Shown here piece by piece: positions 1 through 64,000 of a DNA stretch of 64,000 nt. This DNA comes from Apostichopus japonicus (Eukaryota > Echinodermata > Holothuroidea > Aspidochirotida > Stichopodidae). Numbering within the stretch: the first letter of the stretch is position 1; the number at the start of each line of letters is the position of its first letter. The notes beneath the pieces are model-generated. The model was not told where the DNA came from and did no database searches. It saw only the letters and a program-made list of their open reading frames with translations. The position numbers and the translations under genes are program-made. The DNA is taken from contig NC_092574.1 in NCBI RefSeq assembly GCF_037975245.1, positions 23,807,713-23,871,712 on the forward strand, read 5' to 3'.

Positions 1-1570
1 TAAGGATAAAGGGTCCGATATTCATAATCGATCAAAGGGTTCGTAATCCATAATGTGTAAAAAGTTATTCGTTATTCCCAATAGGAGAGAAGTGCGTCAT
101 ACAAGTGCAAAAGACGTCCTCCATTTTCGCGGACGCCTATAGTGTTCAACCAGTGGCCTCAACAGACTTTTTATTCGGGGGGGGGGGGGGAACAGGGAGG
201 GCACAACAGTCCTATGGGGGCATTTTCTTTACCAGTTGTCATCGGTTTGATTAACTTTCTTTACTGTTTTGCAGTCATCGCCATAAAGTATCGTGCATTA
301 ACTAACTTTCTTATGAAATGAATATTTACGTAATGCATATTCATACGGTACTCTATCACAAGGACGAACGTTCTCGATCGAGAGTTGCAGTGATGAGGAG
401 ACTGGAATTACTTTTTTTTTTCAAAAAATAAGCGACAATGGTTCTGGTTACACTTGCAGACAGACAATGTTCGCGGAAACGATCAAACACACCGAGTGGG
501 CTATAAGTGTCCATTTATCAGCTAAGTTGTTGGGCAATGAAAGGTCGAGAAAATAACATACGCCGATTTAAATCGACATGTGTCTATTTCAGTACTCGGG
601 GCACTCTATAGGCGCATATTATAAACGTTCAGTTATCGTCTTTATTTAACTCGGTGTATTGACACCAGTTTATGGTGTCAAGAAACTGAATTTGTGCTGT
701 TAACCATATATTTGGAGTCACAAATATTGGGGGAAAAGAGAACCATGACAAGCGTAGGCTTACGATGTTCTATCGTAATTCAAAATAGGTTACAACAAAA
801 GTTTACCTACCGAAAAAGAAAGATATATAGCTTTCTTTCTTAAAGACAATATGACATCGTTAATCTTCACATAGCGCTTTAAAGAACGTACTATGGTCAG
901 AAATTTGGATTGGAAATTGAGAATGATTAACAATAATAACGAAAATTGGTTTATGGTTGCTTTTGAAGTTAAACAAAAATGTAGAGATGTCTCAATTTTT
1001 AGAACTGTTAAGAATTAGGACTAATTTAAATTAAATATTGTTAATAAAATATATCACAACAAAATTGTTACAACCTGTAAAGATAACGAGCATGTAGTTG
1101 TACCACTTCATGATAGAATCATTGTAACAACGCGGTCAGATAGTATAGGCTACATCTCAGTGAGATTATATACTGTGTCTAGTGCAATATTTACATCGGT
1201 GGTGTAGGGTCTACATAACGGTAGGCGGATTAGCCTAACCCGGTGAAGAAACTGACCCAAACTTTGTCGACAATGTTTTCCTCAAATAGGGTACAGGAAG
1301 TGGTGCAACGTGGGGAAATGGTATGTTGCAAATAAATAGTTCGTCTATATATGCTTACAATAAAAATGAAGTATATAGTATAAACAAGACACCATAAAAC
1401 AAGGAAAATTTATCGAGCTAGCGACCAAATGAAAAAGAAAGAAAGAAAGAAAGTGAAAATAAAGTAGGAAAAATAAAAAAGGAAGAAATAATGAAGAAGC
1501 AGTATACGTTCAGTCAGTGTAATACGAGAGAGAAACAGTATTTAGTCTGTATTACTTTCAATGAAGTGAT
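1..1570. other. Gene-free stretch, no confident feature
   Basis: AT-rich sequence with no supported exon. It holds a poly(G) run of 14 at 177-190, a short perfect inverted repeat TTGACACCA / TGGTGTCAA at 659-681, and a GAAA microsatellite near 1433-1455. No protein similarity was recognised in any frame. Confidence 0.6.
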
Positions 1571-1573
1571 ATT

Positions 1574-1800
1574 TTAGTTTGCGTTTGAATGTAGCATATC
1601 TTTACTCGACAACTTTATATCATTAGGAAGAAGTTGGCATATTTTATTAGAGTAATTATTCAGTAGTAATTTACCATGTTTTGTATGCGTTCGTATACTA
1701 ACAGAAAAGTGTGTATTATTCCTTGTCCTGTTACGAGTGCTTAAGGCATTACCATGATTAACAAAATCACTTAAAACACGGGGAAGGGTCACCGTCCGTT
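1574..1800 (-). mobile_element. LINE relic, C-terminal end of the RT ORF
   Basis: The minus-strand frame reads H..LSTRNRTRN..., then RTHTKHGK, then NKICQLLPNDIKLSS. This resembles the C-terminal tail of non-LTR retrotransposon ORF2 proteins (NLRNR..., K..WNSLP..IK...). It lies on the same strand as, and downstream of, the RT fragment at 2184-3020, so both are probably parts of one old LINE whose middle has been lost or replaced by the repeat at 1850-2165. Family assignment within the LINEs is not possible by eye. Confidence 0.55.
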
Positions 1801-1849
1801 CACATGCTTAAAGGAATACAACTTGAAAATTATACCTCTTTTTACCAAG

Positions 1850-2165
1850 TAATCTGCAACGCCTGCCACATAATTTTACTTGTATGAGGGTCTTTGTGTG
1901 AACGCTGTACGATTAACTACACTGTAGACTTGCATGAACATATTTCAACCAGGGAGTGGTATAACAACTCCCTGTTTCCACACAGTGTTTCCACAAGAGC
2001 CTTATGGTGTTAAGAAGCTATACAGGCTGATTGTGGAGCCTGAGGTGGATTAACGTCCGTAGCAGGTCGATTATATAATCACAACACTTATAATCCATTT
2101 AATCACAACACTCACCTAGCTATAACGTACTACTGCTATAATTGGAGCCAATAAAGCAGATTATA
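1850..2165 (+). repeat. Dispersed repeat R1, copy a
   Basis: About 300 bp matching the reverse complement of 8122-8385. Shared landmarks in order are TCTGCAACGCCT, GAGGGTCTTTGTGTGA, GATTAACTACACTGTAGAC, CCTGAGGTGGATT and CAATAAAGCAGAT. The AATAAA-containing end suggests a retroelement-derived segment, perhaps an LTR or SINE piece, but no ends were defined. This copy carries a hairpin insertion at 1950-1974 that copy b lacks. Confidence 0.7.
1943..1981. mobile_element. Miniature hairpin insertion (CAGGGAG family), copy 1
   Basis: A 25-bp hairpin with ends CAGGGAGT and ACTCCCTG (1950-1974) is flanked by TTTCAAC (1943-1949) and TTTCCAC (1975-1981), a 7-bp duplication with one mismatch. The paralogous repeat at 8122-8385 (reverse strand) has exactly seven bases (TTTTTAA) between the same flanks GAACATA and ACAGTGTTT, so it is an empty site. 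Confidence 0.75.
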
Positions 2166-2183
2166 TGCATGGTATCAACAGCG

Positions 2184-3020
2184 ATACCACGAATACCGTA
2201 ACTCGATAATTTCTAAAGGAGGATTGAGTGGTCGACTGTATCAAAGGCTTACTTGAGATCTAGATAAAGACCCAAGACATTCTCACCGGTGTCTACGAAT
2301 ACAAAAGGGCACCTACAGTATCGTGACCTTGTCTGAAACCGAATTGAAAATCAAAGAGACAGTTGATTGTTGTCCAAGAACGGTCTCATACGTTTCTCAA
2401 TAGATCTTCCCAAGATCTTGTTAATGCAAGGCAGCGTGATAATTAGGCGGTTATTATCAGGGAGGGGTTTTTGATCCCCCTTTTTGAAAATAGGTGTAAA
2501 CTTTAGCAACCTTCAAGGCAACCGGATTAGTACCAGTGGTGAACACGAGGTTAAAAATAGGACAAAGAATTTAGGAGCAATGACATCGAAGACAGATTAC
2601 CATATTTTAGGTGGAATATACCATCGATACCAGGCGATTTTCCATCGTTCAAAGGAATTAATTTTGTTGTAGATTTCATCAGAAGTGGATGGGCGAAAGA
2701 AAGACAATATTTGGGGTTATACTGCAGGATGCATGAATTGCATAGGATTAGTGTCACTCCGAATGGCATGACTATATAAGTTTGTTTCCAATAGTCGAAA
2801 AATAGTTGTTGAAAGCATTAGCTATACCAATTTCATCAGTGATGGTACCATTGTCGTAAATAAAAATGGTAGGAGGCGTATTTCCTTCAGTGATCAAAAG
2901 CTCATTAAGGACTGACCAAGTTTCCTGAGCCGAGTACTGCTTAAACCCTGAATGATATTTTTGTAGTATGAAGACTTAGCCTGAATACTTTATGATCTGT
3001 ATTTGTCAAATTCGCTTTCC
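2184..3020 (-). mobile_element. LINE relic, N-terminal half of the reverse transcriptase
   Basis: Read on the minus strand through several frameshifts and stops, the block gives a run of LINE landmarks: NGTITDEIGIANAFNNYFSTIG, then NDGKSPGIDGI, then TPIFKKGDQ, then LPCINKILGRSIEKRM, then LYLDLK.AFDTVDHSILL, then SSYGIRGIA. This is the usual order of the linker and RT motifs 0-3. The catalytic YADD region is absent and the relic stops next to repeat R1, so it is a dead fragment. Confidence 0.85.
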
Positions 3021-4039
3021 TCTCTAGGGGATGGGGTGGGGGAAGGGGGGGGGTAATTGATATATTTACGGACAATGGTCCTTTTTGTGACTGACTGAAT
3101 TTTTAATTCCAGGTCAGTGTAATTCATGGTTTATATTTTGAGTTCCTAAACGGGACATTTTTAAAGGCATTGAAGACTCGCCCCAAACGGCGTGCCGCGA
3201 TCTGAAAAAGTTAACTTCCCGTTGCTTGCAAATGACGTTTTCTTCTTGTCGCTACAAAATGCAGACAGTAATGAAACGTGATACCTTGCTATCTTTTATC
3301 TAGACATGAGATGTTCATCGCCGCTATGTAAACTGTGTTGTGGGTATTCAATGACCGTAGCTGTATGTATTGACTGTACACTAGTGTCTAATTACCGACG
3401 GTAGCAAGCTGTGTGTGTATTTTCTGCAGGATCGATGGTGGTGTCTTATAACACTTCTGTTACCCCTCATTCGAAACTAGGTCAGATTACCGGCATGAGA
3501 CGTTTCTTTGTGCGCGAATCTTCACACCCTTTAACTCAAGGAAAGAATCGTGATTAGATATATTTAAAGAAAGAAAAAAGGGTGCTATAAGCATCATTGA
3601 CGTCCGTTGCAGCATAAACATAGGAAAAATCTGCCGAATCAATTGTTTGAAAGAAGAGAGCGATATCGCAACTTTTGGAAATCCTAACCATTGGTCTGTC
3701 TAGTTTGGTTCGAGTTAGGTGTCACATGGAGGTAAAAACAGACTCAATGGGTGTCAGTGCCACTGATAATGCCAAAATTAGCTAGTAAATGATCGCTTAC
3801 ATCGCAACTTACAAATTACCAGAGATTATCTGTGTTGTGCGACCGATTGGCAGGCGAACAAAGATATGGTCGATGGGAGTATACTAGAACTCTCAGTTAT
3901 AAGTCTGGTTGGCAAAGTACGGCGGTGTTAAGAGGTTGCACCTCATGAGATTAAAATAAGCTGTTAACTACATGCAGTAATAGTATTCATTTTTAAGGAG
4001 ATTGATGTCAAGATCTCCTCCAAATGTACACACTATATT

Positions 4040-4410
4040 TATTATTATTATTATTTAGGTTTACAGTCTTGTTCAGGGCCAAGGCCCTCTTACACGACTT
4101 AACCCTGGTCATTGGGAACTTTTCACACCTACACACCAAAGTGTGCACAATTCAATGAACCTCCCCTGGGGCACCATTGTGCACCACAACCACGTTTCCC
4201 CTGGGGGACTTCCCATATAGGGTGCAGCCACAAACCGGCGCACGCAACTATATTTACAAGTTACACTGGCAAGTCCCCATCTATACACCTGGATGAAGAG
4301 AGGCAATGGAGATAAAGTGCCTTGCCCAAGGACACAACGCAATGACTCGAACATGTAATCCTTAGATCACAAGTCCACTACCTTAACCACTTGACCACAA
4401 CGCCCTCTAC
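4040..4410 (-). mobile_element. tRNA-derived SINE with an (AAT)n tail
   Basis: On the minus strand the head reads GTTGTGGTCAAGTGGTTAAG (A-box-like), followed by ATGTTCGAGTC (B-box-like), the internal motif TCCTTGGGCAAGGCAC, a unique body, and an AAT-repeat tail at about 4036-4055. Such an order of pol III boxes, body and short-repeat tail is typical of SINEs. It sits directly beside a LINE endonuclease relic. The source tRNA is uncertain. Confidence 0.75.
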
Positions 4411-4499
4411 TTCACTATAGTCTTTAGTGACACTATAATGCAGACTCCAAAGCTTCAATGATATAGTGCTTAACATTTCCTTTAGGATCATGTCTGTAA

Positions 4500-5183
4500 C
4501 AGAAAACGAACTTGTAGCAGTTGTTGTTTTTGTAGTTGACTTGACTTCAAGCTAGAAATCTTCGACTTGACACGTTTGACACTGGCAATTATGACTGGAG
4601 CTATAGTTACATCTTTATTAAGTTTAATTTTACTAAATTTGTTCTTATCAACAAAAAAAGCCAGCACCCCACGGTTACGGTGGGCTGGGATACAAACTCA
4701 AAAGGCATAACCAGGCAAAAATATTACACATAGACTGGTTATGGCAGTAATCTATTTCAGAGAGCATTATGACATCAAAATTATGAATAAAAAAAAGGCA
4801 ACACCCCCACAGTTGGTGGGCGGGGGGGGGGGCGGGAGGGATACAAAATCAGAGGCATAATCAGGCAAATAACTACAGAAAGACTGGCTGTGGCCGGCAG
4901 TATAACCTATTTCAGAGAGCATCATAACATCAAAATTAGGAGAAAGGCAATCGAAAAAGTTCATGTGAAAAGTTAAGGAAGACAATACGTATGTTAAGAT
5001 GAAATACAGGCAAACCTTTGCCGCTTTCTGTGTGGCTGAAAGGATCATCATCATAATAGTGACAGGTGAATTGACTGTTTTCAGCTTCTTGTTAGCGATG
5101 TCTTCAACACAATTCCTACATTTATTTTCATTACTGAGGCGATAATTCATACTATTACCTATATCCCATATATGGTTAAGCAA
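4500..5183 (-). mobile_element. LINE relic, APE-type endonuclease domain, internally duplicated
   Basis: The minus-strand ORF contains FDVMMLSEIGYT, then SYLPDY, then CGGVAFFL, the LINE endonuclease pattern (FDII.LSET, LPGY, GGGVAIFV). Downstream, FFVDKNKFSKIK and TIAPVIIAS continue the domain. A segment of about 145 bp covering LSEI..GGVAFF is present twice in tandem (about 4660-4790 and 4800-4945), the second copy interrupted by a poly(G) run at 4822-4832. Not functional. Confidence 0.75.
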
Positions 5184-8121
5184 ATACTTTAGGCAGTCTT
5201 TTGTTCACTGCGAGAGAACATTCCTGGTGTTACACTTTTTTTTTCTTTGTCTTTATTGTAACCTTAAAAAGATGACTTAATGCAGACCTTATGTCGTGAT
5301 ATATCATAGTTCAGAAAAGAAGGGGTAGGGAGGGGCGGAGGGGGGCATATTTGGTTCTATAGCTATTCTCGTTATCAAGATATGCACCTTTAACATATGC
5401 TATATCGCTGGACTGCTCCTCAAGTAGTTTGGTGTTCGTGCACGTGTTTTAGTCTTGGGTGACATTTCTTAAAACTGTATTACCGTAACCTAACCATCCA
5501 TGGGACTTACTGGAATTGTTTGGAACAAAGGGGGGAAACATTAACAATCAGGCCTGATCAGAAGGGCTGCCAATTGTTCAACAAGTAGTAGCAACTAATT
5601 AACCCGTTAAAACATTACAGCTTCTTGATGAAAGGAATTTCGATTTGATTGTACCGTGACAAAAGAGGTGAAATTAGATGATTCCCGGTGTGACACTGTA
5701 TATACGAACTCCTCCCCTCCCTCCCCTTCCCCTTGCATCAGCAACATTTAACTCATGTATAACTCCCTCAACAGTTGCCTAGCTACAAAAACGGATCCTA
5801 AATCCAAAGATTCGGACACAATTAGTATATCATGGCGGCAAAATACTTCCAAACTTGCTACACATTTTTTCCCTTGGCATGGCGAATGGTATGTCAACGT
5901 GACCCTTGTCCAGCAGTTTAGCTAGCTGTTTTCATCTGCAGGAATGCTATTGGACTGGTGGGAGTAGGCGAGAGAGCGCAGCTTGGAATTTGGGACGTAT
6001 GTGACTATAAATGTCAAGTCAATTGACGCAGCATCTGCAACATGCTGTGCTGTAATGAGATTTGCATGTTTCGGTGGTGAGATGGTGAATACCTTCTGTC
6101 CGGGTTTCGTCCGGAAGACACTGTGCAAGCTTTTCTATTCTAGCTTTGATTTGAATATTTGATCGTTTTGCCCCTCCCCCTACAACCTCCACTTGGGCTG
6201 TATCCACGCTTTGATTTTTGTTTTCTGAAATGCCGCAGCTTCCGGAGTCGCTGCCCCACGCGACTCAACCAATGGCATTATGCAGTTGTAGAACAAGTTT
6301 ATGCTTTTGTTGCACTTAATTTGGTCTAAATTTGTCATATTTAGCACGCATAAATGGGCCACTCCCACTTAACGATTATTGTATTTGATAATCGTATTTG
6401 TCTCCCTCTATTCGGAGTGGCGTCTTTTCATTATAATTAATAAAAGGGAAATTCCGATGAGACACATGATTGTATAAAATATTTCCGGTGCTGTTAGTTG
6501 ATAACTACATTCTCAATATCTTGTCCCAAAATTGAGATATGTAGTTATTTGAATGTTAACAATTTTAAAAGATTTTTCTGGTGCCTAAGTTTAGTTGATT
6601 GCTGAGCAAAATTGCTGAACATTTTCTGAATCTAATTGTGAAACCACATCCTCATAGCATTGAGTATTGCCAATATATGAGATTTTTAAATTTAGTGATA
6701 TTTTTTAAAATGCATCTGGCAACAGCAGTGTGGATGATGTCATCAGGGCACTTCAGTTGAAAGAAAAATGTCATTGTTTTTTTTGTGAATTTTTCAATTA
6801 TTTATTCACACACATAATAAATAATTCTACGAAAGAGATACATTTTGATGAAATTCTAATTACAGAGAACTTTCACAGCTATGCAAATATAACCCTATGG
6901 ATATTCCAGGCATCCACAGAGTGAATGTCCAGAGGATTATACTGTAACTATTTGCCTTGTCAGACCAAGTCATATAGAACTGATGAGTATAGCAAGGTCA
7001 CATAGCTTTCATTAAACTGGTTTCATTATTGCCAAAGAGACAATAAACCACTCTCTGTAATCATGACTTAAAACACAGTTTTGGAATGGTGGTTGACTCC
7101 GTTTAGTATAAATCTATTAACATTTCCTATCATGTGGAATTGGGAATGATATGGCGCTTCACTGTTACCTTGTATCGGACGCAGTCGCTAGTCTGACCAA
7201 TTCCTATTCCGGGAATTGCTGTTTTAACTTAATCATTGTAAATTTCTTAGACGGGGCCATCCTGTGTCTTATAAACAAAACCATAGGTGTCCAGGTTCTC
7301 TCACCCAGTTGAGAAGCTGGTGGTCCATGTTTAATATACAATGGCCAACAGTGGCTGATTGGCTTAAAACGTTTGTTGACCAACCCCTAAAAGTTGTCAT
7401 GGGGCGATCTTATGGCACCCTGATCTGTTTTTAAAATCCAAGCATACCATGAGATGAGGGAGAAGAAGATTATTTTTAATATTTATTATCGAAGAGAGAG
7501 GTTCATTTTTCCTTTTCTCCGGAGAGGTTTTCATCTCAGAATCCCTTATCGGTATTACATAGCCTCTGGTTCTTTTGGCTAGAAAGTTCAAGTCTAAAAA
7601 TGTGATTTAGATATTTTCTTTACACATTTTGTAATATTGTATATGCACCATATAACCTCAATGCACTACACTCTTGAAGTTGCTGCACCGGACAAAGTTG
7701 TTGTATACCGTACTATAGAGCGAGTTTTCCTAAGTTTGGAAGAGTGACCGAGTAACCTTTTAAAAATGTTTACAACTCGGTCACTTACTACTAGAGATGA
7801 CGATTCCTTCCTATAGTAAGTTTGAACTTACCTGTTGAAGCTGATTACCTATTGGTAAATTGGATCTCTAACATCTCAAGTATCCAGTGTTCTGAATCTC
7901 ATCAAAGAGAACTGTTAATATGATTTCTTTCAAATGGACCGGTGAGTCGATTAAACCTTACTGCACATTGTGTCGGGTAGTTTGGATCCTGGACATTTCA
8001 ATTTCCAATGTATACAAACGCGATCGCGGGACGCAAATCGACTTGATTCCGCACCACCCCAGAAGAGGGGAAAATATCCAACAACTGATTAGCTAAGCTT
8101 CACTTTTAATTGTTGTAACCT
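5184..8121. other. Gene-free stretch
   Basis: No supported coding region. Short ORFs at 5922-6368 on the minus strand have no recognisable homology. A perfect 11-bp inverted repeat, AGTGACCGAGT (7743-7753) with ACTCGGTCACT (7775-7785), could fold into a hairpin with a 21-nt loop. No 7-bp duplication flanks it. Confidence 0.6.
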
Positions 8122-8385
8122 TTAAAGATCTGCTTTATTGACTCCAATTATATGACGCTATAGTTAGGAAAGTTTTGTGATAACGTTGTCGACATGCCAA
8201 GGTCGTAAATCCACCTCAGGCTCTAAGATTAGCCTATACGTATGCTCTTAACACCGTTAGGCTCTTTGTGTAAACACTGTTTAAAAATATGTTCATGTCT
8301 ACAGTGTAGTTAATCATACAGGGCTCACACAAAGACCCTCGTACAAGAAAAAAATGTGGAAGGCGTTGCAGACTAATTGGCCAAG
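8122..8385 (-). repeat. Dispersed repeat R1, copy b (empty site)
   Basis: Reverse-complement paralogue of 1850-2165. At 8281-8287 it has seven bases where copy a has a 25-bp hairpin plus two 7-bp flanks, so it is the unoccupied version of the locus. Confidence 0.7.
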
Positions 8386-9385
8386 GGAGGTCATTGTACG
8401 ACCGAGGCAGGTCGATTACGTAATCTAAAGAAACTTTTCCATGATAGCGTGCTATAGTTGGGGTCTATGTAGCAGATCTTTTAGGAGTCAATGACCATTT
8501 GCTATTATTGCAATTATGTATTGTTGTTGCTGTCACTCTGTGATATATTACTGAAGTTCAGCAATTTATCTTATCTGACTAGCCACTGTATGTACTTTGC
8601 CACCTGTCCGACACATTGATCTCACTGGCATACCGACAGGGTCAACTCCTGACCCCTCTGGACTCCTGCCAAGTCTGATTGTCAATAATGCTTACTATTT
8701 ACCATTATTGCATATGAGTAGTCTAGATCTTGGATGCTGTGCAAGAGAGACATTAAAATAATAGAAACCCACTACCATATGTCTGTTTCTTAATTCATTT
8801 TACTTATTATTTGCGCGGTGCAACATAACCAACACACTCCATTACAGTTAGTAGCTGTTGAGTTTGATCTTAGTTCACAGTAGCATTAACTGCTGCCATG
8901 CTGGTTGCCATGCTGGTTGCCATAGTAACCGGTGACCTATGAGACCCATTTATTACTGTTGTAGAGAGTATAGGGAGGCATGGGGAGGCTATAATGTGAG
9001 TCTCTGGCAGACATACATTTTCCAGCAACATTTAGTATCTTGTTAGTCTTTGTTCTCATTCTCATTGCATTTTATTGTCACCAATTATTGATTTTGTTTA
9101 GATACTTCTATAGTTGACAACCTGGGTCCACCTTCTTCGATCACACTCTTTGGCCTACACAATACACTTATTTACAGTTCACCAAGGCCACACAAACATT
9201 TCAAATGTATCAGGTTTCAAGGATAAATCATCGAGAAGAATATAAGAGCCTAATTAAAGCTTCCAGAATGCATTTGCGCAGCGGACATGACAGACCCCCC
9301 TACTGCGATCCAACTTCCTGGAGCAGTTGGGGGTTTAGCTAGTCAAAGTAGGTTACTGCAATGAACCATATCACGAGTTAGGGGG
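8386..9385. other. Gene-free stretch
   Basis: No supported gene or mobile element. Contains a small tandem duplication of CATGCTGGTTGC at about 8896-8925. Confidence 0.5.
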
Positions 9386-9510
9386 TAATGTAATGTAAAT
9401 AAAATCTTATATAGCGCACTACGCTATATTTACGGGTATATATTGAGATGGAGCAGTGTGGAATATTTTTGTCTTCAATAAAAATTTCACATTGTTTTCA
9501 GGCCTCGACA
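9386..9510 (-). mobile_element. LINE 3'-end fragment
   Basis: Shares TTTTTGTCTTCAATA and a following TTTCAC.TTGTTT with the better preserved LINE 3' end at 13130-13160, and contains the motif ATATAGCGCACTACG often seen in LINE/SINE 3' tails of marine invertebrates. Very short and decayed. Confidence 0.4.
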
Positions 9511-10500
9511 AATTCTCTCTCTTCCAAAAATCTTAGCAGCAACAACAGCAAAATTGTCTCAAAGCTCCTTAAATTGTTCTATACTTTGCGAATTATGACT
9601 GTAGGAAAATGCCTTAAGAAATAATTAAGGAGATGTTTTGCCATCTTAAGTGTATTGGTATTCTTCACGTTGTTGTGTTGACGAACCCTATTCTACCGAA
9701 CCGTTGCTGGCCTAGACAACATAAAATTGCTAACAGGCCCAGCCATGTTTGTTCAAGTTGTCCCATAATCATAAACGTGACGAAAGTCGAACGTTACTTT
9801 TAAGGCCTAGCTATGCTGAAACTGGTGGAAGAGACTACACAAATTGAGATCAACAGCCGATCCAAACAAAAGCTCGTGAACTGATCACTGCCAAACTAAG
9901 ACCATTTTACACAATTATTTCGCATTGAGATTGGTCATAGTAAAAAATCAACTAGATCAACGGAAAACGTCCAATAGAACCGCTGTAATACAAATAGTAC
10001 ATTTTGATGACATCACAGACCGCCCACTGTGGTCCACTCCTGGAAGACTTACGGAAGTTACGGGTACAAACCAGTTAAAAGAATTGACTGGTAGCCCTTA
10101 GAAGTTACCTTAAAAACGATAAACAATTTCCCAAACCATGTTTTCCAAGTATGAGTACGCTAATATTGCGTTTAACACAAACAAATTGTTAATCGTTTAG
10201 GATGGATATTTCAAATATACTTTGAACAGTAGCGAACGTGACGTCATCTGGGCAAGTAGAGATTACGACATAACCCACGCTGCGTACAGTTCCTACTGAA
10301 GTCACGACAAAAACCGTGTTTGAATACATATGTTTTTAATTTTTGGTGAAATTTCTTATAATTTAAATATGTTTTAAAAAAAATCGGTTAAGCCGTCATA
10401 TATGTAGTGCATCAGGTGATTTTGTGGTCTTAATGTAACACAAGATAAGTTTGAACAGCAGGTCTCATCGTTGTTTACATTTCGCTCTTGGAGCTGGGCC

Positions 10501-10531
10501 AGCTTGCAGCTGTTTATAGCTCCATGCTTGC
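10501..10531. mobile_element. 17-bp insertion with 7-bp duplication (TGGAG..CTCCA family)
   Basis: Between AGCTTGC (10501-10507) and TGCTTGC (10525-10531) lie 17 bp ending CTGTTTATAGCTCCA. R2 copy b has only AGCTTCC (13701-13707) at this place. The same 15 bp occurs inverted inside a 29-bp hairpin at about 14185-14213, with ends TGGAG and CTCCA, so this looks like a truncated relative of that hairpin. Confidence 0.55.
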
Positions 10532-10571
10532 AGGTACCACCCTCAACAAAGCAGGTTAACGAAGGCCTTGT

Positions 10572-10678
10572 GTGGAACCAGGGAGTTGTTATGAAACTTT
10601 CCAGGGAGCTGCTACTCTAACCAGGGAGTTGTTATGGAAACATCTCCCTGCTCTAACGTACCAGCTCCCTGATGAAAC
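10572..10678. mobile_element. Nested miniature hairpin insertions (CAGGGAG family)
   Basis: An inner hairpin at 10622-10650 (CAGGGAG..CTCCCTG) is flanked by perfect CTCTAAC copies (10615-10621, 10651-10657). Removing it and one duplicate restores an outer hairpin whose arms CAGGGAGCTGCTAC and GTACCAGCTCCCTG pair at 13 of 14 positions (10602-10671). ATGAAAC occurs at both 10591-10597 and 10672-10678. The whole block is missing from R2 copy b, which reads GTAGAACAATGCC near 13749-13760, against GTGGAAC and ATGAAAC at the edges here. Confidence 0.75.
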
Positions 10679-11521
10679 AATGCCTCAGCAATCAGTGCCA
10701 GGCTTTTTGATGATGTAGTCATTCGCATGGATGCGTGAATGAAAAGGGAGAGAAAATAATGTTATTTTGCTATTCCTGACCCTGAAAAAGAGGAAAACTA
10801 TGAACTGTGTATAGAATGTGGATTAGTGCGATGGGAAAGGACAAATTCGACATTGATTCAGCCATTTTTAACCTTTCCATGTTCCAAATACTTTTCAAGT
10901 AGTAAAAAAGCTTCCTTTACTGTAAAGATGATCCGTGAATCTATTTCAGCGAATGGGAAGAACGGTTTATGAACTGTGGTTTGAGTGTGAGAGTGTATTA
11001 TGTGCAATGATAATGTACGTACCAGTTTGGGCATGGTTTATAGGTAGGAAAAGAGAGTGCTAACTTCAAGTCGCTCGTTTTGCATATTTGCCTGCATTAC
11101 GTCATTCAAGTTCACCAAAATGATGCGTTCGAACAAACGGTGCATATTGGTGAGAAACTGGTGAATTTGCAAACCAGATTTCTACAAGAAGAAGAATTCG
11201 TCGAATGGGGACAATTTTCACATGGTTAGAAAGAGAAAAATTGGAACTATGAGGACAATGTATCAAACTCTTCCACCAGATAATTCCTTTAAGACTACTT
11301 TACTCGTGTTTGTTGATTTATCTCCCCGATACAAATGGAGTGTTTGATTATATTTCAATGTTCTCTGTAGGTAGAATTTAAAAAATGCAACTCTATTGTA
11401 GAAATATTATTTCCTTTGTGGATGAATGATTGAATTGTTAGAAAGAGAAACCAAAAGACATTTCCCGCTCAGTAGACCTTATGACATCTATTCTCGAGGA
11501 CGAGAAATGACAAAAGTATGG

Positions 11522-11998
11522 TCAGGAAGATGTTTCTAGTACTCCCGGTATTCGCTTTATTAAGTAACTCATTTCTCTCTGCATGAATGTCTCTCTAAAA
11601 GCTACTTGCCACACCTTAAATACAAATACGAAATGATTGATTACTATACTACTGTACGTACTTCCCCAGTAAAACAAATTAAAAGGTCTCTTCTTTCTCA
11701 AACTCCTCATCAGATAATAACTCCAACAATTCATAATGAACTTCTTCAATCGCATCAAATTGCCTTTCAGTGTCATTTGCAAATTACTAAGTTCTTTCAT
11801 ATATAGTATCAGGTATAACTTCCTCCTAAGTTGAAACAAGTTGATTTCAACGCAGTCAAAGTCCTCGTCAATTGTCAGTTGTGAATTTTCTTCACTTTTT
11901 TTTTTTAAATTTTCTGCTATCTTTTTTCTGCCATTTCGAAACAATTTAAGTTCTAATCCAGTTTTAATTTTTAGAAACAAACTCGCTTTGACAACCAT
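11522..11998 (-). pseudogene. Degraded ORF, possibly a BEL/Pao-type gag remnant
   Basis: A 158-codon open frame on the minus strand. Its first third (IAENLKKKSEENSQLTIDED) is plausible protein, but after about residue 60 another frame looks more protein-like, giving FDAIEEVHYELLELLSDEEF and then EKEETF. That acidic helical pattern recalls the DUF1759-type gag region of Pao/BEL LTR elements; this is a guess from pattern only. The sequence CGGTATTCGCTTTA occurs on both sides (11547 and 12037). No other domain, promoter or splice context was found. Confidence 0.25.
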
Positions 11999-12224
11999 GA
12001 CAGAAATAGAGACAAGAAGAGTATTCTCTTGCTCTCGGTATTCGCTTTAAAGCCCATTACAATTCCAACCTTTAACCCATGGCCGGACGAAACCCTCATC
12101 GCATGTGACCCCCTCCCCCTCTCCCCCCCCCCCCCGCCCAACGACCAACCATATCAGGCCTCAGTACAAGCCTGTATAGAACTCCTTCCAGATATACTCA
12201 AGGCGGAAAATGTCTATACAGCAA

Positions 12225-12272
12225 ATCCTACCACAGGAGCTGTTACTCTAAGTAGCAGCTCCCTGATCCTAC
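12225..12272. mobile_element. Miniature hairpin insertion (CAGGGAG family), copy 3
   Basis: A hairpin with arms AGGAGCTGTTACT and AGTAGCAGCTCCCT (within 12232-12265) is flanked by perfect 7-bp repeats ATCCTAC at 12225-12231 and 12266-12272. The arms closely resemble the outer hairpin at 10602-10671. Confidence 0.75.
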
Positions 12273-12771
12273 ACAACAAAACTGGTGAATACTGTCACTG
12301 TGCAAGGATCTCTGGCCTGGAGGCCCGCAAAGGGGTAACAAAAATTATTCACTTGTAAGATTATACTGTAATTTTATTATATTTAAGATTTTAAATAACT
12401 GCACCTGTCCAACCCCAGTCACCTCGTTGTTGCCAGGTGCATTTGCAAAGTATAAAAAGAAAATGTAAAAAAAATAAAAGCCAACATAATATCTTCACAA
12501 TACAAAATGCTATGAAGGATTTGGTTTTGCCGAACCCATGAGGAATCATAACATTTTTAGCATTTTTGCGAAGCAATCAACTTCTTCCACTAGAAGATAC
12601 TTTCAAAGGATGACTTGAGGGATGAAATTAAATTTTTCATATGTTGGAGAACATGAAAATAACACTGCTGTTAGTCCAGGTTGCATTCCTATATACCGTT
12701 TTGAATATTGAGAAATGAGCTCTTAAACATCTGAAGTTCATCAACTAAACGGCTGGACTACTTACTCTAAC

Positions 12772-12772
<1 letters not shown>

Positions 12773-12837
<65 letters not shown>
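12773..12837. repeat. (TAA)n microsatellite
   Basis: About 20 uninterrupted TAA units. On the minus strand this is the TTA-repeat tail directly following the LINE 3' end at 12838-13185, as is usual for LINEs with microsatellite tails. Confidence 0.95.
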
Positions 12838-12840
<3 letters not shown>

Positions 12841-13185
12841 TGGACATTTATAATGCACCAGTATCCGTCAAAAAAGACGCTCATGGCGCAGTGACAACAA
12901 ACAGTGCGACAGCAAAAAAAAATAAAAAAATAGTAAACATAGTACAAGGCAAAAATGCAAGCAAAAATGGGCAACAGTGAACATTTAATTAAACAGTTTT
13001 CATCAGATGAGTCTTGAGAAAGCGTGTAAAAGAAGCAAGAGATGGACTGTGTTTTAAGTGTTCTGGGAGGCTGTTCCACAGAGAAGGGGCAGCAGCAGCA
13101 AAAGCTCTTTTGCCCCATGATCGATTTGAGCGAATTTTTGTCTTCAATATAAGTTTCACTTTGTTTGACACCAGAATAGCCCTTT
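12838..13185 (-). mobile_element. LINE 3' terminus: end of ORF2 and 3' UTR
   Basis: The minus-strand ORF reads KTKIRSNRSWGKRAFAAAAP, then SLWNSLPEHLKHSPSLASFT, then RFLKTHL, the common C-terminus of L2/CR1/Jockey-like ORF2 proteins. The 3' UTR follows (GATACTGGTGCATTATAAATG) and runs into the TTA-repeat tail. It is 5' truncated. The ORF end is intact over about 60 codons, so this copy is among the younger ones here. Confidence 0.85.
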
Positions 13186-13219
13186 AAATTAAGTAAAGTT
13201 ACGGAAGGACACTAGCCTT

Positions 13220-13777
13220 TATGACATCACAGACCACCTACTGTGGTCCACGCCTGGATGACTTACGGGTGGGTACGAACCAGTTAAAAGAATTGTCTGG
13301 TAGCCATTAGAAGTTACCTTCAAACACGATAAACAATTTTCCAAAACATGTTTTCCAAGTATTGGAACGCTAATATTGCGTTTGACAGAAACGAATTGTT
13401 AATCGTTTAGGATGGATATTTCAAATATACTTTGAACAGTATAGCGAACGACGTCATCTGGGCAAGTACAGATTACGACAAAACCCACGCTGCATACAGT
13501 TCCTACTGTATAGTCACAACAAAAACCGTGTTTGCATACATATGTTTTTAATTTTTGGTGAAATTAGATATGTTTTTAAAAAATCGGTTAAGCCGTCATA
13601 TATGTAGTGCATCAGGTGATTTTGTGGTCTATATGTAGCACAAGATAAGTTTGAACAGCAGGTCTCTTCCTTGTTTACATTTTGCTCTTGGAGCTGGGCC
13701 AGCTTCCAGGTACCACTCTCAACTAGGCAAGTTAGCGAAGGCCTTATGTAGAACAATGCCTCAGCAATCAATGCCAG
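13220..13777 (+). repeat. Dispersed repeat R2, copy b (empty sites)
   Basis: Direct-orientation paralogue of 10006-10701, abutting LINE 3' fragments on both sides. It lacks both small insertions of copy a (AGCTTCC at 13701-13707, and GAACAATGCC near 13751). Confidence 0.8.
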
Positions 13778-13854
13778 GTGAGAGCGTTTAAAAGAAGCAA
13801 GAGATGGACTGGACTGGTGTTTTGAATGTTCTGGAAGGCTTATTCACAGAGAAG

Positions 13855-14249
13855 TAGTCTTGGCCAAGTTGTTTGTAATAATTTTTTTTTTCTCGCGTGC
13901 AAACTGTACATGCCTGAGAGCAGGGAGTAATTCCATAACAACTCCCTGCTGAGAGTATGTTTCTGCCTACCACGAATGTGCTTGCCAACTGTATTTTACA
14001 TGTGCGAAGATTTGTCCGATACAAACGTCATTGACATTTCTCTAAAGAGGGGGCGTGAACTTATATGCAAACCACCTAGTATCAATCTAAAGCGTTGCCG
14101 CGGGCGTTCTCTTGGCAGTACAGAAGATACGGGGGAATAACTTTGTGAAAAAAAGAAAGGTACACTAGGATGTACCATAGAGCATGGAGCTATAAACAGT
14201 TTATATAACTCCACGGCTGCACATACTAGGGTCTTTATACAAGACTATA
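13855..14249. mobile_element. Mutator-like MITE inserted in the LINE fragment
   Basis: A segment of about 395 bp flanked by a perfect 9-bp duplication ACAGAGAAG. It starts TAGTCTTG and ends CAAGACTA plus TA, giving an 8-bp terminal inverted repeat. A 9-bp duplication is the usual target size of Mutator-like elements. No transposase ORF, so it is non-autonomous. It contains the hairpin insertion at 13914-13955 and the 29-bp hairpin at 14185-14213. Confidence 0.6.
13914..13955. mobile_element. Miniature hairpin insertion (CAGGGAG family), copy 4
   Basis: The clearest member: a 28-bp element at 13921-13948 with ends CAGGGAGT and ACTCCCTG, flanked by perfect 7-bp repeats CTGAGAG at 13914-13920 and 13949-13955. 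Confidence 0.8.
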
Positions 14250-14310
14250 ACAGAGAAGGGGCATCAGCAGCAACAGCTCTATTGCCCCATGACCGATTTG
14301 AACAATTTTC

Positions 14311-15712
14311 ACACAGAAGTCATTTCTTGTGTGATCTCATGAAACTGCCATTTGCGTGATATGTTTGCAGAAGTTCTGACAAGTAGAAATGGGGAAGTTC
14401 TAACGAAATAGCGATATGTGAAAAACAATATTTTAAAAATAATTCTGTCTTTGATCGGGAGCCAGTGTAATTCTCTCAGGATATGAATGCATAAACCATT
14501 AGGTCAGTTCTTCATGAACGCCAAATAACTCGAACCACCTATCCTCTATATGCCTATACATTAATTGGATAGTCGTATGATGGTCATGTGATCATTACGG
14601 TTTTGCATATATCGTCGTTGCCATGGTGTTTATGATGATCTGACATTAACCCAATAGTTCGACTTCGCACTGTCAGGCAGTTTACTCTGTATCCATACAA
14701 TACCATACAGTATGATAGTTTGTGTATTTTCCTGTACCTAAAGCTGCTGATTTAGGTCTCTGGATTTTGTAGTTAGTACACAAGAACTATATTGCGACTA
14801 CCGTTGCATAACGCATTTGTGCTGTTTTGTCCGAATTAATTGCAAAATCTACACGTTATGCACATTAATGATAATTTTGTCGTGATGTCTAGAAGTTCAT
14901 CAAGTCTAAATTCCCGTCCCTTTAGCGTACATGAATAACACCGATCACATGCTCTGTACACTAAAAATAGGGGATATTTGGCAACTTATTGTTATTTTAT
15001 CCGGTAGGAAGCTTCAAACTAAACTAGAATAATCCCCGGGTAAAATACTCAGAGGGAGATTATATACACTGTCACATCGGCTTAGAAAATGTGATCAAGT
15101 GTCAACAGTTTTATACACAGTATACCTTTAACCAGATCATGCATAGTTGGCATATCTATATCCCTTTCCAATGGACCCGTGATATTTCGCTGGACGTAAC
15201 ATAGTCATGGTCATACGGTTATATATGTCTCGATATAAGGGGACTGATGCTGAGAAAGTGCATAAAGTTGTTTGGTTCAAGTGCCCAAGCTAATATCCAG
15301 TGCCTGACTTTCGTTAACATAAAAAAAGGTACCATATTATATTACATTCAAGGGCTCAGAACGTCAAATTCAGAGTGAATAAAAGCGAACTTTTCAAGGT
15401 GAAGGCAGACTTTCAATATTTTCACTGATTCCTTTAATAACTTATTCTTTATTCGGTCTGTATAGCACCCACCTGATCCTCCCCTCCCCCTCCCCACTTT
15501 CCATCGTCCTCGTCGATCCTGATTGTAGAATGTGCAATGGAAATCGCCGGCCCTCCTGAACAAACACACACACAACAGAACGAATTTCCATTTGCATTAC
15601 AAAAGATGAATTGGATAGTCAAATATGAAAATATTAAAATCGATAGGGAAAATTTAAAAGCGGTAACAACCTTTAAAATAAATTAATGTTAACAGAAAAT
15701 GTAGGCTTGATA

Positions 15713-15715
<3 letters not shown>
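14311..15715. other. Gene-free stretch
   Basis: No supported coding, RNA or mobile feature. Open frames are short and composition-driven. Confidence 0.5.

Positions 15716-15808
<93 letters not shown>
15716..15808. repeat. (AT)n microsatellite
   Basis: About 90 bp of uninterrupted AT dinucleotides, followed at about 15840-15865 by a decayed continuation (GATATATAGATATAT). Confidence 0.97.
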
Positions 15809-15811
<3 letters not shown>

Positions 15812-15865
15812 AGAAATAGAGTAGAAAGGGGCAAGAGAGAGATATATAGATATATATATATATAT

Positions 15866-17028
15866 TTAGATTGAGAAAATGAGAAAACTATCGATTTAAC
15901 ATACCCTGTCTGGGCAGCTACGTCTTGCAGCCCAAATATAGTGCGACGGTCAACCGGATTGTAACCGGGCTGTTACACGATCACCGTTCACAATCGACTG
16001 GTCTCCGATGCCTTAATCAGGATTCCGTTAGTCAGGAAGATGAAATCACCAAAAAACGCTAGATCGCCAGATTCTGATAGTATATATTATTGTAAAACAC
16101 CTGATAAATATTGGTCGTTATTTCCCTTATTTTATATCTCCTGTTCATTCAATGTACGGAGCTCAATATCATAACTGGAATCCAGATACTTAATATATGA
16201 AAATGGAACCGTATACGATTGCTATTTAAAGACTGATGACACGGAGCGCGCGAGCAAACCTGAAATCGATTTGATTTCGTGGTTAACAACTGGTAAAGCA
16301 TAAATGGATGCAAAAGGTCAAACGTTCACGATATATGACATCTTCTATATGATCACGAGTTACGTATAACGGAATGATATCGAAGCTCACAAATATTAAT
16401 AATGCTGGTTATCGCAATGTGTTATAACCACAACTGGTACATCGTTTACGTGTTGGCTGTGGTATAAGGGAAATATCGTTCTGATGTATACGCAAAGTCA
16501 ATATGTCTCTTGTGTACCTAACTGATACATATCAAATATCAGAAATAAAAAAAAAATAAACAAAATGGTGGTCCTATTGCTTATCGACATGGCTGAGAGA
16601 AGCTGGGTCTTGATCGATGTGAGGGTTTAATTTATTTTCTTAAACTAGCTTGTACTAAACTAGCATGTATTAACTAAATTGTGCCTTTCTTGGAACGATA
16701 AAGTGACACATATTCATTTTTATTGAGATGAGGCAATTTGTTCAATAACCTGTGACGTCACATGTGAAATATACATTGCTTCTTGGTATATATGAAGTGA
16801 ATTTTTGATTTCGAGAGAGTGACGTACCGGTATGATGATGATCTTACCAGGGAGTTCTTATCCGGGGGAGGATCCCATATACCCCTACCCCTTCATGGCC
16901 ACACTCGTCATTCGAACATTTTCATGTTCGCCTGCATGCAGCGTGTCTAATATTCATACCCCTATATAGCCTATATACCAAAATCAGTTGGAATGAGTGA
17001 CGATGAAATAATAATGATGATAATATAT
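15866..17028. other. Gene-free stretch with a lone CAGGGAG half-hairpin
   Basis: No gene seen. CAGGGAGTTCTTATCC at 16848-16863 resembles one arm of the miniature hairpin family, but no CTCCCTG partner or flanking duplication is visible. Confidence 0.45.
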
Positions 17029-17236
17029 AAAGGTTGAAAGAAAGGTTGAAAGAAAGGTTGAAAGAAAGGTTGAAAGTAAGGTTGAAAGAAAGGTTGAAAG
17101 AAAGGTTGAAAGAAAGGTTGAAAGAAAGGTTGAAAGAAAGGTTGAAAGTAAGGTTGAAAGAAAGGTTGAAAGAAAGGTTGAAAGAAAGGTTGAAAGAAAG
17201 GTTGAAAGAAAGGTTGAAAGGTTGAAAAGGTGAAGA
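17029..17236. repeat. 12-bp minisatellite, unit GGTTGAAAGAAA
   Basis: About 16 units of a 12-bp repeat, some with GTAA in place of GAAA. Because 12 is a multiple of 3, all frames stay open and give artificial proteins (KERL on the plus strand, FFQP on the minus strand). A GAAA tract follows. Not a gene. Confidence 0.95.
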
Positions 17237-17278
17237 AAGAAAGAAAGAAAGTCAATTTCCTCCATCTATATAGGCTAT

Positions 17279-17304
17279 AACGTATACAGTATACTGTATA
17301 CGTT
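17279..17304. repeat. Perfect 26-bp palindrome
   Basis: The left half AACGTATACAGTA is followed without spacer by its exact reverse complement. It could extrude as a cruciform or be a dyad site. It lies just after the minisatellite. Confidence 0.8.
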
Positions 17305-17886
17305 TTTCGACAGTCTTCCCCCTCCCGTCGCGACCTCACTGCGATGGTCCTCTTCCCCTACTCGTGCAATTATGCCCCGTCTCGCGCCCGTTTAGTGTCC
17401 ATTAATTAATGACTGGAGCGATTCAACTTCGCCCAGTTATAGTCACGAATTGGAAGCAGATCAAGGCGGTTCATTTATAGATAAACGGTTAGAAGAGATC
17501 AATATCTGGATGTTGTGTTTGTTGGAAGGTTTATAAATACGCATTTGCTTAAAGAATAATTTTATTACCCCAAATATATCCGTACTTTAAACACTTATAT
17601 CTCTAACAGATTACAGTTGATCAACACAGTGGTTTACTTATTATTATATATAGTCTTAAAACATCAAGTGCACGATGCACGCAATAAAACTTTACTAACT
17701 GCAAGCGATGTACCGGCCGGAACCAGATTTTTACGTATATAATTCGACTGGATTTATCCGGCTACACCGGAGTTTTATCCGAGACAAAATGAAATCAGTA
17801 AAAACAAAAGAGACTTCAAATGTGGAAAACTTCTCTTTCTACATAGGCTATGATCAAAATGAAGTAAAAAGTAAGATAAGATTTCA

Positions 17887-17929
17887 TTTCATTCAGGGTG
17901 AGTTCCAACTCCCGGCTCCCTGATTCATT
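17887..17929. mobile_element. Miniature hairpin insertion (CAGGGAG family), copy 5
   Basis: A 29-bp element at 17894-17922 starting CAGGGTGAGTT and ending GGCTCCCTG, with imperfect pairing. It is flanked by TTTCATT (17887-17893) and ATTCATT (17923-17929), a 7-bp duplication with one mismatch. Confidence 0.65.
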
Positions 17930-18204
17930 GTATTCAGGTTAAAGCTTTTAGAAGAAGATTTGTAACGATTTTAATTCGTTAGGTTTTCGTTATTCTTTTA
18001 TTTTGTATGGACATCACCTTCCTTCGTTCTTTTTTATCTATTTATTATTCATTTCCTTTTACTTGGGTTAATCATTATTATTATTTTGTTTGTACATTCG
18101 TACTTTCTGTGAACAAAGGAACGAACGCCGTCCAATTCTTACTTCATGCAGACCGCCGTGCATGCGAGAGAGAAGTATAGTGTTAAAGAAATATAAAAAT
18201 GATG

Positions 18205-19247
18205 CAGGGGCGGACTGGGTCCTAAAACCGGCCCGGGCATTTTTCACCTAGACCGGCCCATTATTCATTGATATGTTACTTACATAGTGTTCGCCGTCCT
18301 GGGAGAGGGGTCTAAGGGGAGGGGTGTACACCCTCCCCATTGAGATATTTTTGAAGTTAAGGAATGCCTAGATTCAAAATGATGCTATATTTCTCAATTT
18401 GTTAGGTTACAATAATCCTTTAAAAAAGACCCAAAATTAATTTTCCAGAAGCAACACTTGATTAAACTGAGAAACGTTAAAAAATATACAAAAATATATG
18501 TTTTAGACTGGATTTTGTTTAGTTTTTCAAGCATTTTGTGACAGCTCTCTTGAGAAAAAAGAAAAAAAAACTAAATAAAATAAAATCCACTAAAACATAT
18601 ACGGTATGTTCAATAACACGAGCACATGTCATGTCTAGAGTAGGAGCCTACGCAGTTCGCTGCTTCTGGCAGCCACACCATGAATGCTATTTTTAGTGTC
18701 AAGTTTATGACCAAGATCCTTTTTTCCACTGACATCAACATGAACGCCTCAAGATGTTCTTGTGTCATTGTACAAACACCCTACTGTATGTAGGTCATAT
18801 TTTATTCATACATAATCTCTCAGGACTTAGCTACTGAGTGATATCCAAATAATCTACTAAGATTTTACCTTCTATTACTTCGTTTTCTTGAGGACAAGGT
18901 GCAGATTAATAAAATCTGTATTCTCTGTCAATGCTATGTATATGTCAGAATGCATTGGTCACCGTATACTTGTATATCTTGTCGTAAAAATATTAGCACG
19001 GACGGGTTGCCATGCAATTGCACGTTCTTTTGTTACGAACTAACAGACTAACTAACATGGTGATTTCATGAGCTGATTCCCACAGTTAAAACATATTTTA
19101 CACAGCCCGTCTGTATTCTATGAACTACTGTGAAAATGGGCTGTAATTTTTACCAGGCTTCCCAGCCCAACGGCCCACCGGCCCACCGGGCCACCAGCCT
19201 ATACCGGGCATTGCCCAAATGGGGGGGGGGGGGCCAGTCCGCCACTG
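18205..19247. mobile_element. Non-autonomous hAT-like DNA element
   Basis: About 1.04 kb bounded by terminal inverted repeats CAGGGGCGGACTGG (left) and CCAGTCCGCCACTG (right); CAGNGGCG starts are typical of hAT elements. Flanking octamers AAATGATG and ACATAGTG agree at 5 of 8 positions, so any 8-bp duplication has decayed. No transposase was found. An internal GGGGAGGGGTGT block is shared with the element at 34269-34618. A run of 13 G (19221-19233) lies near the right end. Confidence 0.7.
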
Positions 19248-19259
19248 ACATAGTGCCTT

Positions 19260-20560
19260 AAACATCTCAACTCTATCCCATGTCCTTTTCCATACATCCC
19301 ATGCCTACTGCTTATAACACACATGTCTCATCATTCATATCATAGACTTATTATTATAGACCGAGTACCAGTGTCATTTTTAGAATGATAGCCCTTCGTG
19401 TACATAGTACGAGTACTTTTTCACCCCGGAGTACTTTTCGGTTATTAAATATGCAAGGACCATATTATTATCTAAGAGCTCCCCGATTACCATTGTAAGA
19501 AAATGATAGGAACAGCTGAAGCGGCGACGACCAAAGGTGACATTAGCAAGCAACTTCCTGACGTATACATAGAGGTTCAAGTAATACTGCAATCATAATG
19601 CTATTCGTCCGGTATGTTATATTCAGTTAACATAGGCTACATCACTCGTACTTTTGGCATCTCCATATAGGTATGTTATAATAACTAATCTCAGATATGC
19701 TACATATATGGGATAAAGATGTATCAGTATAGTACTAAAAGGATTGACAACTTATGCGGCTTCCTGCTGTATCGTTCGATTTTCATAACAATTTTTTTCT
19801 GTTAGTACTCGTAAAATCATCATGAGCGAGTACCAAGTACTTCAAATGGAGAACAAGTTCTTTAGCATCCGAATAACTTATATCAAGTACGAGTATGGAG
19901 TACTTGCAAAATATTACTCGGGTTATTCGATTATCGAGTTGGATTTTCGAGTAGTCATTTGTTTACTGCCGAACATCAGCTATCAAGCAAAATGTTCATT
20001 TCTGGAATAAATATTAACAGTTAAATAGAGATACAGTGTGGACTGATAACATCACTGATTAATTTTGTGAGATAGTTATGCCGGCCTTGTAATGTAAAAG
20101 GCACAAAATAGGAACATCACATGGTCATAACCCATCTTCCTTCCTCATCCTCTCCAATCCCACTCCTGAAGGCTCCGAATGCTTAGTCATTGGATACTAG
20201 ACATGTTGACCAACGAGTTCAAAGATAGGTTTATCTGAGCAGGGGCAGTTGGTCAAATTTTCACTTCTCTAACTAGCATAATTTGAATTGATTACTAGCA
20301 TATTACAACTGTATTACAATAGTCAGCCTTTTATAAATGTCACGTGATTATCAGCTGATGTTTTCAAAAGGCCTTCTGAAGAATACGTGATAATTTTGAG
20401 GTTAGGGCCTTTCATGTTTAGGATAAATTAATCTAAAAATCTAAAAATGTTAAATTAATCCGCTATTGAACGGAATTATGGTATTTGAGAATGATTATCA
20501 AGGCGAAAATTATGCATCATTATAATTATTATCTTTCTCTGTAATAAATCTTCTGAAGCA
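19260..20560. other. Upstream region of PGRMC
   Basis: AT-rich, with short ORFs lacking homology. No TATA box or other core promoter element could be assigned with confidence before the PGRMC start at 20610, so the transcription start is unknown. Confidence 0.4.
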
Positions 20561-20609
20561 ATAATTTCCTGGCAACGTAATCTAACACACATCACACTTA
20601 TCTGACAAA

Positions 20610-20880
20610 ATGGCGGTCACGGAGCTCATGCAAGAACTCTTCTTCAATCCGATCAATGTTGCCTTACTATCTGTTTGCGTCTTTCTTCTTTACAAAATAT
20701 TTGCTGGAGGAAGGAAACAGCCAGAACCCCAACGGCCACCCGAACTTCCCCGAATGAAAAGAAGGGATTTCACGCTGCAAGATCTTAAAAAGTACAACGG
20801 GGTTGACGACGAACGTATTCTCATTGCTGTCAATGGACAGGTGTTTGATGTGACAAGAGGGAAAAAATTCTATGGACCTG
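20610..20880 (+). CDS. PGRMC: PGRMC exon 1
   Basis: Codes for residues 1-90 and the first base of codon 91. Holds the membrane anchor and the first strand/helix of the b5-like domain, ending in FYGP. Donor CCTG|GTAAGC. Confidence 0.95.
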
Positions 20881-23800
20881 GTAAGCTTTAGCGTTAAACC
20901 AGGGAGCTCCAAGCTAGCACTAACAGCTGCCGAAGGACCGTCCTTCAAGTGATTTATACATTTAAGTTTTTTGGCCCTGCGTAATTTTTTAATTTTTGTA
21001 TCAGCAAAATATGGAAATTCCGCTGTGGTAGCGCAGGTGCCAACGTATGATGTAGCCAAAGACAGATCAGGTTAAGCCACAGTGTTGTGGATAATGTCAG
21101 GAAATCTGGACGGTAAGAAACTGTTCAGCCATAAGTATAGCTTCCACCTTAAGATAACCTGCTCTCCTAACTTGTTCATAAGCAACATCTTTCTGTACCA
21201 TCATAATTCATATTTGTGGCAGACACACTGTTTTGAAAAGTGCATGCAGGCTAGGTACAAAGTTAACAAACCTCTGTATTCAACGTTGGACGGGAGACCT
21301 TGGACCGAGATCAGAATTTGGACAACAAAATTGACATAAATTGGGCACTTTTAAGCAAAGTCCAACACTAACTTATCACAATTACTATACTGTAAGGGGA
21401 TGTTTCTTAGAATGACATCTCTGAGATATTTAAGTAATCATGAGGTCTTTATACTTTTTCATTTCTTGACACTGGACAACCTACAAGAATGTTGTTAAGC
21501 TATTAAAGAAAACTTAGTCTTCATATCTCATTATTCCTGATGGATGTAATGCAGAAAACATCCAAATTTTGTATTTATGAAAAGATGTTACCAGAAACAG
21601 TCGACCAGTTATACCATTTGAAGTAATGTACATAACTGCCATACCAGCATTACTAATCAGCCGGATGTATACATAGCTATGCTTATTATACAAGTGTTCT
21701 CACTGGCCAATTAGTAAAGCAGACATACATGGTGGTTGAATACATTGGTAAACTGGACTCTAAACATCGCCAGTGACGTACTATATTTAAATTGCAAAGT
21801 TACCTGTTATCTTCTCGCCAGTGGCGTCATCAGAATTTCCATTGAAGTGGAGGGGAGGGTGCTGGGGGAACCAATAAATTTGGTTTGAAATTTCTTATCC
21901 TCTCATAGTGACTTTTAAAGCACAAAAACACATGTCAGAAAACAGAATTTAATTTCTGTGGAAAATATTCCAAGCCGGGAAGCTGTGGTGCTTTCAGACA
22001 CTTCTCTTGTAGCCATTTTAAAGTAAAACACTTGTACATTTCAGAGAGGATTATTTAATTGAAATGTACTTCAATACCCATCAGGGTCCAGCTGGGGATG
22101 AAGCCCCGGAAGGTCTATTGTTCGCCCAATGTTACCCAAGTCTGGGAAATATGGATGTAAGGGAGAGTATTTCAATATTTTTTACAGTAATCTACTGGGG
22201 TAAACATGATGATTGGGGTACAAATACCACCATACCATGCCCCTACCCCCTTGCACCACAACTTACATAAAGACATGTGCCATACTGGATTGCCTATGGC
22301 CTGCAATAGGAATACTCCAGCAAAAACTTACCTTAGAGGGGTCTAACTAAGGCTAGGCTAAGTTTGTCTTGCTAATTAAGCAACAATTTGATCCTTAATT
22401 CCATAGGTCAACCACAAACAAACCAGACTATAATAACACCGACTGAAATTAGGATCAAACTGTGGCAAGAGGATATCAAAACGACTGTACAGTTACATTT
22501 TTAGACAGTTTCAAGTGTGAACCACAGGCGCCCCTAAGGTACACTTTGCCATACAGGCAAGGAGACAATCTTCCACACCTTATATTTAGGCTAGGTTATG
22601 GCTGCAATAGAACTCTCTGAGACTGAACAGTGTATGCACGACTTAAATATGATACTGTAAGGTTCAATTCTTGCCAAACCAGCAGAGACCTCGAGAAGAC
22701 CATGTCAGATTTATGTTTAATATTACTGTTATGAAGTGTAGCTAGATGTCTCAACGGTTGACCTATGATAAGATTGAACTAATTAATGTTTAGTTTAGAT
22801 ATTTAGATCTGGCAAAATTATAGTGAAGCATATTAAAAAAAACTGAATATTTTACTGATATTTTTGAAAGAGTGATCTGAAATCTTTTCTGGGTTTATTT
22901 TGTCTCTTTTCTCTTCTTCTTTACTTATTTGCTAGTGCAATTGTCCAACTGCAAATTATAAGCCCTGTTGATTCCATCTAGCTACTGTATAGGTCCATAG
23001 GAGTGCAGTGACCTAAGTCTAGTACTGCCACTGGTGCAGTAAGTGTTCTGACAGGAGTCCAAAGTCTTTCATTCTTAACTGTTTTAAGTTGGCCATCCTC
23101 ATACTGTATCATGAGCTACATATTAAGTGCCTGTTATGAATGTCATCGCATTGTTGTAAGTTTAATAGTAGACTGTACAAGGCATGGCGTCATGGCATAC
23201 CAACCTACTTGAACCTAGTAGACATTACTGTAGCAATATCACAGAGCTCTTACTGTACATCAAGGTGTACTGTATGCCTGGGCCTATTGTACAGTAGAAT
23301 GAGTTGATTCAGAATTTCTGATCATGCGAAAAGAATGTTAGTTGTAAAAGCTTGCTGAACTGATGGAATCATGGAACTTGATAACGATAATAGAAATCTT
23401 TGTGTAAAATACAATGTGTGTGTTTGATCTTGAAACTGGTAATTGTTTGATTTATTTGAAGATTATATACGGATGGTTGATTAATGAGTATTACCCACAG
23501 AAATTTACAGATACAAGGCACTTCGCACCTGGTGACAACAATATGCTTTGCAGCGATTTGAAGGTCACTCGCACCATGTTGGTACACCCAAAACAATGAC
23601 AAATGCATAGGGTGAGGTGTCTTATACAGTTGTTCTTTTTGAAGAATAAAAAAACATCCTAGCTTTTTCTCAAATGTTGTACAAACTTATGTTAGGGCTT
23701 ATATTGGGTAAGGGACTAACGCACAGAGCCCAGCTGTCTATACATTGTTTACCATGCTAAGTTTGAGTTGGAGGGGCACCAACAATTTATGGAGGGGCAC

Positions 23801-26800
23801 CAAAAATTTATGGAGGGGCACCAATAGTTTAAAGAGGGGCACAATACTCATGTGCTGTTACTTGTGAAGTGGTTGTTCACATGAAGATGGGACAAATTTA
23901 AGGGATATGGATGGGTGATCACTAGTCTGAAAGAGGAAGGGGCATACCACTTTGAATCATTGCTGCAAGGTACATCACAATGACTGTAATGAAACAACAA
24001 AGATGCTGTTATTGCTATGTACAAGCTATAAATAAGCTGATGATGCAGGTGCTAGGAAAATAAAAATAATTAGCCCTTCATAATCTCAAAAAAATGCCTA
24101 CATTAACACAAACGTGTAACCTTCATCGTCATTTTAGGTAGTTACAACAAGGACTCTGTCGTGTTGCATCTAATTCTTATTAATTAGCAAATTCAAATCA
24201 GTTTGGCCTATACAGGCCTACTTGACAAACAACAAGAGCAGACTGTCATCCCGTTCCCAACAAAGTTTGTTGTCACCATTACTTCAGTTGAATTCTGCTT
24301 TCCTGTCCTAGCAATTGAATATAGCCTAGTCCTAGTTGCTAGTGTAGCTTTGATACTAAGTTACGAAGATAACTTCATAGTTATACTACCTAATACTAGT
24401 TAACTTGTGGCTAAGCTAGGGCAAGCCTTATGCTATACCCGGTCTGTGTCACTGCCAGTGAAATGCCAAAGGACAGACGCAGTCTTGCGGTGATCTAATA
24501 CTGATCGAAGAAAACTTTGGTTTCATCCTACGAGTTGTAAATTTGTTCAGTTAGAAGCCGCAGTGCAATTTCTTAGCACCTTGAGACAAACGTTGTTGAC
24601 TGTTCGGGATGCTCCCGTAGATAGGCCCTGTCAAGTGTTGTCACTTCCCAGCAGTACATATTTAGCGGCAACAAACCGTTTCGTGGAACCAAGTTCTTTA
24701 TAATAGTAACATGATACAGATTCCGTTTCCTTTAAATTCCACTCGCCATACATACAGTATAACCAGAGAAATGGCTCACAATTCTGTATTTATTTAATTT
24801 TTCACCATTTCAAGACTTTCTTACAATCTGGAAAATTACATGGGCACTTCATCGCCTAAAGTTGAGACTCTGCGTAAACTGGCAGTGTAGGTTGATGCTT
24901 TTGGGTGAACTGTTGGTTTTCAAATTTGCTGCAAGCAGCAAGCTGGAAGTAGCAGATCTATGTAATGAAGGTCTGTGGTACTACCATTGCAATGAGCATG
25001 AACTAGTTTGTTCGAGGCTAAACCATTGACTAGTAAAATAAAATCAGGTTGTTTTACACCATGAGTCTCCTTAACTGAGAACTTTACCTTTAAAATGGTA
25101 ACAGATTTACCTGAGAGGCCCGATTTCTATAACTCTAGTGAAAAATTATCACAAAATCACACACAGTTCTATAGATTTGTGAAAGACTAAGGACTGTGGT
25201 TTGGGAAAGATTACTTTGCACAAACTAGTACTGATTAATCATCAATTAATTTGTCTAGTAGGACTTAAACACACTAAAGTTAGTATGCAGGCTGTAAGTA
25301 CTGTGTACAGTAGCTAGCTTCAGTGATATTTAGTCTCAGTCATGTCATAGAGCTGTGTAAATTTTGGAGTGCGCATTAGCTAGAGTTAAAGTGCCCTCCA
25401 GGCTAAGAGTACCATGTACCACGTAGTTTCTGACGTACACTATTGTATGGTGCTTACACTTACTGAGACTACAGAGAACTAATCAAATTTTAAGCAGCCA
25501 CCTGAGACAAATTTTCTGATTAATGCTAGTACTACTGTACTGTACATGTACAGTATGCTACATCTCATATCATGCATCAAGTTATCAATCATATTGACAC
25601 CGTGTGGCACCTTTAGAAGTTATAATCTAATTGAAACAGGATCCATATGCATATTCCAAGATTCATATTGCTCATTCTCTTGGTTAAGGCTGCATGGTTT
25701 AAGTTAAAACCGGGCTGTTATTAATTTTAAAACCAGTTTTAAGACCGGTTAACCGAGCAGCTCTACTCTTGGTAGAAGTGCTTTGCAGCATTTTCATACA
25801 TGTTCAGTCAGATTATGAAAAAAGTGTCTCAACTGGATTGATTTTGTTTAAGGTAACTTAGTTTTCAGTAGTAATCATCTTGGAAAGGCCTTTCTGAAAA
25901 GAGGTGAAGGACTGAGATTTGTACAGTGTAGCACATCTGGTACATGATTGAGCTTTCAGCAGTATTCTGTACCTTATCAAATGGTCTATAGTTTTGTCAT
26001 TAGTAAGTATAGTATATACTGTAGATACTCTCAGAACTCTGTCAAAACCAACACAGGTCACCACAGTGTTCTTTTTGTCAATTTCATTTGTCTTTGAGAA
26101 GTTGAAACTGAATGGGATGGCATGTAGGCGGAAAAAATTATGAATTGGCAATAGTTTGATGGATTGATGGAAGTGGAACTCTGATTAACCTGTACATTAC
26201 TGATTTCACAATTATTGAAATATTTTCTGGTTATGAATTCAGCCATGTCTGCCTCTCTAGACCACCACTAACATACTGTACAACAAGCGATTGGACAGAC
26301 CTACATGTACATCTATACAACTAAAATTGTGAATCAACAAATAAAGTAACTTGCTGATGGGGTATTGGATAGTTACTGTACAATTAAAGTAATGGGTATG
26401 TCCCGTATAGGACATGCGATAATATGTCAGAGTGCTTGAATGTAAATGTGAAGGACTGGGCAGCCTCGGCTCCAAGTACGAGTCCAGCTACTGCTGAGTC
26501 CAAGCCAAGACTTCCGAGTCCAGTGAACCAGACCGGAGCCAGCCGGACTGGATTCAGTGACTTGAATCTAGACGAGCCCTCCGACATTGCTCAATGGTGT
26601 CCATATATATTCAGAGTTAAATGAGAGAATTACACAAACAACTATCAGGCTGATGTCCTTCTCAATCCAAATGTCATAACTGTCTTTTTTGTTTTTAATC
26701 TTTTCATGTATTGATTGTATTCACTAATATCCAACTCGGACTTTAAATTGAGATCTTGACTTCCATTTTCCAGATGGGCCTTACGGTATATTTGGAGGTC

Positions 26801-28806
26801 ACGATGCATCTCGAGCACTGGCTACGTTTTCTCTCGACAAAGACTCTCTTCCTGAGGAATTTGATGACCTTACTAACCTTAACCCTGAACAAATGGAAAG
26901 TGTCAGGGAATGGCAGATGCAGTTTAGAGGTTAGTACGTTTCACTATAAACAACCATAGTCTCTCAATAACCAGAGAATTTTAAACAATGTTGGACAAGC
27001 AGTGCCGAGCACAGTACCTCGATGAGAACATCCACAAAGTAATTTACATTTGTGGTTCTGTGTGTATTGTATCTCCACGGTTCAAATGCCTGAGTACCAC
27101 GTACAGTATGTGATGGGTTTGTTACATTAATGTGCACACTGTAGTGTGAACATCACCACCTCTTGATAATCTCTTTTGATTGTCCAGATTTAAGTAAGGC
27201 CTATACTGTATACAGTACAGTAGCATTCACAGTGCTCAAGTAAAGCAGATAACGGTGGTACCCATGCTTGCCTCTGCCAACAAGCGGTCTTCACCAGTTT
27301 TAGCAAGAGGTAATATTCATGCAGCATTGGTACAAAGCATCACACTAATGACTTCAGGGAAATATGATTGTACAAAGTGTGGGAAGTGGAGTAGTCCTTT
27401 AAGTTTAGTTTATTGAACCTGCAGAAATAGCACTCTTACTACACAGTAAAAACAATTTGCATTAGGAGTGCCTTGGTAATATATGGAAGTGCTATAACAG
27501 CTGTGGCCTTCAGCCTTGGGAATATAAACTGTCATATTAAATATTGGTAATTGCTCTAACATAAGGAGCAGTTGTGAAGTACTGATGTTTATATGTTGTA
27601 CATGTATGCTCTCCTCAGCCTCAGGTATGTTAGGTAATGTGTGTGTCTGTTGTGATGTTTAGATATCATTTGCATTCATTCTGTGCTACCAGTGCTATGG
27701 TAGAAAACTTGTTTCATGCTGTTTCAAGTTTCATGGTTTAAGCTATTCGATTTTAATGTCCATGCTGACAGACTGATATGCCAAGTTATACTCTTATAAC
27801 AAGTTATAATGAATAAGATTTTCCAAATCACATTCCAAGGCTGACAGGCTGACAGCTGTAGCCAATGACGCACAGTTAGCGGAATACACACACATCGTTG
27901 ATCTACCTAGCAACTTGGGGTTACATGCGATTATTAGAAATGGATGTCTCAAGGGGCTGTCCATCTTGGTGTGCAACGAATAACTCTGTCAGAGGCTTAG
28001 ATCATAATAAAAAAAGAATTCATATCAGGTCAATCGAATAAAGGGTCAGCTGATTCTTAACCTAGTGTAGGCTAACTACTGTACACAATGAAATGCATAC
28101 AGCCAGTTCCACGAAGTAAAGGCTAGTGACATAATAATATTTATAAGCAGTTATTTTTATGAAGCTTATGCGACCACAAATGTGGGTGAAACCCGCAAGG
28201 GCTTATGGATTACAACTTACACGTTGGGTGGCTTCCAGTTAAACATGTTAAATCAAAATTGGAATCTTTTTAATTTAGAAAGTCATTTCAGATATGAAAA
28301 CCCTAGATTGCTCTTGGATGAAAAACCCACCTTACTATGACCCGGCCAGGAATCAAACCTCCTGATTGCTACGCCTCATTGCTTCAAATGCCACCGCCTT
28401 GATCCACTCGGCCACAGCATACTGTAAACTATTGCTAATACTGGTTATATGAGTTTATGCACGTCTACGTACACACACACACATACACACGCACATAGAT
28501 ACACACATACATACATGCATACATACGTGCATGCAGCCTTACATACGTACGTACGTACATACATACATACACACATACATATATGCACATACATACATAC
28601 TTACATACACACATACAAACTATATATCTCATTCTTGACTCGTCATTTTCGTTCTTCCTCCCTTTATATTTTATTTACAAATTTATCTATCGTTTCATTT
28701 TACAGAAAAGTACGACTACATCGGGAAACTGCTGAAGCCAGGGGAAGCCCCCACTGACTATTCAGATGAAGAATCGAATGCTGAAGGAGATAAGAAAGAC
28801 ACCTAG
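20610..28806 (+). CDS. PGRMC: Membrane-associated progesterone receptor component (PGRMC1/2 type)
   Basis: Three exons (20610-20880, 26774-26929, 28706-28806) join to a 175-aa protein; all introns are GT..AG and the phases agree. The start is in the context ACAAAATGG and the N-terminus fits the family. Residues 1-13 are luminal, about 14-32 form a single membrane helix ([20 protein letters not shown]), then a proline-rich linker, then a cytochrome-b5-like heme domain (about 53-153) with [39 protein letters not shown] and [15 protein letters not shown]94 corresponds to the heme-iron tyrosine of vertebrate PGRMC1 (Y113) and Y88 to Y107. The acidic tail TDYSDEE keeps a CK2-like site. Family members are ER/membrane heme proteins that bind P450s and affect sterol metabolism. 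It is slightly shorter than human PGRMC1 (195 aa). Whether it predates the PGRMC1/PGRMC2 split cannot be judged here. Confidence 0.95.
20881..26773 (+). other. PGRMC intron 1 (5.9 kb)
   Basis: Begins GTAAGC and ends TTTTCCAG. Notable contents are a half CAGGGAG hairpin at 20900-20906, a CAGTGGCGTCATCAG hAT-like start at about 21824 without a visible partner end, a minisatellite at 23772-23841, and a perfect TACTGTACA/TGTACAGTA palindrome near 25538-25556. No embedded gene seen. Confidence 0.75.
23772..23841. repeat. Short minisatellite, GGAGGGGCACCAA units
   Basis: Three to four units of about 24 bp, each GGAGGGGCACCAA followed by an AT-rich part, inside PGRMC intron 1. Confidence 0.8.
26774..26929 (+). 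CDS. PGRMC: PGRMC exon 2
   Basis: Codes for residues 91-142: core of the heme pocket ([20 protein letters not shown]) and the helix through [15 protein letters not shown]. Acceptor TTTTCCAG, donor AGAG|GTTAGT. Confidence 0.95.
28165..28434 (-). mobile_element. tRNA-derived SINE (Ser/Leu-like head)
   Basis: On the minus strand the head reads GCTGTGGCCGAGTGGATCAA (A box TGGCCGAGTGG, as in class II tRNAs), a variable region, then GGTTTGATTCC (B box). The body continues with GTGGGTTTTTCATCC and ends in ACCCACATTTGTGGTCGC. It differs from the SINE at 4040-4410. The left end is imprecise. Confidence 0.75.
28466..28620. repeat. (ACAT)n / (ACGT)n microsatellite
   Basis: Imperfect ACAC, ACAT and ACGT repeats across about 150 bp. 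The open frame through it ([14 protein letters not shown]) is an artefact. Confidence 0.95.
28706..28806 (+). CDS. PGRMC: PGRMC exon 3
   Basis: Codes for residues 143-175 ([14 protein letters not shown], then the acidic tail ending in KKDT) and the TAG stop at 28804-28806. Confidence 0.95.
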
Positions 28807-28950
28807 TAATTTAGCTGGCAAGCTGGTTAATGATTCAGACAGTTAAATAGTACCGTAGTATAACATGCTACAGCTTAGCATGCTTCTTACTATATAAAGA
28901 GAATCGCATGATCAGATGATGATGATTATGACTTTGAAGGTACTACTGCT

Positions 28951-28956
28951 AATAAA
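28951..28956 (+). terminator. Proximal poly(A) signal of PGRMC
   Basis: AATAAA 145 nt after the stop codon. Another AATAAA at 29674-29679 would give a 0.9-kb 3' UTR. Which is used is not decidable from sequence. Confidence 0.4.
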
Positions 28957-29673
28957 GAGGGAGTAGTGATGCACAGTAAAACTGTGATTCAGTTCTAAAT
29001 TAGACATTAAATCTTTCATTCTAAACAGGGAGGGTTTTTTTTCCTGGTTTTTATTTTTTCTTTCTTCTTTCATACTGAGCGCTTCTGGCATACAGCCGTA
29101 CTAATCAGTAACACCAAACACTGCACCTTGTATCAGATATCATTATCATTCACAATGTAAAAACAATTATGGCACCAATGTTTGCAAGCAAAGCAAAATC
29201 TCCGTTCCATCTCAGACTTCTTTTGCAAAGGTTTACGAACTTTGAAAAGAGCGACGGGAAGTAGGTGGACACTGCATATTGTCTCCCTTAACTGCCTACT
29301 ATTGTGGCATTGAACACAGTTTCTGTGGACTAGCGCCAGGGCAAACTACATGTGCTGTGTCGTTTAATCAGGGTCATTGTACAAACAGTAATCGGTAAAA
29401 AGCAAATGACTGGTGGTCTGTCTGTGGTAAACATGGAGAGAAGCAACCACAATGCTAGTATAGAATGTAAGATGACAACAGTAATGAAAAGAATGAATAA
29501 ATTAATGATAAGCTACAGTTTACTGAGGTGCCTGTTAAAAATTGATGCACTTAGATCTCTCACTTAGAGAACTTACATGCATTTGCTAATTTTGCTACAC
29601 TTTTTGTATGACGTAATTGTCGTTATATGACCACACAAGGTCCATACTTGGTTTCTGTATAAACTCCCTTGAC

Positions 29674-29679
29674 AATAAA
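29674..29679 (+). terminator. Distal candidate poly(A) signal of PGRMC
   Basis: AATAAATGC in an AT-rich region about 0.87 kb after the PGRMC stop. Confidence 0.35.
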
Positions 29680-29799
29680 TGCTAAGAAAAAATGTGATAA
29701 AGTGTTGTACTTATAGGTACATTCTTATGATAATTAACCTACCCTTTGTCATCAGAAGAACCATCATTACTTTGTAGTATTTATAACCTTCTTAAACTA

Positions 29800-32700
29800 C
29801 ATTAAGATCTAAAGTTTGTTCCCCTTCCCCTTCCCCCCTCCATCACCCCACAGATACCAACAGTGAATGTATTCTATCTTAACATACACTAGACCTTTTT
29901 GAAACCATGTGCAGTAAATTCCTTTTCTTCACTGATCACTTTTGGATTGCCAATGAGACAAGTTGGGAGTCACTCGTCCAGTTTCTAGAGATATGATGGA
30001 GGGGGGGGGGGACCAAATTTGCATATTTCCTCAAATTAGTGAGGAATGCGCATGAACCTCTATGTAGGTGGATAACCAATTTTACGAAAGAGGGGTGTGG
30101 CTTTGGATCATTGAATGCAACTCCCAGATAAGGTGGGCTTGGGGTGTTTCCCCTCCCCCAGAAAAATTCAAAGTTGAGAGTTCAAATGGTGCCTTCTGAA
30201 GCATAGATTAGGTCTAATGGCGAGGTTGTGATATTACTAATTTTTGAATTTAGAAAAAGTTCCTTGATTGAATATTCCCCTGCATGAACCTTTGCCCTAA
30301 CTAATCATGGGGGGGGGGGGGGTCGGGGACATTTCCACTAAGTATTCCCACCCCCCCTTCCACCCCTACCTGGAAAGTTACAATTCTGTAGTGTGTACTC
30401 TGGAGATATAGATACCTTTAGCAATCTTTTCATTTTTTGTTTTGTTTTGTAATTAAGGATTTTGAGATGTTTACTCTTAATTTAATGAAAGTAAACTTTC
30501 AGTGTATTGTTATTGTATTAAATTACTATATTAGTAATACAAGTATGGTGCCCATTACCTAGATTTGGAATTAAGTTAAAAGAATACAGACAATTTGTAA
30601 GCCCTTGTTCAAAATAAAATCGACCTAACTGCTTTTTGTAGCTGGTTTAAACTGACCATGACCATATTTTGTTTATCACTTTTGCTTTCCCAGACCATCT
30701 TTATGTATTTTTTGTTTTTATAATTATTGGTTTCAAACTGTGAGACATTTCGGGAGAATTTTGATGAATTTTTCAGAATTTTTCAAAAATCAATTTTGAG
30801 TCATTGTATGATTGTAAGATCATAATTCCTCAATTTTGATATGATATACAAATCATCAAAAACAACTATTGACGAGTTAAGTTGTATCTATTACCCCCTT
30901 TTTCTTTAATTTTTGAAATTTCTCTTGTAATTATTGAACGTTCATCGTTCATCAAAGTGACTGGACCACCTACAGTAGTTCACTTTGCAGTCCATTTAAG
31001 TTTGTCCTCAGAGCAGCACAAAAAAAAGAAGTCTACCCCAAATCAATGTTTACACAGTATCTAAAACAAATTTCGAGGAAAAGGATGCTGGCATTTATTT
31101 CGGGTTTCTTAGCGAACATATAATGCGAAACGAATATGTATGACAGATGTAGAAAAATATATAAAAGAATGGATTAATATGTTTGGGTGGAGTGGGAACA
31201 GGGAAGGTGTTTTCGTTCAACTGTCAAGTATCAGTACAAGCATTTGCGTACAGTTGAGGTTGCAATTACAGAATTATTAATGGGTGTAACGCGTATGGGC
31301 GGCGGATCGTAGCCCCCTCGCCCCCCCCCCCCCCAAGCCCACTCTTGTGGCAGAAAACGAACTTTCATGATTGAAAAGTGACCGTTTTCGGTTAACTTAA
31401 GAAAAGTACCCTTTGCATCCAATGATTTTGATAACAATAAAATGGGGTTTGTGTTCTTTTGTTGAGAAATATTCAAAAAGGGGGAGACTTAACCTATAAT
31501 TTATTCGTGAAAGTTGGTTACAATAGCTGACCAGAGGTTACAAGAAAACGACAGCTCGTGCACTTAATTTTAATTATGCACCCTTCATTTGTTAGGATTC
31601 ATTAGTTTTGGTTCCTAGTTGGAAACAAAGGAATTTATACAGTCAGGTTGGCGTATGTGTGTGTGTGTGTGCATCTGTGACACTGATAACTCAACTACTT
31701 AGTGATGGATATAATTTTGTCATACTTGCAATGTGGATGTATTTTAGTGAGAAAGTGTGCCCTGTCGTTTTTGGCGCTGACTTTATGAATATTAATGAGC
31801 TTATGGGGTCAAACGTATAGAAATGACATTGCAATAACTCTGTGTGACCTTGAGTCGTATTGAAGCAAACTTGGAATACAGTTGTTGGTTAGTAGCTGGT
31901 ACATGTGGGAATAAAAATTATGATATACGGTAGGGTGATGACATACAACACAAAGCAAGTCCACTAAGCAAGGAGCCACAGTGACCGTTGGGCTCAATTT
32001 TTTTCATTATTTGTGAGGTAAGTTTATAGTTTCCCCCACACACAGCCCACTATATCCCTCGATGGCTTCCGTGTGAACCATTTCCCCCGACTGACGATGG
32101 GAGTGGGGACACCGCCCTTTACGCACGCCATGTGTATTTATTGAAAAGTGCCCCGGCGTGCTAAAAGCGATACCTCTATTTTGTACATTTTATTTTCGTT
32201 GATTTTGTAAAGTTAATTTATCGCGTTCAGTATCTTTGTATTTCTAACTATGACCAAAATAGTTTGATATTTCCGTACTTCCTTGAAACCGTCGCTATTC
32301 TTCCTATACTTTTAGCTATATATACAGCGAAAAGTCTGCCGTTTAATGTGTGCATTCCTACCTGCAATTCTATCTACGTTGCGGTGTGTAATTCTATACG
32401 TATACCCTTGAATCTCAGTGCAGGTACCTCCATGGTTTTAGGTTTTCACAAATGTGAATTCGTCCTAAAACAAAATGTTCAATTGTGTAATGTACTATAG
32501 CATGTATCTGCATTTTAGCCAGCATATATGCTACTTCAACGATATCCTATTAACATAGCAATTAAACTACATGATTTTCGTATATAAATAGGTCAAGCAG
32601 TGGTTAATTGTAATAATACAGATTTAAACAAACTATATTCGGCCAGTCAATTTCTATGGTTGATTTATACTTTTATTTGGAACTTTAAAACACTTATACT

Positions 32701-33180
32701 CAAGTGCATGATATATTGTGTTATGTATATGTTATGTTATGTATATGTATATGTTATGTATATGTTTTAGTCAAGTTGATATATAGGTTTCGTAAATTGT
32801 CTAACTGTGTGTGGTGGGGGAGGGGGGAGGTCCTTTAAGACTGCCTCGTGAGGTCAGCGATGTTGACTACCCTACTTAGTATACTATAGGTCTCTGAAGT
32901 TAGTAAATAAGTTATGTTTTCTTAGGTCAAATTGAAGATCAGCTGTCAGTGATGATCACGTGAGCGTGATATTAAAATAAAAGTCGTCCACTTTTGTCAC
33001 ACTGTATAGTTATATATACTGTATCTTTGTGTTATACGTTTAGTGTTATTTTTGTTAAGTCTGTGAACACTCAAGAAATTTATTAAATCCAGTTTAATAA
33101 AAGTACATATTTATAAATAGGATATGAATACAGTTTAGAGTGATACAGATTAAAATAGCCGTGCAATATATGTACAAATA
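29800..33180. other. Gene-free stretch between PGRMC and LINE relics
   Basis: No gene supported. Contains poly(G) or poly(C) runs at 30001-30011, 30309-30322 and 31321-31334, a TG repeat at about 31652-31670, and a GTTATGTATAT-rich simple repeat at about 32718-32767. Confidence 0.5.
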
Positions 33181-33185
33181 ATAAA

Positions 33186-35350
33186 TCAAAAGTTAATAAA
33201 AGAATGAAAGCAGGTTTGTGGAACAACACCCTGAATAAATATGGCAGCCATATAAAGGAAAGAATTTTTAAAATGTACAGTTCGAAATTTTGTCCTATTT
33301 CTCAAATTATAACTAGTCTGTTGAAGAAGTGATTTCAGATCGTTATGGAGTGGGTGTTTCTCGTCTCTATGAATTTTATGAGAAAGCCTTTCAAAATCTC
33401 TCATGGCTGCATCGTTAACTTGTGTTAAAAATCTAGGCTAAAATTTTGTCACAGTTAATGCAAGGACGCTATATTCTTTTCTGATCCTTTATACAAGTAA
33501 AAATGGTACCAGGCCGGAACAATATGAGGTAAAATATAGGTATTAGAAACTTCCATTCTTACGTCTAACTTAAAATATGGCACAATAAAAGATAAAGTAG
33601 AAATGATATAATAAACCCTTTTTAAAATTCTTGAAACATGACACGTAAAATTAAGCTTATTGTCTATACACCCCCCCCCCCCCCAATACATCGTGTGTTC
33701 AGTACGGTCAACTCACGGACTCCTCGCTTTGGTGGTGAGTATGCCTTCATATTTCATATTGGAATTTTAGATTTCTTGAGGTTCAGAAGTAAGTTCTTTT
33801 TATCACAGACAGTAACAACATGAGATACCACAGATTCATAATTAATTTGATCCACATTATGTGAGGATTTAGATAGTTTAACAGAGATTGCTGTGTCGTC
33901 TACATATTTGATGACAGAACAATTACATTGCGATCTTATTTCGTCAGTGTAAACTGTAAATAACAGTGCTGATAATGGACCTCCCTGGAGCACTCCAACG
34001 CTAATTTCAGATTTGTAATATGAACCCTCTTTCAATTTAATTTGTCTTGACCACCCTTTCATGAAATCAGCCGGCCAGTGCATAATCCAGGGATCTTCAA
34101 CAAAGGTATTTAAATCATGAAGTAACTGATAAGGTATAGTACGGTATTAAAAGCACTGGAAAATCATCAAGAAAGAGAACTTTAGATGTGCTTGTGTGTT
34201 CATGATTCAGAGTGGGAACAATATTATGGACTAATGTGAGGACGGCATCCGTACAAGAAACCCCCTTCCAGTGGCGTAGGAAGGTACTTTTGAGTGGGGG
34301 GGGGGGCTGAAGACTGATGGCCGGCCTGGGGGAGGGGCCTAAGGGGAGGGGTGTGCCCCTCCCCTTTGGATTTTTTTTTTTTGCATTTCCAGGTGGCCTC
34401 TGATGCAATTTGGTGCAATATAGCACACTTCAACCCACCCACTCCATTTTGTATATCATTTTGCATTTTGCAATTTGGTGCTCCAAATGAGATTTTTTTC
34501 TCATTTGGAAATGAAAAAGGGGTTTTCTGACTTGCGAAGCGGGGGGGGGGGGGGCGGAATGATACTTCCGCCCCTCCATATTTTTCACTGCAGCCCCCCG
34601 GTTCCTACGCCCTTGTCGGCCCCTTCCTATAAGCACCCTGACCATCGGTCTACATGTGTATCAATGGCATTTGTTAAATATGGTTATAAAATCTTCTGGC
34701 AAGATCTATGGGTCTGAAGTCATTAACCGAGGAAGGTGTTTTAACCTTAGGTATTGGGGATGTTACGGTATTCTTACAGAAGCTGGGTATATGTGACATT
34801 GGTGTAAACGTTCATTTAAAAATATGTGTAAAAGTACCAGCTTGTTCACCAGAGCAAAACTGAAAAAAAACACCAAGGAATTTGGTCACAGTCCGATGAA
34901 ACACCATTTCCGACTATCTTAAGTTGTCTTTCAACTTCGTCCACTGAACCCAAGGAGGTTCGGCCTACTGATCAGTTAAGTATATGATCACATCTTTCAT
35001 AACTGCTGAATTGAATCCTCCAATATGATCACTTAGTTGCCCACCGAGTTCTTTAGATATAAAACTGTTTCTTTTCAGGTTCTCGACCTGTCTTGAATAA
35101 GTCCCATGATAGGCTGTTATAGTTCGAACTAATTGCGCTGGAGCCTAGCTCACTTCAGTGTTTGTGAACAAGTTTGTTGATTTCCCTCTGTATCCGATTT
35201 CTCTTAGCTTTGTCCCTTGAATCAATTCCCATTAATCTGCTCCTTCACTAAAGCTTCATCCTGTTATCTGTTGAAAGTCGGTCGCTTCATCATATCAGAT
35301 ACAAATGTTACTTTCTTCGGTACAAAGAAATTGCTGACGAATTTAATGTA
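33186..35350 (-). mobile_element. Degenerate LINE (RT domain and C-terminus)
   Basis: In minus-strand order: AKRNRIQREINKL (about 35200); KNTVTSPIPK, then KTPSSVNDFRPI (about 34760); SCTDAVLTLVHNI, then SKVLFLDDF (about 34190-34260); GVLQGGPLSALLFTVYTDEI, then VIKYVDDTAISV (33880-34000); CIDNKLNFTCHVSRILKRVY (33580-33670); and HPLHNDL, then TSYNLRNRTKF (33290-33350). This is the normal order of a non-LTR RT. The YVDD catalytic motif is intact, but frames are broken, with a poly(C) run at 33671-33684 and an inserted DNA element at 34269-34618. Confidence 0.9.
34269..34618. mobile_element. hAT-like MITE inserted in the LINE
   Basis: Starts CAGTGGCGTAGGAAG; the right side reads GGTTCCTACGCCCTTG, its imperfect inverted repeat. 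The octamers CCCCCTTC (34261-34268) and GCCCCTTC (34619-34626) match at 7 of 8 positions, consistent with an 8-bp hAT duplication. LINE coding sequence resumes on both sides. Contains a GGGGAGGGGTGTGCCCC block like the element at 18205-19247, and two poly(G) runs (34296-34306, 34541-34554). Confidence 0.7.
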
Positions 35351-36573
35351 TTCATAGGTTACTTCGGTCAGTTCATGAAGGCTCTTCGAGCCATTTCTTG
35401 AACATATCCTAGTCATTATCCCTGTAACACTGTTACTCATGATATATACCTTGATGCCTAAGCGCTCTGCGTTATACGTACTGTATGGAACGTGCTGAGA
35501 AAGTTTAATGCCTGTAATTTCATGAGAATAAAGTTCTGTACAAAGTAAAGAGAAGTCAGTTGACAGAGTTGTCTCTAGCCAGTTAATTAACCGCTAATTA
35601 AGATCACATACCTCGCCAACACGTGGCAATAATATTGTCGGCAACTTTGATCACTGATGACCGTTTTGTATATAGTCTTGGCATATTAACGACAGTACCG
35701 GTGACCGGAACCTTTGTTTGAAAGTAAAACAAAGCTTGAACTTTGCAATATGACCCGACTGCTAATGTTTATTAATGTTGACATGTCCCTACAGGGGAGT
35801 GAGTCCTTGGGTAGTCGTCCTGACTCTTCTACGACTCAGGAGAGAGAGAGAGAGACTGTGGATGCAACGCCTTCGCACCATTCAACCTTATGGGTTCAAC
35901 ATTCAGGAAGGACATGACTAACCTCTCTTCTGCTCACACCGCCACCCCCCCCCCCCCATTGTTCCCTCTCTGTTAACCCCTCTTCCACCTCTTTTCTCCA
36001 CACTTTCCTGTCTTTGTCCTTCTACAGTTTATCTCCTACGTACCTCTCCTCAAGTTCCCCCTGTTGGTTCCTTTACATCAATCTCTTTTGTTTTCACCCT
36101 GCTCATTATTCCTATCTGTATTCTTTGTATTTTGTCCCTTAGTGTCGTTTCTTGTCATTCAGCCCCTGTAGAAAATCCTGCTAGGATCGAAACGTCAGAC
36201 CCACTTACTTTTACATGTTTATTGATTTGTTTTGATTTGAAAAAAACTTTATTTCAACCATCGTCGCTTAACAAAATAAGTATGAATAGTTATACAAAAA
36301 TGTGGGATAAAGTGTATACCTTTATGCAGCTTGAAAATAAAGAAATGATGAATGTAAATGATAAAATAGGTTGAGGGGATACCAAAGAAGCTATAACTAG
36401 CTTATGCAGATGGTCTATGAACAAAAGACAGATACAGGGAAAACAGACAAAAGGAAACATCAACAATAGACAATTACACTTAATTATGCAGATGCAAAAA
36501 GTATAACACAAAGGCAAATATGAAATTGATAACAGATTAGTCGTCGGTTGAATACTTTGAAATTAGATAACGT
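35351..36573 (+). mobile_element. Possible Penelope-like element tail with hammerhead-like core
   Basis: CCTGTAGAAAATCCTG, then CTAGGATCGAAACGTCAGAC (36165-36200), resembles the degenerate CTGANGA / stem II / GAAAC / GTC module found at the ends of Penelope-like elements. ATCCT (36175-36179) pairs with AGGAT (36183-36187) as a 5-bp stem II, followed by CGAAACGTC. The first core strand is CTGTAGA instead of CTGANGA, so ribozyme activity is unlikely. A pyrimidine-rich stretch precedes it. No Penelope RT was found in the window. The rest of this interval shows nothing recognisable. Confidence 0.3.
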
Positions 36574-37630
36574 TTATAGATGACATTTAAATGAGATAAG
36601 ACTGGTTTTATCCGGCAGAGAATTCCATATTTTGGGGCTCATGTATTTAATAAAACGTTGGCTATTTTTGAGACGATAAAAAACGAAGGAGAATGGTACC
36701 TTCTGATCGTGAATGATAAGCTGAATTGAATTTGATGAAGTAGCTGTTGAAACTATGGGGGAGCATATTATGAAGATATTGATAACTATACGTAGCAGTC
36801 TGATGAGTAGTGATATCAATTACCGTTAATGTTCTCAATCAATAAAAAAGAGGACTGGAATGAGAAAGATAGGAAGTACCGCAGATAATTCTGAGAACAC
36901 GTTTCTGTAAAATATGAATCTTATTAACATAGGAAGAAAAGGAGAATCCCCAGAGACGGTGAACCGTAGGAAATATATGGAAGAATTAGTGCTAGTGGGG
37001 GCAGTCTTTCACTTTATATAGAATACCATGTACCTTTAGCTACTTCGTTACAAACAGCATTAATGTGAGGAACCCATGCGAGTGCAGTATCTATTACACC
37101 AAGGAATGGGAGAAAGGTATTATGCAATCCTGAATAACGATGCCTAAATCGTTAAGATTGAGTAATATTTTTATGATGATGAAATAATACACAGACAGAT
37201 TTCTTAGCATAAAGATGAAGCTTGTTAGCATTACACCAGGTAATTACTTTAGGAATTTCAGTGTTAATATTATGTATAAGTTTGTTTAAGTCCTTTCCTT
37301 AAGATAAAATATCCGTGTCTTCAGCATACATGGTAAAGTTAAAATTGGTAGTGCAGTTTGGAAGATCATTAATGTAAATAATGAATAGTAATGGCCCTAG
37401 GATAGAGCCTTGAGGCACACCATATTTTATTTAATTCAAAAGAGAATGATAGTTAGACGTAGATACAAACTGAGAACGACCAAATAAGTATCTTTTAATC
37501 CAGCTTAATGCAGTTCCACGAATACCATAATGAAAAAGCTTAGAGATTAGAATAGAGTGATCTAGGGTTTCGAAAGCTTTTGAGAGATGAAGGAAAATAC
37601 CACACGCTAACTCTTTGTTCTCAAAACAAT
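36574..37630 (-). mobile_element. Degenerate LINE (RT core and C-terminus)
   Basis: Minus-strand order: FLHLSKAFETLDHSILISKL, then HYGIRGTALSWIKRYLFGRS, then [14 protein letters not shown], then YINDLPN, then FTMYAEDT (RT motifs 3-5, with AEDT where ADDT is expected), and further on FIKYMSPKIWNSLPDKT (36600-36660). Stops interrupt the frame. Differs in sequence from the LINE at 33186-35350. Confidence 0.88.
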
Positions 37631-37639
37631 CGATGATTG

Positions 37640-38340
37640 TACTTGTGATGTAGTGCGCTTGCGCGCTACAATATTGGCATTGCTGGCCAAGTGAACGATG
37701 CCGACATGACTGGACGTTGAAACTTAAAGTTTCTTATAGTCTCTGTACATTTGCAGTTCCAAAGGCTAGCTGCGTAGCCAACTTATTCTGAGCCTGTCAC
37801 GGCGTCACAAGCGCCCTCACTTTGTAGGTACCTACAATATGACTATACTCCCTGGTGTGTTTTCCGCCCAAAAAATGTCACAATGAATGAACAACCGAAA
37901 AGTTCTTCCTTATGGTATATACTGCAAACTCTTCATGCGCATTACAATACTACATATTTGCAGGCAAATGCAGTTCTAGTTTTACTCTGTGGTCAACACA
38001 GAAGATGATAATAAGAATGGTCTATACTCAGGCAATTTAAAGGTAGTCAGTATAGGCCCCAAAGTATAGCACGCTATAATTGCTAGAAGTTTTCAAAAAG
38101 TACTCTCCTGGAGGTCTTTATACTCTCCTAATTGTTCTCAGACATTTTTAAGGAACACACAAGATGACTGAATGTCCCAGAGAGGAAAATTTCCTCGAAG
38201 GTTGTAATAGTAAAACAGTTGAAGAATTTTGACCAAAGGTGACCATATTTAAATATCTAGCTTATTTGGGCCAATACAGCATACCTTTAAGGAGGGTCAA
38301 AGTACTCGTATCTTATACCTTTTTACACATAATATTGGCT
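37640..38340. other. Gene-free stretch
   Basis: No supported feature. GTAGGTACCTAC near 37824-37835 is a short perfect palindrome. Confidence 0.45.
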
Positions 38341-38343
38341 TAG

Positions 38344-38589
38344 ATGGTGGGATGGGTGCAAAATAGTATGCATGGGGGGGGGGAGGGGGTGTCAGGTCGC
38401 CCTCTGCTCCGGCCTGGTTACGTGCATGATTATGTCAGGGCAAAGAAGGACGAGAAATTAGAACAGCCACTAAACAGTCAACAACTAGAAGCCGAATTAT
38501 GGGAAGTGATCCAAAATCTTTGTCATGATCACATATCATTTGAATCTGTTATACCGGCGGGACCAGGCTGCTTTCATGAGGTACGGTAA
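38344..38589 (+). other. Unassigned open frame with protein-like composition
   Basis: The second half of this frame (KKDEKLEQPLNSQQLEAELW, then EVIQNLCHDHIS, then FESVIPAGPGCFHE) has coding-like composition and ends at GAG|GTACGG, which could be a donor. An AG (TTATGTCAG) at about 38438 could be an acceptor. No adjoining exon or homologue was recognised. It lies 220 bp before the first WBP4 exon on the same strand and may be a gene fragment or pseudogene. Confidence 0.25.
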
Positions 38590-38699
38590 CTTATGCCAAA
38601 TAACTTATCGAAATGCAACAGCAAAAGATCATACCCCAATAATAACCGTATGTAGAGAATATACGGCTCTGAGATAATATAGAGACCCTATTGTAGGAT

Positions 38700-38808
38700 C
38701 TCTAAGATACTAGGTAGCGTAGCGCCATCACTAAACAATCGTTAGGCGACTGAGCTAGTAGCTTAGTAAATGTTACTTCATTCTTAGGCTTTTGTGGCAA
38801 ATCACAAT
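38700..38808 (+). other. WBP4: WBP4 5' exon ending in the first two bases of the start codon
   Basis: The sequence ATCACAAT|GTAAGTAAC (38801-38817) is a perfect donor. Spliced to 40055 (G ACT GAG TTT TGG) it gives CACAATG ACT GAG, so the ATG is assembled across the intron. The 5' limit of the exon is unknown. The rival donor ACATG|GTAAGT at 39688 would require an acceptor 6 nt further on and lose two residues. Confidence 0.6.
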
Positions 38809-41800
38809 GTAAGTAACCTTATTTCCTTGAAAACATAAAATGTGTACTACTAATTCCCTTCTAGTTACAACTTCGGTTTGGTTACGTAACCTAATGTAAC
38901 TTTGTAGCCTTTTTACGTTTCCTAATGTATGGCTTGATAAACAGAAACCACAGGTACAGCCAACATTATAAGTAGTTGCGCGAAAAAGGAAAGTGTGATG
39001 GTAGTCACGTATATAGTGGACGTAACGTGATCGAGGCTAATCATGCAATCGTTGTGGCAACTGAACCGTCGTCCATATTCCTCTTCACTTCGCCGAATGT
39101 TTAAAATCGGATAATACGTGCGTGAAAAACATTGCATAACATGAACTATCATTGCTTCTGTTGATCTTGGGAGTCACATAATGGTGGGGTCTAGCCTAGG
39201 CCTAACTGTAGACTAATTTGGTCCTAACGTTGTGTTCATGTTACAATTTTAGCCCAGTAACAAGGGAAATTAGGTAATGCACCATTTTATTCATATGGTA
39301 GCCAGGCGAACAGTGGTACTGCTCACATTTTTCACCAGGCTGTCAGAAAAGTAAAATGGCCCATTTCCTTGAATCTTTATTCACCCAGCAGCTGCAAAAA
39401 ATATAGAATCCTTTGTTGAAAGCCAGTTAAACGATATGTATTAGAAATCAGCTAGAAGGACCCATTACAGAATTATCAACCTGTTACGCTGTTACATGTC
39501 TCTCTGGCAGTACAGGTTGCTGATGGAGAGGTGAAGTGGTAGTTCTATATAGATATGACATCTTACTTCTGAGGGTAAATAATTTGAAAGTTTCTATCCT
39601 CAAGCCCATTGTTTGTTCTCAGACACCAAAAAATCTGCTAGATAAGAGATCATTTTCACTTTTTGAGAGTTGACTCTTTCACAACATGGTAAGTGTTGTG
39701 TTGCAAAGAACATTGTGCAATTTCTTTGAAGGGCTGTCTGCTACCTACCTAAGCTTTGAAGCATGTCTTTCAATAAAATGTGAACAAGGTGGGAATGAGC
39801 ATGAACCTGTTTTTCACTTCATCATTAAGATTCAAGAGAAAACATTTGCATTTCCTTGTTTGCTGGCAGCTATATGAATATTTTGAGTACCTATCCAAGC
39901 TATCTTACTGCTGGGTTTCAAACATGTTGGCAAATTCCCTGTTCCCATGGCAACCAACTCAACTCAGTCAGATGCTTTAAATAAGATAATGTCGTTTTCA
40001 TTTTGTTGCTCAGTTTATCATAATATGCAATTCCTATCAATCGTCTTCTTGTAGGACTGAGTTTTGGAAGTCCAATCCCAAAAAGTTTTGTGAGTTTTGC
40101 AGAGTTTGGTTTGCAGATAATAAGTCGGTAAGTTGCCTTTGTCTATAATTCTCAGTTTTAAGTGGCAAGTGCTGTGAATGAAGTTCAATGAACTGTATTG
40201 AAAGCTCCTCTAAGTAAATATCTCAAAAAAAAGCCAATTAAGTACAAATAATAGTTTTAATTATATATAACCTTGTTTATACTTTTATAGTGGGCAATGG
40301 TGCAAACCAATTGGATCCTTTCATTTTGAGTTTGATAGGTCTTCTTTGCAATTTGCTGGCTCGACCTTATAAAGGGAAGAGTAAGATGTATCTATGAAGG
40401 TTTTCATTTGAATGTTATATTCTTCTCCTAGTAGACAATAGGTTATTTTTAATTGAACTGTCTTTCATTTTATGCTTTGGTCCAGTATTTCATTCATAAA
40501 ATAATAATATGAAATCAAGTAATGGACTCAGCCTTCTCCTTTTATATTCTTTCTTAAGTTAAAGTTATATATGCTGTCTTTATAAGGTTTTTTCATACTC
40601 ATAACTACCGGGAATGCAATCCATGTATTTAAATTGCTTGTTTATTTTTCTCACTGTGCCAAAGAAGACATGAAAATTTGGTATCAAAGTTCAATATTCG
40701 ACTTCTAAATTGAGTATTTACTTCTTTGTTGCGTTTGATGTGAACAGTCCTTGAATCCTTCAAGATGAACATTGAAGCTATTCAGAGACATAGTTGTAAG
40801 CCACAAATTTTGCTAACTCTATGTAAGTTTCTGCCAGAGAGCTTGTAAATTTGATAACACCCTCCTTTTTTGCCTTCCTTTGTAGAGCATCGATTTTCAT
40901 GAGCGTGGAAAGAAGCACCAAGAAAATGTGCAGAGAAAAATAGGAGAATTGACGAAGAAAGGCCTAAAGCAACATGAAGCTCAACAACACACAAAGAATT
41001 TTCTACAGCAAATGGAAGAGGTAGAAGACCTGTTCAAATCATTTGAAATGGCTACAAATATCTTCCAAGGATCCTAATTTATTCTCTCAAAATGTTTCAT
41101 ACTGTACAGTATGTTACTCTTGAGCTACCCCATTATGATTGTGAAATTTATAGTTTCCTTGGTAATACAGTCTCTACCTCTTTCCCACACTATTTTTGCA
41201 TATAACCGATTTTATAGTTCCTTACTTTGAAATACGCTGGGTCCAGTGTATGGTGGTGAGTTTGGGGAGCGATCCTAAAACTAGTTTTGCCCAAAGAGTA
41301 TATATCATAATGTATCAATGTTGTCTAGTCTCTGCTGATTTTTATGTGAAAATTTTGTCCATATATACCTTGCTGATGTGTTTGTTCTTGTTTTGTTTTT
41401 TACTTCGAAAACACAACCTTCTACTGTCTCGGCATCCACCATAACACTTCATTCATTGCCAAGAAATACATTACCTCAATCAAATTATTTTTTGTGTTCA
41501 GTATTTAACCACGGGACAGATGTTTCATGGAACATTCGTAGAAGGTTCTTTGTCCTTCCTCTTCCAACCATTCCCCCCCCCCCCCTCCATACTCCCTTGT
41601 TGTAAATAAAATGATTGAAAGGGTGCATTTTCTTTTTTGCTTGCATCGTTAGGATGCATTGAAGGCCTTCAAGAAAGATGCCCAGAAGGACAGTAGTTTG
41701 GTCACTCAGTACAACCAAGCAGCTGTTGAATTTAAAGTCAGACAGTTTGAAGGTAAAATACAGTCTCTCCTTCAAGCTGTAAACTCTTTTAATTCTGACA

Positions 41801-44049
41801 TTCTGATTCCTTTGTTTCTTATATCACTCTCTGACCTCTTTCTATTTCTAATATCTCTTATTTTATCTCTAATTTTATTTGTAAATTCATTAAATTAATG
41901 AAGAAAATTAGCTTCACCATGCAGTATAGTTCTTCTTGATCAGGGTGGGATGGGGGTGGGGATTAAGAGATCAAGCAACTCATACCTGAGTTTTATTTTC
42001 ATGGTCTTGTTATTTGTCAGACCATGCTCTTTGCTATCTTAGCCTCAAACAGTCATTTTCAATAGTGTGTTCACCATATCTTACGGGGGTTTCCAGCATG
42101 ATCCATTGAAAGATATCACTTTCAGTCACGTTGTTTTCGATTGTGACAGTTCCTTTGCAGTTTTTCAAATTATTGATATTGTCATTTGTTTCTTCGATAA
42201 AAAATTTGGCCGACTCTGCTGCCCACGAGCTTCTGCCATCGTCGGTATAATTTAATTAATGATGACCAAAATCCTCTTTAATAAATCTTGTTACTTAATC
42301 CTCTTTGTTAATCCTTTACTGACATTTGTTTTTTTGTATTTTTTTTTGTAGAAGAAGCAGCCAATGAGCCCAGACCCAGCAAACAATCAAAGGATGGCAC
42401 CTGGTATGAATGCAAGAACCAAGATGGCTACTCTTACTATTGGAATGATGTAACAGAAGGTTAGTTCATCTGGTCAAAACAATTTAGGTCCAAAATGTGC
42501 AGTATCCCTTGAACGATGATGATGATGATGATTAGTTTGGAATAGTTTTCAGATCTGCCAGTGAAATATGTTCACCTTGTAGATGTTGCAATTTTCTTTA
42601 TCATCTGACATTGTTCTTTGTTTTACCAACAGTGTCACAATGGGAAGAGCCAGCCAAGTTTGTTCCTTACCAGGACACATCAAGCACGACAGCTGACAGT
42701 GATACTAAAGAAAAAGTTAAAACTGAAGAGGATGAAGGGAAGCAAGGAGAAGAGGAAATCAAAGATGAAGATAGTGTCGAGAAGAGTGTGAAGAAGGAAG
42801 AGGATGAAAAAGAGACAAAGAAAGCAGAACCAAGTCATAAAGGAGAGAGAAAGAGAAAGGGAGATGCTTACGGTCAGTGGACAGAGATAGTAAATGAGGA
42901 GAGGTAAGTTAATAGCCCCCCACCCCACCCCACCCCACCCCCCCACAGAGGAGGGGCAGGATAGCCAGAGCTGGAAACAGAACCAAATCAAAAGGAGATA
43001 TAGGTTTTTAACATCATGGATAAAGATTTAATGCTCTCAATTATTTCAATGTGAACGTGTCATTTTGGTATTTAAGAACATTGATTCCTTGCATTCTAAA
43101 TACGTTATTTGAGGCATATCATGGTTTTGTTTTCCTTTTGATTTTTGTGTTGCCTCCCACTTAAATTGATTAACATGTTGCGAAGGGCCATTTCTCAAAA
43201 CTTATAAAAAGTGTTAAATAGAAGTTCATTCATACTTAGTAAAGATTCCTAAATCCTATTGGTCCATTCAGGTCAGCTGACCGTGGTTAATCCTGTGAGT
43301 AACGCACGGTAAAATTACGGGGCATCACTTTAATAAATCTTTGGTTAAATGTAACCAAAAATGTTTTGTTTTATGATATTTCCCCCACACAAATGGTAGT
43401 GTATGAATGAACGGGGTTAATCAACGGTCTAGCATGCGTTACTCACATGATTAATGCACTCCCGGTGTTAATGCTATCGCTGGATGCACTCGGGCTCCGC
43501 CCTCGTGCATCGCTTGCATTATCCCCCGATCGTGCATTAATCCTGTGAGTAACACACGCTAGACCGTTGATTAACCCCTTATTGAATTGATAGTGGTATT
43601 CTCTTATTATGTTTTTGTATTATCATTCTACAAAATATGAAAATCAGAATTTGCGCATTAAGTCATACTTTTGACTAATTTTGTAGAATTGTAACACATT
43701 TAAAAGGATACATACAATGAAGAACAAACATTAAGCAAACTCCGGGATGTGCGAATCTATCGTTAATTATAATTGTTGATTTATGACGATGATGGATAGA
43801 TGATTTGTGTCTGCTCCGTTTCTCAGTACTCCAGTAGATCTACAGCTTCCAGAGAGTGCCAGGAATTACATAAGTCAATACCAACCACAGGTGGAACAAC
43901 GACAGCCAGTCGAGGAAATTGAATTTGGAACAAAAACTATACCTTCATTAGCAATGGCTTCTTCGTCAGGAGAGAAAGTCAGTGTGGGGTTCAAGAAACG
44001 GAAAATGAAGGGTGGAGGAAGAAGCCTACGCCAGAGAGACGAGACATGA
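38807..44049 (+). CDS. WBP4: WW domain-binding protein 4 (FBP21), spliceosomal protein
   Basis: Seven exons (5' exon ending 38808, 40055-40127, 40886-41020, 41653-41752, 42352-42459, 42633-42903, 43827-44049) join to 303 aa. The N-terminus MTEFWKSNPKKFC matches the family start (MADYWKSQPKKFC in human). A U1/matrin-type zinc finger uses C13, C16, H30 and H36. A charged helical region follows (QRKIGELTKKGLKQHEAQQH). A WW domain spans about 119-147 (W121, Y132-Y133, W143, P146). Then come an acidic/lysine-rich linker, the conserved YGQWTEI block, and the basic C-terminus FKKRKMKGGGRSLRQRDET. The family joins the spliceosome through SmB/B' and U1/U2 components. Human WBP4 is 376 aa with two WW domains; only one is present here. 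The start codon is split by intron 1. Confidence 0.93.
40055..40127 (+). CDS. WBP4: WBP4 exon 2
   Basis: Third base of the start codon plus residues 2-25, with the first zinc ligands C13 and C16. Acceptor CTTCTTGTAG, donor TCG|GTAAGT. Confidence 0.92.
40886..41020 (+). CDS. WBP4: WBP4 exon 3
   Basis: Residues 26-70: SIDFHERGKKHQENVQRKIG completes the zinc finger (H30, H36) and starts the helix. Acceptor CCTTTGTAG. The donor GAG|GTAGAA is weak but gives MEE|DALKAF, which fits the family (MEAAALKAY). Confidence 0.88.
41653..41752 (+). CDS. WBP4: WBP4 exon 4
   Basis: Residues 71-103 and the first base of 104: DALKAFKKDAQKD, then SSLVTQYNQAAVEFKVRQFE. Donor GAAG|GTAAAA. Confidence 0.9.
42352..42459 (+). 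CDS. WBP4: WBP4 exon 5 (WW domain, first part)
   Basis: Residues 104-139: GTWYECKNQDGYSYYWNDVT carries the first tryptophan and aromatic strand of the WW fold. Acceptor after a long T tract, donor GAAG|GTTAGT. Confidence 0.93.
42633..42903 (+). CDS. WBP4: WBP4 exon 6 (WW end and charged linker)
   Basis: VSQWEEP ends the WW domain. A Lys/Glu-rich linker follows, then KRKGDAYGQWTEIVNEE. No second WW domain is present here, where the human protein has one. Donor AG|GTAAGT. Confidence 0.92.
42904..43826 (+). other. WBP4 intron 6 with a foldback element
   Basis: Contains a C-rich run of CCCCA repeats right after the donor and the foldback repeat at 43413-43578. Ends TTTCTCAG. Confidence 0.8.
43413..43578. 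mobile_element. Foldback (palindromic) element
   Basis: The arms GGGGTTAATCAACGGTCTAG and CTAGACCGTTGATTAACCCC pair perfectly over 20 bp and continue with mismatches through TTACTCACATGATTAATGCA / TGCATTAATCCTGTGAGTAA. The centre holds a second hairpin, GATGCACTCGGG / CCCTCGTGCATC. 166 bp, no ORF. A related piece (GTTAATCCTGTGAGTAACGC) lies at about 43285. MITE-like; target duplication not identified. Confidence 0.75.
43827..44049 (+). CDS. WBP4: WBP4 exon 7 (C-terminus)
   Basis: TPVDLQLPESARNYISQYQP, then EEIEFGTKT, then FKKRKMKGGGRSLRQRDET, ending at TGA 44047-44049. The conserved basic tail matches the family end (RNLRQRG). Confidence 0.92.
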
Positions 44050-44546
44050 CGGAAAATTATCAGCCTGTCGGAGGTCGATTCAAAGATGGGGAAAGGATGA
44101 AGTCACCATAGGGAAACAGGTTCCTTGCTTAGAAAAATATGAAGAACAATTCCTCAGATTACTGAGAGTAAACGCTGATATGCATATGTGGTAGTTACCA
44201 TAGAAAGAGAGAAAAACATGCTGTACAGTATATCTGTTAAGTTTGTCACAGAATAACACAAGCGAGTGACACTGGAGAAACTGAATGGTGTATTTGTATG
44301 CTTATCATTTAATTAGAGGTAACTAAACTTCTTAGCTGTTTTCAGTGTATTTGGTGGTGAGTATGCTTTAACATGTGATGTTAAAGTTACTTGTAATACA
44401 GTGCAACAGAAGGAAGTATCCACACAGTGATGGATACAATGAGATATCAACATGGATGGTCTCTGATGCTCTGAAGAACATACTGAGCTTTATAAATAGA
44501 GGGCTTCAAAAGTATAAAATAATTCTGTTTACTTGTCAAGCAAAGG

Positions 44547-44552
44547 AATAAA
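44547..44552 (+). terminator. Candidate poly(A) signal of WBP4
   Basis: AATAAA about 500 nt after the stop. An alternative AAATAAAA lies near 45179. Confidence 0.4.
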
Positions 44553-44559
44553 TAGTATA

Positions 44560-47500
44560 ATGGTGCATTCTCTGGAAATCTAAGAAAATGTTTCCAGTTT
44601 TCACATGATGTCACCAAGGACTGTCGGACAATGAGAGGGTCTGATGCCTTGGTCCTTCAATATATCTTTCATTTGTTGGGTTTTTTTTGTACTGTCAAAG
44701 TAGTCCCGGTATCAAGAGAATTACAAATATTTATGCCTTTGACATACAGGAGAACTGAAGACTGCGATGCAATTTGGAAATTATTATTTGATACTTCCCA
44801 ACGTCATTTGTTTCAACTTTCCATCACATAGTGATTGTTTTCTGCTGAGATTGGAACTCATCATTTTTATCAAGATTCAGCTCATTTTTCAGCTCAGTTG
44901 CAAGAGCTCATCTGTGATTGACCCAGTCCACAATGTTGCAGACACTTAATATAACATTAATATATAGCATTAATATAACATTCTAGATCTGTCTTACAAA
45001 GGAGGTATGTAGCAGTCATTATGCAAACTGACATTTGCAAAGCAAGAGTAGACCGATAAGATGATATCATATACAGGCAACAACAGAGCTTTGAGTTACC
45101 AATCACTGTTACAGGATTAATTTAATGTGTTCCGCTGGTAACATATCTGAATGATATTAAAACTGTACACAAAATACCAAAATAAAAAAACAACAATTTC
45201 AATGCAAATCTGTAAAATGGTTTCCTTTTTTATTTATCTTTTATCTATCTTTTATATATTTTTCCATCTACTATCTACAAGTCACAAATTCATTCATTTT
45301 AGTTATAAATTTGACTTCTTCATGTAACAGAAATGAAAAATGGTATAAACTCAAAAAAACATTGGTATTTCACAAATAAGTCTGCAAATTTCTCAAGGCA
45401 CATACCCCTGACGGTCACTCTTTTATCACATGATATGAAGAAAATGGTAAACATTTAGAGAATTTCCAGGATTTCTCTATGTAAACATAAATTGTGAATG
45501 TATTACTCTTTGATGGCCATTCGGACAATATTCTTCAATAAGCTAGCCTTGAGTTGTCATTTAAAAAAAAAGGAATGTTAAGTCTCATTTAGACTATTTT
45601 CTATCTGAGGACAGTTTCTACTCATTAGAAATTGAAATTTTGCTTGTAGGTGCCTATGGCACTCTCATTTATACAACAAATATGAAATCATTCAATTTTA
45701 TTTGGAGTTCAATTGCTACAGAAAACCTATCTAAACATTGCAAAAGACTGGGCCAGTCAGGTATTCAACAAAAACCAAGCATGTCCAATTTCATCTACAA
45801 TAAATAGATGTATCTAATGCAACAATATACTCTTCACATTACCATGTTTAAAGACACCTCAATCCGAAGGAAGTCAATAGCCGAACTGAACCAAACGTTT
45901 TGGAGTTCCAAATAATAATAATAGTACCATAACCCAATGCAAAATGAAATCAAATTCAATGTCCAGTTCTGTTCGGTAAGAATATAACAAATAAAATAAA
46001 ATGTAAAAAAAAGTAGCAAACTTGAACAAAAGCAAAAAGTTGCAAGCAACATTTCAAACTACTGACCGGTGTGACCAGACTTTAACACGCCTCACCTGCT
46101 CCCCCTTCCTTTCTCCCCTACTTCAGACCCTAAGAATAATGCATTGCTACAACAGCTAATTCAGTATTAAATGCACCGTTGCAAGAGGCTGTAATGGGTT
46201 ATTCAGTTCTGATATTTATAGGGTTTAATAATCGCAAGAAAAATATATCCTGCAACAAAAACAATTTAAATGGCTGTTTTTGTAAACAAACTTAAAACAG
46301 AAACTTGAGTTTCAAATTACTTGAAGGGCATCGGTATTGCCCGCAGATATGCTAGAAATCAAATAACGGTCACTCATGTTCAAACTTCAAGAAGCATTGT
46401 ACTGCCACCCTTGGGCATTTGTTCCACCTCTTAGTTTTTTACTCCATCCTTGGGGCATTTGTTCCACCCCTTAGTTGTTTAATCCACCCTCGTGGCATTT
46501 GTTCCATCTCTTAGTTGTTTACTTTTGTCTGGTGATTTTAGTGGGGCAGAACCTCCCAAAAGCATATTTTTCAAACTTTTAGCAATTTTAAGTATGCTTG
46601 ATTTGAGGGCTTAACAACCATTAACAATAGCAGCTTGTTTCAACATTGCTACATGTGTTATAAATAAACATGGGCTTGAAGCAGCCTTGTGTCTTGAAGA
46701 CACTATCAAATGGCTCAAAAATTGTTAGAGATGCTAAAATGGTCACAAAGCATTAAACACACTTATGTTCACGTTTCTCAATCCATCCCCATGATATGCA
46801 AGGATTTGAGTGAATTTTGTATTCCAAATGTTGTGCTAGAGTCACAAGCTGAGCTAGATTATCTTAACTAAAGTGCTGTGCAATCAACAGATGCTCTTTG
46901 GTTTTGTTTTTTGGGAGGGAGAGAAGGAGGGAGGGAGGAGTCAATTTGCAGTCCCTACTTTTCCAAACTTTTGTGACACTGACTGTATGGGAATATTTAC
47001 ATGTGAACACATTGTGAGAATTACCAAGGATTATAATACGTGTTATAACATGCTTATGTAATCAACTATCCACCTTATGAACTAACACTTATATCTACTA
47101 ACCAGAGGTGCCCATGAAAACTATCACCAACATCTGCTGTGTCTAAATCTTTTGTTGAATGTTCAAATGTTTCAAGCAAAGGCAATGATATCTTGTTTTA
47201 AAGAACATGAAGATAGTAGACTTCAACACCACAGTCAGCAAACTGCACTGACACACTACAGTCCATAATCCAGGCTAGATTGATGCATTCTGATCAGGGA
47301 TGGGGTTCTCCTGTGTCGGGCCCTCAGTCCTCATGGAAGAACCTGGGTCCTGAAACTTTGCAGACTGCCGCTTTAACACATCCAACCTGATACAAACAAC
47401 TCCTGCACATTTGAAGAATGCATTTGTGAACAACATATTATAGCATTAATTGAAATATTAAACGACAAATGTTTTCTTCCTCTTATATACAAATATACTC

Positions 47501-48150
47501 ACCATCTCTGGTAAATTTACTCCTTTTAATGTGGGTCGATGCTTTCAAGGGTACAAAATTGATCACTTGTGATAAAACGAAACATACAGAGCCAAAGATA
47601 ACACCTTCAAGAATTATAAACATTAAATACTCCTGACAGTAGAGCTAGTGAAATATCAGCATGAATGAAAGACCACATAAGTATCAGACAATGATCATTT
47701 GGCTCTCCTGAAATTTAATCAAATACACCTTTGGAATTGACAAACGATTTCTTCAAGTTTAAGAACACATCTCAGTTCCAACTGTTTCATCTCTTTGCCT
47801 TTTTATTTTGCATCAGTACCATTAAACTAAATGTACAAGTGGTTTCTCTACATAGTCCAAATATGGCAATGCAATGTCGTTGCTAAGGCAACAATACGAA
47901 TGAGTGCTATTTCATACCTCCCAATTTATTATCAAATCTGTGCTTTTCTTTTTTTCTGTTTTTTTTTTAGGGGGGGGGGAATGGTATATCATTGTTTCCT
48001 GTTCCCAATCATCAGAAATTTGATAACTTTCTGAGGTTTTCTTGATTTCTTTCTTGATCAGGATGATTCTAACTTGCAGGAAGTGTTTTAACTTGTAAAA
48101 GAAATATTAGATCATTTAGTTTGACGGAGCCTGTACTGTGGTAATGTTTG
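44560..48150. other. Region between the convergent WBP4 and PCF11 genes
   Basis: No gene supported. Contains a 40-bp tandem repeat at 46405-46523 and a run of nine G near 47971-47979. Confidence 0.55.
46405..46523. repeat. Three-unit 40-bp tandem repeat
   Basis: Three units of GGCATTTGTTCCA, then YCYCTTAGTTGTTT, starting at about 46405, 46444 and 46484, with about 85-90% identity. Confidence 0.85.
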
Positions 48151-48156
48151 TTTATT
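48151..48156 (-). terminator. Candidate poly(A) signal of PCF11
   Basis: TTTATT on the plus strand gives AATAAA on the gene strand, 136 nt after the PCF11 stop. A second one at 47802-47807 is further downstream. Confidence 0.45.
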
Positions 48157-48291
48157 CATAATGAATATGTCTTAAATGTTATGTCCTATCAATTACTTCT
48201 TTAATTGTGTTTTCATATTTCAGCTGTTATTCATGATGTAATACTATATATATTGCATGTGGCATGCTATGTACTACTACTCTATGGGATG

Positions 48292-49659
48292 CTATGCTAT
48301 ACTAGTCTCCTGCTGACTCTCAGTTGCAGTGTGTTGCTTAGAATCTGTATCATTACTAGTTTCATCTTTGTCATCTTCGTCCTTCATTCCTCTCTCTGCT
48401 CCTTCATCCAATGAGGGTTCCTCTCCGGCCAAGTCACTCTCCGCAGAGGGGGTAGCTTCTTTAGCTAAAACTGGTTCAGTTTCTTCAGAATTCACTGGAT
48501 TTGAAGTACTGGCCTGGTTAACTACTACAGTAGTAGGGTCAGTGTCTTGAGCAGATTCACTCACTTTTCCTATAACTACACTAGATGATGCACTTGTACT
48601 GTCTTCTTCTTTCACAACATCCTGTAAAATCTCTTCTCCTTTGTCCTTCTGAGAATCAGAGAATTTAATGTCTCTGGGATCGTCCACGTTACTCTGTGCT
48701 TCTACAACTGTCTCTTCTATTGCACGTGTATCTTTAGCTAAATCCGTTGGCAGTTCTAGACTGGTGTTACTCAAAGCTTGTTGACCTTTGACCTCAGAAG
48801 AACTGTCCATGGTTTCCATTTCTGTCATATCATTATCGACAGGCTCTGATTTTATGACAGGTGTTTCCTCCGCTTGGTTAGGCACATTTGATATAGGAGG
48901 TAAATCATCTTCCATTATCACAAATATCTTGGAAGGACCAGAGTCTTCCTCTGCTTGTTCCATTTTAACAGGAGCAACATCCTCTACCAGATTAGAGGTA
49001 TCATCCTTCACAAGATCAGAGGCAGATTCCTCTCTGAGTCCAGGGGTTACACCCTCTTCAAGTCCAGGGATTACACCCTCTTCAAGTCCAGGGATTACAC
49101 CCTCCATGGCTTCAGGGGTTGCACCATCTACGAGTCCAGGGATAGCACCCTCTGTAAGTCCAGGGAGAACACCCTCTACAAGACCAGATTTAACATCCTC
49201 TTCCTTTCTCTTGGTAGCGGTAGTGTCCTCTGCAACATCAGAGGTAGTACTCTCTGCCATGCCGGAGGGAGCACCCTCTTGCAGACCAGAGATGACACCC
49301 TCTACTAAATTAGAGGCAGTGCCCTTAACTACAGATGGCTGTGAGCTCATCTCTTCTGATGCAGATTCTTTCTTAATTTCAGTTATTATTGATTCATTCT
49401 TGATATCTACTGTTGGTTCTTCCATAATCTCAGATAGGGGGGGCTCTTCCTTTATAACCTTGGTTGCATCACTCTTTATTTCATCGGTGACTTTCCAAGT
49501 TGGGTTTAATATTTCTTCAACGGTTGGTTTGTTGTCTTCCAACTCTGTGCCACCATCTTGTGAATCCACTTCGTTGTCAGAGTCTAAACCTGGAAGGGTC
49601 CCATCTGTCATTCCAGGGATCCCGTGGAAACTGCCTGAAGATTCTCCAAATACAGAACT
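48292..49659 (-). CDS. PCF11: PCF11 last exon: acidic tail with octapeptide repeats
   Basis: Residues 1882-2336 of the fragment, stop TAG at 48292-48294. Starts SSVFGESSGSFHG after acceptor TTTTCATTGCAG. Contains NPTWKVTDEIKSD, then VIKEEPPLSEI, then a run of 8-residue repeats (48970-49315), then a Glu/Asp/Ser/Thr-rich end. SUMO-like VKEE/IKEE motifs recur. The human tail is much shorter (about 70 aa) but also rich in KEE motifs. Confidence 0.93.
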   Translation of the reverse strand, partial: SSVFGESSGSFHGIPGMTDGTLPGLDSDNEVDSQDGGTELEDNKPTVEEILNPTWKVTDEIKSDATKVIKEEPPLSEIMEEPTVDIKNESIITEIKKESASEEMSSQPSVVKGTASNLVEGVISGLQEGAPSGMAESTTSDVAEDTTATKRKEEDVKSGLVEGVLPGLTEGAIPGLVDGATPEAMEGVIPGLEEGVIPGLEEGVTPGLREESASDLVKDDTSNLVEDVAPVKMEQAEEDSGPSKIFVIMEDDLPPISNVPNQAEETPVIKSEPVDNDMTEMETMDSSSEVKGQQALSNTSLELPTDLAKDTRAIEETVVEAQSNVDDPRDIKFSDSQKDKGEEILQDVVKEEDSTSASSSVVIGKVSESAQDTDPTTVVVNQASTSNPVNSEETEPVLAKEATPSAESDLAGEEPSLDEGAERGMKDEDDKDETSNDTDSKQHTATESQQETSIA

Positions 49660-52600
49660 CTGCAATGAAAACAAAATGAAAATAAATGGACAAGCAGAAT
49701 GAGCCTAGGTCTTATTTCTCACTAGAACATTATCGAAACACAATAACCATATGCCACCAGATTGAGGACTTAGCTCTTAGTAACGAAAAGGTGCTAGTCT
49801 CATTCAAGGCACTAAGTGGCTGGTTTTGCTTTCATGCCCCAGTGCCCCTTGTTGGACTACTGTGCCCATAGCAATTTATGCCCCAGTCCACCTCGGACAT
49901 GAGTAACAACCCCAGCAACTTTCAAAAATATATTATAGATGACAGGTTTGTACAACCAATAGCATTTGAGCTAAATTGGACAGACAGACAGATAGATAGA
50001 AAGACATATTACTATGGTTCCCACGGTAACGTCATTGACTTGTAAATCCAATTGAACTGACAATAGTACAAAACTACAAAAAAAAAAAAAATAACACTAT
50101 GCATACTTCCAGATCGCCGCCATACTTACATTCTTGAGATCTTCAAAGCAGGTAGGATGATATGTTTTATTGTTTACTTTCACTGCATCTTTCAACATCC
50201 AGGCTTCATCATCCTCATCCCAGTACTGTTCAAATTGTTCCTGGCAAATCTTGCAGTACTAAGGGGGGAGGGGGAGAGATATAATACAAAGTCAGTCTAG
50301 GTTGAGAATCTTCATACTATGATAATCATTATCAATACTCATTATAATAACTACTATGACTGTCACAATACAGACTAAAATTAAAACATTAAAAAGAGTG
50401 AGAATTTTTTTACTAAATTTTCATGTCAGTTTCAAAATGCAGTCTGTGATTTGACTAAAAATTGCAAGAGCAGTGCTACAGTACTTTGGTTTGTATGTCA
50501 AGTAAAAGTTGCTTGCTTGAGATGAATCATGAAATCACAACACACTGAACTTTCAAGTAGCTGAAGCCAGAAATCCAATTGAGTACTTTGGTTAAGTGAA
50601 GGACAAAATTAGAGAAAGAACTCTCTGTAGAAATTGTCATTGTGCCTACCTCATCCTCCTCCACACCAGTGACAGGAACACCTCGCCCTTCTTGTTCCGA
50701 TTCCACAGTAGCCTCCTCGGCCTGTTGTTCAAAGAAGGCGCTTCGATCTGTGAAGATAAGAAGACCACACTCGTAAGGTATACAAAGTTGAGGTATAATA
50801 ATGTGACCTGTATACTGTGAATTATAATGTACCATGTTACTTGACAACTGGAGAAGCAATCTTGTCATCCGCATCAACGCTACATTCACTCAATTTATAC
50901 TGACACGAGACATGAACTAAACCCTTAAAAAGTTGTTTAACACAATAATAACTTTAGATACATATCCAGAACTGCAAATCTTTGCAAATTGACTTAATTT
51001 CCTGTCACCAATAGTGGGGTATCTGCAAGTAATGGTGTTCACTGCCTTCCTTGCTTCTTCTACCTACACAACTGGTGCAAGTACTGATATTGGGGATGGT
51101 ACTATGGGAGGGGATGGCTAAGGGATGGTTGGGAGGGGGTGGGGGGCCAGGGATAATTAAAACCTGTCCTTCTCTACTTACATCCTTCTGATGCATCAAT
51201 CTCTTCATACAGGAGCCAATCATATAATTAATACTATCAGGTGGGGGTGAAGTGGAGGGTTGGATGAGGGAGTTAATAATGACCTATCCTTCTTTACTTA
51301 CATCCTTCCTCCGAGGTATCAATCTCTTCATAAAGGAGCCACTCAACTGATTAATACTCTCAGGAGGTGGGTGGGGTGGAGGGGTGGATGAGGGGGTTAA
51401 CAATGACCTATCATTCTTTACTTACATCATTCCTCTGATGCATCAATTTCTTCATACAGGAGCCACTCATCTAAATAATACTAGCAGGAGGGGGTGGGGT
51501 GGGGGGTGGGGGTAGGGTGGATGAGGGGGATAATAATGACCTATCCTTCTTTACTTACATCCTTCCTCCGATGCATCAATTTCTTCATACAGGAGCCACT
51601 CATCTTAATAATACTATCAGGAGGGGGTGGGGTGGGGGGTGGGGGTAGGGTGGATGAGGGGGATAATGACCTATCCTTCTTTACTTACATCCTTCCTCCG
51701 AGGTATCAATTTCTTCATACAGGAGCCACTCATCTAATTAATACTATCAGGAGGGGGTGGGTAGTGGGGGGGTGGATGAGGGGGTTAATAACCTATCCTT
51801 CTTTACTTACATCCTTCCTCTGATGCGTCAATCTCTTCATACAGGAGCCACTTATCTGATTAATACTATCAGGAGGGGGGTGGGGGGGGTAGATGAGGGG
51901 GTTCTTTACTTACATCCTTCCTCTGATGCATCAATCTCTTCATACAGGAGCCACTCATCTAATTCATAGTACCACTTTCTGGAGGTTGCTGATTTTATGC
52001 CATCCTTGTCTTTCCTATTCTGTCTGAAGTGCCAGTCGAGATGTTTGCGATATTCCTCCATCAGTTCGATGCTAAACCTCATCCCGCATGACGAACACTG
52101 AGTACCAGAGATGATGGAGTAGATGACGCCAGGGTATCGTCTAACCGTCCAAAGAAAAAAGAGAGAAAGGGGAACTGCTCGTCAACAATCGTTCCATCCT
52201 AAACACTGACTGACCCAAAACTGTTTTTGTGGTCATTTCTTTCGATACCTACTACAGCTAACCTACGAACACAATAGCCAATTAGTTTAGGCAAATATAG
52301 GCTCTCTTTTCTTTTCAATTAAATGAAACTTTGTCCACCAAAGAATGAACAAAGCAGCCATTGCCATTCAAATAACACTCTGAAAGAAATACACCTAGTT
52401 ATATCCTAACTAATCGAGAAGTAATTTACAACAAATGTGAACTGGATATGACCCCTGTACAGGGAATAATTCAGTGTTGAAATTTTGAACTTTGTCTCAC
52501 AAATTAAATGCTGATTCCTGTGTACAGAAACTGTGATGAATCTTGGCACTTGTATAGCAATACGTGCATATAGCATAGTAGCTTGCGATGTGAGAACCTG

Positions 52601-55600
52601 ATAAATTATTCCCTGTGGTTGTCTCTCTTTGTCCAGGCAATCATAAGTGTCCTATCTTTCGAAAACTGACAACGCTTTTCGATTTCACACAAGAAAAAAA
52701 TTCAGTGAATCACATATGTCAAAGTGAGAGAATCTAATGTTGGGATTTGAAGAGGCTTTGAAAAGTAACCTGCAAATTAGAAGCAAAGTTAATGATGAAT
52801 GTTAATTCCTGTATTTTTTCGCTGCTGTATAATTCATAAATTAAAACTATCACTACACTTACTGTTTAATATCACTGTGTCCTAATGCAAGAGGGGGAAC
52901 TACCCTCTGCTCCGGCGGTAGGTTTAGCTCCTCTAGTAAATTCACTTTGGATTTCTTCTCCACGTTTTCACCGTCTTCTCCTTCTTCCTTCTTTGCCTTT
53001 TTCTTGCGATTCCTGTTCGTGGGTTTCTTCTCTTGCGGTTTATCTTCTTTCTCCACTACCGGAGCAGCAGGAGCAGGAGGAGGAGTCCCCGATTGCTCGG
53101 GAGCAGCAGGTGACTGAGGTTTCGTCAATATTCCTGACGACATCAGTTTGCTCAAGAGGTCGTTGATGTCAACTTGAGATTTCAATGTGTTGGCGGGGGC
53201 CGCTTCCTCTACTTAGAAGGAGGAAAAGGAAATGGGGTGAATGGATGATCGATGGAGATTATTCAAACTAAAGGTTAAGGGGTAACAGACTCTTAATATA
53301 TGATTACTATTTTTCCTCAAGTCCAACAACATCACTAAGCATGCTAGATAGAAACCGACTTCCAAGGACACAAACCCAATTTTTTTTTCAAAGTTCTTCA
53401 AAATTACATTCATATGAGTGTGTTTTTTGTCTCTAATTGCGACCTGACTAAATACTTTGTACCCTTCCTCTTTTTAGATTGAAGAAATTTAAACTTATTT
53501 TTACATTCCTATCATCAAAATCATTAAAATTGGCAATGGATCAAGTCCAAGATAAACCTCCAATGTCCTTAACAAATGTGGTACAGGCAGGTTACGATAT
53601 GCCAGTTACTTGGAGAAAATTGTCTCCAGAAGAACATTCTAGATCTTGAACACACTACACAGTATAATGCTACCTGGCCATGTTTATAATCTGGTTCTTT
53701 GTGGTGGTAACCATCATGTTAACAACCTCACATCATCATGCATAAACACTTAAAAAGAAAAGACATCCAACAAACACTCTTTACTCACCCATGGGTAGCA
53801 CAGATGGCTGCATTGGATCAACAGGCAGGTTGCCCAGAAAGCCACTCGAAGCTGAAGACGGGGTAGGTACATAGGTAGGGATAGGCTGAGGTAGAACTGG
53901 AGGCATTCCATACCCTAATGGGGTGGCTTCATTATAACGTCCTGGAAGTTCAGACTGAGGAACAGAAGTTTGCAAATGTGGTTGAAGTTGGCTCTGTGCT
54001 AGTCCCTGCATGGGTACCATCTGCATTGGAATGTGTTGCCTCTCCATCACTGATTGGGAGTTGGGTACATCCAGACCATGTGCACCCTGATAAATTGAAC
54101 CTGGGAGAGGGATGGCTGGTCGATATGGGTCATATGCAAGTGACCCACTGACATCAGGTGGAACCCGCTGAAGTCCAACCCCAGGTGGAGGGGGTCTTAC
54201 ATTTCTCAGTTCCATGTAAGGAGATGATCGATCAGGGTGAACCCTAGCTGCATCGAGATGAATACCACGAGGAGGATGAGCATCTTGCATGTGTTCCGGG
54301 AAGTGATGTGGGGAACCTCTTGGTAAAAGGTCTTCGTCGGGGTGACGGAGCAACCCTTCTCTCCTGGGATCTCTCCTGGGATCCCTCCTGGGATCACTCC
54401 TTGGATCCCTCCTGGGATCCCTCCTTGGATCCTGTGGATGTTGCCGGCTCATTGGTATACGACGATCATCTTCCTCCATGAACTCTCGTGGAGGGAACCT
54501 TTCTTCCTCCAACCTAAACTCTTTTCGCTCCTCATGGTGCACCCTGTGAGGAGGTGGACGTCTATGCCTCAATTCAAAGTCCTCTCTATAGGGACTTCCT
54601 TCTCGCCCTCGTCTTGGGTGGAGTCTATGCATCCTCTCCTCGTGCATCATTTCAAGTTCTTCTTCCCGTCTCCTTCTAGGTGGTCCTCGCATATGTGGTG
54701 GTGGTGGAGGACCTCTCGTTCCGACAACCTTTTGTCGTTCTCTAACCCTCATTGATGTACCCCTCGGTCCCATCTGCTCCGGGAATTCAGGGGGAGGGGA
54801 ACCCCTCCTCAATGCCCATTCCTCATCCTCCTGTAGCATTTTCCTCTTCCTGTCCGGGAACATCCTTGCCCTGCGGAATTGTTCCTCTTCTTCCATGATC
54901 CGATGGTATTCCTCGGACTCTGCGAGCTCGACCCTCCTCAGCCGTCTTCTTTCGACATCTTGTGAAGATCTGATAAATCTCGGATGTGCCTCAGCGATGC
55001 CAGACAGAGACATCAAAGAAGGGATGGCAGGTTGCTTCTCGGCTCCTTGGTTCTCCATTCTGGGTCTGTTAGATGTAGAAATGAACAGAAGGGTTAATAT
55101 ATTATTCATCTTAGATGTATTACTTGGATGGATTGAGGAACGTAAAAGGTCTCTACTGGTAGAAATAGTTTGAATGTTGTAAACTCTGTTAACTTTATAG
55201 CAAGTTGTTGATGCTACAGACTGATATTAAATTCCCATTATTTGGTTAACAGTAGTCATGGAAGTAAAAACACTACTTTAAAACAGGATTTAAATAAGTG
55301 GCATCTCCATAGCATCCATTCAGTGACCAATATTTGGTCTCCTGTGTCCCAGGAGATATACTAGTACGGGGACAGCAAAAACATCTTACTTTAGACACTT
55401 CATTGTCTCATTAATACAGATTAATGAGGGAGAAGCCAAATGCACAAGAGTTGTTGTAAAACTATAGCTTTCAGAGTTTCTGTAGCAATGTTTAGTTCTT
55501 ATCATCGATTTCACAGATTTATAGCATGTTCTCCACAGGATAATTTACAGCTTAATTCTTAACGGTCATGTGATTTCTTGTTAAATTACTCATCTTCAAA

Positions 55601-58600
55601 GTGGAGTAAAAAAATAAAGTATTCTTTGAAAACAGGATCTTCACAAAACCAAAAAAAAACTACTTTTAAAAAGTATGACATCATACCCTCTCAGATCAAT
55701 GTCCTCCCTCACTTCTGTTACATCTGCTCCTCTTTTGCCTTCAGCATCGAAGAAGTTCCTCGGTACATCACCCCAGTTTCTTGCCCTGGGAGATGCATCG
55801 TTTGGGCCACGGGTGTAGGCATCTAGGTCTCTCAAATCTTGATCTACTGCACTCGGTTCCACCGCATCCCGAAAGGCAGCGGGAAGAAGGTCATCGCGGG
55901 GTTGTCGCACTTTCTTGTTAACTTCTGACCCGTCATCTGTTTTCTCCTCGACGATCCCTGGATCCTTAGATCGCTTGTCCTTGTCCGTGGGTATGACTTT
56001 ATCACCTGGATGTACTGTAGAGTCTTCTGCTATATGATTTATGGGTTTACTATCCGATGAATCTGCTTTGGAAAGGTCACCTTTTGCCGAGTCGTTTCTT
56101 TCGTCGACGTCCATTTTAGCTGCCGCTTCTTCCTCTAGCTCTTTTTGTGATTCTATATTTGTTGTATTTTTGTCTTTAGCACTTGATACTGGATCGCTGC
56201 TTATCTGTTTCTTTTCATCCTCCCCTCTGTCATCCTTCGTTGGTTCCCCAGCGTCGTGGCCAGTCTTTTCTAACTTGCGTTCATCCGTATCCTTGATGGT
56301 CATCTTCATTTCCACTTCGGTCGACTCCTCTGAATCACCGACAGCAATTCGTCTGTCATCCACATCCTTTTCTGTTGCTTTCTTTTTTCCATCCTCCTTC
56401 TCCTCCTCCAAACTATTGAATCTCTCATCCACATCCTCCCCAGCTGCAGGTCCTCGTCGAATCTTCAAATCTTGCTTCTGTATATTCCCGTCCGTAACAT
56501 CACTGACTTTCCTTTCATCAACATCCTTCTTTGACTCTGTCTTGTCCTTCCTTAGGTCGACCTTGGCAACATCCACATCCCTTGAATGTTCTACTTTCCT
56601 TTCATCCACATCACTGTTCTCTTTGGTCAATCTATGGTCAACATCACCCCTAGCAACCTTGGAATCCTCCTTGATTGATAATTCCTTTCCTTCTGCACCT
56701 TGTGACTTCTTCTCAGAACCACCCTGGTCCTCCTTACCACTACTTTCCTCTGCTACCTTTTCAACGACCACTGCTTTGATTCTCTCGTCCCTGTCCTCGG
56801 GTGGAGGGGACATTGGGGAAATCATCTCCTCATTCTTTGGTGATGCTGCGGGTACTTCTTTCTTCTTCTCTTCATCTGCTGATTGACTAGATACGATCTC
56901 CTTTTCATCCTTCTGCTTTTCCTGTTCCTCTTTGCTAACCTTCTCTGTGACCTCTGCTGTCTTTGCTACTGATTCAATCACTGCTGACTCTCCATCCTCC
57001 TTGGCATCAGGCTTCTGATCCCCTACAGACTTTTGCATTCTTGTTTGATAGCTCGGATCAAGAACGCGCAAATCCACGTCTCTTCCGACCGGAAAACCAA
57101 AAGGACTCTCTTCTGCCGGCTTGTCAAATCCACTTTGCTCGACATCCATGGCTTCCACCACTTTGGGCCCTGCCATCCTCTTTTGATACTCAAGTTTTCT
57201 GGCGACCTCCATAACATATGAGTCGTCTGACTCTGGAAGATCACCAGCCCCTAGATGTTCAGCCTCGGCCACGGTGAGTAAGGAACGCATTCTGGGGCCA
57301 CCGATCAGCGACGGCACACTTCGCTGCTCTTCTTTGGACTTTTGAAACTGGTAGAGATCTTCGAGTTGACTCAAAAGTTTCTGGTGTTCCTCGTGGGTTA
57401 TCTGACCTGTGTGCAACTGACGATCAGCCTGAGAGGAAGAGAAGACGGAAAGAGTGTGGTGTGTCACCATCGGAGGATAATAACCGACTGAACAATAGAG
57501 ATGAAATAAAAGACATCACCAGAGAAGGAGACATACTTGATTTCTTCTTTAATGGAAGCAGAAATTTAAGATAAGATACTTGGTCAATCCATTATCCTTA
57601 TTTCAACACATAACATAAGTCCATAGTGATAAGTCTCTAACATCCTCTTCTTTATTATGATTATTATTAACATCTGCATAGATATCGAAACTCATATCAG
57701 GCTTATGTGTATTAGAAAAGATGGAAACTCATTTCAATCAAAAAAACTCTATCATGCAGTATCTACTACACCTATCAGGGAATAATTTATATTCAAAATT
57801 TTGTGTGGTTATTTTGACGGTTCTGAAATCTGTCTGCTATAAATCGATATGTTTGCTGTGATATACATCTTGGCACTTATATAGCGATTTGACTATTTTG
57901 TACAGCACTTTCCACAGCGATAAGATACTGAATGAAATATACCCTTTTCATATAAGTTGTGAAACTAATAAACCACAGTCCTATGAGGGGAAACTTCTTC
58001 TCAACGAAGAACTCATATCAGTGGACACTGTTTGATGGAGACAATAAAAACGGTGAAGAAACCTGAACCGCATGATTGTCAATGTGAGGACAATACACCC
58101 AGTGTCACCTCCCTCCCACTTAGTTTTTCAACACTTTGAATAACTCCCCCCCCTCCCCAACCACCACCGACCCCCATCCCCTTAATAAGTGCATTCGGTG
58201 TGAGTCACTATTAGTAATTATTGCACTTCATGTACCAGAATTAGTTCATGTCAGTTTTATCAACTCTAACAGATCAATAACAGCCTCTTCACAGCCACAC
58301 ATACACCAGACTTTACCTTTGCTAGTATAGCTGACATTTTGTCACTAGAAAGCTCCTTTGGTATTACAACAGATGGATCAATGCTGCTCCTCCTTCGTCT
58401 TCCAGGAGGAGAAACGACTCTATCATCGTAAGGTCTACTTCTTCCATACGGCTCAAGTCTAGCTCCTCCTCCACTGTAAACGAAAACAGATCTTAAGATA
58501 AGCACTTTACTCAATTTAAATCACTATCAAAGACCATATTTCAAAGTTTTCTAAATGCCAATGTTATTTAAACTTATTTTACAGTTTTCTACTAAGCTTC

Positions 58601-61600
58601 CATATTCCTTGAGACTCATCCTAGAGTGAAGCATAAACCTTTTCTGCCTGGATCAAACATCAGAAATGGGGCAGTAAAAGCTCAAAGGAGCCGTTATTGA
58701 TAAATCTCGGAAAGAAAACTGGAATAAAAAGCAGTATCAACAAACAGAAATGGCAAGTCTACCACTAAATTTTTTTTTTTTAATTCTTGCCAGTTCTCTA
58801 GACTTCTATATCAAATCATTAATTAACATCCTACAAATCAAACCGTTCAAGTACAAGAGATATTGAAATCTTCATTAAACCTACCGTCCAAATCCACCTC
58901 CTCTCTCTGGAAACCCATCCGAAAGATCAAGCCGCTCCACCCTAGCCCGTTTTGGGTCAGACGAAACCTCCAAGGTTCCCTGTCTGCCTCTTTCCTCTCC
59001 TCTTCTATCACGAGGAGGCGATTTTCTCTTCATGCCAATTTCTGCAACTTTCTCTTCCGCTTTCTTGGCCTCGCTTTTCCGTGGGATACGACCTAGCTTG
59101 GATATGTCCCGTTTTTCTCTCAGTATCCTCTCCTCTCTTTTATCCCTGAGTTTCATTCTCTCTTCGTTCTTATCCTTGTCGTATTTATCCTTCTCATCGC
59201 TGCCTCTCCTTCTCCCAGACCTTCCGTACTTTGAATTTCTTCTAGGAGGGGAGCGGGAACGGGAACGGGACCTGGACCGCGATCTGCCGCTACGCGAAGA
59301 CCTCCTGTTTCTGTCGCTTCTGCTCCTGGATTCAGAGTCCTTGCGTTTGTCGTTTTTGTTGGGTTTGCCACCGCGTGGGCTCCTGGAGCCATCTCTGGAG
59401 CTTTCCCTACTTCTGGAGCGTTGAGATTCTTCCTTAGATTTTGGTTTACTTTGCGATGAGGAATCCTCATCGCTTATCGTCAAGTCCACGTTTACGATGA
59501 TTTCTTCTAGCTTCTTTTCAACTGCTCTGTTCCCTGTTGTGGCTTCCTGCTGCTTTTTGACAGGTGGGACGACAGCCTTATTTAGTCTTACAACTTGGGG
59601 GTTGACTCCTTGATCCTGCAGTTTCTTTGCAGTGTCCTGATTAGCAGTAATGACTGGTTTAGCCTGTTGTCCAACATGTGTACTTCCAGGTACTGTTGTA
59701 GGCTTCTGTGGTACTGTTGTGACTTTAGGCTTGGTAGCAGCTGCCGGGACAGCTATTGCGTTTTGTTGCGTTTTAGTTGGTTGTGAAATAGCAGAAGTAC
59801 CCCTGAGGCGTGGGTCTCTTGCTAGACGAGGATCCCGGGGGGCAGCTCTGGGATCACCCCTCTTTACACCAAACATTGTTTTGACCTGTAGTAAGGGCAA
59901 ACAAACAGAAAAGACATGAGACTCATTTATTCAACGTTTTAATAATGGTAATGGGCAATAACTTTGATAAATGATACTGTAAAATTTAATTGTCTTCAGG
60001 ACATGGTGCTTAATGATAGAATAACCAGGCCAGTGCAAGGGCAGAGGTTGAAGAGTCAAAGCAATTCTTCATAACTTGACATTTGATCTTAGATGGCAAA
60101 CTTTAAAGACTTTAGACCATGACTTTACGGGGGGGGGGGGGGGGGGGGGACACATCTGAAAGGCTAGAAAGATTTAAGACCTGGAATGCCAAGATATACA
60201 GAGCACCTTAATGCATGTATTACTTACATGTTCAGAGCCTGGTTGAGGAGGAGTTATTTCTGTACTACCCCAGCCCGCAGGGGAGGAACTGTAGCTTTCT
60301 TGAGGAACAACACTGGCAGATGGGGGGTTCTTGGTTATCGCTTCATTACTTCTTGGTGCTGCTACTGGAGCTAATGGAGCTGGAGTCGGGTTAGCAAGTG
60401 CTGCGTGGGCTGCAAACACTTGCTGCTGTTGTTGTTGCAATATCTTCTGTCTCTGCAATTCAAGGTTCTTCCTATCTAATTCCAATGCCTAAACACCAGG
60501 AAGAATGTAGCAATTTAAACCATCAACATTATTGATGGAGAAATTTAATAGGAGATTCATTTAAAATATATGATGTTACACTATTACATGAAAGTGACTG
60601 ACCCAAAAGCCAATCTTTCAGTGATTCCTAATACCAGTAGATTTTCAAGTATTTACCATTGATGACTTCATATGATCAGCAGGATTCCTTCCCTGATTAA
60701 TGTGGCTTACATTGAGGTATAAATGCACCTCCATCATGTTTGGTACACTTCTCTGATTTATAACATTTACCACACTCTAAGGTATATCTAAATGCTCACT
60801 ATGAAGTCCAACCAAACTAAACAGCCGTTGTAATTGTGGACGTGATGTTAGGACTATGACCTCTGTTAACCTCAAACAAGTATTCATTAGCCAAACCTTC
60901 TATTTAAAGCTAATTATATTCTAAATATGCCTCACAAAGCACCACTTGACATCCAAACTTTGAATTCTTTTAAGGGGAAGGACCCCAACCTTCCCCCAAC
61001 CTTTAGTGAACACACCTTCCTTTGTTAAACATTGATTTGCCTCTGGCCCTTTAATCAAGGGAAATCTAGGATTTGCCACCCCCTTCTCACCCCCACCCCC
61101 CTAACACCTGAAATCCTGAGCACTCCACTGACACACACAGAAATACATTTTTACTGCCTGGAAATGCTATGCTCCCAAGCCTTGAACTGCTTGGAGATTT
61201 GACTAACAACAAACCAAAGTGAAACAAGAAGACTTAATGACTCATACCTCATGACAGGAGAATTATGGAGAGAGTCAAGAGATACCAATAATAATCATAA
61301 TAAATTATTCTTATACAGCACTTTACATCAAAAGAATGATCTCAAAGCACTTCACAGAATCACATAAAATAATAATACTACAACTTAAAAATATAACAGC
61401 TTAAAAATATTACAGCCTAAAAATATTACATCCTACCTTTACGCCTGTATGGTTATATAAAACATCAAAACAACATACAATGACCAACATTTTCATAGAA
61501 TGTTGCTTTGGGATATGAATTTGTTCACATGGCTGAAGTTTTTACTCTACCTGTTCTTGGAGTCTGGCTTTTGTTTGTTGCAATTCCAATTCTAGTCGTT

Positions 61601-62644
61601 GCTTATGAATGTGTAAAAGCTCTTGTTGCTTAGCAACTAAATTGTGCCTCATCAGTTCTTCCTTCTGCTGCAGATCCTTGACATTTGGCTTTGTTTTTGC
61701 TGATGGAGTCGCTTTTGTTTTCGGCACTGCTTGTTGGACAGCAGCCTCGTGTTGCTGAATGGAAGAAAAAAATTACTGTGTTTCAAGGAGATACTAAAGT
61801 TTATCGTTTAAATTTTCAAATATCTACGTTTTGACTTGAAACAGCTAGATTAAGACATGGATTTTGTTGCTAACTACATTTTGTAAATCAGAGGTTAATT
61901 TATGATGATAAATTAGTTGTCTTTCATAAAAACCCAAATAAAAACTGGGTGCTAGTGTGGAAGAATACTGACCTATTTGGCAATTGAATAGATGATGCAG
62001 GGTGTGGAGGGTAACTGTCATTGAAAGTTATAACTAGAATGATCTCTTATACTGTAAATAAATATATAAACATATATACATAAACTTATATTCACAACAA
62101 TTTCAAATTTTTCTGTTGACGCCAACTAACCTATAACCACAAATAATAAGCTTCTTGTAGCATGGGATATGCATGCTTCTCTTCATGTAGTAGCATATTC
62201 ACCAGTTCATTTCATTGCGATTTTTTTATACACTGACTAATCACGACTTCTAAGTGTCTTATGATTTCATATAATAAATGAAGATCTCATCTGACCTACC
62301 AGCCAAACAAATTATACAACAGTAAATTGTAGGTCATCAGCATTATTACTGAATGTAAGAGCTTCCAGTTGGTGTTAAAGAATGTTGTGAGATATATAAA
62401 TAGATCCTGTCAACGGTTACAGTTGTCTTAGACTTGCTCTTCTAACCTTTTTAATAAACCTTGGATTGACATGAATAGATGGAGTTACCACAGTAACAGG
62501 TGGGTTGGTTGGAACAGCCATTACTGGCCATGCAGGATCCAGCAGCTTAACTTTCATGTCCAATTCATACAGCTGATTGGCCGGAAAAAATTCAGTCCAT
62601 GTTGACCGAAGCTTGAATAACGATTGACGCACCTTTTCTCCAAC
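48292..62644 (-). CDS. PCF11: Pre-mRNA cleavage complex II protein Pcf11 (5' part outside window)
   Basis: Twelve exons, all with GT..AG introns and agreeing phases, code for 2336 aa plus stop. Pcf11 binds the RNA polymerase II CTD through its CID, bridges it to Clp1 and other CFII/CPSF parts, and drives 3'-end cleavage and termination. Seen here, numbered from the first codon in the window: end of the CID (RQSLFKLRSTW, then FPANQLYELD, then LDPAWPV; 1-45); a Gln-rich coiled coil (LLHIHKQRLELELQQTKARL); an RS-rich block with RDPRL repeats (222-555); a very acidic region with DVDER repeats (608-1188); a DPRR-repeat, proline-rich region (1188-1614); RYPGVIYSIISGTQ before zinc finger 1 (C1745, C1748, H1763, H1767); zinc finger 2 (C1840, C1843, H1872, C1875); and a 455-aa acidic tail with octapeptide repeats. 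Human PCF11 is about 1555 aa, so this one is far longer. Most of the CID must lie beyond 64000. Confidence 0.95.
48970..49315 (-). repeat. PCF11: Octapeptide (24-nt) coding repeats in PCF11
   Basis: About 12 degenerate units of consensus G-L-x-E-G-V/A-x-P, for example GLEEGVIP twice in a row, GLTEGAIP, GLVDGATP and GLVEGVLP. The frame is kept throughout; the ends are decayed (NLVEGVIS, DLVKDDTS, NLVEDVAP). Confidence 0.9.
50130..50258 (-). CDS. PCF11: PCF11 exon with zinc finger 2
   Basis: 43 codons, phase 0 at both ends: YCKICQEQFEQYWDEDDEAW, then KVNNKTYHPTCFEDLKN. C-x2-C and H-x2-C ligands match the conserved second zinc finger of Pcf11. Acceptor CCCCCCTTAG, donor AAT|GTAAGT. Confidence 0.95.
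50650..50747 (-). CDS. PCF11: PCF11 linker exon between the zinc fingers
   Basis: Completes codon 1806 (T|AT, Tyr) and codes RSAFFEQQAEEATVESEQEG, then RGVPVTGVEEDE. The FFE helix matches SQFFEKVHEE in human Pcf11. Acceptor TCTTCACAG, donor GAG|GTAGGC. Confidence 0.93.
51182..51223 (-). repeat. Exon-end copy G (42 nt, acceptor lost)
   Basis: Copy farthest downstream. Reads DWLLYEEIDASEG in frame, with one codon deleted and Glu to Asp. Donor AT|GTAAGTAG; the AG expected before it is AT, so it could not be used from this acceptor. Confidence 0.85.
51302..51346 (-). repeat. Exon-end copy F
   Basis: Frame open: T|TT gives Phe, then EWLLYEEIDTSEEG. Acceptor TTAATCAG, donor AT|GTAAGTAAAG. Changes from the true exon: Y to F, A to T, and two synonymous. 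Confidence 0.85.
51426..51470 (-). repeat. Exon-end copy E (in-frame stop)
   Basis: Reads EWLLYEEIDASEE then TGA in place of the last GGA. Acceptor TTATTTAG, donor AT|GTAAGTAAAG. If included it would end the protein before zinc finger 2. Confidence 0.85.
51559..51603 (-). repeat. Exon-end copy D
   Basis: Codes EWLLYEEIDASEEG with only two synonymous changes from the true exon. Acceptor ATTATTAAG, donor AT|GTAAGTAAAG. Confidence 0.85.
51689..51733 (-). repeat. Exon-end copy C
   Basis: Codes EWLLYEEIDTSEEG (Ala to Thr, two synonymous changes). Acceptor TTAATTAG, donor AT|GTAAGTAAAG. Confidence 0.85.
51811..51855 (-). repeat. Exon-end copy B
   Basis: Codes KWLLYEEIDASEEG (Glu to Lys, one synonymous change). 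Acceptor TTAATCAG, donor AT|GTAAGTAAAG. Only 58 nt separate it from the true exon donor. Confidence 0.85.
51914..52140 (-). CDS. PCF11: PCF11 exon with zinc finger 1
   Basis: RYPGVIYSIISGTQCSSCGM, then RFSIELMEEYRKHLDWHFRQ, then KWYYELDEWLLYEEIDASEE. C-x2-C and H-x3-H ligands. The exon is the source of the array downstream. Acceptor GACGGTTAG, donor GGAT|GTAAGT. Confidence 0.95.
52460..52615. mobile_element. MITE with CAGGGAATAATT ends, copy a
   Basis: 156 bp in a PCF11 intron with terminal inverted repeats CAGGGAATAATT and AATTATTCCCTG. Shares ATCTTGGCACTTRTATAGC and other blocks with 57776-57946. No obvious target duplication. Not the same as the miniature CAGGGAG hairpins. Confidence 0.7.
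52863..53211 (-). CDS. PCF11: PCF11 exon before zinc finger 1
   Basis: VEEAAPANTLKSQVDINDLL, then SKLMSSGILT, a Pro/Ala stretch, a Lys/Arg-rich basic cluster (NRNRKKKAKK), then LLEELNLPPEQRVVPPLALG. The DINDLLSKL helix may be a protein-binding motif ahead of the Clp1-binding region. Confidence 0.9.
53789..55065 (-). CDS. PCF11: PCF11 exon: DPRR repeats and Pro/Met/Gln-rich region
   Basis: Residues about 1188-1614: Arg/Glu-rich helix (RRLRRVELAESEEYHRIMEE), PPHMRGPPRRRREEE, six DPRR-type repeats (12-nt units, 54340-54430), then Pro/Gln/Met-rich low-complexity sequence. Acceptor CATCTAACAG, donor ATGG|GTGAGT. Confidence 0.92.
55687..57428 (-). CDS. PCF11: PCF11 exon: acidic region with DVDER repeats
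   Basis: Starts ADRQLHTGQITHEEHQKLLS, then a predicted coiled coil. After LIGGPRMRS come many D-V-D-x-R motifs (DVDLR, DVDHR, DVDER four times, DVDDR, DTDER, DIDLR) spaced through Lys/Glu-rich sequence. Such spacing suggests a repeated short binding motif. Acceptor CCTCTCAG, donor GAGG|GTATGA. Confidence 0.92.
57776..57946. mobile_element. MITE with CAGGGAATAATT end, copy b
   Basis: Homologue of 52460-52615 in another PCF11 intron. The left end CAGGGAATAATTTAT is clear and the middle shares CATCTTGGCACTTATATAGC. The right end is decayed (AAATATACCC). Confidence 0.6.
58317..58473 (-). CDS. PCF11: PCF11 exon, Arg/Gly-rich linker
   Basis: Joins GFGR| to GGGARLEPYGRSRPYDDR, then SPPGRRRRSSIDPSVVIPKE, then LSSDKMSAILAK. 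Acceptor GTTTACAG, donor AAAG|GTAAAG. Confidence 0.9.
58885..59885 (-). CDS. PCF11: PCF11 exon: RDPRL motifs and RS domain
   Basis: MFGVKRGDPRAAPRDPRLAR at the start, then Thr/Val/Pro-rich sequence, DLTISDEDSSS, an Arg/Ser dipeptide block, and a Lys/Arg/Glu-rich helix. RS-type composition suggests contacts with other processing factors. Acceptor TTACTACAG, donor GGACG|GTAGGT. Confidence 0.92.
60128..60149. repeat. Poly(G) tract of about 21
   Basis: Longest G homopolymer in the window, in a PCF11 intron. On the gene strand it is poly(C). Confidence 0.95.
60228..60488 (-). CDS. PCF11: PCF11 exon, Gln/Ala-rich
   Basis: ALELDRKNLELQRQKILQQQ, then QQQVFAAHAALANPTPAPLA, then GWGSTEITPPQPGSEH. Continues the coiled coil of the exon before. 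Acceptor TGTTTAG, donor CAT|GTAAGT. Confidence 0.9.
61285..61400. repeat. Decayed repeat with CAGCACTTTACATC motif
   Basis: AATAATAATCATAATAAATT, then ATACAGCACTTTACATC, then CTCAAAGCACTTCACAG is the sort of 3' tail seen on many invertebrate LINEs and SINEs. Assigned by motif only. Confidence 0.4.
61551..61754 (-). CDS. PCF11: PCF11 exon, coiled coil
   Basis: QHEAAVQQAVPKTKATPSAK, then KEELMRHNLVAKQQELLHIH, then KQRLELELQQTKARLQEQ. Matches the human QQLLAKQKQLLELQQKKLEL region. Acceptor TTCCATTCAG, donor CAG|GTAGAG. Confidence 0.93.
62447..62644 (-). CDS. PCF11: PCF11 exon: end of the CID (CTD-interacting domain)
   Basis: VGEKVRQSLFKLRSTWTEFF, then PANQLYELDMKVKLLDPAWP, then PSIHVNPRFIKK. 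This corresponds to the last CID helices and the segment after them in vertebrate Pcf11. Phase 0 at both ends; acceptor ATGTGCAG, donor AAG|GTTAGA. Confidence 0.95.
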
Positions 62645-64000
62645 CTGCACATGACCAGGAATATTAATGGAACAAGAAATCGGTTAATAACTTTGCTCAT
62701 TTAGAATAGAGCACTGTTGATATGTGACTGACTAGATTTGACAAATCTAAAAAGAACTTCAAACTATAAACCTTTTCGATTTACCCTACTAAATGATATA
62801 CTGATGACATGTGCACTACTTCATGTTTAAGACCAACATCTAGATCAGATAACTGCATCCTACTTATAATGCAGATGTCAGAGGAAATTAATGTACACAT
62901 TAAAAGGTTCTGAAGATACAGCTAAGATCGTGGTACACCAGCTAGTCAGAATTGTAGCTCAATTTATCTATAGAAATAAGGATAAGTTGTCAGGCCTAAC
63001 TGGGGAAGGGGTCCAAGTTAAGGGTTTCTCACCCACACTTTGGAAATACCAGCCAACTCTCACGGCTCTACTACTAGAATCACAGAGTCATGTATCATTT
63101 CACAGTGGGATCTCCAAATCTCACATGTATATAAAACATCTTAAGCCGGTGAACTAAGTATATTTTTTTTTGTATAATAGGACAAAGAAAGTTGCAAAGG
63201 AATACAATGCACTTTATAACTTTATACAATGTTAAAACAAAGATTTTCAAATTTGTAAATCTTCAGGTTTTCAGGCACCAATCTCCAGATTTTCTTTGGA
63301 AATCTGCACAGATTTGACAGTCCGGCTTTGATGGAAACAATGATTTTGATGGTACGTTCATGAAAATTGTACTAAATTTAAAGTAAAACAGCTAAATCTA
63401 GCATACACTGTAAATAACAACAATTCCAACTGCAATGGATCATCATCAAGGTTTTCTCTACTGTATTTATTGACGTACTTACTAACAATCAGGAGATTTC
63501 TTAAGTTTGTAGATACATCTAGACACTCATGAAAGTGGAGCATGTCTGGAGAATTCAGGTTGTAATTCTAGCTGGTCAACAACTACCAGCTATGAGTCTG
63601 CTAAGAAATACATTGCTAAGAAATACATTACAGATCTTCCTGTAAGAGTTTAGCATCTAACTTCATTAAATTTTCTCTGGTACTGCTGCATAGTAAGCTA
63701 CTCAAGTCAAGGATTTATACTGTTTCATGCTGCTGTCATAATTTTAGTAAGTACTAAAGAAAGCCATCACCTAAATTTTTGCAAATTTTGTCTTGAAGTA
63801 CAATTTCTCACAAACTAAGAATGTGTAGGAATGTACTGAACAGAAGTTACTCTTTTAATGATCTGCTGAATCAAACTTTATGCCCCCAGTTATCTTTCAA
63901 CTCAATGTATGTTATGGCAGCTACTCCCTTGTTAACAATCGCCCTATTGTCCACTTACCGTGAAACTATTCACATATAGCAAGGTTATCTGCTATTGAAC
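62645..64000 (-). other. PCF11 intron running off the window
   Basis: No CID exon was recognised upstream of 62644. Two plus-strand or minus-strand ORFs here (62891-63157, 63358-63543) lack CID motifs. The remaining N-terminal exons should lie beyond 64000. Confidence 0.6.

Follow-up and report, generated by a model that had tools for sequence, protein, structure and literature searches.

Thousands of short hairpins between 7-bp duplications in the sea cucumber genome are probably excision scars of a P-like DNA transposon

The closest described systems are transposons of the P superfamily. In Drosophila, P excision sites are mended from 17-nt 3' tails, and the junction classes include kept target-site duplications (TSDs) around two shortened inverted ends, joins by microhomology, blunt joins, joins with templated filler, and arm loss; one identical junction was recovered 14 times (PMC2895639). 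The 17-nt cut of the P transposase is described as unusually long, and the element has internal transposase-binding sites (PMC7776569). Galileo, a Drosophila member of the same superfamily, has TSDs mostly of 7 bp and a palindromic target preference, GTANTAC (PMC4168063).

Here we describe a family of short hairpins in the sea cucumber Apostichopus japonicus, starting from a window of 64,000 nucleotides (contig NC_092574.1, positions 23,807,713 to 23,871,712). Two types of end occur in the hairpins, CAGGGAGTTGTTATGGAAAC in family A and CAGGGAGCTGCTACTCTAAC in family B. The five window sites reported in the initial annotation were all recovered at their coordinates, and we read them as follows.

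1943..1981, unstranded: family A excision scar; TSD TTTCAAC at 1943-1949, 25-bp two-arm hairpin at 1950-1974, TSD TTTCCAC at 1975-1981, the TSD copies differing by one mismatch.
10572..10678, unstranded: probably three nested events, scars inside scars, the reading and the event order being our interpretation. These would be a one-arm A scar (arm 10579-10590, with GTGGAAC and ATGAAAC on its two sides), a B scar (arms 10602-10621 and 10658-10671, between ATGAAAC copies at 10591-10597 and 10672-10678) and, within the B arm, the A scar of the next line.
10615..10657, unstranded: inner A scar; exact TSD CTCTAAC at 10615-10621 and 10651-10657, hairpin at 10622-10650; its target is bases 14-20 of the family B arm.
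12225..12272, unstranded: family B excision scar; exact TSD ATCCTAC at 12225-12231 and 12266-12272, hairpin at 12232-12265, with a degenerate or mutated left terminus at 12232 (CACAGGAG).
13914..13955, unstranded: family A excision scar; exact TSD CTGAGAG at 13914-13920 and 13949-13955, hairpin at 13921-13948.
17887..17929, unstranded: probable scar with atypical arms; TSD TTTCATT/ATTCATT with one mismatch, hairpin at 17894-17922.

The hairpin at 17894-17922 is the least typical of the five, and the TTTC at 10598-10601, beside the B scar of the nested site, is without explanation. When CAGGGAG/CTCCCTG pairs in the window (one mismatch allowed, spacing up to 60 bp) were examined for exact flanking repeats of 3-11 bp, a 7-bp repeat was found twice and a 3-bp repeat once.

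Across the whole 672-Mb genome, the CAGGGAG..CTCCCTG hairpin occurs at 3035 places, compared with 50 for the reversed pattern, so the family suspected from the window is real. Its size had been given as 25-34 bp, which proved too narrow, since the 41 typed A/B sites span 24-40 bp. At wider spacing, CAGGGAGN{31,61}CTCCCTG has 119 matches genome-wide and 10 in the control; those displayed with their letters include paired adjacent scars, one arm plus a scar, a dispersed repeat on C7 and chance.

Flanks were readable for 68 copies, which formed 55 clusters once near-copies of one scar in repeats were merged (before this merging, 31 of 59 sites had an exact 7-bp repeat). A 7-bp direct repeat is exact in 29 of the 55 independent clusters and has at most one mismatch in 44, being absent at that tolerance from 11; 0.11 exact repeats per 55 clusters are expected by chance from the observed base composition. 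Among 30 clusters picked from the genome-wide list by their ends alone, 14 have an exact 7-bp repeat and 23 have one with at most one mismatch. The initial annotation had proposed a constant 7-bp duplication arising by staggered-cut integration, to be given up if other repeat lengths were just as common. They are not: exact repeats of 5, 6, 8, 9 or 10 bp occur in none of the 55 clusters and of 4 bp in one, and the constancy of the duplication supports a staggered-cut transposition process. The TSD consensus is [G/C/A]TNNNA[C/G/T], with T at position 2 in 76/88 and A at position 6 in 77/88 (44 clusters, both strands). Because the TSD copies have diverged, with a mean of 0.07 mismatches per bp (25 of the 30 genome-list clusters, those with at most two mismatches), most scars look old.

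Base 20 is where the arms stop, both in the loci read and in the 40-bp B palindromes, and where a full 20-nt arm stands without a second arm, the sequence beyond base 20 differs between the loci read. Joins were typed at 41 A/B sites (45 typed of 50 places listed, minus four with other ends), after five places in a C1 repeat, all near-copies of a single 40-bp scar, had been dropped; at least three pairs among the 41 are still near-copies of one scar. Arms share 1-4 nt at 24 sites, meet bluntly at seven and are separated by filler at 10. Overlaps of at least 2 nt are found in 17 of 22 filler-free A joins (15 of 20 without two near-copies), compared with 17% under a null that weights every join of arms 7-20 equally and within which recurrent hairpins are not independent (p 8e-10). 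For B joins alone the figure is 3 of 9 filler-free, and the excess is not significant (p 0.25). Arm A contains GTT twice, complementary to its own AAC tip, and 14 of 17 full-arm A sites join at GTT/AAC; the blunt 40-bp A palindrome is found nowhere in the genome with up to one mismatch. The B 20-mer has no GTT, and the 40-bp B palindrome occurs at 32 places genome-wide (18 exact, 14 with one mismatch; reversed control 0). Four of these were read with flanks, and each has its own 7-bp TSD, three exact and one mismatched. At three sites (L050, L085, L094) one arm is wholly or nearly lost while the TSD is kept, and the same is seen at L037 with an 18-nt filler. Two further sites, L083 and L084, carry extra head-to-tail arms that the scar model does not explain.

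We suggest, with a probability of about 0.85, that the hairpins are scars left by the excision of a cut-and-paste DNA transposon, which belonged to the P superfamily or at least cut like P. Such a transposon would insert with a 7-bp staggered cut at targets resembling the consensus. On leaving, its transposase would cut one strand some 20 nt in from each end, so that the donor site would be left with two like single-stranded tails of 20 nt. Host end joining would then unite the tails by microhomology annealing, blunt joining or filler, and the product would be a TSD, a shortened end, a shortened inverted end and the second TSD. By analogy with P the tails may be 3', a polarity that the scars themselves do not reveal. 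The insertions would once have been full length. The initial annotation had taken the hairpin itself for the inserted element, and this we do not support, because the arms end at base 20, the joins vary between microhomology and filler, one arm can be lost with the 7-bp repeat kept, and the junctions match those of P excision.

The Drosophila P junctions are of the same classes, with remnants of both ends between the TSD copies, but they derive from 17-nt tails, 8-bp TSDs and laboratory events at one locus, whereas the sea cucumber scars have 20-nt arms, 7-bp TSDs and thousands of places in an assembly (PMC2895639). The annotation knew of no named family with these features; Galileo modifies that remark, since its TSDs too are mostly 7 bp and its GTANTAC target shares T2 and A6 with ours, although the sea cucumber consensus is looser, being fixed mainly at these two positions, and the comparison extends to TSDs and targets (PMC4168063). 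The A/B scars thus combine a TSD length found in the superfamily (7 bp in Galileo, 8 bp in P), a palindromic target motif at the TSD and remnants of both ends between the TSD copies. These features point to a P-superfamily parent, and the arms ending at base 20 suggest a long cut inside the end. The scars resemble MITEs in being short and non-coding, with inverted ends and TSDs. Unlike MITEs, they have no fixed sequence beyond the ends, the join varies from site to site and one arm is sometimes absent; the 41 sites hold 15 different A hairpins and 10 different B hairpins, and these, together with the one-arm sites, leave no homogeneous internal sequence.

Several observations count against the scar reading: an intact parent with CAGGGAG ends is absent from the places examined, the arms are 20 nt, not 17 as in Drosophila P, a few hairpin sequences recur, the microhomology excess falls short of significance for B by itself, the extra arms of L083 and L084 do not fit, and a 7-bp TSD with at most one mismatch is missing from 11 of the 55 clusters, as is a clear 8-bp TSD from 7 of the 17 CATAGAG sites described below. 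The annotation had called for a longer element with the same ends and a transposase, and none appeared among the listed A and B places or the P-transposase loci read. No facing pair of 20-mers lies 100 bp-20 kb apart among the matches listed, which were 100 of 175 places for A and 100 of 381 for B; the B pairs among them are four abutting (40 bp), one facing over 77 bp, two head-to-tail and one outward-facing. A scan for long elements in the window and in loci above 2 kb returned three pairs, and none of them is convincing: one consists of two scars within a tandem repeat, and in the other two the ends are unlike. P-type transposase domains are present in the genome (12 PF12017 and 45 PF21787 matches), none tied to CAGGGAG ends in the loci read or compared. 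At L117 and L118 such ends are absent within the 5.2 kb read at each, and for 11 of the 45 PF21787 matches, on contigs with typed 20-mers (A; B for C3 only), no listed 20-mer lies within 380 kb. Another P transposase has two copies, 98.8-98.9% identical, each by a 628-aa open frame; these extend past the sequence read (L119-L122), and the element ends were not reached. The parent transposase, which would be of the P superfamily, was not found among the loci examined. At L055 the sequence next to the arm has matches at 21 other places. Twelve of these begin at the inner edge of the arm or slightly inside it and the others deeper in, which suggests that the arm borders on a further old repeat; the neighbouring sequence at L056 has one other match, a weak one.

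An improbable alternative, though the best placed of those considered, is that the mobile unit is the 40-bp palindrome in which two 20-bp ends abut, a minimal element that a P-type transposase would move in trans and from which the shorter hairpins would derive by internal deletion. Recurrence of a few hairpin sequences is also expected of such an element, and identical hairpins do recur, at 7 + 7 of the 41 sites, a number that includes copies of a single scar; the 18 exact B 40-mers and the lack of a long parent among the matches listed fit as well. However, in Drosophila P repair one junction recurs so often that recurrence alone is not transposition (PMC2895639), and a 40-bp unit would be without the internal transposase-binding sites of P elements (PMC7776569). 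The A 40-mer is missing even though its supposed deletion products abound, and L050, L085 and L094 have lost all or nearly all of one arm with the TSD intact. On these last two points we reject a self-standing mini-element.

Ends of hAT transposons often begin with CAGGG, their TSDs are 8 bp, and hAT is not known to leave 20-nt end remnants. That our hairpins are scars of another superfamily such as hAT, which would have to leave long end remnants, is unlikely, somewhat more so than the mini-element, despite the shared CAGGG and the lack of a cognate transposase among the loci examined. The TSDs are 7 bp, and none of the 55 clusters has an 8-bp repeat even when one mismatch is allowed, on which ground we reject hAT. 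The T2 and A6 of the target are shared with Galileo (PMC4168063), and P-type ends with 8-bp TSDs give the same scars in this genome.

Very unlikely is somatic or programmed excision, by which the parents would persist in the germline while an assembly from muscle shows excised sites only. The assembly does come from longitudinal muscle, according to its description (PMC10344927), and no intact parent is among the matches listed, but one scar is present in six copies (L074, L090, L091, L093, L095, L096) of one dispersed repeat, so its junction was inherited from before the repeat spread, and the diverged TSDs make most scars look old. Chance palindromes or simple repeats, which hairpin ends just 7 bp long might suggest, are ruled out by the reversed control and the excess of exact flanking repeats.

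If the excision-scar reading holds, a bolder proposal, for which we would give somewhat less than even odds, is that a P-superfamily lineage with 7-bp TSDs, cutting at 20 rather than 17 nt, swept the sea cucumber genome and removed nearly all of itself, and is known from about 3000 scars. These would jointly record the lineage's ends, its target rule and the end-joining rules of the host, with scars in scars. Unusual here are the number of scars, the complete 20-nt arms rather than 17, the nesting and the lack of an intact CAGGGAG element in the part examined. Such scars are usually studied singly in laboratory crosses, whereas thousands have apparently been kept in this one animal genome. They could serve as a natural archive in which past jumps of a possibly vanished transposon and the mending of broken DNA can be read. 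The rules of echinoderm germline break repair (microhomologies, amount of filler, rate of tail loss) would be measurable from them without experiment, and the end-to-cut distance of 20 nt could be tested against P transposase. Repeat annotation may overlook such scars or take them for tiny MITEs.

The same genome contains comparable scars whose ends are of P type (CATAGAG, CACTGAT), some of them between 8-bp TSDs. A P element in L022 has the terminal inverted repeat CATAGAGCTTAATA and the 8-bp TSD ACCGAGAA and bears PF12017; the ends of a hairpin in L100, itself with an 8-bp TSD, are exactly the first 14 bases of this element, and other hairpins have related ends. Like the A/B scars, these hairpins are inverted ends between TSDs with arms of up to about 20 nt, but the end sequence differs, the TSD is 8 bp rather than 7 and the parent is present. 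Seventeen sites with CATAGAG hairpins were picked by eye from the genome list for their likeness to P ends: four have an exact 8-bp TSD, five more have one with 1-2 mismatches, one has a 9-bp repeat and seven show no clear 8-bp repeat; at two of these seven the flanks form a 7-bp repeat with a single mismatch. The CATAGAG hairpin count is 91 compared with 49 in the control, inflated by a tandem array on C5. Two CACTGAT hairpins were also read, and their ends are similar but not identical to those of the element in L017.

The five CAGGGAG..CTCCCTG hairpin sites that the initial annotation reported in the window were confirmed in the window sequence, in both existence and position. Across the whole genome (671,581,487 bases in 35 contigs; GC of the window, 38.6%), the pattern CAGGGAGN{5,30}CTCCCTG has 3035 places versus 50 for the reversed pattern. 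The flanks of 68 copies were merged into 55 clusters, near-copies within repeats being counted once. Exact direct repeats of 7 bp flank 29 of these clusters and a 4-bp repeat flanks one, while exact repeats of 5, 6, 8, 9 or 10 bp flank none. These counts support the constant 7-bp target site duplication (TSD) that had been claimed. With one mismatch allowed the number rises to 44, and 30 clusters selected from the genome-wide list by their ends alone gave 14 exact repeats and 23 with one mismatch allowed. Reading those 44 clusters on both strands gives T at position 2 in 76/88 and A at position 6 in 77/88, with G/C/A at position 1 and C/G/T at the last. The target motif is palindromic, in agreement with the GTANTAC duplication of Galileo given in PMC4168063.

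The hairpin had been taken as the inserted unit. We propose instead that it is a scar of P-superfamily-like excision, in which a shortened end and a shortened inverted end lie between the two TSD copies. Two end types that vary slightly, A (CAGGGAGTTGTTATGGAAAC) and B (CAGGGAGCTGCTACTCTAAC), account for 41 of the 45 hairpins parsed. Each hairpin is built from a prefix of an end followed by an inverted prefix, in some cases with filler; at the 41 sites the joins have 1-4 nt in common (24), are blunt (7) or carry filler (10). Among loci selected for a complete 20-mer (20 A, 20 B), those that have no clear second arm (L037, L047, L055, L056, L082, L088, L092) share no common sequence past base 20.

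The full 40-bp B palindrome (20 + 20) occurs at 32 genome places, 18 of them exact, versus 0 in the control. All four B 40-mers read with their flanks lie between their own 7-bp repeats:

L077: CATAGAT
L078: GGAGAAG
L079: CTCTAAC/CTCTGAC
L080: GTGTAAC

In contrast, the 40-bp A palindrome has no place in the genome, even with one mismatch allowed. Both arms end in AAC, and GTT occurs twice in arm A and not at all in the B 20-mer. Because arm A holds GTT twice, its AAC tip can anneal there, and GTT joins, in which a 20-nt arm overlaps by 3 nt with one of 9 or 12 nt, make up 14 of the 17 full-arm A sites. Tail-to-tail joining predicts the contrast between the palindromes, but as a fit, since this account was devised after the counts were known.

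Drosophila P transposase cuts at the element 3' end and 17 bp inside on the opposite strand (PMC7776569), and the 17-nt donor tails are joined by short microhomology, bluntly or with templated insertions, a tail sometimes being lost down to the 8-bp repeat (PMC2895639). These are the junction classes of the sea cucumber scars, whose arms, however, reach 20 nt. The parent's transposase would thus cut 20 nt inside the end, with a tail polarity assumed to be that of P.

Four scars keep a single arm and both TSD copies:

L050: 20 nt, 6 nt, TSD
L085: 20 nt, CCTG, TSD
L094: arm directly into TSD
L037: 20 nt, 18-nt filler, TSD

Extra head-to-tail arms with a 19-bp period (CTCTAACAGGGAG) are seen within scars L083 (51-109), L084 (51-98) and L086, and the TSDs of L083 and L084 are intact. 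Such arms recur at independent sites and simple joining does not account for them; for L083 and L084, templated filler is the only explanation we can offer. The repeat in locus L055 (about 160-301) matches 21 other places at 70-89% identity, and 12 of these matches begin at or just within the inner edge of a 20-nt A arm.

P-type ends in the same genome served as a positive control. At L022, an element with a P-type transposase match (PF12017) has the end CATAGAGCTTAATA and the 8-bp TSD ACCGAGAA. CATAGAG..CTCTATG hairpins show a weak count excess (91 versus 49 in the control). Among 17 such sites, chosen by eye, 8-bp repeats are exact at four (L099, L100, L106, L108), have one mismatch at one and two mismatches at four (L097 and L098 being copies of each other); one site has an exact 9-bp repeat and seven have no clear 8-bp repeat. 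L100 combines two stretches from the start of the L022 end, one of 14 bases and one of 8, and 38-bp forms parse as 18 + 20. CACTGAT..ATCAGTG has 416 places versus 43 in the control. Both hairpins read (L004 and L030) lie between repeats of 8 bp, an exact pair at one site and a pair with one mismatch at the other, and their ends resemble those of the P-type elements in L017, L020 and L021. Thus, P-type ends yield scars of this kind here, and TSD length follows the family. In L021 (2596-2640, 7940-7970), which has CACTGATC ends, the 8-bp CCTCATTG adjoins an inverted end, an arrangement that looks like an aberrant transposition product.

Facing 20-mers 100 bp-20 kb apart, as a parent would have, were absent among the first 100 of 175 places for A and the first 100 of 381 for B. 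The genome has 45 matches to the P-type transposase PF21787, several with long open frames. CAGGGAG ends are absent from two P-type loci, each read over 5.2 kb, and the sequence read for a third family stops short of the element ends. Over the places and loci covered, these results make a rare parent likely; complete absence would be a stronger claim than they allow. Long open P-type frames form two apparent pairs in the genome, C19:10287233/10313262, with identical scores, and C3:19630435/C17:23631930, with flanks 98.8-98.9% identical. These may be duplicated genes or P elements that were active recently. A scar-like CAGGGAG hairpin flanks both copies of the C3/C17 frame (position 319 of L119 and L121).

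The TSD copies differ by 0.07 per base (25 of the 30 ends-selected clusters, with at most two mismatches), and one scar, with TSD GTTATAG, is common to six copies of a dispersed repeat on contigs C1 and C2 (L074, L090, L091, L093, L095, L096). Most scars therefore seem to be old and to have been inherited, and this speaks against an excision that is somatic only. The shared scar also gives a way to date scars.

Window positions 10572-10678 are best read as three nested events. A one-arm A scar would have come first; a B scar would have followed in the right-hand duplication of that scar, and a second A scar would have formed last, within the arm of B at the target CTCTAAC. This reading leaves the TTTC next to the B scar unaccounted for. 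At L038, two scars are separated by three ATGTAAC copies. It thus seems that the elements inserted anew into duplications and ends of their own.

Among the matches listed in the open-licence PMC literature (on the end sequence, P-element or P-superfamily footprints, sea cucumber P elements and footprints with end joining), no title or abstract start describes such scars. Two further features lie in the window:

48292-59900, minus strand: several long open frames (460, 442, 609 and 339 aa), without a Pfam match at E 0.001
33754-34083, minus strand: reverse transcriptase fragment (PF00078, E 3.2e-09)
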